A DNA stretch of 41,228 nt from Thermoplasmata archaeon (lineage in GTDB: Archaea > Thermoplasmatota > E2 > UBA202 > JdFR-43). The stretch covers positions 1-41,228 of the forward strand of contig JAGGZK010000059.1 in the NCBI GenBank assembly GCA_021162065.1, given 5' to 3'. Below the pieces are notes generated by a model. That model was not told the DNA's origin and did no database searches. It worked only from the letters and a program-made list of their open reading frames with translations. Below, one piece after another: positions 1 to 41,228 of the stretch (positions are counted from its first letter, which is position 1; the number at the start of each line of letters is the position of its first letter). A program made the position numbers and the translations under genes.

Positions 1-1
1 A

Positions 2-73
2 AAGGAAGCATTCATAAGAAAGCTTCCTCCTGAAAATTTATTGGGTTTATTTATGAAAATGGTGGAGGAATGA
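2..73 (+). CDS. C-terminal fragment of an upstream protein (partial at the window edge)
   Basis: Open frame from the window start: KEAFIRKLPPENLLGLFMKMVEE followed by TGA. Too short to identify. Confidence 0.5.
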   Translation, partial: KEAFIRKLPPENLLGLFMKMVEE

Positions 74-155
74 TATGAAAGAGAAAAAGGCAAAATTAAA
101 TAGGCGAAAAAATATCCGTACTCAACACTTCTGAAAAAACAAAGAAAAGAATATA

Positions 156-644
156 TTGATGTCCTCAATACAAAATACAATGGGCGAACTTGAAAAGAAT
201 ATAGAAAAAATTCTCGAGACAAAATACAGGGATGGAACCAAGATAATCAGGATGAGCAAAACATCAAGGGAACTTTTTGAAGAGTTAAAAAAGGAGTGCC
301 CCGATGTGCCTGAAAAGGAAATAGTGAGTCTCTTCAAATCGGTGGCGGCGGGCACCAAAATGGTGGATTCCGCCATAGTGGCGGCGGCCCACAATATGCA
401 ATACAACGCCACCCATCCAGAAAAGAAAGAGAGGCTCTGGATTGAGGATTTTTTCACCGAAGAAGCAAGAAAAATCATGAAACCGAGAGAGTTGATGAAA
501 AATAAGAAACTCTACAGAGAGTTTATAGATTATATCTCCTCCTTAGAAGAAAAGTATGATGACAAGGATGTGCCGGATGATGCAATTTTCAGGAGGAGAG
601 TAACGGTATTCCTAAAGGAGAGGGTGGGAGGCGCTAAAAAATGA
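156..644 (+). CDS. Uncharacterised 162-aa soluble protein, coupled to the downstream oxidoreductase operon
   Basis: Charged, protein-like ORF. Its 3' end overlaps the ATG of the next gene (641). Confidence 0.75.
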   Translation: MMSSIQNTMGELEKNIEKILETKYRDGTKIIRMSKTSRELFEELKKECPDVPEKEIVSLFKSVAAGTKMVDSAIVAAAHNMQYNATHPEKKERLWIEDFFTEEARKIMKPRELMKNKKLYREFIDYISSLEEKYDDKDVPDDAIFRRRVTVFLKERVGGAKK

Positions 645-2080
645 GGATTGAGGAGCATCCTGTACTGGAATTTGAGAGGGGCAAAGAGATTTATTTCTAT
701 TACAACGGGAAAAAAATGAAGGCGTATGAGGGTGAGACGATAGCAGCAGCCCTCCATGCCAATGGGATAACAAAATTCAGCGAAAGCACAAAATTCCATC
801 GTCCTCGCGGCTTTTTCTGCGGTATAGGGAAATGCTCCTCCTGCTTAATGAAGGTGGATGGAGTACCCAATGTGAGAACCTGCATTACATTGGTGAAGGA
901 AGGAATGGTGGTGGAGGACAATGACGGCGAACTTCCCGATGGCGAGGTGCAGGAGGCAAAGACGGTGGAAATGGAGGTGGACATAGCCATAGTGGGAGGG
1001 GGAGCGGCTGGCCTGAGCGCCGCCATAGAGGCATCGCCATATGCCAGCGTGGTCGTCATAGATGAAAATCCCCGTCCCGGGGGACAGCTCATAAAGCAGA
1101 CCCACAAATTTTTTGGGAGCAAGGAGGAGAGGGCGGGCACAAGAGGCATAGAAATTGCCAGATTGCTGCGGGAAGAGGCGAGCAAAAAATGCAACATTCT
1201 GCTCAACACCAGTGTAATTGGGTATTATGATAGGGGCCATCATTTTCTCGTCGCTGTAAACAGGATGGAAAACGTCGTCTACGAAATCAAAGCAAGGAAG
1301 ATAATATTTGCCACCGGTGCGCAGGAGAATATGCTGGTGTTTGAGGGAAACGATCTGCCGGGCATATATGGAGCAGGGGGAGTGCAAACTTTGATGAATG
1401 TTTATGGAGTCAAACCTGGAAAGAAGGGGCTCATAGTGGGGGCTGGCAATGTCGGCCTTATCCTGGCATACCAGTTAAAACAGGCAGGAGTGGATGTGGT
1501 GGCAATAATAGAGGCAATGCCAAAAATAGGGGGGTATATGGTCCATGCTGCCAAGGTAAGGAGGTGTGGAGTGCCCATATACACCAAACATTCCATAAAA
1601 AGAGCCTATGGAAGCGAGAGAGTGGAGGGAGCAACCATAGTGGAGCTCGATGAAAACTGGAATTATGTGGAAGGTAGCGAGCAGGATGTGGAATGCGATT
1701 TCATCTGTCTGGCAGTGGGGCTGACTCCATCTGTCCGTCTGGTTGCCCAGACAGGAGCGGAAATAACCTACATCAATGAGGCGGGAGGATGGATTGCCCT
1801 GCATAATGAATATATGGAAACGACGAAGGAGGGCATATATGTGGCCGGTGATCTGGCCAACATTGAAGAGGCATCCGTTGCCATGCTTGAAGGAAAAATA
1901 GCGGGTCTGCATGCCGCCCATTCCATAGCGCCGGTGGAGAACTTTGATGAAAAGATGAGGGCATATATGGAAAATCTCAAGATTTTCAGAGAGGGCGTCT
2001 TTGGAGCAAGACCCAAAATGGCAAAGGAAAAAATAAGGGAGAGATACCATGAAAAGATGGGAAAGGGAAGGAGTGGTTGA
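641..2080 (+). CDS. FAD/NAD-dependent oxidoreductase with N-terminal 2Fe-2S domain (dye-linked L-proline dehydrogenase alpha / sarcosine oxidase alpha-like)
   Basis: N-terminal CGIGKCSSCLMKVDG..RTC 2Fe-2S motif, Rossmann motif VDIAIVGGGAAGLSAAIEA, second GAGNVG motif, and VAGDLANIEEASVAMLEGKIAG near the C-terminus. Confidence 0.85.
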   Translation: MRIEEHPVLEFERGKEIYFYYNGKKMKAYEGETIAAALHANGITKFSESTKFHRPRGFFCGIGKCSSCLMKVDGVPNVRTCITLVKEGMVVEDNDGELPDGEVQEAKTVEMEVDIAIVGGGAAGLSAAIEASPYASVVVIDENPRPGGQLIKQTHKFFGSKEERAGTRGIEIARLLREEASKKCNILLNTSVIGYYDRGHHFLVAVNRMENVVYEIKARKIIFATGAQENMLVFEGNDLPGIYGAGGVQTLMNVYGVKPGKKGLIVGAGNVGLILAYQLKQAGVDVVAIIEAMPKIGGYMVHAAKVRRCGVPIYTKHSIKRAYGSERVEGATIVELDENWNYVEGSEQDVECDFICLAVGLTPSVRLVAQTGAEITYINEAGGWIALHNEYMETTKEGIYVAGDLANIEEASVAMLEGKIAGLHAAHSIAPVENFDEKMRAYMENLKIFREGVFGARPKMAKEKIRERYHEKMGKGRSG

Positions 2081-2513
2081 ACTCGAAGATTTGGACATAC
2101 CTTCCGAGGAATACCTGAGGAAAGGAGTGGCAATCACAGAATGCCTGCAGGAGATACCCTGCAATCCCTGCGTGGAGGCATGCCCCGTGGATGCCATATC
2201 CATGGAAACCATAAATGACACACCCAAGATTGATTACGAGAAATGCATTGGATGCGGAAATTGCGTTGATGCATGTCCTGGCCTGGCAATGTTTCTGGTT
2301 AAGGTGACTGGCGATAGTGCCCTCATAACATTGCCCTATGAATTTCTCCCCGTTCCTGAAAAGGAGGAGAGGGTAAAGGCGTTAAACAGGGAAGGAAAGG
2401 AGATATGCGATGCGGTGGTTAAAAGAATAAGGAGGGGGAGGACAACACTTGTTACAATAGAAGTGCCCGCCGAATATGCTCTGGAAGCGAGAAATATAAA
2501 GGTGGTGAGATGA
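2049..2513 (+). CDS. 4Fe-4S ferredoxin-type subunit (PDH delta-like)
   Basis: CNPCVEACPVDAI and CIGCGNCVDACPG motifs. Located within the oxidoreductase operon, overlapping its upstream neighbour. Confidence 0.85.
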   Translation: MKRWEREGVVELEDLDIPSEEYLRKGVAITECLQEIPCNPCVEACPVDAISMETINDTPKIDYEKCIGCGNCVDACPGLAMFLVKVTGDSALITLPYEFLPVPEKEERVKALNREGKEICDAVVKRIRRGRTTLVTIEVPAEYALEARNIKVVR

Positions 2514-2773
2514 AGATTGTCTGCAGGTGTGAGGATATAACTGAAGAAGATATCATAAGGGCGATAGAGGAATACGGATGCACCACCCTGGCGGAATTAA
2601 AGCAGATTCTACGCCTCGGGATGGGTCACTGCCAGGGAAGGACATGTCTGCCAATAGCAGCAAAGATTCTGGCAAGGAAGACAGGAAAGAGTATGGAGGA
2701 AATAATGCCATCCTTCCGGCCGCCGGTGGTGAGCATAGAGGTGGGAGTCATAGCCAAGAAGGTGAAGAAATGA
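2510..2773 (+). CDS. BFD-like [2Fe-2S]-binding protein (PDH gamma-like)
   Basis: VCRCEDITEEDI...LRLGMGHCQGRTC pattern typical of BFD-like 2Fe-2S domains. ATGA overlaps with neighbours. Confidence 0.85.
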   Translation: MKIVCRCEDITEEDIIRAIEEYGCTTLAELKQILRLGMGHCQGRTCLPIAAKILARKTGKSMEEIMPSFRPPVVSIEVGVIAKKVKK

Positions 2774-3912
2774 AGGAGAGGGCAGAGGTTGTTGTAATAG
2801 GGGGAGGAATAAATGGCTCTGCCATTGCCTATGAACTTGCCAAAAGAGGAAAGGAAGTGGTGGTGGTGGAAAGAAAGTGGCTGGCTTATGGCGCCACTGG
2901 CAGATGCGGGGCAGGGATAAGGCAGCAGTGGAGCACTAAGGAAAATGCTCTTCTGGCAAAGAAAAGTGTTGAGATTTTTGAAAAACTTGAAGAGGAACTG
3001 GGGCATGAGATAGGGTTAAGGCAGGGTGGCTACCTTATAGCCATCCATGATGAGGAGGACATGAAACAGGCGAAAAAAAATGTGGAGATGCAGAGAAGCA
3101 TAGGCCTTCCTGTCAGGATAATAGGAGAGGATGAAATAAAGGAAATAGCCCCCATTCTTGATCCAAAGGGAATGGAAGCCATAGCAGCCACCTTCTGCCC
3201 CACGGATGGACATGCCAACCCCTTCAAGACAACCTATGCCTATGCCATGGCCGCCCAAAAGATGGGAGCTGAATTTTATAAGTTTACAGAGGTACAGGAC
3301 ATAAAGGTGGAAGATGGGAAAGTAAAGAAAGTTATCACAGATAAGGGGGAGATAGAAACAAAATGGGTTGTCAACGCCGCTGGAGCGTGGAGCAGTAAAA
3401 TTTCAAAAATGGTGGGACTTGAAATTCCCAACAAACCCGTGAGAAAGGAGGCAATGGTGACGGAGCCGGTGAAAAGAACCTTTGATTGCATGGTCATATC
3501 ATTTAAGCATGGAATCTATTTCAGTCAGCAGGATGAGGGACAGATACTTGGGGGAATTCCATCGCCAGAAGAAAAAGTAGGGTATTACACGCAGCCGACC
3601 TTTTCATTTCTGCGGCATATGGCCTACACTCTTGGAAAATATGCCCCTCCGCTGAAACATGTTAGAATTCTACGACAATGGACCGGCTTTTATGATGTAA
3701 CCCCGGATGCCCTTCCGATACTCGGAGAAACAGATATCGAGGGTTTCATTCAATGCAATGGTTTCAGCGGGCATGGCTTCATGATTGCTCCCATGACGGC
3801 GAAACTGCTCGCCCAGTTAATATGCGGAGAAAAACTGGATATGGACATAGAGCGTCTCAACATGAGCAGATTCGAGGGCGAGATAGTTGAGGAAAAGTCG
3901 GTTGTTGGTTAA
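2770..3912 (+). CDS. FAD-dependent oxidoreductase, DAO family (PDH beta / sarcosine oxidase beta-like)
   Basis: Start placed at MKERAEVVVIGGGINGSAIAYELAKRGKEVVVVE; C-terminal QCNGFSGHGFMIAPMTAKL. The ORF-track start at 2578 overlaps the upstream gene and is not needed. Confidence 0.88.
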   Translation: MKERAEVVVIGGGINGSAIAYELAKRGKEVVVVERKWLAYGATGRCGAGIRQQWSTKENALLAKKSVEIFEKLEEELGHEIGLRQGGYLIAIHDEEDMKQAKKNVEMQRSIGLPVRIIGEDEIKEIAPILDPKGMEAIAATFCPTDGHANPFKTTYAYAMAAQKMGAEFYKFTEVQDIKVEDGKVKKVITDKGEIETKWVVNAAGAWSSKISKMVGLEIPNKPVRKEAMVTEPVKRTFDCMVISFKHGIYFSQQDEGQILGGIPSPEEKVGYYTQPTFSFLRHMAYTLGKYAPPLKHVRILRQWTGFYDVTPDALPILGETDIEGFIQCNGFSGHGFMIAPMTAKLLAQLICGEKLDMDIERLNMSRFEGEIVEEKSVVG

Positions 3913-4017
3913 ATGGAATCTGGATTGTTGAATCCCCACGTCCCATAACAAATTAATCCTAAATTTTGGGATTAAGCAAAAACGAAGTGCAGAAAAGAGT
4001 CGTCAATTAATATGAAT

Positions 4018-4827
4018 TCATTTTACATCCACAAGAGAATCCAGTGTCTCTATCACCTTTTCCACCGATTCCGGTTCAAATGATACACTTATGGCATCAA
4101 CAGGACATATCTCAGCACATCTTCCACAACCTCTGCAGGTATCTTTGATGACGGCCCTTCCATTTTCAATAGCGATGGCTTCCACAAAACATATATCCAC
4201 ACATTTTCCGCATCCTATGCATTTCTCCTCCACCTTTACCTCAACACCGGGCATTTTTTTCACTTTGTTTCCGATGGACTCATGAAGTGTGGGAAGCACA
4301 AGCCACAGACAGCAGCAGGGGCAGCAGTTGCAGATGGTAAGAAGTTTTTCCCCTGGCCCTGTGCCGAGCCACACAGTATCGAGTTTGTTCCTACCTATAA
4401 GATGAACCAATCCCGCATCTCTGCACTTCCTCACATGCTCAAGTGCTTCCTCTTTGCTCACCCTTCTTCCGAAGGCAGGATTGATGTTTAAAGCCGCCTC
4501 TCCAAGGAAAAGGCAACCAAGATCTCTGGGATAATCTTGGCATTTCGTGGATTCTCTGCAGATGCAAAAATTCATTATCCAGTGATAACGGGCTTTCTGA
4601 ATAAAATATTCCACCACCTTGGATGGAAGCACCATGGATTCGGGTGGTTCAACTTTCATATTCATCTGAATCACCCTATCCTTGGGGAGGTAAAAGAGAT
4701 GATCGCCATCAAAAAGCATTTTGTCTATAAGTTCACGGAATCCTGGCATTCTGGTGAGGCGAGCCAGCATAAACCGCGATGGAAAAAGTTTTTTTAGCAG
4801 GGAAACAAACAGGCGTGAACGAGCCAT
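4018..4827 (-). CDS. Dicluster 4Fe-4S ferredoxin protein with extra N-terminal Cys motifs
   Basis: Two 4Fe-4S motifs (CIGCGKCVDIC..., CRGCGRCAEICPVDAI), plus CICRESTKCQDYPRDLGC and CNCCPCCC. Confidence 0.85.
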   Translation of the reverse strand: MARSRLFVSLLKKLFPSRFMLARLTRMPGFRELIDKMLFDGDHLFYLPKDRVIQMNMKVEPPESMVLPSKVVEYFIQKARYHWIMNFCICRESTKCQDYPRDLGCLFLGEAALNINPAFGRRVSKEEALEHVRKCRDAGLVHLIGRNKLDTVWLGTGPGEKLLTICNCCPCCCLWLVLPTLHESIGNKVKKMPGVEVKVEEKCIGCGKCVDICFVEAIAIENGRAVIKDTCRGCGRCAEICPVDAISVSFEPESVEKVIETLDSLVDVK

Positions 4828-5069
4828 GTCAATAATGGAAAAATCCTATATCATTGTTATCATCTTTTCGAGGTTATTGAAAAAAATCATGATGAACAAA
4901 GAAATTGTCATGGCAACTATGTGTCTAATTCTCATGGATTTTTTCTTATAGCTTGTGAATAACAATCTTCTTGTTTCAAATCCATCAAATATTTCTCTGC
5001 CTTTCTTTCCAAAAGGTTTGCCCGGTTTTTTTGCTATTTCTTCTCTGGAAGGATGTGGTGATAAGCATA

Positions 5070-5171
5070 ATGAAACTGGCGGGCATAGGAATTTTCGTGG
5101 TTTTGGTGATAACGATAATCTGCGTTGTCGGCATAGTGATGATATCAAAATGGGGCGAAGTGGAACAGTAA
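5070..5171 (+). CDS. Candidate 33-aa single-pass membrane microprotein
   Basis: ATG at 5070 gives MKLAGIGIFVVLVITIICVVGIVMISKWGEVEQ*, in a gap with no other convincing gene. A GGTGAT stretch lies upstream. Confidence 0.35.
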   Translation: MKLAGIGIFVVLVITIICVVGIVMISKWGEVEQ

Positions 5172-5271
5172 TCACATCTCTTTCTCTCCTATTTTTTTGG
5201 TGGGCATCTACCATACAATAAAGCGCATTAAATGATACACCCTCCTCCCCATAAAAAGAGGGAAGGGATAG

Positions 5272-6927
5272 CTACACACACTTCATGCCTCTCAGCCTAT
5301 TAATGGCAAATGCCACCTCATATTTCCTGGGCTCAGCATACTCACCCCTTGGAGGAAGAATGGAAAGAAATTTTCCTTCATATTCATCCATGACCTGGCG
5401 CAGAGATTTTCTACTAAATTCCTTGGATATTTTATAAATTACATCTCCCATTGCCTTCACCTGGCCCCTTTCCACAATCTGCTCCACCCTGCCTAAATCT
5501 ATGGTCTGCATTCCAAACCTGAGTTTGTCAATGCCATCTGCCTTTATCTTAACCTTTCCCCTTATGGTGGGATTTATCGTTTCTGGCAATGGCCTCCTCT
5601 CCCTTATCCTTATTTTTCCCGGCTCCTCCCTTATTCTTTTACTCACAAATTTATGGGCAATTTCCTTTGCCTTCTCTGTGACATCTTTTGGCACATACCT
5701 ATCCATCATGAGTACCAGATCTGCTTCATCAAAATACTCCCCTATGCCTCCCGCAATCATTATTATTGATATGCCCTCTCTTTTCAGAGAAGGAAGCATG
5801 TCTATGAGGGGGGTTATGGGTTCCTTTTCCTTTGGAATCAGTTCCTGCATTCTTCTGTCCCTCAGCATCAAATTGGTGGCGGAGGTGTCCTCATCTATTA
5901 GAAGAAATTTGGAGCCAATCTCTATTGCCTCACATATGTTCGCCGCCTGAGATGTGCTTCCAGAGGCATTTTCGGTGGAGAAATTCCGGGTATCCATACC
6001 GTTGGGAAGATTTGATATGAAAGAGGAGATATCCACGTTGGCAACGTATCTGCCATCCTCCGCCCTTATCTTCACCGCATCCTCTCTCGCTATAACGAAT
6101 TCCCTTCCATCTCCCGGAATATGATTGTATATGCCCATTGAAATCGCCTCAAGGAGTGTAGATTTTCCGTGATATGCGCCCCCCACTATCAAAGTTAGTC
6201 CCTCTCTTATCCCCATTCCCTCTATCCTCCTGTTCGGACAATCAAAGGAAACCCGGAGGGAAGAAGGGGAAACAAATTTTATGGCATCCTCCATTGGCTC
6301 ATCTTCCACACCACTTTTTCTGGGGAGAACAGAGCCGTCAGCAATGAAAGCCACAAGTCCCTCCTTTTTCAGATTTTTTCTTATGAAATTGGCATCCTCC
6401 GCCACCTCCACATGCTCCTTCATTTTTTTGTAGTCCGAAGAATGATATATCATGGATTCTCTAACTATTTCCGGCAGGATATTAAAGAAGATTTTTCTCG
6501 CTTCCTTACCTGCGATTCTTCTTCCATAGGCAGGCAGACCAATGTAAAATCTCGCCTCTATTCCCTCGCCATTTATGACCATGCTGCTCCTCTTCAGAAT
6601 TTTCTGCCCGGGACGCATTATGGTTATCATGCCACTTTTCCCTGTTCCGCTTTTCCCGCTTCTCCTTCTTGCTTCCTCATAAAAACATCTTGTGAGATAA
6701 TCCTCGAGAGCAACCTTTCTGGATTCGTTTTCCCACAGTTCTGCAGGAAATTTGGCCGTGGAATGGGAAATAAAAACCCTGCAGGCGGATGGCGGCGCAA
6801 AGGGATCACTCTGCACATGGTCTACGATGAGATGAAAATCTGGAAAGGAGTATTCCCCCTCCAAGTCCTTATATGCCTTATAACCTCTTCCGTCAATCTT
6901 CGAGAGCAGCTCTCTCAACCTGTTCAT
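5272..6927 (-). CDS. Predicted ATPase of the ABC class (PF09818-like)
   Basis: Walker A GGAYHGKSTLLEAI and Walker B-like FLLIDEDTSATNLMLRD in the family-typical context. Confidence 0.85.
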   Translation of the reverse strand: MNRLRELLSKIDGRGYKAYKDLEGEYSFPDFHLIVDHVQSDPFAPPSACRVFISHSTAKFPAELWENESRKVALEDYLTRCFYEEARRRSGKSGTGKSGMITIMRPGQKILKRSSMVINGEGIEARFYIGLPAYGRRIAGKEARKIFFNILPEIVRESMIYHSSDYKKMKEHVEVAEDANFIRKNLKKEGLVAFIADGSVLPRKSGVEDEPMEDAIKFVSPSSLRVSFDCPNRRIEGMGIREGLTLIVGGAYHGKSTLLEAISMGIYNHIPGDGREFVIAREDAVKIRAEDGRYVANVDISSFISNLPNGMDTRNFSTENASGSTSQAANICEAIEIGSKFLLIDEDTSATNLMLRDRRMQELIPKEKEPITPLIDMLPSLKREGISIIMIAGGIGEYFDEADLVLMMDRYVPKDVTEKAKEIAHKFVSKRIREEPGKIRIRERRPLPETINPTIRGKVKIKADGIDKLRFGMQTIDLGRVEQIVERGQVKAMGDVIYKISKEFSRKSLRQVMDEYEGKFLSILPPRGEYAEPRKYEVAFAINRLRGMKCV

Positions 6928-6973
6928 GCCCTTTTAAAGGGTAATCCCATATAGAATTTGCCATTCGTCATGG

Positions 6974-7606
6974 CTACCTTCCCCTCTCATTGCCCCACAG
7001 AATTTTGTGGAGTTGGATAGATAGCATTACATCCAGCCCATCTTCCAAAATCCATTCTGCAAGTTTTTTTGCATCCATCTCTCCCCATATCGGCTGCATT
7101 ATTATATTGCATACAGGGGCATGCCTATCCAGTATTTTGAGGGCATGCTCATAATCATTCCTGTCGCCTATTATGAATTTCAATTCATCTTGCTGCCTTA
7201 AGAACTCAAAATTCTCCTCCTTCATTTTCTCCATCATTCCTGAAGAAGGAAGTTTGAAATCCATCTTTATCCTCACATCTCTTTCTGCGAGTTTTTCTAT
7301 TCCAATGGAACCATTGGTTTCCACACTCACCTCATGCTTCATCTTCAGAAGAGTATCGATGAGAGCATAAACTTCCTGCTGTAGAAGAGGCTCTCCACCG
7401 GTTATGCACACCCTCCTGCATTTCCATTTTTTAATGGCATCGATTATTTCTTCCACCCCCCTATCTTCTCCCTCATAAAAGGCATAGGTGGTATCGCAAT
7501 ATCTGCACCTGAGGTTACACCCCATTAATCTTACAAATATGGTGGGTCTGCCCACATCAACGCCTTCTCCCTGCAGGGAATAAAATATCTCGTTTACCCT
7601 CATCAT
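6974..7606 (-). CDS. queE: 7-carboxy-7-deazaguanine synthase (radical SAM)
   Basis: N-terminal YSLQGEGVDVGRPTIFVRLMGCNLRCRYCDTTYAF with CxxxCxxC and ITGGEPLLQ. Located in a que cluster. Confidence 0.93.
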   Translation of the reverse strand: MMRVNEIFYSLQGEGVDVGRPTIFVRLMGCNLRCRYCDTTYAFYEGEDRGVEEIIDAIKKWKCRRVCITGGEPLLQQEVYALIDTLLKMKHEVSVETNGSIGIEKLAERDVRIKMDFKLPSSGMMEKMKEENFEFLRQQDELKFIIGDRNDYEHALKILDRHAPVCNIIMQPIWGEMDAKKLAEWILEDGLDVMLSIQLHKILWGNERGR

Positions 7607-9045
7607 ACATGCTCCGAATAAACATAGGTGAGCATTCCATTTTCCCCATTCAGTTTCCCATCAAAGGTTATGAAAGGCGGCGAGAGAACCACAAGGCGGT
7701 AGCCAAAGAAATAGTCCCTTACCATGCCTTTCAGACCCTCTATGGCACACGCCCCCCTGGGGGATGGAGATATTGATGATATCTCCTTCTCCTTGGTGTT
7801 GCCTTCAAGTATATCGAATAGGGTATCAGGATAATAATCCTCAACAAAGGTGATGTAAAAGGTGAAATTATTCTCGATGCTGTGTTCCTCTCCAAATATC
7901 TTCTCCGCCTCCTCTATGCTCAGCATTTTATTGCTTATGTCATCAAAATCCTTTGGTATTTCCTCATAGGCCAGATAGGGAGAGATTTCCTTTGATGGTA
8001 TGGGAGCCCTTCCTGTACTTGAGATATTCAGCACATAATCCTCCTTGGTGTTCTTATCCCCGAAATGGAGAAGCCATCCCTCCTCATCCTTTCCATGCCA
8101 GTATTCTGCATAAACCATATATGCATCCGGATGCTTGGCAAGAAAGCTTTTAAGCCCCGGATAATTCATGGCCTGCACCATGGCCGTCTGGATGCTCACC
8201 GAAAAATTCTGCGGGTTTCCATTTAATGGTGCCCCGTAATCCTTCCAGGAATAAAATTCCATGTTTCTGCTGGAATTATAGGGTACATCACTTAGATGGA
8301 GTTCCTCTCCATCTCCTCTTCTAAAACTTTTGAGGATGTATCGGTAAGTGTTGGCCTTTGTGCCATCATCGGTGGAGAAAGAAATCTGATATGGCAGGGG
8401 ATATCCATTTTTAAGCCATATGGAAACGTTGGCATTCACATCGGGGTGAACATCTATTCTCAAGGTGTGGAAATTTTCATCATATGATGCCTCCCACTCA
8501 AAATTGAGGCTCTCATAGTAAAAATTTCCCTGCATGGTAGAATTGAAGTCCTTTTCAAGGAAGAAATCTATTATATCATTCAGTGGCATGGAATTTATCT
8601 CCATTATTCTGTCCCTATTTATGGCATGATGTGTGGTCACACTCTTTATCATTCCTCCGACCTTATTTTCCTGCAGCAATCTGTAAACATGTTTTTCCAC
8701 CGTAACAGGCAAATCCTCCCTTTTCTCTATGGTGTAATTGTAGGGTATCTCGCTCAGATACTCATAGAAATCCACCACGTCGACGGTGTTTCCGAAGCCA
8801 TCCTCCACCGTGGCCTTCTTCACCTCAATGCTCATCTCACCCTTGCTCTGGTATATGAGGAAGCCGCCCTCCTCCCGCTTCACAGTCATTTTCCCCCATA
8901 CCTCGTATGTTATTTTGTCCCCTATCCTCAGGGCACTCGTTCTGTAAAATCCGGTTTTGTTCTCTTCCTCCTTTTTAATGCATCCTGTCCATCCTGCCAG
9001 TAATGATAGCACAACCACCATCACAACAATCTTATTCATATTCAA
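7603..9045 (-). CDS. Predicted secreted/lipoprotein of unknown function embedded in the preQ0 operon
   Basis: N-terminal signal MNKIVVMVVVLSLLAGWTGCIKKEEEN (candidate lipobox Cys). Overlaps queC upstream and queE downstream. Confidence 0.8.
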   Translation of the reverse strand: MNMNKIVVMVVVLSLLAGWTGCIKKEEENKTGFYRTSALRIGDKITYEVWGKMTVKREEGGFLIYQSKGEMSIEVKKATVEDGFGNTVDVVDFYEYLSEIPYNYTIEKREDLPVTVEKHVYRLLQENKVGGMIKSVTTHHAINRDRIMEINSMPLNDIIDFFLEKDFNSTMQGNFYYESLNFEWEASYDENFHTLRIDVHPDVNANVSIWLKNGYPLPYQISFSTDDGTKANTYRYILKSFRRGDGEELHLSDVPYNSSRNMEFYSWKDYGAPLNGNPQNFSVSIQTAMVQAMNYPGLKSFLAKHPDAYMVYAEYWHGKDEEGWLLHFGDKNTKEDYVLNISSTGRAPIPSKEISPYLAYEEIPKDFDDISNKMLSIEEAEKIFGEEHSIENNFTFYITFVEDYYPDTLFDILEGNTKEKEISSISPSPRGACAIEGLKGMVRDYFFGYRLVVLSPPFITFDGKLNGENGMLTYVYSEHV

Positions 9046-9697
9046 TTGGATCCCTCAAACCCGCTTCTTCAAAGGCCTTCAGACGGAGCTTGCATGATGG
9101 ACATCTGCCACATGCTTTAGCGCCCCCTCTGTAACAGCTCCACGTTTTTTCGAAGGGAACATGCAGCATTGCGCCTCTCTTCACTATCTCCGCCTTTGAT
9201 AGATATAGGAGGGGTGCTTTTATTTTTATCGGGTTGCCCTCCACACTTCTTTTCAACGCTAGGTTGGCCATTCTCTGGAACGCCTCTATGTATTCAGGTC
9301 TGCAGTCAGGGTAGCCGGAGTAGTCCACGGCATTCACCCCTATATAGATATAATCGGCATTCACCACCTCTCCATAGGCAAGGGCAAAAGAAAGGAATAT
9401 GGTGTTTCTTGCAGGCACATATGTTACAGGTATCCCTTCCGCCTCCTCCGGCACCTCTATGTCATCTGTGAGGGCAGAGCCACCAATTCTCCTGAAATTC
9501 ACATCAATTATTTTATGCTCTTTAGCCCCCAGCCATTCTGCTATCTTTTTTGCTGACTCAATCTCCCTTCTATTTCTCTGGTGATAATTGAAGGAGAGGG
9601 CGTATATCTCATGTCCCTCATGTTTTGCGATGGCAGCCGCAACGGCGCTGTCCATACCTCCTGAAATCAAACAGATGGCCTTTCCCATCTTGCCCAC
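9032..9697 (-). CDS. queC: 7-cyano-7-deazaguanine synthase
   Basis: PP-loop CLISGGMDSAVAAAIA and C-terminal Zn motif SCYRGGAKACGRCPSC. Confidence 0.94.
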   Translation of the reverse strand: MGKMGKAICLISGGMDSAVAAAIAKHEGHEIYALSFNYHQRNRREIESAKKIAEWLGAKEHKIIDVNFRRIGGSALTDDIEVPEEAEGIPVTYVPARNTIFLSFALAYGEVVNADYIYIGVNAVDYSGYPDCRPEYIEAFQRMANLALKRSVEGNPIKIKAPLLYLSKAEIVKRGAMLHVPFEKTWSCYRGGAKACGRCPSCKLRLKAFEEAGLRDPIEYE

Positions 9698-10146
9698 GCT
9701 CCCTGGCCTCTTCCTTCGTCAACACCTATTTCCACCTTTCTTATGTTGCTTCTGCCTTCAACCCCTGCCCTTTTGATGAATTCCTGCAGGATATAGGAGG
9801 CGAGATTTTCGGCAGATGAGGAATAGATGGGGAGAAATATGCAGTCCTCTTCCGGGAATATGTATCTTTTCCCTTCATATTTCACCTCCACCTCTTTGCC
9901 CCTTTTTACCTCAAATTTTCCTTCAGTGGGCACAATAACGCGATGATCTATCTCCTCTATTATCTCGCGAATTGTATTCTTTATTATCCTGAAATCCAGC
10001 AATATGCCTTCGATGGCATCTCCTTCCATTGTCATGTGGACAGCATATGAATGACCGTGGATGCGGGAGCATTTGGAATAATCGGCCAGAAAATGAGAGG
10101 AGGCAAAGGTTAAATTGCATCTCCATCCGTCTATCCTGATTTCCAT
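9667..10146 (-). CDS. queD: 6-pyruvoyl/6-carboxy-tetrahydropterin synthase family
   Basis: FASSHFL...CSRIHGHSYAVHM and IDHRVIVPTE, PTPS-like motifs, adjacent to queC. Confidence 0.88.
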   Translation of the reverse strand: MEIRIDGWRCNLTFASSHFLADYSKCSRIHGHSYAVHMTMEGDAIEGILLDFRIIKNTIREIIEEIDHRVIVPTEGKFEVKRGKEVEVKYEGKRYIFPEEDCIFLPIYSSSAENLASYILQEFIKRAGVEGRSNIRKVEIGVDEGRGQGAWARWERPSV

Positions 10147-10251
10147 GCCATTTTATATTCATGGAATATAAAAATTTTGGGTGAAGGAATCATGGAGTAA
10201 CAACGCTCCAAAATGTTTATTAACTGCTACAAAATGAAAAATGGGGAGAAA

Positions 10252-10740
10252 ATGAGGAGGATATTCGTTGTTTGCACAATAATATGCATAGCTTTTTCTG
10301 TAATCCAATCTTCCATCGCCCTTACAGATAAACATACTTCCAGAAATTTTGAGATAAAAGGCATGTCAAGATGTAATATAACAATAGAGGGCAATGGGTA
10401 TAGTTCATGGCTTTCTGGAATGAGTATGGATGGCATGGCATTTATTTCCGTGGCTCTTATCGATGTAAAGGAGGGTATAACAACGATATCATCCATAAAA
10501 AATCCGGATGAAAAATATACATTCACTGGAAAACAACTGGTTTTCATGGTGGGATATGCCGGCCAGTATTACTCCAGCCATGAATACATACCTTACATCA
10601 TCTACAATGGAAGTGCTCCAAAGCACTGGTCATCGCCATGGAATAGCCATCCTCTTTCCTTTTATTCTTTCCCTTCCAGTATAAACTGCTACTCCAAATC
10701 TTTTTATTTCTCTACGGAATTAGCATCATGGGAGAAATGA
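10252..10740 (+). CDS. Predicted secreted protein of unknown function
   Basis: Signal peptide MRRIFVVCTIICIAFSVIQSSIALT. Overlaps the start of the next gene. Confidence 0.65.
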   Translation: MRRIFVVCTIICIAFSVIQSSIALTDKHTSRNFEIKGMSRCNITIEGNGYSSWLSGMSMDGMAFISVALIDVKEGITTISSIKNPDEKYTFTGKQLVFMVGYAGQYYSSHEYIPYIIYNGSAPKHWSSPWNSHPLSFYSFPSSINCYSKSFYFSTELASWEK

Positions 10741-11063
10741 GGAAAGCAATAGAGGATTTTCAGGAGGCAATGAAGATGCTCAGCAGGAACAACCCGGAGA
10801 CAATGAGAGATTTCATAAAATTCATGGACTCGGTGCTGAAAGAGGGATATCTGGATACAAAAACCAAGGAGTTGATAGCACTTGGTATGGCAATAACGGC
10901 GAGGTGCAAATACTGCATAGGGTTGCATGTGGAAAAGGCCATAAAGGCAGGGGCAAGTAAAGAAGAAATACTTGAGGCGGCAACGGTGGCCATATTAATG
11001 GGTGGAGGCCCTGCCCTGACATACATAGCGGAAGTTAAAAAAGCGCTGGAAGAATTCGGATAG
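10728..11063 (+). CDS. Carboxymuconolactone decarboxylase / AhpD-like protein
   Basis: ALGMAITARCKYCIGLHVEKAIKAGASKEEILEAATVAILMGGGPA, AhpD-type CxxC motif. Confidence 0.9.
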   Translation: MGEMRKAIEDFQEAMKMLSRNNPETMRDFIKFMDSVLKEGYLDTKTKELIALGMAITARCKYCIGLHVEKAIKAGASKEEILEAATVAILMGGGPALTYIAEVKKALEEFG

Positions 11064-11978
11064 ATGCAGCTCTACATCCATTTCCTAGGAACTGGGGGCT
11101 CCTGGCCTAGCGTGCAGCGGAATGTTTCAGCGGTAGCCATAAAGAGGGGAGGTGAAGTATTGTTATTCGACTGCGGAGAGGGAACGCAGAGGCAGATTCA
11201 GAGGTCAAGCATAAGTTACATGCAGATAAGGAAAGTGTTCATAACCCACTACCACGGCGACCATTTTCTTGGTTTGCCCGGATTCATTCAAACGATGCAG
11301 CTGAATGACAGGGAGGAAGCGCTGCACATATACGGGCCAAAAGGAACGGAAGAGATAGTGGATACCATCCTTCATCTCGGACATTTCAGCCCCTCCTATC
11401 CCATAATAGGCCATGATTTGAAATCCGGCGATGTTGTAAAATGCGATGGCTATGAGGTAAGATGTGTTGCTGCCCGCCATAATGTTCCATGCCTCGCATA
11501 TTCACTTGTCGAAGATGTCAGGCCAGGAAAATTCAACAAGCCCATGGCCCTCAGGCTTGGGGTGCCAGAAGGACCGCTCTTCAGAAAACTTCAGCAGGGT
11601 AAGAGTGTGGAGGTGAAAGGGAAAATAATAACCCCAGAGATGGTCCTCGGCCCTCCGCGCCCCGGAAGAAAGATAACTATATCCGGCGATACCATGCCCT
11701 GCAAGAGAGTGATAGAACTGGCGAGAGGAAGCGATGTTTTGATACATGACGCCACCTTCGATTCTTCCCTAGAGGACAGGGCAAATGAATATGGCCATTC
11801 TACGGCACGCCAAGCGGCGGAAGTGGCAAAAGAGGCGGGGGTGGAGAAGTTATATCTCACCCACATAAGTCCCCGTTACAGGGATGCGGAGGAGCTTGAA
11901 ATGGAGGCAAGAGAGGTATTTCCTGCCTCATATGTGGCCCATGACTTCATGGAAATTGAAGTGAGGTTGAAGAAATAG
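11064..11978 (+). CDS. rnz: Ribonuclease Z (tRNA 3' endonuclease)
   Basis: FLGTGGSWPS, FDCGEGTQRQ, ITHYHGDHFLGLPG, HSTARQAAEVAKEAGVEKLYLTHISPRY. Confidence 0.95.
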   Translation: MQLYIHFLGTGGSWPSVQRNVSAVAIKRGGEVLLFDCGEGTQRQIQRSSISYMQIRKVFITHYHGDHFLGLPGFIQTMQLNDREEALHIYGPKGTEEIVDTILHLGHFSPSYPIIGHDLKSGDVVKCDGYEVRCVAARHNVPCLAYSLVEDVRPGKFNKPMALRLGVPEGPLFRKLQQGKSVEVKGKIITPEMVLGPPRPGRKITISGDTMPCKRVIELARGSDVLIHDATFDSSLEDRANEYGHSTARQAAEVAKEAGVEKLYLTHISPRYRDAEELEMEAREVFPASYVAHDFMEIEVRLKK

Positions 11979-12129
11979 GCGTCTTCCAGATTTTGGGGAA
12001 ACAGAAGATTATTAAAGATGATTGGCAGGCGGCAGAAACATTCTGCTTTCCTGTCATTCATAATCTTTCTCCATTTTTGTTTTAAGCGATTCATTCGAAA
12101 CATTTATTATTCAGCGGGAAATTAGTTTC

Positions 12130-12558
12130 GTGGAGGCGAAAGAATTTGCGATGCGCTCCTTCAGGGCATTTGTGATTTCTTTCTTTATTTCTGTTGTTAT
12201 AAACAATATCCTCTATATTCATGTTAGAATGAATCCCAGCCAAGATATTCCCGAATGGATAACCATTGAATATTTTGCATTTATTTATGCCATTCTGCTT
12301 GGCATTGCAATATTCCTAACCCCATTTCCTTCAATAAGGAATTACAACCTTGCTTTTCTTCTCCGCATAATAAAGAGCTTTTGCTTGACCGCAGTCATCA
12401 TACTTCCCTATTATTATTACCTTTTCACTATCAATGAAGTTTATAGCCATTATCTTTTGGATAATGAATTTCTGGAAAAGGGAAAAGCAATTTCCATCAT
12501 ATTCGCCGCCCTTCTCTTTGCCGTCTTCTTTTATTGGGGAGAGCAAAAGAAATATTGA
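12130..12558 (+). CDS. Predicted multi-pass membrane protein, unknown function
   Basis: About four hydrophobic segments across 142 aa. Start codon uncertain. Confidence 0.6.
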   Translation: MEAKEFAMRSFRAFVISFFISVVINNILYIHVRMNPSQDIPEWITIEYFAFIYAILLGIAIFLTPFPSIRNYNLAFLLRIIKSFCLTAVIILPYYYYLFTINEVYSHYLLDNEFLEKGKAISIIFAALLFAVFFYWGEQKKY

Positions 12559-12586
12559 AATAGATGTCTCTTTTTCATATTTGGAT

Positions 12587-12707
12587 GGCCCGGGTGGTGT
12601 AGCGGCAACATAGGGGACTGTGGATCCCCTGTCCCGGGTTCAAATAGAGGGTTGCATCTCCTTTGCTTTGCCAAAAATGCAATCCTTTGGAAATCCCGGC
12701 CCGGGCC
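12587..12707 (+). tRNA. tRNA-His (GTG) with a candidate 49-nt intron in the T-loop
   Basis: G-1 12587; acceptor GCCCGGG 12588-12594 with CCCGGGC 12700-12706; C73 12707; D-arm GTGT/ACAT; anticodon arm GGGGA-CTGTGGA-TCCCC 12613-12629 (GTG 12620-12622); T-arm CCGGG 12634-12638 / TTCAAAT / CCCGG 12695-12699, interrupted by 49 nt. Confidence 0.88.
12646..12694 (+). other. Candidate tRNA intron (49 nt; boundary ambiguous over the AAAT repeat, 12642-12690 to 12646-12694)
   Basis: Removal restores a 7-nt TTCAAAT T-loop. The intron forms a helix GGGTTGCAT/ATGCAATCC (12649-12657 with 12677-12685). Confidence 0.8.
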
Positions 12708-12838
12708 CTCCTGATTTTCAGAAAGGGCAAAAAGAAATGGCAGGAATGGTTGCAGCATTTTGCCTCATTTATAGGAATGAGATATAGATGAAGCGGTTAT
12801 CTACTCCATAATTTGCTGTGTTTATGGCAAATTCCATC

Positions 12839-13714
12839 CTATTCCTCAAAAATCGCCCTGTATTCTTCCACCACGTCCTGGGTGAATTTTTTCATGCCCT
12901 CAATGGTTTTGGGATGATTTATCATTTCTTTTATCACTTTAAAGGGTATTGTTGCTATATCCACACCCATCTCCGCCACCTTCCTTACCTGCAAAACATT
13001 TCTAACGCTTGCTGCAATTATCTTCGTTTTGAAGTTATAGGCGCGATATATCTTCACTATGCTCTCCACAAATTCAATGCCATCGTAGATGCCATCGTCG
13101 GAAAAAGAAATGGATGCCATCTTTTTGTATCTCTCCCCATCATCTCCATCAGCATTTCTCATCCCCTCCTCCACTTTTCTCAGCAATGCGCCATCGAAAA
13201 CATCCCATTTCCCGTGCTCTATTCCCAAGTTATCCCTTATATAATCATCTATTCTTCCCAAAAAAGGGCTCACATAGCTGGCTCCCGCCTTTGCAGCCAG
13301 CAGTGCCTGCGTTGGGTTCATTACGAGAGTTACATTTGTCGGTATGCCCTTACTTTCCAACTGCTTTACCGCCTTTATTCCCTCGAAAATTTCATCTTCT
13401 TCCTGCATGGCTGTATTGACTGGAATCTTTATCACAACATTGTTGTTTACTCCATTAAATTTTTTATGCAGCGTTTCCGCCTCCCTTATCATTTCCTCCG
13501 CCGTTATTCCCTTAACCTCCAGGCTTACAGGACCATCCACACTTTTACATATTTCCTTTATGTATTCCTCCATGCTTATTTCCGTGCCCCTGCTTTTTAA
13601 CTTCTCCACCGCCTTCTTTATGAGAGAGGGATTCGTTGTCACTCCATCGACTATTCCCCACTTCTTTGCTTCCTTTATCTCCTCTATGTCCGCTGTATCC
13701 ACAAATATCTGCAT
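12839..13714 (-). CDS. tal: Transaldolase (FSA/TalC-type, extended)
   Basis: MQIFVDTADIEEIKEAKKWGIVDGVTTNPSLI, VVIKIPVN (catalytic Lys), GIPTNVTLVMNPTQALLAAKAGASYVSPFLGRIDD. Confidence 0.92.
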   Translation of the reverse strand: MQIFVDTADIEEIKEAKKWGIVDGVTTNPSLIKKAVEKLKSRGTEISMEEYIKEICKSVDGPVSLEVKGITAEEMIREAETLHKKFNGVNNNVVIKIPVNTAMQEEDEIFEGIKAVKQLESKGIPTNVTLVMNPTQALLAAKAGASYVSPFLGRIDDYIRDNLGIEHGKWDVFDGALLRKVEEGMRNADGDDGERYKKMASISFSDDGIYDGIEFVESIVKIYRAYNFKTKIIAASVRNVLQVRKVAEMGVDIATIPFKVIKEMINHPKTIEGMKKFTQDVVEEYRAIFEE

Positions 13715-13797
13715 GATTTGAAAAGGATGGAAGGAATAAATAATTTTTTGATGGAAAATTTGGAAGTAGCGGCAAAACTAGGACAAAAAGGAAAGAG

Positions 13798-15018
13798 TTA
13801 GGAGGAGATTTTTTCTGTATATGCCTTCCATCTCTCCTCTAATCGAGCGTCAAGCAGTGTATTCATTATATACTCTCCGAGTTCTTCTGTAGTTGCCCCG
13901 TCACTCCTTCCAGTTATGGTAATTTTCCTTTCATACTGGGTGCATATATCCAAGGCCATATTGAGTTTTCTTGCCTTATCCGTGTAACCAATGTGGTTCA
14001 GCATCATCGCTGCCGCCCTTATCATGCTCACCGGATCGGCATACTTTGCTCTTCCCTCCTCAACCATCCTCAATGCAGTTCCATGAATGGCTTCGAACAT
14101 GGCATATCTTTTGCCTATGTTGGCACTTCCTGCTGTGCCCACACCCCCCTGTATCTGTGCCGCCTCATCGCTTATTATGTCGCCGTATAAATTGGGCATC
14201 ACCATCACCCTGAAGTTTTTTCTCCTGGCTGGATCAAGAATTTTGGCGGTCATTATGTCGATGAACCAGTCGTCCCATTCCACCTCAGGATATTCCTTTG
14301 CAACTCTTTCGGCAATCTCCAGAAATTTGCCGTCCGTTGTTTTGATAACATTTGCTTTCGTTACCACAGTAACCCTGTTTATTCCATTTTTTCTCGCATA
14401 TTCAAAGGCATATCTTATTATCCTCTCCGCTCCTTGGGATGTTATCACTCGAAAATCGATGGCGAGGTCGGGAGTGACCTCTATTCCTTTACTTCCGAGC
14501 ATGTAAGCTCCTTCGGTATTTTCTCTCACTATCACCCAGTCTATGCCTTCCTCAGGCACTCTAACGGGCCTTACATTGGCGAACAAATCTAACTCTCTTC
14601 TCAAAGCAACATTGGCACTCTCTATATTGGGCATTCCATCTCCCTTCTTCGGCGTCGTTGTAGGACCTTTAAGCAAAACATGGCATTTCTTTATCTCCTC
14701 AAGGACGTCATCAGGTATGGCCTTACCTACCTTTGCGCGGTTCTCAATTGTGAGCCCCTCAATATTGCGCATCTCTACCTTGCCACTCTCAATTTCATCC
14801 TTCAGCATATGCTCCAGCACACGGCGGGCTTCCTTTGCAATGTATGGCCCAATGCCATCGCCACCAATGAATCCGATTATAATGGGCTTCAGTGTGCTGT
14901 AATCTATCCAGTCAGATTCATTTTTCAGGCGCTCTACGCGCTCAAGTTGCTCCATCACCAATTGAGCAAAATGCTCCTTGGCCTTCTCTATATCCTCTTT
15001 ATACTTTTCCTCTACCAT
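13798..15018 (-). CDS. icd: Isocitrate/isopropylmalate dehydrogenase family, likely isocitrate dehydrogenase
   Basis: GFIGGDGIGPYIAKEARRVLE, VIVRENTEGAYMLGSKG, MPNLYGDIISDEAAQIQGGVGTAGSANIG. Operon context with aconitase. Confidence 0.87.
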   Translation of the reverse strand: MVEEKYKEDIEKAKEHFAQLVMEQLERVERLKNESDWIDYSTLKPIIIGFIGGDGIGPYIAKEARRVLEHMLKDEIESGKVEMRNIEGLTIENRAKVGKAIPDDVLEEIKKCHVLLKGPTTTPKKGDGMPNIESANVALRRELDLFANVRPVRVPEEGIDWVIVRENTEGAYMLGSKGIEVTPDLAIDFRVITSQGAERIIRYAFEYARKNGINRVTVVTKANVIKTTDGKFLEIAERVAKEYPEVEWDDWFIDIMTAKILDPARRKNFRVMVMPNLYGDIISDEAAQIQGGVGTAGSANIGKRYAMFEAIHGTALRMVEEGRAKYADPVSMIRAAAMMLNHIGYTDKARKLNMALDICTQYERKITITGRSDGATTEELGEYIMNTLLDARLEERWKAYTEKISS

Positions 15019-15027
15019 TCTACCACC

Positions 15028-16611
15028 TCATTCTATTTTATCCAGTGGGTTCTCAAGTCCCTTTACTTTACGGACAACATCTATGATGGTGCCATCCCTG
15101 TACTCCACCAGGGCGACTATCTCATCATCCCAGTCAGGTTTCTTCTGTTCCTTTATACCTGCCTTCCGATATGCCAGTTTCTTCAGATCCTCAATATCAA
15201 CAATATTCAGGTCAGAACCTTTGACTTTCTCCATCAGATCGTCCCTTCTGGGGTTTATCGCTATGCCATACTCAGTCACAACGGCATCAACAGTCTCTCC
15301 GGGTGTGGTGACTGTGGTAACCTCATCCACTATTATTGGCAGCCTTCCCCTCATCAATGGTGCTGTGATTATAGTCAACTTTGCACCTGCCGCAGTATCC
15401 TGATGGCCACCTATTGGATGCGATAGCATACCATTGGAGAATGTGACCGTGTTGACATTGAAATTCACATCAACCTCTGTTGCCCCAAGGACGATGACAT
15501 CAAGGTTGTTGACAAGACATCCCTTTCCATGGACATGTGCGTAGTGGTCTATTCCTGCAAAGAAGTGGTTCCTATCGTTCTGCATGGATTCAATTGCGGC
15601 AGTATCAAAGGCCTGTCCAGTGAGGACCTTCTTGACATGTCCCTTCCTGAGTATATCCACGAGGAACTTTGTCGTGCCGGCCATTGCCCATGAGGCCACA
15701 TACCCTTCCTTCTCAAGCAGTTCACCCAAGAACTTTGTGAAGGCAAGGGATATTCCACCCGCACCCGCCTGGAATGAACAGCCGTCATATATATGGCCAG
15801 TGATATGTGCCAATTTAACTGCATCTCTGGCTATCTTCAACCTTGTTGGGCTCTTTGTTATCCTCAATGTACCACTGACAATTTTATTTGGATCACCTAT
15901 CTGGTCAACAAGGGCAACGACATCAACATACTGCTCGCTGATTTCTATTGGCGTGCACGGGTATTCAACGAGATTGTCGGTCACGACAACTACCTTTTCT
16001 GCGTAGTGTGCGTCTGGCACGCTGTACTGTATGCACCCACAGGCATGTGGTCCAAAGAGGCCATTGCAATTTCCTGCATAGTCAGATGATGGCGCACCGA
16101 TGAAGGCCACATCTATGTGTATGTCGCCAGATGTAATGGCCCTGACCCTGCCACCATGGCTCCTGAGCCTGACTGGTTTATCAAACACACCGGATGAAAC
16201 TGCCTGCCCTATTTTGCCCCTGTATGAACCACCCTCAATATACTTCAGTGTGCCTGTCTTTATGGCCCTCAGCACCGTATCCTCCTGGCACGGGAATGTG
16301 GAAGACGGTGCGAGTGTGAGGTCCTTTATGCCGAGTTTCATTGCGGCCTCCAGTACCATGTTCATTACCATGTCACCATCACGGAAGTGATGATGGAACG
16401 ATATGGTCATGCCATCACTGAGACCAACCTTTTTTATTGCCTCCTCTATGCCCTTTACAACCTTATTTCTTTTATCTGGTGAGGCAACATAGCCAAGTTT
16501 TGGAGCTACCTTTCTTCCCTCTGGCACATGGGCAAAAGCACCCTTAAATGGGATGAGTTTCATCCCTGCGATCTCTTCAGGAATATCACGACCAACTGCA
16601 TTCTTCACCAT
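15028..16611 (-). CDS. citF: Citrate lyase alpha subunit
   Basis: CitF-like throughout: SFHHHFRDGDMVMNMVLEAA, SSGVFDKPVRLRSHGGRVRA, GGHQDTAAGAKLTIITAPL, VTEYGIAINPRR. Confidence 0.92.
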   Translation of the reverse strand: MVKNAVGRDIPEEIAGMKLIPFKGAFAHVPEGRKVAPKLGYVASPDKRNKVVKGIEEAIKKVGLSDGMTISFHHHFRDGDMVMNMVLEAAMKLGIKDLTLAPSSTFPCQEDTVLRAIKTGTLKYIEGGSYRGKIGQAVSSGVFDKPVRLRSHGGRVRAITSGDIHIDVAFIGAPSSDYAGNCNGLFGPHACGCIQYSVPDAHYAEKVVVVTDNLVEYPCTPIEISEQYVDVVALVDQIGDPNKIVSGTLRITKSPTRLKIARDAVKLAHITGHIYDGCSFQAGAGGISLAFTKFLGELLEKEGYVASWAMAGTTKFLVDILRKGHVKKVLTGQAFDTAAIESMQNDRNHFFAGIDHYAHVHGKGCLVNNLDVIVLGATEVDVNFNVNTVTFSNGMLSHPIGGHQDTAAGAKLTIITAPLMRGRLPIIVDEVTTVTTPGETVDAVVTEYGIAINPRRDDLMEKVKGSDLNIVDIEDLKKLAYRKAGIKEQKKPDWDDEIVALVEYRDGTIIDVVRKVKGLENPLDKIE

Positions 16612-17552
16612 TACTCTCCCTCCTTCACTATGGATTCCCTTATGCTTTCTGGCAGTTCATCCTCCTTTATCATACCGGCAAGATAGGCGATCATAAGCAC
16701 TCTCTCCGCCTTCTCCGCCACTGGCTTGTCTATCATCTTTCTGCCCAAGGCGACGACGCCAGAGCCACTGGCCTTGGCCTTTTCTATGGCCTCCATAACC
16801 CTGAGGGCGTAGTCAATCTCCTCCTGTGTGGGGTTGAATGCCTCGTGTATCACTGGAATCTGGTTTGGATGGATCGCCGCCTTGCCGTCAAATCCCATCT
16901 TCTTCATCATGACCGCATTTTTATACAGTCCTTCAAGGTCACTGATATCTGAATGCACTGTGTCAAGGGCCTGCTTTCCAGCCGCCTTGGCCGCTGCTAC
17001 AAGCTGGCTGCGGGCCCAGAGAAGTTCTGTTCCCTCTGGTGTGCGCTCACCGCCAATGTCCCTTGTGTAGTCCTCTCCTCCGAAGGATAGAGCGACAACC
17101 CGGTCTGAGGCGGTGGCAATATCGTAGGCGAACCATATTCCCTTAGCACTCTCCAGAATGGGTATTATCTTTGTCTGCCCCATGGGGATATCGTTTTCCT
17201 TCTCAAGTTTCTCCAGCACGGAGTCGAGCTGTTTTATGTCCTCCGCGCTCTCCGCCTTTGGAAGGTAGATGACCTCAACCCTTTTAGTTGGAATGATCGC
17301 CTCAAGGTCCTTCATTCCCCAGGGAGTGCTCAGGGAGTTTATTCTCACTGTGATTTCACTCTTGCCAAAGTCAAGTTCCTTCAGTGCCTCTGCAACGAGC
17401 CATCTCGCTGCGAGTTTTTGATCCGGGGCAACACTGTCTTCCAGATCTATTGTTACTGCATCTGCTCCAAAAAGACCGCAGGTTGACAGCATCCTGGGCC
17501 TGTTGCCAGGCACATATATGCGGCTCCTCCTGAGTTTATATGCCATTTTCAC
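16611..17552 (-). CDS. citE: Citrate lyase beta subunit
   Basis: RRSRIYVPGNRPRMLSTCGLFGADAVTIDLEDSVAPDQK, GEDYTRDIG, FDGKAAIHPNQIPVIHEAFNPTQEEIDYALRV. Confidence 0.92.
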   Translation of the reverse strand: MKMAYKLRRSRIYVPGNRPRMLSTCGLFGADAVTIDLEDSVAPDQKLAARWLVAEALKELDFGKSEITVRINSLSTPWGMKDLEAIIPTKRVEVIYLPKAESAEDIKQLDSVLEKLEKENDIPMGQTKIIPILESAKGIWFAYDIATASDRVVALSFGGEDYTRDIGGERTPEGTELLWARSQLVAAAKAAGKQALDTVHSDISDLEGLYKNAVMMKKMGFDGKAAIHPNQIPVIHEAFNPTQEEIDYALRVMEAIEKAKASGSGVVALGRKMIDKPVAEKAERVLMIAYLAGMIKEDELPESIRESIVKEGE

Positions 17553-17821
17553 ACCTCCCCCATTGCGGCAAGGACTGCTGCCCTTGTTCTGGCCCTGATG
17601 GTATAATCAAAGGCCCAGTTATCCTTTATCTCCACTATCGCATCCTCAACTCCCATTTCCTTCAGCACACTCTCAACAGCAGATCGGATCTCGTCCTTGA
17701 ACTGCCATGCTCCCTTGCCTGTGATCTCTATCTTTATGCCGCCCTCTGGATTGGGTTTGAGGGTGAGGAGAAGGTCTTCCCTCTCCTCAGTTCCAACAGT
17801 TACCTCCTTCTCTATCTTCAT
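17549..17821 (-). CDS. citD: Citrate lyase gamma / acyl-carrier-like subunit (canonical prosthetic Ser apparently replaced)
   Basis: VGTEEREDLLLTL corresponds to CitD (A)GTLES(S/G)DVMI. C-terminal NWAFDYTIRARTRAAV corresponds to KGALDCxIRARV. Overlaps citE by 4 nt. Confidence 0.85.
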   Translation of the reverse strand: MKIEKEVTVGTEEREDLLLTLKPNPEGGIKIEITGKGAWQFKDEIRSAVESVLKEMGVEDAIVEIKDNWAFDYTIRARTRAAVLAAMGEV

Positions 17822-17824
17822 TCC

Positions 17825-19741
17825 TTACCCCTCCTGCTTCTTCTTTATCCATGGCAGAAGGCCACCAACCTTTATGATTTCAAGTTCCTTCTCGCTGAGG
17901 TCATGATGGATTGGATATTCCTCTCCGGTGGTGAGGTTCTGGAGGATGAGTTTGCCGCTGTCAACACCGCTATAATCTATCTTCAGTTTGTGGCCCTGCT
18001 CTATCTTATCGTAATCCTCGGGGTTATCAAAGATCAGTGGCATGATGCCGAAGTTGATGAGGTTGGCCCTGTGTATCCTGGCAAAGGATTTCACAATGAC
18101 TGCCTTTATACCCAGGTATTTGGGGGCTATGGCAGCATGCTCTCTGCTCGATCCCTGACCATAGTTTTCGCCGCCCACAATAAAACCGCCCTTCTTCTCC
18201 ATGGCCCTGCTGTAGAAATTCTCGTCTATTATGCTGAAGGTGTATTTGCTTATCTCTGGTATGTTGCTTCTTAATGGAAGTATCTTTGCCCCTCCCGGCA
18301 GTATGTGGTCTGTGGTTATATCGTCCCCTACTTTTATTAAAACCTCCCCCTCAAGTATGGGAGGGAGAGGAGCAAATTCCGGAAGTGGCTTTATGTTGGG
18401 TCCCCTCACCACTTCTATGTTTTCCCTTTCAGCAGGTGGCGGAATTATCATGCTGTCATCTATGATGAATTTCTCCGGCAAATCAATTTTTGGATAGTCC
18501 CCTAGTTCTCTCGGGTCCCTTATTTCACCATATATTGCACATGCTACTGCCGTTTCGGGAGAAGCGAGATAAACCATGGCATCCTTTGTTCCGCTCCTTC
18601 CCAGGAAATTTCGATTGAAGGTTCTCACGCTTGTGCCACCACTGGGTGGCGCCTGTCCCATGCCTATGCACGGCCCGCAGGCATTCTCCAGAATTCTTGC
18701 CCCTGCCCTCACTATATGGCTTAGTTCCCTCGTCTCTATTAAATGAAGAATCACCTGCCTGGAGCCAGGGGCTACAACCATACTCACCCTCTCATGCACT
18801 TTTTTACCTTTCAGAAGGTTCGCCACCACCTTTAAGTCGCGGAGAGAGGAGTTGGTGCAGCTGCCTATGGCAACCTGTTGCACCTCTCTCCCTTCCACAT
18901 CCCTAACTTTTTTAACATTTCCCGGGCTGTGGGGAAGGGCAATCATCGGCTCGAGTTCATCGAGATATATCTCAATGACCTCATCATAGTCGGCATCCTC
19001 ATCTGCCTTGATTTCTTTCCATATATCCTCCCTTCCCTGCGCCTTTAAAAATTTCCTGGTCATTTCATCGCTTGGAAAAATGCTTGTGGTAGCGCCTGTC
19101 TCAGCCCCCATGTTTGTTATGGTCGCCCTTTCCGGCACTGTAAGAGTTGCCACTCCCGGGCCACCATATTCCAGTATTTTGTTCACTCCTCCCTTGACAC
19201 CTATCCTGCGAAGCACTTCAAGTATGATATCCTTGGCCGTCACAAAGGGCTGCAATTTCCCTTCGAGATGGATTTTCACCACCTTTGGCATTTTCATATA
19301 AAATGGCTCGCCTGCCATAGCCGCTGCCACATCCAGGCCACCGGCCCCTATGGCAATCATCCCCATTCCTCCCGCCGTGGGGGTATGACTGTCGCTCCCC
19401 AGCAATGTTTTTCCAGGGGCTGCAAACCTTTCAAGATGGATCTGATGGCATATTCCGTTGCCGGGTCTTGAAAAGTAGATGCCGTATTTTGCCGCCACAC
19501 TCTGGAGATAGCGGTGATCATCTGCATTTCTAAAATCCGTCTGCAGCGTATTGTGATCAACATAACTCACGCTCAACTCTGTTTTTATCTCTGGCACGCC
19601 CATTGCCTCAAGTTCCAGATACGCCATCGTTCCCGTGGCGTCCTGGGTCAATGTCTGATCAATTTTTATGGCAATCTCCTCTCCGGGCTCCAACTCGCCT
19701 TCCAGAAGATGCTCCCGAAGTATCTTTCGGGTTATGTTCAT
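17825..19741 (-). CDS. acn: Aconitate hydratase
   Basis: GSDSHTPTAGGMGMIAIGAGGLDVAAAMAG, AIGSCTNSS, ENACGPCIGMGQAPPSGG, GDDITTDHILPGG, GENYGQGSSREHAAIAPKYLG. Confidence 0.93.
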   Translation of the reverse strand: MNITRKILREHLLEGELEPGEEIAIKIDQTLTQDATGTMAYLELEAMGVPEIKTELSVSYVDHNTLQTDFRNADDHRYLQSVAAKYGIYFSRPGNGICHQIHLERFAAPGKTLLGSDSHTPTAGGMGMIAIGAGGLDVAAAMAGEPFYMKMPKVVKIHLEGKLQPFVTAKDIILEVLRRIGVKGGVNKILEYGGPGVATLTVPERATITNMGAETGATTSIFPSDEMTRKFLKAQGREDIWKEIKADEDADYDEVIEIYLDELEPMIALPHSPGNVKKVRDVEGREVQQVAIGSCTNSSLRDLKVVANLLKGKKVHERVSMVVAPGSRQVILHLIETRELSHIVRAGARILENACGPCIGMGQAPPSGGTSVRTFNRNFLGRSGTKDAMVYLASPETAVACAIYGEIRDPRELGDYPKIDLPEKFIIDDSMIIPPPAERENIEVVRGPNIKPLPEFAPLPPILEGEVLIKVGDDITTDHILPGGAKILPLRSNIPEISKYTFSIIDENFYSRAMEKKGGFIVGGENYGQGSSREHAAIAPKYLGIKAVIVKSFARIHRANLINFGIMPLIFDNPEDYDKIEQGHKLKIDYSGVDSGKLILQNLTTGEEYPIHHDLSEKELEIIKVGGLLPWIKKKQEG

Positions 19742-19927
19742 TGACGGTATTACACTTATTTTATTTAAAAGTTTTCATATATATAAAAATAAAACAAAAA
19801 TTTGTATTTTTGGGATAATCTTTGGCTAATTTTATAACAATTTTATATAAAAACTCTAAACGCCTTCTTCTCTTCTATAATTTATCAATAAGGCATGAAA
19901 AGTTCATTAATAAATTAAAATATGGGA

Positions 19928-20884
19928 CTATTTTTTCCTGTTCACCATCTTTTCCGCCTTCTCAGCAATGTTCTCTGCTGTCAGACCGTACTTCTCCATT
20001 AGTTCCCGCGCTCCTCCACTCTCTCCAAATACATCATTGACACCTATTCTGTATAACGGCACGGGCTCATCATGCATTGCCATCGCCACTGCGTCTCCCA
20101 ATCCACCTATTATGGTATGCTCCTCACATGTTATTATCGCCCCTGTTTCCTTTGCTGCTTTTCTGATGAGTTTTTCATCAATGGGCTTTATGCTGGGCAT
20201 GTGGATGAGCATTGCCTCTATACCCCTCTTTTCGAGGATATCATAGGCCCTCAATGCCTCTGCCGTCATGGTGCCAGTTGCTATTATCGCCACATCTTTC
20301 CCTTTCCTTATTTCATACCCTTTCCCGATTTCAAAATGCCCATGGCTTTCGAATATTATTGGCGCATCCTCCCTCCCTATTCTCACATAGAACGGCCCAT
20401 CTGCCTCTGCTATTTTAAAAACCACATCCTCCATTTCTGTGGCATCCGCAGGGGCTATGACCCGCATGTTTGGCAATGCTCTCATTAAAGCCATGTCTTC
20501 CAGCATCTGATGGCTTGCCCCATCTCCTCCTACAGAAATGCCGGAATGGGTTGCCACTATTTTTACATTCAACTCTGGATATGCTATTGACTGCCTTATG
20601 GAATCATAACTTCTTCCTGTGGCAAAGACGGCAAAGGTGGAAGCAAAAACTATTTTTCCGCATGTTGCCAGGCCTGCGGCAACATCCATCATGGTTGCCT
20701 CTGCAATACCCATGTCGAAGAACCTCTCTGGAAAAACGGTGCCGAACCTCTTGGTTTTTGTTGATAGTGCCAAATCTGCATCGAGGACAACGACATTCTC
20801 ATTCTTTTCCCCAAGAGAGATCAACGCCGAGCTATATGCATCCCTCAGATTTCTTCTTTTCTCAGTTATGCGGGCCTCAATCAT
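19928..20884 (-). CDS. Transketolase, C-terminal section
   Basis: RFFDMGIAEATMMDVAAGLATCGKIVFASTFAVFATGRSYDSIRQSIAYPELNVKIVATHSGISVGGDGASHQMLEDMALMR. Confidence 0.93.
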   Translation of the reverse strand: MIEARITEKRRNLRDAYSSALISLGEKNENVVVLDADLALSTKTKRFGTVFPERFFDMGIAEATMMDVAAGLATCGKIVFASTFAVFATGRSYDSIRQSIAYPELNVKIVATHSGISVGGDGASHQMLEDMALMRALPNMRVIAPADATEMEDVVFKIAEADGPFYVRIGREDAPIIFESHGHFEIGKGYEIRKGKDVAIIATGTMTAEALRAYDILEKRGIEAMLIHMPSIKPIDEKLIRKAAKETGAIITCEEHTIIGGLGDAVAMAMHDEPVPLYRIGVNDVFGESGGARELMEKYGLTAENIAEKAEKMVNRKK

Positions 20885-21719
20885 TTAACTCACCCTCCGC
20901 CTGCTCCAGTTCACTCATTGCCCTCACATATTGCTCCTCGCTGGGTGGCTTTCCATGAAATGATAGGGTGCCTTCCATGAAAGATACGCCCTTCCCCTTC
21001 ACCGTGTTGGCTATTATCAGCGTGGGCTTCTCATTGTGCCTTATCTCATGAAATGTGTGGAGTATTTCCTCAATGTCGTGCCCATCTATTTCCACCACCT
21101 CCCAGCCGAAGGCCTGCCATCTCCATGCTATGGGCTCAAGATGCATTATCTCCTCCGTGGGCCCATCAATCTGCAACTTGTTTCTGTCCAGAATGGCTAT
21201 TAAATTATCAAGTTTGTAATGGGATGCAGCATTGGCCGCCTCCCATATGCTTCCTTCTTGTATTTCCCCATCGCCCAGAATAACAAAAACTCTGTAATCT
21301 CTTTTATCAAGCTTTGCAGCAAGCGCCATGCCAACGCCTGCCCCCAGCCCATGACCCAAGGAGCCGGTGGACATGTCAACGCCGGGCACCTTCTTCATGC
21401 ATGGATGGCCCTGAAGAAAATGGCCTATTTTCCTTAAATTCTTCAATTCTTCCACATCGAAATAGCCGGCGAGGGCCAAAGCGGCATATAAAGCGGGGGC
21501 CGCATGCCCCTTTGAAAGAACCAATCTGTCCCTGTCCTCCCACGCCGGATTTTTCGGATTGTGACGCATCTCATGAAAATAAAGGCAGGCCATCATATCT
21601 GCTATGGATAAACTCCCTCCCGGATGGCCTGAACCTGCCTGATAAACGGATTCTATGACCCATTTTCTTATCTGTAGCGCCTTCCTTTTTAACTCCTTTA
21701 TAACTGCCTTTTCGTGCAT
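20877..21719 (-). CDS. Transketolase, N-terminal section
   Basis: GSGHPGGSLSIADMMACLYFHEMRH, LSKGHAAPALYAALA, GSLGHGLGAGVGMALA, GDGEIQEGSIWEAANAA. Start placed at MHEKAVIKEL. Confidence 0.93.
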   Translation of the reverse strand: MHEKAVIKELKRKALQIRKWVIESVYQAGSGHPGGSLSIADMMACLYFHEMRHNPKNPAWEDRDRLVLSKGHAAPALYAALALAGYFDVEELKNLRKIGHFLQGHPCMKKVPGVDMSTGSLGHGLGAGVGMALAAKLDKRDYRVFVILGDGEIQEGSIWEAANAASHYKLDNLIAILDRNKLQIDGPTEEIMHLEPIAWRWQAFGWEVVEIDGHDIEEILHTFHEIRHNEKPTLIIANTVKGKGVSFMEGTLSFHGKPPSEEQYVRAMSELEQAEGELND

Positions 21720-22226
21720 TTTAATAATGAAATATGTTGGACTATTTATTAGTGATGGCATGATGGAAGACATTTTTGCTTTCCCGATATTTCTTCTCAG
21801 TTTATAGGAACTTTATTCTGTCCATAAAAAATCTTTTCAATTTTCCTCGTCAAAACATAAAGAGACATGAATATCATCCATCTCTTTTCTTTTTCATTGG
21901 AGACATTCCACTAGTTTAGAGTTGCTGAAATGTTAAAACTTCGTAGAGGAAATATTGACTTCTGCAACATCACAACTCATAGCTGGTGCCACACCGTTTT
22001 TTATCCAATTCTACTCGATTTTTTACTCAACTTCCAGTGAGATTTGAGATGGTTATGGAAGAAAACATACCCAAAGAATAACCTTTTCAACCCTTTCACC
22101 ACTAACACCAAACAAACCATGGGTGCAGAACCGTTCTGTCTTACGGTTGAAACAGCTTTTATTAATCACACCAGTAACGGGTTTCCTACCTTTCACATCT
22201 AATGGAGTGCCACATACAGGAGATGA

Positions 22227-23600
22227 TTACGGGCTGCAATACAATTTCTTCAGGCGATTCACATACCACTTTCCCCATATGAAACTCAGGGTGGCGGCAA
22301 TGCTGTTTCCCATTACTATGCCCCTCCATACTCCTTCCAGTCCCATCCCCATTTCTATACCCATCACATAGGTGAGTGGGATGGTAAGCACTATGGTTCT
22401 GAAAAGTGTGACTGTCAGCGAATTTATTCCTTTGCCCACACCCTGGAACATGGCCGAGGAGAATATACCGAAGGTTACAAAGGGATAGAAAAAAACTATG
22501 GTTCTCAGAAAATCTATCAGTTCTCCCTCTATTCTTGCTGAGCCAGATGAGGATGTGAAGGGCGCAACAATCCAGGGCGCAAAAAGGTAGGTAAGGATGG
22601 CGACCACCATCTCAATCACAAACCCCATTCTCACGGCGTATAGAAAGGCGGTGTCCAGTTTCTCCGCATCCCTTGCCCCATAGGCGGCGCCTGTCACCGC
22701 GGTAACTGCAGCTGCTATACCCATGAGAGGAAGTGTGCCTATCATCACAATACGCCATCCGGTGGTGAATACCGCCACGCCGTCCGTGCCGCCCGCCCTC
22801 ACCACAATGAGATTTAGTGCAATCATGGAAAAGGACATGGAGAGCTGGATGGCGGAGGCGGGCAATCCGACCTTCATTATTTCCCTTATTATTCTCCAGT
22901 CAAATCTGAAGGAGTTCAGGTGGATGGAAACGAAGGTATCCCTCCTCATGAAAAGCCAGTAGAACATCATCATGGAGGTGAGGAAAATGGATATGGCGGT
23001 GGCCCAGGCGGCACCAGCAACCCCCATATCAAGCAAGTAAATCATTATGGGATCCAGGAAAATGTTCACAATGGAGCCGAGGAGCATGGCGTACATGGAG
23101 CGTCTTGCATCTCCTTCCCCCCGCAGAATTCCATTTGATATGCTTGAAAAGAAGAGGAAGGGGGAGGCTGCAAATAGAATCCTTGCATATGAAACGGCCA
23201 TCTCCGTTGTTTCTCCAGCCCCCATGCCGGAAAAAATCTGAGGGGAAAGCAGGGCAAAGGGTATGCCCACAAGAAGAGATATGAGAATGCCCAGCAGTAT
23301 GGAATGAACAGCCACATCATCAGCATCCCTCTTATTCTTCTCCCCTATCTTCCTGGAAATGGCGGAACTGCCTCCTATGCCTATGCCTGTGGAGAGGGCC
23401 ATCAAAAGGAAAAGGAAAGGGAAGAAGAAGCCGACGGCGGCGAGGGCATCCGCCCCTAAGCCAGAAACCCATATGGCATCCACCAGATTATATATCATCT
23501 GGGCTGACATCCCTATTATCATTGGAATGGATATCTTTATTATCGCCTTTCTGGGATTGCCAAGGAGGGTTTTTACACCTTCCGTCATCCCCTCCATCAT
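22227..23600 (-). CDS. MATE family efflux transporter
   Basis: About 12 hydrophobic segments; PMIIGMSAQMIYNLVDAIWVSGLGADALAAVGFFFP is MATE-typical. Start at MMEGM, overlapping marR. Confidence 0.92.
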   Translation of the reverse strand: MMEGMTEGVKTLLGNPRKAIIKISIPMIIGMSAQMIYNLVDAIWVSGLGADALAAVGFFFPFLFLLMALSTGIGIGGSSAISRKIGEKNKRDADDVAVHSILLGILISLLVGIPFALLSPQIFSGMGAGETTEMAVSYARILFAASPFLFFSSISNGILRGEGDARRSMYAMLLGSIVNIFLDPIMIYLLDMGVAGAAWATAISIFLTSMMMFYWLFMRRDTFVSIHLNSFRFDWRIIREIMKVGLPASAIQLSMSFSMIALNLIVVRAGGTDGVAVFTTGWRIVMIGTLPLMGIAAAVTAVTGAAYGARDAEKLDTAFLYAVRMGFVIEMVVAILTYLFAPWIVAPFTSSSGSARIEGELIDFLRTIVFFYPFVTFGIFSSAMFQGVGKGINSLTVTLFRTIVLTIPLTYVMGIEMGMGLEGVWRGIVMGNSIAATLSFIWGKWYVNRLKKLYCSP

Positions 23601-24028
23601 TTCATCGCCTCCATCGCCTTTATGGCGTTTTGCTCCATTTTTTCTATGGCCTTCATTATGAATGCTCTTTCCTCCTTGCTGAATCCATGCAGCAGAATCT
23701 TCTTCCATTCCAGAAGAACTTTTTTTATTTCCGGGATAATCTTTCTCCCCTCAGGGGAAAGGGAGATTATGTGCCTCCTTCTGTCCTTTTCATCTCTTTT
23801 CCTCTCCAGATATCCATTTCTTAATAGTTTCCTCACCTCACGGGAAACGGTTGCCTTATCAACATGTATTTTTTCCGCTATTTCTCCCTGGGTAAGGGCA
23901 TCCTCTTTATGCAGTGTCATCAAAATGGCAACCTCTCCACTCCCTATCCCATAGATGCCAAGTTTCTTCTCCATGTATGCCTGGGTGCACCAGTATATGC
24001 GGGATATCATCTTGCCCGGGGATACCAT
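23597..24028 (-). CDS. MarR family transcriptional regulator
   Basis: Winged-helix pattern TQGEIAEKIHVDKATVSREVRKLLRNGYLERKRDEKDRRRHIISLSPEGRKI. Confidence 0.92.
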   Translation of the reverse strand: MVSPGKMISRIYWCTQAYMEKKLGIYGIGSGEVAILMTLHKEDALTQGEIAEKIHVDKATVSREVRKLLRNGYLERKRDEKDRRRHIISLSPEGRKIIPEIKKVLLEWKKILLHGFSKEERAFIMKAIEKMEQNAIKAMEAMK

Positions 24029-24031
24029 AAA

Positions 24032-24047
24032 AGTTGTATATACAACT
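24032..24047. promoter_or_regulatory. Perfect 16-bp palindrome, candidate MarR operator / autoregulatory site
   Basis: AGTTGTATATACAACT equals its own reverse complement, has TTG-N6-CAA form, and lies between a TATA-like TTTATAAATA and the marR ATG (24028). Confidence 0.7.
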
Positions 24048-24083
24048 ATTTATAAATTTTAGGTTGGAGGAATGGAGGTGGTG

Positions 24084-24359
24084 TCAAAAAACCTCCTCCA
24101 CGATGATTCCCTCTGATTCCACCACGCATATTTCCTCTATACCTCTTCTCGCACATAATTTCTTTATCAACTCCTTTACCCTTTCATAGGCATGCACGTA
24201 TTTATCCAGTTTTTCCACATTGCCTTCGTCTCCACTCCACCAGTAACTCTTACAGTGGGCCCCTATGCGATGCTGATAATGAAAGGCAATCCAGATGAGT
24301 CTCTGCACATCCCAGGGCAAACTGCAGATGACCTCCGGCATGTATTTGCTTATCTTCAT
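24084..24359 (-). CDS. Small uncharacterised protein
   Basis: Protein-like ORF MKISKYMPEVICSLPWDVQRLIWIAFHYQHRIG... in a sensible minus-strand position. Start uncertain. Confidence 0.65.
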   Translation of the reverse strand: MKISKYMPEVICSLPWDVQRLIWIAFHYQHRIGAHCKSYWWSGDEGNVEKLDKYVHAYERVKELIKKLCARRGIEEICVVESEGIIVEEVF

Positions 24360-24428
24360 TATAATGCCCGTTCCACCATTGCCATTGAGATAATGCAAAT
24401 TGACTTATTTTATTTTCTGGAGAAACGG

Positions 24429-24914
24429 CTATATTTTGGTTATGGAGTCCGATGATATGGGAATAAAGGTATGGATGCCCCTATCCCATCCTTCTTCTAT
24501 CGTCTGTATGCTTATGGTCCATGTCTGATCGTATGGATAGGGAAATGTATCCCTTACTATATGGAGGTCTATTTTAATATGGTCCCCTTCCTGAAATTTG
24601 TCGGTTATATTGCCTGAAAATGGGAGAGAATTATTCAAATCTGTTATGCAATAGAGAGCGGTATAATTATTCTCAGAGTCATACGTCAAATTATGTATCA
24701 CATCCTCTATTATTACTTCATCATTGTCATTCAAAGAGGAAAAATTGTAAAAAACTTCCTTTGTCTGGTTCAGTATGGTTCTATTATAATTGGATACTAT
24801 CTGGATGAATTCCCCCATGGAAAATGTCTTGGCTTCCTTCTCCTCCACACAACCAACAGAGATTAACATTACTGCCAACATCACCGCACCAGCAAGCAAC
24901 CTTATGCTTTTCAT
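24429..24914 (-). CDS. Predicted small lipoprotein
   Basis: Signal MKSIRLLAGAVMLAVMLISVGCVEEKE with candidate lipobox ISVGC. Confidence 0.72.
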   Translation of the reverse strand: MKSIRLLAGAVMLAVMLISVGCVEEKEAKTFSMGEFIQIVSNYNRTILNQTKEVFYNFSSLNDNDEVIIEDVIHNLTYDSENNYTALYCITDLNNSLPFSGNITDKFQEGDHIKIDLHIVRDTFPYPYDQTWTISIQTIEEGWDRGIHTFIPISSDSITKI

Positions 24915-25006
24915 CTTGCTCCAACTTTTAGTGTTATATAAAGGTTGTTATGCTTTGACTCACCTGGCTTTAAAAAAAGCGTAATAAGATGGAAAAAGCA
25001 TCTTAA

Positions 25007-26278
25007 CTATTCCACCAGTTCTTCCTTAAGCCTTTCCACTTCCTCATATATTTTTTCCACATCAACATTGAGAATTTCTCTTTCCTTCATTATCATTCTG
25101 CCATCTATAACAACATCACTCACATTGAAGCCAGAGGCGGCATAAACTATGTGGGAAATAATGTTATGCCTGGGTAAAAGATTTGGAGAAGCCATGTCAA
25201 GGCACACAACATCTGCCTTTTTTCCTTCCTCAATGCTTCCCGCATTTATCCCCAGAAACCTTGCAGCATTTATCGTTGCCATATCTAATGTTTGTTGAGC
25301 ATTAACTATGGAGGCATCCCACCTGTGATGTTTATGTATGAGGGCAGCGAATTTCATAGTTTCAAACATATCCAGTTTATTGTTGCTGGCCGCCCCATCG
25401 GTGCCCAACGTGACCACTGCTCCGGCATCAAACAATTCTGGCAGCGGAGTATATCCGCCTGTTGCAAGTTTCATATTGCTCACAGGATTGTGCACAACGC
25501 ATGCTCCACTGGATGCAATCTCCCTAACCTCCTCCTTGGTTATCCACCCGCAATGGGCCAGCATTGTTTTTTCCCCCAACAACTCATATTTTTTTATCTG
25601 CTCCAGAGGGCGGACACTGTATCTGTTCATCACATCATATATCTCCGTCCTCGTCTCGGAGCAATGAATATGGATGGGGACATCGTGCCTATTTGCTATC
25701 TCCTTTGCTCCCTCCAGGGTTTCCGGTGAGCAGGTATAGGTGGAATGGGGAGCCACCACAGGCACTACCATGTTATTTCCCTTCCATCTTCTGATGAAGT
25801 TATCGCATTCGGGTAGCAACATCTCCTTTTTCATTTCTGGAGTGTCAAAATCTATGATGCTGAATCCGGCATAACATCTCAGGCCAAACTTCTCCGCCTC
25901 TCTGGCAATCACATCCTCAAAAAAATACATGTCGCTGCAGCATGTGGTGCCAGTGGATATCATCTCAATGAGAGCAAGCTTTGTGCCTATGGAAATATGA
26001 TGTTCCTCCAATTTGGCTTCAACAGGCCATATTCTCGTGGTAAGCCATTCTTCCAAGGGCAAGTCATCTCCATATCCACGCAAGAGAGTCATGGGAAGAT
26101 GAGTGTGCATGTTTATTAGCCCAGGTATCACTATTCTGTTTTTTATTACAAAATCCGCTTCTGTATTTACTTTTCCTATTTCCACTATTATATCGTCCTC
26201 TATGTAAACATCCCCTTTTAGTATCCTTCTCTCCGCATCTTGGGTGACGATAACCGAATCCTTTATCAGTATGCTCAT
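25007..26278 (-). CDS. Amidohydrolase, 5'-methylthioadenosine/S-adenosylhomocysteine deaminase-like
   Basis: VIPGLINMHTHLPMTLLRGYGDDLPLEEWL, HCSETRTE, AHCGWITKEE, LGTDGAASNNKLDMFETMK. Confidence 0.9.
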   Translation of the reverse strand: MSILIKDSVIVTQDAERRILKGDVYIEDDIIVEIGKVNTEADFVIKNRIVIPGLINMHTHLPMTLLRGYGDDLPLEEWLTTRIWPVEAKLEEHHISIGTKLALIEMISTGTTCCSDMYFFEDVIAREAEKFGLRCYAGFSIIDFDTPEMKKEMLLPECDNFIRRWKGNNMVVPVVAPHSTYTCSPETLEGAKEIANRHDVPIHIHCSETRTEIYDVMNRYSVRPLEQIKKYELLGEKTMLAHCGWITKEEVREIASSGACVVHNPVSNMKLATGGYTPLPELFDAGAVVTLGTDGAASNNKLDMFETMKFAALIHKHHRWDASIVNAQQTLDMATINAARFLGINAGSIEEGKKADVVCLDMASPNLLPRHNIISHIVYAASGFNVSDVVIDGRMIMKEREILNVDVEKIYEEVERLKEELVE

Positions 26279-26902
26279 TTAATCCAGAACTGTTATCCTG
26301 TGGGGATTTATAAAGGGATACTCCTTCATCTCTCCCTCTATCTCAACCCTTTTTCCCTCAACATCCATCTTTTCCTTCAATATTACCCCAACAAGTCCTT
26401 TTTCATAGGAAACCCGCATCATGTAGCCTTCCCTGTAAGGAAAAACAGTCCTCACAATACCTCTTATTTTAACCACTCCCTTTCCGGTGGCAACATACGG
26501 TTTCACCTTCTCATGTTTTCTGTAAAAATCATAGAATATGTCTTTCAGTTCCTTCATTATCTCCTCATCGGACGTCACCATTGCAATCTGGCCCTCCTTT
26601 ATCTCGCCCGCAAACAGATATGCCTTGTTAAGCCCCACGGCAAAATTTACCATTACATCGGGATTTTCTCTGGCATTTTTTGCCTGAGGACTGGGCGATG
26701 CCACCACCACTCGGGCATTTCCTGGGGCATCCACCAGAAGTTTTTCAGTTGCAATTAAAGGGCTTTTTAACTCGTTCAGGTTCCATTTTCTCGTCAGTTT
26801 GCAGGTTTTCTCGGGTAAACTTTTTTTCCATGCAAACTCTACTGCTATCGAAACAGCGACAATCCCCACAATAACCCCTGCGACAAATGTGATTACCTCC
26901 AT
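26279..26902 (-). CDS. Membrane-anchored protein with a possible OB-fold-like C-terminal region
   Basis: N-terminal TM MEVITFVAGVIVGIVAVSIAVEFAW. C-terminal VKIRGIVRTVFPYREGYMMRVSYEKGLVGVILKEKMDVEGKRVEIEGEMKEY. Directly abuts the amidohydrolase. Confidence 0.7.
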   Translation of the reverse strand: MEVITFVAGVIVGIVAVSIAVEFAWKKSLPEKTCKLTRKWNLNELKSPLIATEKLLVDAPGNARVVVASPSPQAKNARENPDVMVNFAVGLNKAYLFAGEIKEGQIAMVTSDEEIMKELKDIFYDFYRKHEKVKPYVATGKGVVKIRGIVRTVFPYREGYMMRVSYEKGLVGVILKEKMDVEGKRVEIEGEMKEYPFINPHRITVLD

Positions 26903-27066
26903 ATTCCCAAATCAAGTGTTGATTATTAAGTTTTTTTATTTATCTGAAAAAGAACTTCTTGAGAGAATTATGGAACAAAAGAAAGATTGAGACGACGGGG
27001 GGTTAAAAGTTTACTTTGTCAAAAAAATTTTAATACCAATTTTTATTTCAAATATTGAGGGAGACA

Positions 27067-27534
27067 ATGTTTAAGAATAGGTGGTTTATGGATAGAAGAG
27101 GAATTGAAGGACTGCCTATGAGGTTAATAATAATCGTGGTTGTGGCAGTTGCTGTTCTTGCGGCTATACTAGCAATGCTAAATATGGTGAATCCAAAGGA
27201 CACTTTAAATGTGGAATGTATTTCTGTAGGTGGACAGGAAGGAAATCTTTATACCGTAAGCGGGGCAGGGGAAATATCAGACATAAGTTTTAATGTTGTT
27301 GTAAAGGTGACAAATAGCGAAGGAGATCCTGTCTCTGGGGCTACGGTGACTTTAACAGGTGCAAACGGTGCAGGTTCAGGTAAAACAGGTGATGACGGAA
27401 CGGTCACAATAACTGTACAAAATGTCAAACTGAATGCCAACGAAAATAAAGAATATATGGATGTTACGGTAACTGCCTCGGGTTATCACGAATATAACGA
27501 AGAAAACTTTATTGTGATAGCCAGAGTTGGATAG
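27067..27534 (+). CDS. Pilin-like protein with Ig-like / carboxypeptidase-regulatory-like domain
   Basis: Prepilin-type MFKNRWFMDRRG|IEGLPMRLIIIVVVAVAVLAAILAML, then VTNSEGDPVSGATVTLTGANGAGSGKTGDDGTVTITV. Confidence 0.82.
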   Translation: MFKNRWFMDRRGIEGLPMRLIIIVVVAVAVLAAILAMLNMVNPKDTLNVECISVGGQEGNLYTVSGAGEISDISFNVVVKVTNSEGDPVSGATVTLTGANGAGSGKTGDDGTVTITVQNVKLNANENKEYMDVTVTASGYHEYNEENFIVIARVG

Positions 27535-27539
27535 CATTT

Positions 27540-27962
27540 ATGATAAGAGACATCAGGGGATTGGAGGATCTGCCTCTGCGACTCGTTGTTACTATAATAG
27601 TAGGTGGAGCAGCTGTGGGCGTGATAACGTCTTTTCTATTCACAACTTGCTGGCATAAAGAAGGGTTAGAGGTTTTTTGGACTCCAGAAGTGATAGTGTT
27701 AAATGAAGGACAGGAATACTATCCAATAAAGATTTATGTGACAGATAATAGAGGAAATGTTGTAAAAAATGCAAATGTTGTTATAACAGGATTAGGAGAG
27801 GCAGTATCTGGAAAAACAGACGATAAGGGAGAGATTGCGTTTGAAATAAGTATAGAACTCCCGGAATTTAGAAACGAAGGATATTTGGATATAGAAGTAA
27901 ACGCAGCAGGATGTTACACCCAATTCTACCAAGAAGATGCTATAAAGGTTGTGAGAGGATAG
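27540..27962 (+). CDS. Pilin-like protein with Ig-like domain, paralog of the preceding gene
   Basis: MIRDIRG|LEDLPLRLVVTIIVGGAAVGVITSFLF, then VTDNRGNVVKNANVVITGLGEAVSGKTDDKGEIAFEI. Confidence 0.82.
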   Translation: MIRDIRGLEDLPLRLVVTIIVGGAAVGVITSFLFTTCWHKEGLEVFWTPEVIVLNEGQEYYPIKIYVTDNRGNVVKNANVVITGLGEAVSGKTDDKGEIAFEISIELPEFRNEGYLDIEVNAAGCYTQFYQEDAIKVVRG

Positions 27963-27963
27963 G

Positions 27964-28596
27964 ATGAAAATAAAATTTGGGGAAAAGGATGCTCAATCAA
28001 AAAGTAAAGAAAGCAAGGAGTTAGGGCAAATAACAAATTGGATTCAGAAATTTAAGCAGAATTTAGATAGTTTGGAGAAAAGGGTAGATGCCATAGAGAG
28101 AAGATTATCAGGTGAACCATTTAAAATGACTAAATTTGGAGAGGATACCAAAGCAGAGGGATATGAATCTGTAAGAGGATATGTCTCCAAAATGGAACAG
28201 GAAATAAGTCTTATTAGAAAAGAGATAGAAAAAATAAAAGGTAGTAAAGGTATAGTCATGCCCAACACAGAAAGTAAGGAAGTCGTTATCTCATTAAAAA
28301 AGAGAGGAGGAGAAATTTCAAACGGGTACGCAAAACATCTAGCTAATATAGAAAGAAGATTGGAGCGTCTTGAAAAGATTCGGAAAGCGACGGCTACCGT
28401 AAAGGTGGGAAAAATAGAGGTTCCATTTGAAGTAACAGGGCTCATCGGTGGATTTCTTGCATTCTTGATAGCAATATTGCTCTTTGAGGGATATAAGGAG
28501 TTGGTTATTTCGCCTCCATTTGTAATGTTTATAGGATTGGTGCTGCTCACCGCCACCGCCTTGAAAACATATCTTATAAATGTTTCGAGAAGATGA
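27964..28596 (+). CDS. Coiled-coil protein with two C-terminal TM segments, unknown function
   Basis: Heptad-like NLDSLEKRVDAIERRL and MEQEISLIRKEIEKIK segments; C-terminal GLIGGFLAFLIAILLF and PPFVMFIGLVLLTATAL. Confidence 0.75.
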   Translation: MKIKFGEKDAQSKSKESKELGQITNWIQKFKQNLDSLEKRVDAIERRLSGEPFKMTKFGEDTKAEGYESVRGYVSKMEQEISLIRKEIEKIKGSKGIVMPNTESKEVVISLKKRGGEISNGYAKHLANIERRLERLEKIRKATATVKVGKIEVPFEVTGLIGGFLAFLIAILLFEGYKELVISPPFVMFIGLVLLTATALKTYLINVSRR

Positions 28597-29060
28597 TCAA
28601 AGGGCTATTAAAAGATAGAGGGGGAGTATTCGAGCTTCCTATCCAATATGTGATAGCAGCAATAGTTGCTCTAATAGTAATCTCACTAATATTTGTCTCT
28701 GCGCAGAAGATGTACAGAGATTATCAGTTAAAGGAAGCAATAAAAGAAGTAGATAAGATTGTTAAAGAAGCAGAACTTATGTATTCAACAGGAGATGATG
28801 GCACAAAAATAACACTTGAAATAGATATACCAAGCGGTGTTGAGAAGATTGTCTTTGGCTCTTCTGAAAAAATTCTGGCTGGTAACTATTATATAATAAT
28901 GAAATGGGGAGAAAAATGGGATGGCTTTGCAAAAAATGTCAAATTTACTGGAGAAGATGGAGGTCAAGTGGTCATATACGGAAATACAAAAGAGGTTGTT
29001 CTCTACCTGTTTAAAAATGGAGAGGGGGAAAAATATGTTAAAATCTCTCCTACGGGATAA
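28593..29060 (+). CDS. Pilin-like protein
   Basis: MIKGLLKDRGG|VFELPIQYVIAAIVALIVISLIFVSAQKM prepilin-like N-terminus. Confidence 0.78.
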   Translation: MIKGLLKDRGGVFELPIQYVIAAIVALIVISLIFVSAQKMYRDYQLKEAIKEVDKIVKEAELMYSTGDDGTKITLEIDIPSGVEKIVFGSSEKILAGNYYIIMKWGEKWDGFAKNVKFTGEDGGQVVIYGNTKEVVLYLFKNGEGEKYVKISPTG

Positions 29061-29637
29061 AAGAGGTGTGGTGACATGGTTACTTACACAAATAGCCCTT
29101 CTTATAGCTGTAGGAGTTTTGATGGCATCCATTGCCAGCCTTGCATTTTATTCTGACTGGGAGAAGGCAGCAGAAGCCAAGGTAATGGCATCAAACTTTG
29201 CAACTTTCATAGAATTTATGGACTTAAGGGATTTCCCAGAAAAAACCACTTATTTATTCCCGGAAAAAAGCTATTATTATGAAGTGTACATCTCTCCAGA
29301 TTATGTCACTTTAAAAAGATATGATGGCAAATTCAAAAAGGAGATTGTTGTAAGAAAACCTCTTCTTATACATCCATGGATCAATCCAGAAATGTTGAAC
29401 GAAAAAGGCGCCAAAGGATTTTACACATGCATAGGAAGTTTACTAGGTGAAAATCGCGATGGCTCTTCCCCCTCCAGAAAAGCAGAGAGTGACATAATAA
29501 ATGAAAAATTCAACGAGGCATTGAAAAAATATGCAGTAACACCTCTAAAGTTGGATACTAACAGTCCGGTATATCTGGAAAAGATGATTGTATATACCGA
29601 AGAGGGGAGGAAAGAATATGTCATCCTTTATCAATGA
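29035..29637 (+). CDS. Pilin-like / secreted single-TM protein
   Basis: MLKSLLRDKRG|VVTWLLTQIALLIAVGVLMASIASLAFY. Start chosen by analogy with the siblings. Confidence 0.75.
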   Translation: MLKSLLRDKRGVVTWLLTQIALLIAVGVLMASIASLAFYSDWEKAAEAKVMASNFATFIEFMDLRDFPEKTTYLFPEKSYYYEVYISPDYVTLKRYDGKFKKEIVVRKPLLIHPWINPEMLNEKGAKGFYTCIGSLLGENRDGSSPSRKAESDIINEKFNEALKKYAVTPLKLDTNSPVYLEKMIVYTEEGRKEYVILYQ

Positions 29638-30100
29638 TGAAAGAGGTATATCAGAAGAATTTACCTCTCTTCCTGCCTTGATGATAGTTATGGTAGGATT
29701 TTCTCTCTTTTTTGCATTGATTGTAGGAGTATATCATGTACATGATGAAAGGATGAAAAGTATTGACAAATATGAGGAGGCAAATTTTGTGTTGGAAAAG
29801 TTAACTTCTTCAGGAGGAATTCTAGAAAAAGAGGGGATTATAAAATCAGGAGGTGTAATTGACAAAACAAAATTTGCAGAAAGTACTGATAACTTCGAGT
29901 CCATAATTAAAGAGAGTGGGATAATTGGGATAGGATTTGGTTTAAAACTGGAATATGAAGGATGTGGTGCACCTCTAAAATGGACCAACATTCCTTCGGA
30001 TAAGAATATTGTATCCGCATCAAAACAGCTCCCCGTTTATATTAATGAGGCTCAGACAGTACCAGGTGTACTTACAGTGATGATATGGGGAGGTGAGTGA
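29618..30100 (+). CDS. Pilin-like / secreted single-TM protein
   Basis: MSSFINDERG|ISEEFTSLPALMIVMVGFSLFFALIVGVY. Confidence 0.75.
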   Translation: MSSFINDERGISEEFTSLPALMIVMVGFSLFFALIVGVYHVHDERMKSIDKYEEANFVLEKLTSSGGILEKEGIIKSGGVIDKTKFAESTDNFESIIKESGIIGIGFGLKLEYEGCGAPLKWTNIPSDKNIVSASKQLPVYINEAQTVPGVLTVMIWGGE

Positions 30101-31300
30101 GTGGAGAGAATATTTAAAAAAATAATGGGGAGTAGGAAGGGCATATCAGTTATGCAAGATGCTATTCTCTTCTGTTTGATGGTATCCATTTCTGGAGCAA
30201 TATTAATGCCTGCCTTCACCAGCGATATATCCAAGGAAACCTATGTGGAAAAGGAAAACGAGGAAAAGGCCTACGAGATATTGCATCAATTAATGGTATG
30301 CAAAGTGAACAAATTCTCACACCTAAATGGAGAGAGAGTAATTAGTAGTTTAGGAATAGACACTCAACAGGAAGGTTTGCTTACGTCAATCATTGATAAT
30401 TTACTAATGAGGGAGCAACTTCATCGCACTTATGCTGATTTATGCGTCGAATGTGTTGCATGTCAATTCAAGATTCTGGGGTATAGAGTGAATATACTGA
30501 CTCAAAATTTTACAGAGATGCTGCGTTTGGAATTAAAAAAATTTTTAGATGAGCGATGTGGAACTCACTACAAATATAACTTCACCATAGTTTGGAACCC
30601 AATTGTTGGATTTGATTTTGGAGGCGACTTGTCAGTTGGTGACCCCATTCCTCAAGGCGATGTTTATGTAGCCGCAGCATATGTCACAATGCCTCCTTCC
30701 TTATTCACAACAGGCATTGGGTTTCCTCTCCAGAGCATCAAAGATTATGTATATAATGAGGAAATAAAGAATGGATTTTATGAAGCCAAAAATGGAATGA
30801 TATCAGAAGAAGATTTTAAAGAAATATTGAGGAATTTTTTAATTGATCTGATTAACAAAGTGATTTGGGAAGGTTTTGATGGCCAAGAAAATAGTTTGGT
30901 GGATATTGTCATTGACTATCTTTTTGAAAAACTAAAAAACAGTATACAAGATGTATTTGGAGAAGCATTGAATATGGTAAATGATGCTATTTCTAAAACA
31001 GGAAATGATTTTTCCTCCTTGACTGATAAATTGATTAAAGAGAGCTTTGCTACATTGATATCCAGTATTAGCTTGTCAGATACTTTTACCGAAATCATCG
31101 AAAAAACAAAGGAGTATATCAAAGAAAAAGTAAAAGATTTCATAAAAAATGTTATTGAAGAAAAAATTCAGGCAATGGTAAGCAGTATTGTCAAAAATAT
31201 CCATGAAATTACCGATATAGGGACCGAGATATTAAACTGGCTTTTTCAGCAGATTAATTTTTGTAGAGCAAAAATGGTTCTTGCAATATGGGAGGTATGA
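30101..31300 (+). CDS. Large secreted protein with pilin-like N-terminus
   Basis: GTG start after a GGAGGTGAG stretch; MERIFKKIMGSRKG|ISVMQDAILFCLMVSISGAILMPAF. Confidence 0.75.
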   Translation: MERIFKKIMGSRKGISVMQDAILFCLMVSISGAILMPAFTSDISKETYVEKENEEKAYEILHQLMVCKVNKFSHLNGERVISSLGIDTQQEGLLTSIIDNLLMREQLHRTYADLCVECVACQFKILGYRVNILTQNFTEMLRLELKKFLDERCGTHYKYNFTIVWNPIVGFDFGGDLSVGDPIPQGDVYVAAAYVTMPPSLFTTGIGFPLQSIKDYVYNEEIKNGFYEAKNGMISEEDFKEILRNFLIDLINKVIWEGFDGQENSLVDIVIDYLFEKLKNSIQDVFGEALNMVNDAISKTGNDFSSLTDKLIKESFATLISSISLSDTFTEIIEKTKEYIKEKVKDFIKNVIEEKIQAMVSSIVKNIHEITDIGTEILNWLFQQINFCRAKMVLAIWEV

Positions 31301-31303
31301 AAT

Positions 31304-34300
31304 ATGAGATTCCTAAATGATGAAAAAGGACGGGTTCCTTTTGCTGTCCTTGGAGTATTTTTGATAATAGGGAGTGCCATAACTTCCGGGATTATTACAA
31401 ATTTAGAGAGGGAAAATACAAAGGAAATTACTTTACCACTGGAAGATTACTCTGTAAAATATTTGATAAGATGTGCTGAGGCGGATATTGAGCGAGCATT
31501 GGCATATAGTTTTTTAGAGGCACTGGACTATTTGGGTAAAAATCCTGTGCTTTATTCGGATCCTTCCAAATTACCCAACCCTAAAATAGCGAGAGATTAC
31601 GCGGATTTTAATGAAAATAAAATTTATTATCCTATGGATGAAAATGATCCAGATATTATAGATGAATACTGGGAAATTGTTAAATTTAACCAGAACTGGG
31701 CAAGAAATATGGCAAGAGTTATATTCAACAAATACCTAAATGCTACTTTTAAAAATAACTTATACCAAAATGCAGGTTATACAATAAATATTGTTGACCC
31801 GGAACATAATGGAGCAATAGATGACTGGAGAGATATAAAACTTGAATCTATTAATATGGAATTAGAGAGGGCACATCAAGTTGATCTTCTGATCTCAGAG
31901 GATAATAGAGATTACCCGGTATACTGGAAGGCCTCTTTAAATAATTTCAAAATAGAGATTTGTGACTTAAAATCTAACGAAAAATTCCTCCACACCATAA
32001 ATATTAGCATCCTCATTCCTTCACGTTTACCTCTTCTTATTGCACTAACCGAAACCTATCAGAGGAGTATAAATGGCATTTCTCCCCTGATGGGGCTTAT
32101 TACTGTCATCGGAGAAATATATACGGAAGCTCGCTCTCTCCTTCAATATGCAAATAGATACGATTGGGTAGCAAATATTGTGGATGATAGATGGCTCCAA
32201 TATCTGACAAATCTGGGATTGATTACAATCCAATATCTTGTTTTCAACAGTGTTGATCCTCTCACTTTGATATATCTTATCTTAAACATTAATGATTTGG
32301 TATCAAAAAAGGATGTAACAGATGTGGATAAATATGTTACGGAAAATGCGGAAGATTTAATCAAAGAACAACTTCTTAACTTAGTTTCTCTTCCATTTAC
32401 AGCAGATGAAAATGTTTTCAAGACAGTGGGAAAGGAAAATGAGGAAGGTGCAAAGGAAACAGTAAACAATCTGGAGGAGAAGGTTGATGAATCGATTCGT
32501 AAAGAAAAAGGAAGAGTTGCTATTGCAGATGTTGCAAGGGATATTCTCTGGAAAAGCGAGACAAAATATTATTATATGAATGAAAAAACAGGTGAAATAA
32601 AATCTGAAGATGAGTTCAAAGGATATAAACATGGAGATTATCGACTCACAACCCAAAATGGAGACCCAACCCCCGAACACCTTGTGGGGGATGTATATAC
32701 TAAAGGACCATTAGATGAACTTACCGAAAATGTTCAAACTGAAATCTTGGAAAAGGTGAGGGAAATATATTCCTCCTCCTTCAGTACATCTATCGAAAGA
32801 GAAGAGATTAGTGACTATTATTCACCATCTATATCCCAAGGAAAATGGCGTTATCTCTCCTCAGAAAAATGGGATTTGATCGACAGTAATGCTCAAACAA
32901 CCATACTTCAAAGAGGAGAATTACCTTCTTCTTTACCATATTCAGAGGTTTGGAAACTTAACTGGAAAAGAGAGGAAAAATGGCAACATTATGAAATAGT
33001 GGGATATATAAATGAAACGCCAATATATGACTGGGTTGATTATTCTATAACACATTTTTACACAGAAAGAGTGGTATTTACTCTTAATGCCTTCAATTAT
33101 GATTCAAATATAAATGGAATCTTCAGGGGTAAAGATGTTTTTGGTTCTTCACCACATGATCTGGTGCATGATGATAACTTGGAACATTTACTCCATAAGT
33201 ATGTAAATGATAATTTTACACGAATCAGAGATGAATTTATAGATATATCTCTGGATAAAGGAAAGGGAAAAAGGGGTATATATGATGAAGTTACATGGAA
33301 AAATAATACAGCATGGGATGAAATGCAGGGATATGGACTATCTTGGTTGCTTGGAAAGGATGGAGAAGTGGTAAATGCATTAAAGGAAATCATAGAGTTA
33401 ATAGAGAAAGATAATGAGATTTATAGCGATATATCCACTTTTTCATCGGAAGGAAAAATGGTTTCAACCTTAGACGATATAGAAAAAGAGAGAGAGTTGT
33501 TGCTACAGAAATTTATAGAGAACGAGGAGAGATATATAAGGGGAGATTATTACATGGAAAATGGAGAATATAAAAGTGCTGGAGCAGAAGTAATTTTAAA
33601 GATGAGAGAGTGGTTTGTTAAAAGAATTGAGGAGGCTCTCTCACAATCCAAGAAAAATGAAATTGAGGATGAAATTAATAATCGATTGAAAGATTATAAT
33701 GCCAATTTTGATTATAATTCGTACGAAAATAATAAGAAAAAATATGAAGGAAGCGTGTCGCAAATAGGAGCCATCCAATTTGGCCAAAAAATGAATCTTA
33801 AAGGCGATTGGATGGAAAGTATTTCATTGGCCATCAGTGCAACACCCGACTATTTTAAAGCCGCTGGAGAAAATTTTTTAGGAGGAAAGAAAAATTACAA
33901 TGATATTGCCAAAGAAGAGAATTGGCAATTTAATGTTAAAAATATTTGTTTATTTGGCCCAACCGGGCTTCCAATTCTTCCTCCGACACCTTTGACACCT
34001 TGGATTGTTACAATAAATTCTTGGTATATTCATGTTGATGGTCATTGGGGAGAATTCAAAGTGTTGGACGGTAATGATGAAACGATAGCAGATTCATTGT
34101 TTGGACATAAAGCGGCAATGTATTGTAGATATGAATCATTCATTTATGACGATGTCTGCCATCCATCTCTACCATCAGAAGATAAGAGAATAGGCCGATG
34201 TGAAAGATTAAATTTTGGGTTCAGCACAATGAGTTTGGGGATTGTCCCACCTGGAAAATTACCTATTGGAGATTTGTGGCCTGTCGGCTCTGGGGCTCCG

Positions 34301-34330
34301 ATATTGGAGGAACATGGAGTAGGAAATTAA
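31304..34330 (+). CDS. Very large (1008 aa) secreted protein with pilin-like N-terminus
   Basis: MRFLNDEKG|RVPFAVLGVFLIIGSAITSGII, then a long extracytoplasmic region. Confidence 0.8.
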   Translation: MRFLNDEKGRVPFAVLGVFLIIGSAITSGIITNLERENTKEITLPLEDYSVKYLIRCAEADIERALAYSFLEALDYLGKNPVLYSDPSKLPNPKIARDYADFNENKIYYPMDENDPDIIDEYWEIVKFNQNWARNMARVIFNKYLNATFKNNLYQNAGYTINIVDPEHNGAIDDWRDIKLESINMELERAHQVDLLISEDNRDYPVYWKASLNNFKIEICDLKSNEKFLHTINISILIPSRLPLLIALTETYQRSINGISPLMGLITVIGEIYTEARSLLQYANRYDWVANIVDDRWLQYLTNLGLITIQYLVFNSVDPLTLIYLILNINDLVSKKDVTDVDKYVTENAEDLIKEQLLNLVSLPFTADENVFKTVGKENEEGAKETVNNLEEKVDESIRKEKGRVAIADVARDILWKSETKYYYMNEKTGEIKSEDEFKGYKHGDYRLTTQNGDPTPEHLVGDVYTKGPLDELTENVQTEILEKVREIYSSSFSTSIEREEISDYYSPSISQGKWRYLSSEKWDLIDSNAQTTILQRGELPSSLPYSEVWKLNWKREEKWQHYEIVGYINETPIYDWVDYSITHFYTERVVFTLNAFNYDSNINGIFRGKDVFGSSPHDLVHDDNLEHLLHKYVNDNFTRIRDEFIDISLDKGKGKRGIYDEVTWKNNTAWDEMQGYGLSWLLGKDGEVVNALKEIIELIEKDNEIYSDISTFSSEGKMVSTLDDIEKERELLLQKFIENEERYIRGDYYMENGEYKSAGAEVILKMREWFVKRIEEALSQSKKNEIEDEINNRLKDYNANFDYNSYENNKKKYEGSVSQIGAIQFGQKMNLKGDWMESISLAISATPDYFKAAGENFLGGKKNYNDIAKEENWQFNVKNICLFGPTGLPILPPTPLTPWIVTINSWYIHVDGHWGEFKVLDGNDETIADSLFGHKAAMYCRYESFIYDDVCHPSLPSEDKRIGRCERLNFGFSTMSLGIVPPGKLPIGDLWPVGSGAPILEEHGVGN

Positions 34331-34341
34331 GAGGTGAGAAA

Positions 34342-34986
34342 ATGAGTAAAAAAATTATGTATTTGGGGACAATATTGTTGGTGGTTATTGCAATAGCCTC
34401 GAGTGTAGAAGCTGGAGAATGTGAATATGGAAAAGTTGAAGCATGGGCAAGAACATTAAATGAACATGGCGAATGGGGAGAATGGAGAAATGCAACCGTT
34501 CATGAAACTTTGAAAGTTCATGAACCTTTTCAAGTGAAAGTAAAAGTTACTACCAAAGTGGAGTGTAGTGTTTCGTTATGGCTCTCTAGATCTGGAACAA
34601 TCTCAGCATATGAAGTAATCGAAGGCCCATCCTCTGGAATAGGAATGGATCATGCTATATTCGAGGACGGAAAAGTCAATTGGTCCAACACATATCAATG
34701 GACAATCAGACCTACTGGAAATTGGACAAATGGAGTGGCAGCATTAAATATTCGCACCCAATTCCATGTTCCCTATGATAATAAATTCGTTGATTTCACA
34801 ATAATTGCTGCATATATTGAATCAGAAGAGTGGGAAGACAACATAAATGACGGAGGTGAAAATAACGGTGGAAGTGGCGGAGGAGGAATGCCTGGATTTG
34901 GAGGATTGCTCACCATAACAGGAATACTATCTGCTGGGATGATTGTTAATATTTTTAGGAGAAATTCAGGTATTAAAAATGGATAA
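34342..34986 (+). CDS. Surface protein with signal peptide and PGF-CTERM-like C-terminal anchor
   Basis: MSKKIMYLGTILLVVIAIASSVEAGE at the N-terminus; GGSGGGGMPGFGGLLTITGILSAGMIVNIFRRNSGIKNG at the C-terminus. Confidence 0.78.
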   Translation: MSKKIMYLGTILLVVIAIASSVEAGECEYGKVEAWARTLNEHGEWGEWRNATVHETLKVHEPFQVKVKVTTKVECSVSLWLSRSGTISAYEVIEGPSSGIGMDHAIFEDGKVNWSNTYQWTIRPTGNWTNGVAALNIRTQFHVPYDNKFVDFTIIAAYIESEEWEDNINDGGENNGGSGGGGMPGFGGLLTITGILSAGMIVNIFRRNSGIKNG

Positions 34987-35542
34987 CAGAGGAGCAACAT
35001 TCATCCCGATGAGGGCACTGATAAGCATTATCATGGTAGGGATAATAGTCGCTCTCGCATTTATAGGGCTGCAGCATGCCATGAAAATTCAAGCTGAGAA
35101 ACAGGTAAAAAGAGAGTGTGATGAATTAGTATCCTACTTATCCACTCTAGTTTCTGGAGGATATGCCAGAGATGTTGATAATCCCTTAGATATTCAGATG
35201 CATACAAGATCCATAGAATTAAAGTTGCCTGATGACCTTGTTTACATTGGTTTTGGAATCGATCCTGATGAGGATAACGATGGAATATTGAGAAGTGGAT
35301 TAACAGCAAATGGTTCATGTATATTTTATAAGATAGAGGGGCTTAGTAAAAAGGTCATATGGCTGGATGAGGATTTTAAATTCAGAGAGGGATATTTCGA
35401 TGGTAACAGATGGCTTATAAAAAACCCCCAGCAGGGATATATAATAGATGGAGGGGGAGATTATATTCTCACCTTTGAATTTGTAAAAAAAGCAGGGATG
35501 ACTTACATACTCGTCCATTCCGAGGATATTTACAATCCTTGA
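34979..35542 (+). CDS. Pilin-like protein
   Basis: MDNRG|ATFIPMRALISIIMVGIIVALAFIGLQHAMKIQAEKQ. Confidence 0.8.
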   Translation: MDNRGATFIPMRALISIIMVGIIVALAFIGLQHAMKIQAEKQVKRECDELVSYLSTLVSGGYARDVDNPLDIQMHTRSIELKLPDDLVYIGFGIDPDEDNDGILRSGLTANGSCIFYKIEGLSKKVIWLDEDFKFREGYFDGNRWLIKNPQQGYIIDGGGDYILTFEFVKKAGMTYILVHSEDIYNP

Positions 35543-35544
35543 TT

Positions 35545-37479
35545 TCACCAGTTAACGATGAAAGCATTTATGACGTCCTCACAATATTTATCATTGCGAT
35601 GCCCGATTGCCTTTATTTCATACCATCCAAATGCCGCCTCATCGAACAACCATCTCGTTTCATTTCCGGAGTATTTTAGCTCGTTGTTAATGTAAATATT
35701 GATAGAATCAATATTCAATGTTGATGTCTCTATGGTTATTTTACCTATAACCACCGTCTTTTCTGTGGGCATAATTTCCCTGTCATTTATGTATAAATAG
35801 CCTCTCGGCTTGGTGATGTTTATTCCTATTGTTTCGTTTAAAATCAACTTCATGATGAACAAATCCCCTCTTTCCAAGTAACACCCATACTCCCCAGTGT
35901 AAATCGCCTTTCCTGTCTCCACATTTCCATCAATATCTCTTTTCATGTATTCGACACTTTCTACATCATAAGGGAATTTTATCTTTAATGTCGTATCCTC
36001 ATATGCATAAAAAACTGATGTTTTTCCAACGCTTGCCACTCCCTGAAATGGTTGTTGTAAAGCATCGTTGAGAATATTGGAGATGGGATAACTTGTTTCC
36101 CCATCCAAACCTGCTCCATTGATGAAAACAAAATTGCCATTTTTTATTATGAATGCATACTCCTTTCCATGGACCTTACCTGAAGAGAGTACCTCTCCAT
36201 ACACATTCTGGGATTCGATGCTGTTGAAGAGATACCAGTCATTGCTGAGATGATAGTAGCTGGTGCCTTCATAGGTTGCCAGTATTCTTGTTGTTCCAAA
36301 AAGGGTTTCAAATTCATTTTGATTTATGCCAAGATAGCCCCTCACCGTGCTCCATTCATCACCTCTCGGCAAATCATAAGCCACTTCAAAAAATACAGGT
36401 TTGCTCTGGTTGAACAGGGAAAGTATAGAGGGTGGAAGATGTAATGTTGTATTCATTCTTCCTCGAGTATAAACATAATATGCTGATGCATCCTCCAGTG
36501 GCTTATCCGTTATGAAGACCCTGTAACCACTTGCCTCAGCAGCATTGGCAATGGCGGAATAGGAAATATCAAAAAGTTGCCAAGCATCCATGTCCTCCTT
36601 TTCATGGGTAAGATAGATTACCACATTCAATATGGGCTTGTTATCATCATAGGTAAAATTTTCCACCATATCTCCTATCTCGCTGGGTTCAAAATTCTCA
36701 AAGGTTTCCTTGTCATAAATCATGGCAAAAACATATTCGGGGTTATATTCAACTGCCCTAAAGGCCAGCACATTCTCCATATTCTCGATACTACCCAGAG
36801 CCCAATCGTCAGGACAACTTTTAATCCACAATTTCTTTTCAAAAGGAAATGCAAAACCCGCCGCCATCTCCCATCTCGCCAAATCATCATTCATGTAATA
36901 ATCCTCCGTCATCAATATGCTGCAGTTTGCATAGGCATCAAAAACTGTACTCCCCTCGCCATTAAACCACGCCACATCATAGGGTATATGCTTGTGTATA
37001 TATGGAATCCCGTAATCATTACATTTTTCATACACCGCCGCCATCCATTCGGAAGGAAACATTTCCTCTGAAATGCCATCCACACCGTAATCTATCAACT
37101 CCTCCACGATTTGCACCACATCCTCCGTCGTGGGCGTTCTTCCGGGATTTCCGTAGTTATCTCTCAATTTCCATGCGAGCGTTTGTATATCTACGTAAAC
37201 CTTTACTCCCTTCTCATGAGCGTTTTGTATTAGCAAGGATAGTAAATCCCCTCCATATTCCCATCCAAGAGATTGCAATGTTGGCGATTGAAAATAATAA
37301 TCCCATGGCATCGCATTGAAAAGTATTATGCTGTATCTCTTATCATAACAGGAGTTAACAAAATCTTCCACGCCCATCTCATTTATGAGTTCCACACCAT
37401 CGCAGTGGATTCCATACTGGAGGGCCTGGGCGGCAGGTGCTAAAAGCAGGGCTATAAGGACGGCGGCAACCCCTTTCAT
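35545..37479 (-). CDS. Secreted protein with TIM-barrel/glycoside-hydrolase-like N-terminal region
   Basis: Signal peptide MKGVAAVLIALLLAPAAQA; LIQNAHEKGVKVYVDIQTLAWKL, IVEELIDYGVDGISEEMFPSEW; beta-rich C-terminal region. Confidence 0.7.
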   Translation of the reverse strand: MKGVAAVLIALLLAPAAQALQYGIHCDGVELINEMGVEDFVNSCYDKRYSIILFNAMPWDYYFQSPTLQSLGWEYGGDLLSLLIQNAHEKGVKVYVDIQTLAWKLRDNYGNPGRTPTTEDVVQIVEELIDYGVDGISEEMFPSEWMAAVYEKCNDYGIPYIHKHIPYDVAWFNGEGSTVFDAYANCSILMTEDYYMNDDLARWEMAAGFAFPFEKKLWIKSCPDDWALGSIENMENVLAFRAVEYNPEYVFAMIYDKETFENFEPSEIGDMVENFTYDDNKPILNVVIYLTHEKEDMDAWQLFDISYSAIANAAEASGYRVFITDKPLEDASAYYVYTRGRMNTTLHLPPSILSLFNQSKPVFFEVAYDLPRGDEWSTVRGYLGINQNEFETLFGTTRILATYEGTSYYHLSNDWYLFNSIESQNVYGEVLSSGKVHGKEYAFIIKNGNFVFINGAGLDGETSYPISNILNDALQQPFQGVASVGKTSVFYAYEDTTLKIKFPYDVESVEYMKRDIDGNVETGKAIYTGEYGCYLERGDLFIMKLILNETIGINITKPRGYLYINDREIMPTEKTVVIGKITIETSTLNIDSINIYINNELKYSGNETRWLFDEAAFGWYEIKAIGHRNDKYCEDVINAFIVNW

Positions 37480-37524
37480 ACATCAATATAATCTTACATC
37501 TAATATCTTTTTCTTTTCTGTTCC

Positions 37525-38445
37525 CTATGTCTTTTTCCTCTCATTAAGCCATATTCTGCCCTTCTTTACCTTTAAGACTTCCATCTTCTCCAGCATTTCC
37601 ACTATTTCCTCCGCAGCCGATGGGGAAAGAAACACTTTATGATTCTCCTCTTCAATTTTCATTATCTTCTCAAAAAATTCATCCATCTCCATCCTCCCCT
37701 CGATTTTTTCAATTATCATTGAAATAACATCAGAAAGTACTGCAAGTTCAATATACTCTGGGTTTTTCACTGCAAGGTTCTTTAATTTTTCAGATTCATA
37801 AAATATGTCAGCAAGGTTTGCATAGACGTCAATCTGTCTGTCAATATAGGTATCGAAGGTATATTCAATCCCCAGTTCCTCAGCCTTTTTGTCATCGATA
37901 CCTTCAACATACAGCATGAGTATTGGGTTATCAGGCAGCATCCCGTATATCTTTCCTTCCTCATATTTCACTCCATTAAGTTTCAACATTTCATTTATAC
38001 CTTCCACAATCTTTATGGCATCTCCAAAACGGTCGAGAAATTCCTTCATTTTCTCTGCTTCCATCCCCCTAACCATCCTTTCGAACTCTTCCATCCTCTC
38101 GGACTTATTTTCCTTTATAACCTCAAAAAATTTTTCCACCATTTCTTTGTCATAATCGGGCATGAGCTTCAGTATCAATTTCTTTTCAAAATCCATCTCC
38201 TCCATTCCCTCCTTGAGTATATCTCTAACATATTCAATATAGTTCTCCCATTTCTGGAGCATATCCTTTAACTCGCTTTCCCCATACTTCTTTTTAATTT
38301 CATCCATTTTGCCCTTTATAAAATACCTTCCGCGAAGCCGTATATTGAGGGAGGGTTTTGTTTCCACCCTTATCTTCGCCCCTCTCAATTCCTGCAGAAT
38401 TCTCTGTACCTCTTCCTCACCAAAAGTTCCCAGATAGACTCTCAT
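37525..38445 (-). CDS. Uncharacterised mostly helical protein
   Basis: Start at MRVYLGTFGEEEVQRILQELRGAKI. Long charged helices. Confidence 0.75.
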   Translation of the reverse strand: MRVYLGTFGEEEVQRILQELRGAKIRVETKPSLNIRLRGRYFIKGKMDEIKKKYGESELKDMLQKWENYIEYVRDILKEGMEEMDFEKKLILKLMPDYDKEMVEKFFEVIKENKSERMEEFERMVRGMEAEKMKEFLDRFGDAIKIVEGINEMLKLNGVKYEEGKIYGMLPDNPILMLYVEGIDDKKAEELGIEYTFDTYIDRQIDVYANLADIFYESEKLKNLAVKNPEYIELAVLSDVISMIIEKIEGRMEMDEFFEKIMKIEEENHKVFLSPSAAEEIVEMLEKMEVLKVKKGRIWLNERKKT

Positions 38446-38579
38446 ATATATAATCAACACATCCTCATTTAACGTTTTTTATCGGCATCTTCCAAGTTTT
38501 CAAAAACAGGGAAGTTACAGAAATAACTCCATTTGCAGAGGGTAAAAATTTTTTATATCTCTTCATGTTATAAACTTGA

Positions 38580-38801
38580 ATGAAAACATACATTACCATA
38601 ATCTTCACAAGCGAGGGAGCCAAGCCATCGGAGGTAAAAAGCCGCCTGATGGGCCTGGGCTTTAAGGCAATGAGAGGTAGCTATGACTTTTTTTATGAGT
38701 GGGAAAAGGAGCCGGATATAGAAACGCTTCTTGATTTTGCAGACAGGATTCATACAGCCCTTGAAGGGTTGAACGTTATGTTTTCTCTTGAAACTGTATG
38801 A
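38580..38801 (+). CDS. Small uncharacterised protein (73 aa)
   Basis: Compact alpha/beta-like MKTYITIIFTSEGAKPSEVKSRLMGLGFKAMRGSYDFFYEWE. TATA-like tttttatatc about 25 nt upstream of the ATG. Confidence 0.7.
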   Translation: MKTYITIIFTSEGAKPSEVKSRLMGLGFKAMRGSYDFFYEWEKEPDIETLLDFADRIHTALEGLNVMFSLETV

Positions 38802-39677
38802 TCATTTTTTAATGGCGATGCCAATCACATCTTTTATGCTCGTGTATCCATGCTTCTCCAGCCATTCTTCCAGTTCTTTGGCTATCTCCGAAAATATACT
38901 TACATCCCTGTAATATACGCCCGCACCTATCTGGACGGCTCTGGCGCCCGCCATCATGTATTCTATGACATCCTCCGCCCTTGTTATTCCTCCCACTCCG
39001 ATTACAGGGATTTCATAATTGGAAGAGATTTCATAAACACATCTGATTCCAATGGGTTTTATTCCTTTGCCCGAATATCCCCCTACCCTGTTGCCCAGGA
39101 TGGGGTGGCCGGTTTCAATATCTATGGCCATCGCCTTTACGGTATTTATCGCCACCACCGCATCTGCCCCTCCTTCAATGGCCCTCTCTGCCCTGTTAAG
39201 AATATTCTCCATTCCAATCTTTACAAATACGGGTTTGCCCGCCTTTTTTACCTCCTTTACAGCATCCGGTATCTCGTCTTCAGGATATTCAGCTCCCACT
39301 CTTTTCGCATGGGGGCAGCTCATATTCATCTCGATGGCCTTCACATATGGAGAGATTTTTCTGGCAACATATCCGAATTCCTCCGCATTTCCTCCGAATA
39401 CACTTCCTATCACATTCTCCACGCCAACTTCCTCCAGCTCCCTCACATATTCTTCCACACCAGGATTTGCAAGGCCTATGGCGTTCAATATGCCATATTC
39501 CATCTCATAAACAACAGGATTTTTGTAGCCCTTTCTTTCCTCTCTCCCCACAGATTTTGTTACAACAGCCCCCGCATCCACAAACCTTTCCATGCTTTCC
39601 TTCGTCAAATCTAAGATGCCAGAAGCAAGCATGAGGGGATTCTTCATTTTTATTCCTGCAATCTCAACCCTAAGCAT
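38802..39677 (-). CDS. pyrD: Dihydroorotate dehydrogenase
   Basis: MKNPLMLASGILD, NAIGLANPGVEEY, EMNMSCPHA, KPVFVKIGMENI, PVIGVGGITRAEDVIEYMMAGARAVQIGAGVYY. Confidence 0.93.
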   Translation of the reverse strand: MLRVEIAGIKMKNPLMLASGILDLTKESMERFVDAGAVVTKSVGREERKGYKNPVVYEMEYGILNAIGLANPGVEEYVRELEEVGVENVIGSVFGGNAEEFGYVARKISPYVKAIEMNMSCPHAKRVGAEYPEDEIPDAVKEVKKAGKPVFVKIGMENILNRAERAIEGGADAVVAINTVKAMAIDIETGHPILGNRVGGYSGKGIKPIGIRCVYEISSNYEIPVIGVGGITRAEDVIEYMMAGARAVQIGAGVYYRDVSIFSEIAKELEEWLEKHGYTSIKDVIGIAIKK

Positions 39678-39706
39678 ATTTTTAAATGCGTTCTCTATTT
39701 AAATTA
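39678..39706. promoter_or_regulatory. 29-bp divergent promoter region between pyrD and nop5 with two TATA-like boxes
   Basis: ATTTTTAAATGCGTTCTCTATTTAAATTA. A TATA-like motif on each strand sits about 23 bp from the opposite start codon. Confidence 0.6.
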
Positions 39707-40663
39707 ATGCCATATTTGAAGACAACATGGTTTGGAACCTTTCTTTATGACGACGAGAAAATAATAGACAAGAGACTTTTCCCCAAGGAGGCCGAGAAAA
39801 TAGCAGAACGGCTTCATAAGATCCAGAAAGGAGAGGTGCTGGAAGAGGAAAAAGAATTCGCCGATTACAGGCCGGTTGTGGATGAAACCCGACTCAAAAA
39901 TCTGGGCAGAATGGGAATCGTAAAAAAACTCGAGGTAAAAGGAGAGGATTACGGATATGATGTCTCCCTCCTCCATGAGGCCACTCTCCTGCTATCGAGA
40001 AAGAAGATAGGAGAACAGCAGGCTGACAGAAGTAAAAGGCTGGGGGAGGCGGTGGAAGCCCTTGATGATGTGATAAAAATAATAAACATTCTTCTGGAGC
40101 GACTCCGTGGATGGTATGGCTACTTCTCCTTCGGTGAGGTGGAAGATGGGAAGGAGCTGATAGAAAAAATAAAACATCTGAGGATAGGCACGGAAAGGGT
40201 GGATGAAATGGAGCAGGAGAATATGGCCAATATGGCGGAAATCCTTGCCTCTCTGTACTCCTGCCGGGAAAAACTGGAGGATTATGTGGAGGAAGTTGTC
40301 AAAAAAATAGCCCCCAATGTGGCGGCCATAACAGGCCCCAATATAGCAGCGCGTCTCATATCCCATGCAGGAGGTATAGAAAAACTGGCCATGTACCCCT
40401 CCGGCACCATCCAACTTCTTGGAGCAGAAAAGGCTCTTTTCCGGCACATAAAAGAAGGGACACCGCCTCCAAAACATGGTGTGATTTTTCAGCATGAAAT
40501 GATAAACAAGGCACCTCGCAACAAAAGAGGAAAAATAGCCCGTCTTATGGCAACCAAAATCTCCACGGCAGCCAAAGCAGATGCCTTCACAGGTAATTTC
40601 ATAGCCGATGATTTAAAAAGAGAGATGGAAAAAAGATACAGGGAAATAATGGAGGAAGGTTAA
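39707..40663 (+). CDS. nop5: NOP5/NOP56-type C/D box RNP protein
   Basis: NOP domain: APNVAAITGPNIAARLISHAGGIEKLAMYPSGTIQLLGAEKALFRHIKEGTPPPKHGVIFQHEMINKAPRNKRGKIARLMATKISTAAKADAF. Confidence 0.94.
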   Translation: MPYLKTTWFGTFLYDDEKIIDKRLFPKEAEKIAERLHKIQKGEVLEEEKEFADYRPVVDETRLKNLGRMGIVKKLEVKGEDYGYDVSLLHEATLLLSRKKIGEQQADRSKRLGEAVEALDDVIKIINILLERLRGWYGYFSFGEVEDGKELIEKIKHLRIGTERVDEMEQENMANMAEILASLYSCREKLEDYVEEVVKKIAPNVAAITGPNIAARLISHAGGIEKLAMYPSGTIQLLGAEKALFRHIKEGTPPPKHGVIFQHEMINKAPRNKRGKIARLMATKISTAAKADAFTGNFIADDLKREMEKRYREIMEEG

Positions 40664-40670
40664 TTTCCAT

Positions 40671-41228
40671 CTATGGAAATATAAGAGGGAATAAGAGATG
40701 CAGAAGCTGATGCAACAGGGAAGCCAGTGCTTTCAGTGGATATGTTGCATAGGGATGCACAAGGGGCATTGACACCACCAACCCCTCACTCCATTCGCTT
40801 TCCCCTCCATTGACATCCTTTGCCTTCACTTTTATGGTGTAATTTCCCATGCTTTTCCAGGTGTGGGAGGCATTACACATGCTTCCGCTTTTATATGGAT
40901 CAAGCCATCCGCTCGTGCTTCCGTCGCCCCAGTCGAAGAGGTAATACAGGTCATCCCCATCCGGATCTGTGGTGAAGGAAGAGTAGGTATACGACTGATT
41001 TATGACTCCTGCCACAGGCCCCATGGGACGGGATGGCTTTTCTGGAGGAGTATTCTGAGAGGCCATGGTGGTGAATTTCCAGATGGGGCTGGAGGAGGAA
41101 TGGTTATGGCCATCGAAAGCAACGATGCACCAGTAATAGGTGGTGGAGTATTGGAGAGTAGATGGCGTATAATGGCGTGCGGATTGGTTGGACTTTACCT
41201 TTGGAGGTGGCGAGGAATCGCCAAAGTA
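40671..41228 (-). CDS. Surface/extracellular protein, C-terminal part with FnIII-like and PKD-like domains (5' partial at the window edge)
   Basis: Frame stays open to the window edge (…TLQYSTTYYWCIVAFDGHNHSSSSPIWKFTTM…), then PKD-like DPDGDDLYYLFDWGDGSTSGWLDPYKSG..ASHTWKSMGNYTIKVKAKDVNGGESEWS. Confidence 0.78.
   Translation of the reverse strand, partial: YFGDSSPPPKVKSNQSARHYTPSTLQYSTTYYWCIVAFDGHNHSSSSPIWKFTTMASQNTPPEKPSRPMGPVAGVINQSYTYSSFTTDPDGDDLYYLFDWGDGSTSGWLDPYKSGSMCNASHTWKSMGNYTIKVKAKDVNGGESEWSEGLVVSMPLVHPYATYPLKALASLLHQLLHLLFPLIFP

Follow-up and report, generated by a model that had tools for sequence, protein, structure and literature searches.

The window, a 41,228-nt contig (JAGGZK010000059.1) from the draft genome of a Thermoplasmata archaeon (GCA_021162065.1), carries a tRNA-His(GTG) gene that is interrupted in its T-loop (Table 1). 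The G-1:C73 pair and the GTG anticodon can be read directly from the sequence, and the anticodon loop is intact, the interruption lying elsewhere than at the canonical 37/38 position. The gene runs CCGGG-TTCAAA, 49 nt, T-CCCGG and then the acceptor 3' strand to C73, with the insert placed at 59/60, between A59 (12644) and U60 (12694). Removal of the 49 nt leaves a perfect 5-bp T-stem (12634-12638 paired with 12695-12699) and a 7-nt T-loop, as the first-pass annotation had stated. Immediately upstream of the tRNA (9032-10146 and 11064-11978) are QueC and a PTPS/QueD-like gene of the queuosine/archaeosine precursor pathway, together with an RNase Z-like metallo-beta-lactamase gene. The minus strand at 13798-17552 has an isocitrate/isopropylmalate dehydrogenase-like gene adjoining two citrate lyase genes, alpha (CitF) and beta-like.

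Table 1 Features of the interrupted tRNA-His gene, in window positions.
Feature	Position	Strand	Evidence
tRNA-His(GTG), whole interrupted gene	12587-12707	+	Sequence; covariance model; ARAGORN after splicing
5' exon, G-1 to A59 (acceptor 5' strand, D-arm, anticodon arm with GTG at 34-36, T-stem 5' strand, T54-A59)	12587..12644	+	Sequence; covariance-model match; ARAGORN after splicing
49-nt intron at site 59/60	12645..12693	+	Intron-less orthologues with the same flanks lack the insert; other orthologues have other introns
3' exon (U60, T-stem 3' strand, acceptor 3' strand, C73)	12694..12707	+	Sequence; covariance model
U54-U55-C56-A57, putative 5' strand of the 4-bp central helix	12639..12642	+	Covariation of position 57 across 98 genes
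UGGA within the intron, putative 3' strand of the central helix	12688..12691	+	UGRA at this place in 8/8 tRNA-His T-loop introns; covariation
5' bulge AAU, predicted cut after 12644	12643..12645	+	Inferred from the motif; mature loop equals that of intron-less relatives
3' bulge AAU, predicted cut after 12693	12692..12694	+	Inferred from the motif; AAU in 8/8 tRNA-His introns
Intron hairpin, 12645-12657 paired with 12677-12689	12645..12689	+	Minimum-free-energy fold

ARAGORN called no tRNA in the window, bearing out an earlier warning that standard tRNA finders might miss the gene, and the Rfam tRNA model (RF00005) gave a marginal, misaligned match of 29.6 bits. We built a tRNA-His covariance model from the spliced sequences of the family, the window's own included; spliced sequences were aligned for this model, and MAFFT misplaced the introns when given intron-containing genes. 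The model matched positions 12587-12707 from end to end with the insert in place (90.2 bits), and ARAGORN, which made no call on the unspliced gene, reported tRNA-His(gtg) once the 49 nt were removed. The precursor folded better than all of 200 shuffled sequences (z -2.8). The junction is ambiguous owing to the AAAT repeats, as had been pointed out, and the product is unaffected: every cut the repeats permit gives the spliced T-loop UUCAAAU. These analyses confirmed that the interrupted tRNA-His gene, complete with G-1 and C73, is real and has a 49-nt insert.

Among the 17 genomes of the family, the tRNA-His gene has a T-loop intron in six (G000, which contains the window, G004, G008, G010, G012 and G014), no intron in another six (G001, G002, G003, G006, G009 and G011) and a 37/38 intron in four (G007, G013, G015 and G016); in the remaining genome (G005) the contig ends inside the insert. 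Two more tRNA-His T-loop introns were detected in two genomes of a sister family (G019 and G021). These relatives include Thermoplasmatales archaeon JdFR-43 (G014), AUK247 (G010), S5B3_HD70 (G012), B78_G9 (G005), M10_bin2222 (G004) and M8_bin1702 (G021), and all those checked that are named to phylum belong to the Thermoplasmatota. The eight tRNA-His T-loop introns are 19-49 nt long and differ in sequence, and all end in UGAA-AA|U or UGGA-AA|U, a shared ending that is not circular because the eight genes were found from their exons. Comparison with the intron-less orthologues shows the boundaries of the insert, as their T-loops read UUCAAAU in G001, G003, G006 and G011, identical to the spliced loop of the window gene, and UUCGAAU in G002 and G009. 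An RNase Z-like gene lies upstream in the intron-bearing G000, G010, G012 and G014, in G005 and in the intron-less G003, and the same locus therefore occurs with and without the intron. On a tree of the splicing endonuclease, which is based on a single gene and weakly supported, the T-loop intron states of tRNA-His imply four changes, at least three of them forced by well-supported branches. Gains can be separated from losses only at G003, whose intron-less gene is nested among G012 and G014, suggesting an intron loss. Overall, the comparative evidence supports the first-pass reading of the insert as an archaeal tRNA intron at 59/60 of the T-loop, in a broadly euryarchaeal genome that belongs to the Thermoplasmatota.

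Pattern searches revealed 98 tRNA genes with 59/60 introns in 25 Thermoplasmatota genomes. The window's order, with 22 genomes, accounts for 80 of them (20 genomes), and five genomes elsewhere in the phylum for 18. The first pattern was GGTTCRAA-N-TGRAAATC(C) with short and long spacers, the second had CGRA and tests whether G57 meets C, and matches were retained when the T-stem was fully paired and a tRNA was called on the spliced sequence. The search covered the 59/60 site, and the numbers given are those found with these patterns rather than a full count of introns per tRNA gene. As controls for chance, reversed patterns gave 0-2 matches per genome, and none of the 11 matches in viral contigs was a tRNA; other matches outside tRNAs (e.g., L128, L145, L154 and L166-L184) were ruled out by T-stem pairing and ARAGORN. 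Among the first 30 matches, ARAGORN recognised three unspliced and 28 after splicing. The interrupted tRNAs include His, Ser, Lys, Arg, Ala, Glu, Gly, Cys, Leu, Gln, Met and Asp, though the names are unreliable for genes carrying a second intron. The window genome has five such genes (His, Lys(TTT), Arg(CCT), Ser(GGA) and Ser(CGA)), and up to nine occur per draft genome. As judged from these sequence comparisons, the window intron is no isolated oddity and belongs to a set of T-loop introns that spans the clade and shares one architecture.

Several further tRNA loci were seen. Introns at both 37/38 and 59/60 are apparent in tRNA-Glu, tRNA-Leu and other genes (L126, L137, L133, L147 and others). 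Nine tRNA-like loci of another genome of the phylum (G311, L185-L193) have T-loop inserts of only 13-14 nt, near the low end of the 11-129 nt range (PMC4090602), which fold as a bulge-helix-loop without an inner helix. In G096, also of this phylum and distant from the window's order, seven tRNAs (L194-L200) have T-loop introns of two families, each with closely similar members, which looks like a recent burst of intron spread. An intron-containing tRNA-Tyr is identical at the ends of two contigs of the window genome (C12, L025; C20, L026), either an assembly overlap or a repeat.

Near-identical introns were found in unrelated tRNAs of a single genome. The Gly(TCC) and Arg(CCT) introns of G011 are identical at 45 of 45 positions with a 5' exon identity of 0.64, the Leu and Ala introns of G096 are 98% identical and a pair in G012 97%, and the 5' exons of the intron-sharing tRNAs in these three genomes are 53-64% alike. 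The introns have therefore spread within genomes, although no near-identical partner was seen in another tRNA for the window's own intron. As for the mode of movement, one candidate is provirus integration, by which elements inserting at the 3' part of a tRNA gene would carry an intron-bearing 3' part and overwrite that of the host; this is compatible with a protein-spliced intron. A 22-kb tailed archaeal provirus with integrase, terminase, portal, capsid and tape-measure genes resides in tRNA-Arg(CCT) of G001 (C4:16600-39400; L275-L276). Perfect 75-bp repeats of the tRNA 3' part mark its two ends (16809-16883 and 38824-38898, the integrase ORF entering one copy) and include a 30-nt T-loop intron; in the congeneric G008 the intron of tRNA-Arg(CCT) is another one, of 15 nt. 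The arrangement resembles a model proposed for tRNA-Thr of Caldiarchaeum (PMC3293823). We nevertheless regard provirus integration as a possible but rather doubtful account of the spread, as it is seen in one case only and elements that attach at a single isoacceptor would leave unexplained why unrelated tRNAs have identical introns. Such introns suggest that reverse splicing or DNA-level copying took part as well.

The T-loop introns share a predicted splice motif, which consists of the T-stem, a 3' bulge AAU, a 4-bp helix between U54-U55-C56-R57 and YGRA, a 5' bulge AAN and the intron hairpin. It fits nearly all members of the set, often with a mismatch at the base of the intron hairpin, and cuts after the second A of each bulge would give the mature loop. 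Covariation across the set supports the central helix of 4 bp and the 3-nt bulges that flank it at the two splice sites: position 57 and its intron partner form A-U in 56 genes, G-C in 36 and G-U in five, with a single A-C mismatch (98 genes; Fisher p about 3e-20, indicative only as the sequences are related). Both patterns, TGRA and CGRA, accepted A or G at position 57, so this pairing was not imposed by the search. In addition, 75 of the 89 introns of at least 19 nt folded better than shuffled introns (z below -2).

One pair of the central helix in the window gene is U-G, and ViennaRNA gives the helix a probability as low as 0.02, because the 13-bp intron hairpin reaches into it with its outer pairs. 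The fold constrained to this helix is 2.7 kcal/mol less stable (-22.1 vs -24.8 kcal/mol). The tRNA-His gene of G008 likewise has a probability of 0.02, and the other six tRNA-His introns have 0.34-0.85. The motif of the window gene is thus one that rests on comparison with relatives, its own thermodynamics being weak, and splicing here would require that the enzyme prefer the less stable of the two folds, as in G008. The first-pass annotation had drawn a different bulge-helix-bulge, with a 3-bp UUC/GAA helix, an AAA 5' bulge, a 2-nt AU 3' bulge and the full 13-bp hairpin below. That geometry differs slightly from UUCA/UGGA with two 3-nt bulges and is less well supported by homologues. Removal through the 3-bp geometry would leave the minimum-free-energy hairpin whole, and archaeal enzymes accept 2-nt bulges (PMC8707768). 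However, what is fixed among relatives is YGRA and, directly after it, AAU; position 57 covaries with the Y, which calls for a 4-bp helix and a 3-nt 3' bulge and makes the 3-bp alternative improbable. The two geometries give an identical spliced product.

The draft genome that contains the window (1.38 Mb, 74 contigs, 96% complete) has 35 tRNA-model matches with a single His. A second, intact tRNA-His would have pointed to a pseudogene here. None was found by the tRNA family model, the specific tRNA-His model or a pattern allowing up to 3 mismatches, in a draft whose 96% completeness leaves strictly some room for a copy in a gap. We consider it very unlikely that the insertion destroyed this tRNA-His while another copy serves the cell, because the gene is the sole His tRNA found in the genome. 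The failure of ARAGORN to recognise it and the fragmentation of the draft into 74 contigs would fit such a pseudogene, but its exons are free of mutations, the orthologues in seven other genomes bear different introns at the same place, and dozens of other tRNAs have the same arrangement and covarying helix. That G-1 is added after transcription is disfavoured, as G-1 is encoded in the gene and no Thg1, which would perform this addition, was found in the genome. A self-splicing group I/II intron or a mobile-element scar, to which the shortness of the insert and the flanking AAAT might point, can be set aside with near certainty, given that 49 nt is far too short for self-splicing, the tRNA itself (RF00005) is the only match in the window above the Rfam gathering score, and the AAAT repeat is part of the two splice-motif bulges and varies among relatives (AAC, AAA).

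The endonuclease type, which the first-pass annotation had suggested checking, could be assigned. The family model found a single splicing endonuclease in the window genome (contig C39; L036:1462-2493, minus strand), a homodimeric alpha'2-like protein of 343 aa that contains PF01974 twice and is similar along its length to the enzyme of A. fulgidus (2gjw, 1r0v) and to a Methanopyrus fusion chain (5x89). Two-domain, alpha'2-like endonucleases of 313-361 aa were detected in 23 of the 30 genomes searched, with two copies on one contig in G020, and the catalytic Tyr, His and Lys are conserved. None of those from the 23 genomes has an insertion at the site of the crenarchaeal loop, which is longer in 3p1y, and the loop that precedes the LSL motif has the short length seen in wild-type A. 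fulgidus. Among the genomes with a match, all 23 encode alpha'2-like enzymes and none an (alpha-beta)2 or epsilon2 enzyme with a specificity loop (CSL/ASL). The seven genomes lacking a match include five with T-loop introns (G005, G011, G015, G019 and G021), where gaps in the drafts may be responsible.

The window insert is very probably a protein-spliced archaeal tRNA intron that an alpha'2 endonuclease removes from a T-loop bulge-helix-bulge. We infer that the transcript folds with the T-stem as the outer helix and U54-U55-C56-A57 paired with UGGA, so that two 3-nt bulges (AAU and AAU) flank the 4-bp helix. The 343-aa homodimer would then cleave each bulge 3' of its second A; joining of A59 to U60 by a ligase would restore the normal T-loop UUCAAAU. 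RtcB is the ligase in other archaea. TTCR is nearly universal in tRNAs, and an intron ending in YGRA-AA would for this reason be spliceable from almost any tRNA; the lineage has accumulated such introns and spread them in many tRNA genes. According to reviews, alpha2-type enzymes have a narrow specificity (PMC6379350) or cut only canonical motifs (PMC4033280). Homodimeric archaeal enzymes are, however, reported to cut both bulge-helix-loop motifs and bulge-helix-bulge motifs whose bulges measure 2-3 nt, irrespective of a mature tRNA domain (PMC8707768). As far as their sequences indicate, the introns described here fit this broader activity.

Introns of this kind are themselves known. T-arm introns, the 59/60 junction and intron transposition have been described in Crenarchaeota and others. 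For Thermoproteales and other Crenarchaeota, PMC4033280 and PMC4090602 give an account of the noncanonical tRNA introns and their large-scale transposition found by Fujishima et al. (2010). The earlier remark that introns outside 37/38 are mostly crenarchaeal agrees with this literature, which adds Thaumarchaeota and a few others. The present set, for which the 59/60 site was searched, resembles that of Thermoproteales/Crenarchaeota in three respects: the bulge-helix-bulge introns lie outside 37/38, unrelated tRNAs of a genome can share near-identical introns, and a tRNA can have several introns. The Crenarchaeota differ in belonging to another phylum and in having (alpha-beta)2 enzymes with a crenarchaea-specific loop, whereas the enzyme here is a homodimeric alpha'2 without it. 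Canonical euryarchaeal 37/38 introns share the type of splicing enzyme and the motif, and coexist with T-loop introns in these genomes, by ARAGORN even in the same tRNA (e.g., Glu in G006 and G011). They use anticodon-loop sequence, whereas here the T-loop TTCR serves as the constant half of the central helix. The T-loop permuted tRNAs of Thermofilum pendens and Cyanidioschyzon merolae (PMC3218864) have the same 59/60 junction and the same kind of motif, unlike the present genes, whose exons are in normal order.

Within the Euryarchaeota, tRNA introns have been described as single and at the canonical position (PMC4090602), with noncanonical introns in three thermophilic methanogens only (PMC3218864). 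Multiple or noncanonical introns, as here, are known in the broad-sense Euryarchaeota from Methanopyrus kandleri, Methanothermobacter thermautotrophicus and ARMAN (PMC4033280), the enzyme being (alpha-beta)2 in M. kandleri and epsilon2 in ARMAN (PMC6379350) and alpha'2 in our genomes. Neither in these nor in the three thermophilic methanogens has a clade-wide set at one T-loop position been described. No report of the T-loop set in Thermoplasmatota was found in the open literature, a search that left aside subscription papers, preprints, supplements and GtRNAdb. Relative to the literature covered, what is new here is a clade-wide, position-specific (59/60) set in this phylum. Reviews hold that intron richness and noncanonical positions track endonuclease type, setting (alpha-beta)2 and epsilon2 enzymes with a lysine loop against the intron-poor alpha4/alpha2 euryarchaea, with introns at 37/38 (PMC4090602, PMC4033280, PMC12397907).

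We tentatively propose, as one possibility that we place below even chances, that the Thermoplasmatota harbour a portable family of T-loop introns using TTCR as half of the splice motif. Such introns would enter almost any tRNA, spread within genomes, be carried in part by proviruses with intron-containing attachment sites, and be kept with an alpha'2 enzyme that reviews deem too narrow for them. Against the reviews' expectation, a euryarchaeal lineage pairs an alpha'2 enzyme with up to nine T-loop introns per draft genome, and if the portable family is real, intron diversity would be tied less closely to enzyme type than is now accepted. Because ARAGORN recognised so few of the first matches before splicing, tRNA censuses of such genomes may undercount, and a tRNA reported as missing may be one that was missed. 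Close relatives with and without an intron at the same site provide a natural set for studying intron gain, loss and movement.

Follow-up and report, generated by a model that had tools for sequence, protein, structure and literature searches.

What kind of structure is encoded by a run of ten genes whose products are mostly prepilin-like, when neither an ATPase nor a platform protein lies among them, and which engine would assemble it? The operon occupies positions 27067 to 35542 of the window, by which we mean the whole stretch of DNA analysed, 41,228 nucleotides from an uncultured Thermoplasmata archaeon. A sequence-only reading had proposed an undescribed multi-protein surface system that borrows a secretion engine encoded elsewhere. 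Our analysis indicates that the operon most likely codes for one module, comprising filament subunits, minor pilins and surface proteins, of a dedicated type IV pilus-like machine of archaea (probability roughly 0.83), a machine that is widespread and uncharacterised.

A re-check of the open reading frames in the window returned all ten genes on the plus strand, in the order and with the sizes previously given, with gaps from g1 to g10 of 5, 1, -4, -26, -20, 0, 3, 11 and -8 nt, so that neighbouring genes either share bases or are separated by 11 nt or less. Purine-rich ribosome-binding sites precede most of the genes, and start codons were refined for g1 (27067, ATG), g5 (29035), g6 (29618), g9 (34342) and g10 (34979). 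ATPase and platform genes are indeed missing from the operon, which contains the following features:

27020..27066, + strand: g1 upstream region with putative promoter and putative ribosome-binding site, read directly from the sequence; within it, a putative TATA-like AT-rich stretch ~30 nt 5' of the g1 ATG, then GAGGGAGACA
27067..27534, + strand: g1, small prepilin-like protein, 155 aa, Ig-like head, RRG|IEGLPMRL (weak Ig-like Pfam matches, paralogy); candidate major pilin
27540..27962, + strand: g2, a paralogue of g1, small and prepilin-like, 140 aa, with Ig-like head (Pfam search, paralogy)
27964..28596, + strand: g3, predicted cytoplasmic coiled coil followed by two TM helices at the C-terminus, not a prepilin (topology)
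28593..29060, + strand: g4, prepilin-like, 155 aa, putative DUF7311-type minor pilin (orthologue matches)
29035..29637, + strand: g5, prepilin-like, 200 aa (open reading frame, leader-TM layout)
29618..30100, + strand: g6, prepilin-like, 160 aa, DUF7285-like, G|ISEEFTSLPA motif (Pfam, orthologues)
30101..31300, + strand: g7, prepilin-like, 399 aa, DUF7284-like (Pfam, orthologues, structural model)
31304..34330, + strand: g8, prepilin-like, 1008 aa, DUF7286 (Pfam)
34342..34986, + strand: g9, secreted 'sarcinarray' MAST-domain protein, not a prepilin (TIGR04209, Sec-type signal, PGF-CTERM-like C-terminus)
34979..35542, + strand: g10, prepilin-like, 187 aa, NRG|ATFIPMRA, paralogue of g4 (paralogy)

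The eight proteins held to be prepilin-like (g1, g2, g4, g5, g6, g7, g8 and g10) each have a short leader with a K/R-[G/A] junction (G-G in g4) and a single predicted TM helix right behind it, a layout that gives predicted class III cleavage in 8 of the 10 operon products. The two left out by that count are of other kinds, g3 being a coiled coil with two TM helices and g9 carrying a Sec-type signal and a PGF-CTERM-like anchor. A FlaFind-type check had been suggested, and its outcome was divided: by inspection, the strict pattern fits g5, g6, g7 and g10 and fails in g1, g2, g4 and g8. The relaxed class III pattern matches 68 of 148 control proteins having an N-terminal TM helix (46%), and because controls match this often, we rejected such single-protein patterns as proof of a prepilin. 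Among orthologues, the -1 residue is restricted to G/A most cleanly in g8 (42/42), g7 (26/27) and g2 (8/8), with less clean anchoring for g1, g4, g6 and g10; this conservation lifts the leader motif above chance. The high control rate would suit a chance gathering of membrane proteins that are unrelated and bear either N-terminal anchors or the usual Sec signals, a reading that we rejected and give almost no credence, since it is contradicted by synteny, with gene order conserved over families and phyla, as well as by the shared protein families, the G/A restriction and co-occurrence with one PilB clade (see below).

Family matches support a type IV pilus-like set and bear out the suspected kinship to haloarchaeal DUF728x clusters, through Pfam hits in g8, g7, g6 and their orthologues. 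The g8 protein matches DUF7286 (PF23957) in both its N- and C-terminal regions (E 3.5e-19, 69.2 bits, cut-off 27), the sole family whose Pfam cut-off the window copy exceeds; divergence from the haloarchaeal set is high. Matches of g7 to DUF7284 (PF23955; E 3.8e-4, 20.9 bits) and g6 to DUF7285 (PF23956; E 0.08, 14.0 bits) fall short of the cut-off of 27 that Halobacteriota orthologues of g7 and a haloarchaeal g6 orthologue exceed in their respective families, so that g6 and g7 are best regarded as relatives of these families and not formal members. DUF7311 is matched by a haloarchaeal g4 orthologue and by a Methanosarcinales g4/g10-type protein but not by g4 of the window, which appears to correspond to this family. 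By its sub-threshold match to DUF7310 (E 0.003) and the presence of a DUF7310 protein at the equivalent haloarchaeal position, g3 would be the counterpart of that family, and g5 is a possible counterpart of DUF7283 (hhalign E 2.4e-4, probability 44%, with agreeing position in the operon). The g9 product scores 64.9 bits against TIGR04209, above the NCBIfam cut-off of 45, and its tail matches PGF-CTERM at E 0.015 (15.7 bits, under the cut-off of 18.8); the genome also has a gene for archaeosortase A (167.8 bits, cut-off 75). The model of g7 has a long N-terminal helix and an alpha/beta body; confidence is modest for both g7 (pLDDT 74) and g8 (pLDDT 67.5), and fold searches of the PDB with both gave no match at E <= 0.001, therefore we claim no structural analogy. 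As a separate observation, g1, g2, g4 and g10 are paralogues making up one pilin family.

A conserved neighbourhood in relatives, proposed earlier as a check, was found: the ten-gene order is kept whole in relatives of the same taxonomic family and order, with g9 lost in two, and the wider class retains a g6-g9 core. The sequence-only reading had also called for a search of the remaining genome for PilB, TadC and PibD, which located two motor sets. On contig C28, away from the operon, lie together a PilB (PilB28; T2SSE, 71 bits), an adjoining PilC28, a HerA-like ATPase (HerA28) and a prepilin peptidase. The T2SSF profile finds no match in PilC28, which is therefore assigned mainly by position and topology; its haloarchaeal homologues match T2SSF weakly. 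Contig C52 holds the other motor, a PilB3-like ATPase with T2SSF proteins. Two Peptidase_A24 genes score above cut-off, one on C52 and one beside HerA-PilB on C28, the latter cut by the contig end. With class III leaders, an ATPase with its platform, and a prepilin peptidase, the general hallmarks of an archaeal type IV pilus appear to be in place. An archaellum was rejected, with PilB28 reaching 139 bits against ArlI/FlaI NF058587 (cut-off 550).

Could the operon prepilins be assembled by the C52 motor, as a shared or borrowed engine? That contig does hold a complete PilB/PilC set, and in Haloferax volcanii different PilB-C pairs are known to cross-use pilin sets (PMC6491452, PMC4858521). Against this, DUF7286 tracks the C28-type PilB: among 148 Halobacteriota genomes searched, 35 have both, one has each alone and 111 have neither (C28-type PilB in 35/36 DUF7286-positive genomes), and among 30 Thermoplasmata-class genomes the counts are 20, 1, 1 and 8 (20/21), where Fisher p-values take no account of shared ancestry. 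The exceptions are G041 and G067 (Thermoplasmatota) and G207 and G262 (Halobacteriota); a plasmid search with DUF7286 gave no match. In a PilB tree, the operon-associated type forms one clade (SH-aLRT 100), with 19 other PilBs outside it, including the C52-type second PilB of this genome. DUF7286 is, moreover, physically joined to the C28-type PilB in Halobacteria, within one operon DUF7310-DUF7311-PilB-PilC-DUF7283-DUF7285-DUF7284-DUF7286. Co-occurrence, linkage and tree thus led us to reject borrowing from C52 as the main explanation, and we consider it quite improbable.

Physical linkage in further lineages points the same way. Methanoperedens has g1-g2 directly behind PilB-PilC, with g3, and a second locus g4/g10-g5-g6-g7-g8-g9; genome G013 has a single locus g1-g3-g4-g5/PilC-PilB/HerA-g10; and g10 adjoins HerA-PilB-PilC in other Thermoplasmata. 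Because differing lineages place differing subsets of the ten genes beside the motor, the C28 motor appears to be dedicated to the operon, and the idea of a borrowed engine is not supported. Pilins and motor can evidently move between loci yet remain together in evolution.

Judged by described features, the nearest existing match is the class of archaeal type IV pili defined by ATPase subclade 4F (Makarova, Koonin and Albers 2016), for which that paper gives an ATPase with an added Cys-rich N-terminal region, an intracellular coiled-coil component (arCOG07564), a euryarchaeal-type pilin set with a dedicated PilA-family major pilin (arCOG02981), and occurrence in Halobacteria and Methanomicrobia (PMC4858521). 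PilB28 has such an N-terminus, with 7 Cys in its first 150 residues (0 in the second PilB), and g3, a coiled-coil protein, may correspond to arCOG07564. The host here is a member of the Thermoplasmatota, a group that the paper does not take up by name, pilins and motor occupy separate loci, and the HerA-like ATPase and sarcinarray protein are consistent partners, neither mentioned there for 4F (PMC4858521). The haloarchaeal operon has related families in largely equal order and a PilB of the same clade, whereas the window operon lacks PilB/PilC and has additional g1, g2, g9 and g10. Since Halobacteria already link these families to PilB/PilC and 4F has been catalogued, the label 'undescribed' is not supported. 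Literature searches found no paper on the DUF7283-DUF7286, DUF7310 or DUF7311-type family names, and nothing on 'sarcinarray' beyond one passing mention. The CdiP pilus of Cuniculiplasma divulgatum (Thermoplasmatales) likewise has pilin genes ~500 kb from its motor operon, but its machinery is Aap-like, with two ATPases and few pilins, and the parts of that account describing it report no cluster like the ten-gene operon (PMC12448462). New here are the Thermoplasmatota variant, a resolved parts list, and the HerA-like ATPase as a consistent partner; the link between a DNA-translocase-like HerA ATPase beside the motor and such pili appears not to have been made before. Several 'domain of unknown function' families thereby become parts of one machine, and 'sarcinarray' archaeosortase targets gain context.

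In the pilus-like machine that we favour, the A24 peptidase would cut the eight leaders, and hexameric PilB, acting on the membrane platform PilC, would pull small Ig-headed pilins out of the membrane into a filament of g1, g2 and perhaps g4 and g10. Roles for individual pilins are guesses: the larger g5-g8 might prime the filament, and g8, a large minor pilin that may act as a tip or adhesin-like protein, would most probably sit at one end, base or tip, and touch the target. On the cytoplasmic side g3 would join filament to motor, g9, lipid-anchored through archaeosortase A, could form a surface collar or receptor, and HerA may couple the motor to a further cytoplasmic task, perhaps DNA movement. 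The same dedicated motor might serve a short pseudopilus or a bindosome-like, membrane-anchored secretion or envelope complex with no long filament. Large g8 and many minor-pilin-like proteins beside few obvious major pilins would be odd for a simple pilus, and a whole-genome search placed all four copies of the g1/g2/g4/g10 family inside the operon, with no stand-alone major pilin elsewhere; g1 and g2, however, are small and Ig-headed in the manner of archaeal type IV pilins and adjoin PilB-PilC in Methanoperedens, and we regard this alternative as unlikely, if a serious contender.

The function of the pilus-like machine can only be inferred, with adhesion, aggregation and DNA transfer as candidates. 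That it serves Euryarchaeota in the transfer or uptake of DNA, combining a type IV pilus with HerA28 as a dedicated HerA-family DNA translocase, we hold to be doubtful. If true, it would be a functional parallel, with unrelated pilin families, to Ups and Ced of Sulfolobales, and would occur widely across Thermoplasmatota, Methanosarcinales and Halobacteria. Ups/Ced similarly brings pili and a HerA/VirB4-type ATPase into one process, DNA exchange (PMC11868833); here, DNA transfer is only proposed, and HerA28 falls far below the NCBIfam cut-offs for CedB (14.6 bits, cut-off 700) and CedD (22.4 bits, cut-off 600). HerA28 might still work in a Ced-like way. The tight HerA-like ATPase link offers a testable idea of pilus-assisted DNA movement in Euryarchaeota, and operon-bearing haloarchaea, such as Haloferax volcanii, in which control searches found DUF7286, are genetically tractable, therefore the question can be asked directly.

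Finally, among divergent Thermoplasmatota with PilB28-like ATPases (240-445 bits), 5 of the 13 genomes tested contain a giant open reading frame with a DUF7286-like match in its N-terminal part, compared with 0 of 10 where no such ATPase occurs; this is only suggestive that the system may extend to these lineages.

The operon comprises ten plus-strand genes (g1–g10, in order; 27067–35542) as tightly packed as the sequence-only reading had described, with overlaps or gaps of 0–11 nt and a purine-rich ribosome-binding site before most of them. Upstream, g1 is separated from a divergent neighbour by a 164-nt gap that includes an AT-rich, TATA-like stretch, and a convergent gene ends at 35545, just past g10. 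That gene (35545–37479, minus strand) encodes a secreted 644-aa protein without a Pfam family, and a similar protein also adjoins g10 in locus L050 (genome G041). In two loci (L051 and L052, from G029 and G002), g9 is absent between g8 and g10, the operon being otherwise the same. Elsewhere in the window, positions 13798–19741 (minus strand) hold a single cluster of isocitrate/isopropylmalate dehydrogenase, citrate lyase alpha (CitF), HpcH/HpaI (citrate lyase beta-like) and aconitase genes; the host genome, in which the window is contig C30, is a small archaeal one (1.38 Mb, 74 contigs, 96% complete), placed with Thermoplasmatota MAGs by the named loci that have this system.

Eight of the proteins carry a single N-terminal transmembrane (TM) segment directly after a K/R-G junction (G-G in g4), a layout missing from g3 and g9. 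Taken alone, this pattern is poor evidence; in a control set of 148 proteins that likewise begin with a TM, 68 fit its relaxed and 28 its strict form. Conservation across orthologues supports the prepilin reading more strongly, with only G or A preceding the proposed cut in 42/42 sequences for g8, 26/27 for g7 and 8/8 for g2, and the same tendency in the other prepilin-like families, where some rows are mis-anchored. Paralogy unites g1, g2, g4 and g10, and a search of the genome for further copies of this pilin family found none.

The proposed kinship with haloarchaeal DUF728x clusters is borne out: g8 is a DUF7286 protein, scoring 69 bits where 27 suffice, and g7 and g6 show resemblance to DUF7284 (E = 3.8e-4) and DUF7285 (E = 0.08), respectively. 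Halobacteriota orthologues pass the DUF7284 and DUF7286 cut-offs, as does one haloarchaeal g6 orthologue for DUF7285. For g3 and g4, the haloarchaeal orthologues score above the cut-offs of DUF7310 and DUF7311, respectively, the latter also passed by a Methanosarcinales g4/g10-type protein, and DUF7283 may be the counterpart of g5 (hhalign E = 2.4e-4, probability 44%). In structure models of g7 and g8 (pLDDT 74 and 67.5), a long helix at the N-terminus leads into alpha/beta or beta-rich bodies, for which a fold search found no PDB relatives. The remaining protein, g9, scores over the cut-off for TIGR04209, the 'sarcinarray' MAST family, and has a PGF-CTERM-like tail (under the Pfam cut-off); an archaeosortase A gene lies on contig C27. 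In locus L178 (G257; 11088–14353), a DUF7286 gene is followed by four tandem g9-type genes, which suggests what 'sarcinarray' arrays attach to.

Two motor loci were found in the genome, on contigs C52 and C28:

C52: PilB3-like ATPase with T2SSF proteins
C28: PilB28, 739-aa ATPase with a Cys-rich N-terminus
C28: PilC28, diverged platform protein with nine predicted TMs
C28 (L037:9297–10565): HerA28, 422-aa HerA-like ATPase, transcribed divergently
C28: Peptidase_A24 gene, truncated where the contig stops

Contig C15 holds a third T2SSE match, within a 611-aa ORF, and has no T2SSF match; going by Makarova's description of PIN/KH-fused ATPases, this third ATPase probably has nothing to do with pili. 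A transglutaminase-core surface protein adjoins the C52 locus (L036:14316–17036), and transglutaminase–T4P links are noted in Makarova 2016 (PMC4858521).

In the window's own family, all ten genes stand together and the motor apart. Halobacteria have one operon, DUF7310-DUF7311-PilB-PilC-DUF7283-DUF7285-DUF7284-DUF7286; Methanoperedens has PilB-PilC-g1-g2 with g3, plus a second locus, g4/g10-g5-g6-g7-g8-g9; and G013, a Thermoplasmata relative at class level, has g1-g3-g4-g5/PilC-PilB/HerA-g10, with g6–g9 elsewhere. Of 148 Halobacteriota genomes, 36 carry DUF7286 and 36 the PilB28-type ATPase (220 bits or more, against no more than 132 for the next paralogues); 35 have both. Among 30 Thermoplasmata-class genomes, 20 have both, one has only DUF7286, one has only the ATPase and eight have neither. 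The p-values (1e-31 and 1e-5, respectively) overstate independence, because the genomes are related. All ten genomes chosen for having DUF7286 also carry the ATPase. PilB28-type ATPases form one clade (SH-aLRT 100) apart from 19 other PilBs in a tree made by a quick method, with long branches flagged. Co-occurrence, linkage and PilB phylogeny together argue that the operon's engine is dedicated, though unlinked, and not borrowed as first proposed.

HerA28 adjoins PilB28 in nearly all inspected Thermoplasmatota loci and in two Methanoperedens-type loci, and in the Halobacteria-type genome G169 (start of L180) a HerA28 match lies in the pilus locus, upstream of g3-g4-PilB-PilC. Each of the 18 Halobacteriota genomes whose PilB28 ATPase scores 500 bits or more also has a strong HerA28 match (250 bits or more), as does one further genome of that phylum. 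Among named families, HerA28 comes closest to the HerA helicases and shows a weak likeness to CedD and CedB, reaching the cut-off of none; in the open-access literature, we found nothing tying a HerA-like ATPase to pili of this kind.

The system was initially considered a candidate for an undescribed one, but its tested features fit subclade 4F of Makarova et al. 2016 (PMC4858521), for which that paper gives an ATPase Cys-rich at its N-terminus, an intracellular coiled-coil component, pilins of euryarchaeal type, and Halobacteria and Methanomicrobia as hosts; the match is one of features. CdiP, a Thermoplasmatales pilus with a solved structure (PMC12448462), is Aap-like and unlike this system. 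The window's system is therefore a new variant of an already known pilus kind. Its parts list, HerA link and sarcinarray link are all open to testing.

Gene content, families and linkage are direct observations; in the working that we propose, a peptidase would cleave the leaders of the prepilin-like proteins and PilB on PilC would assemble the small Ig-headed pilins, to which the large g7 and g8 may add minor or tip components. In this scheme, g3 would be a cytoplasmic/membrane adaptor and g9 a probable surface partner with a lipid anchor. Partial cross-complementation among PilB-C pairs has been described by Legerme and Pohlschroder (PMC6491452).

The only two Halobacteriota exceptions to the pairing of DUF7286 with the PilB28-type ATPase are G207, with a DUF7286 fragment (C1:2158541–2159317) and no PilB28-type ATPase, and G262, with PilB28 and HerA28 types (C1:1513850–1515517) and no DUF7286. 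G193 has a HerA28 type (C1:1559101–1560339) without either. Giant ORFs of 1397–2053 aa in five loci (L190–L194; G011, G005, G079, G016 and G039) have an N-terminal DUF7286-like motif only, in genomes carrying a more distant PilB28-like ATPase, and are possibly divergent versions of the pilus system. In L165 (G074; 7333–9545), the PilB28 orthologue is present as two ORFs of 166 and 574 aa, split after the Cys-rich N-terminal part by either a sequencing error or a genuine domain split.
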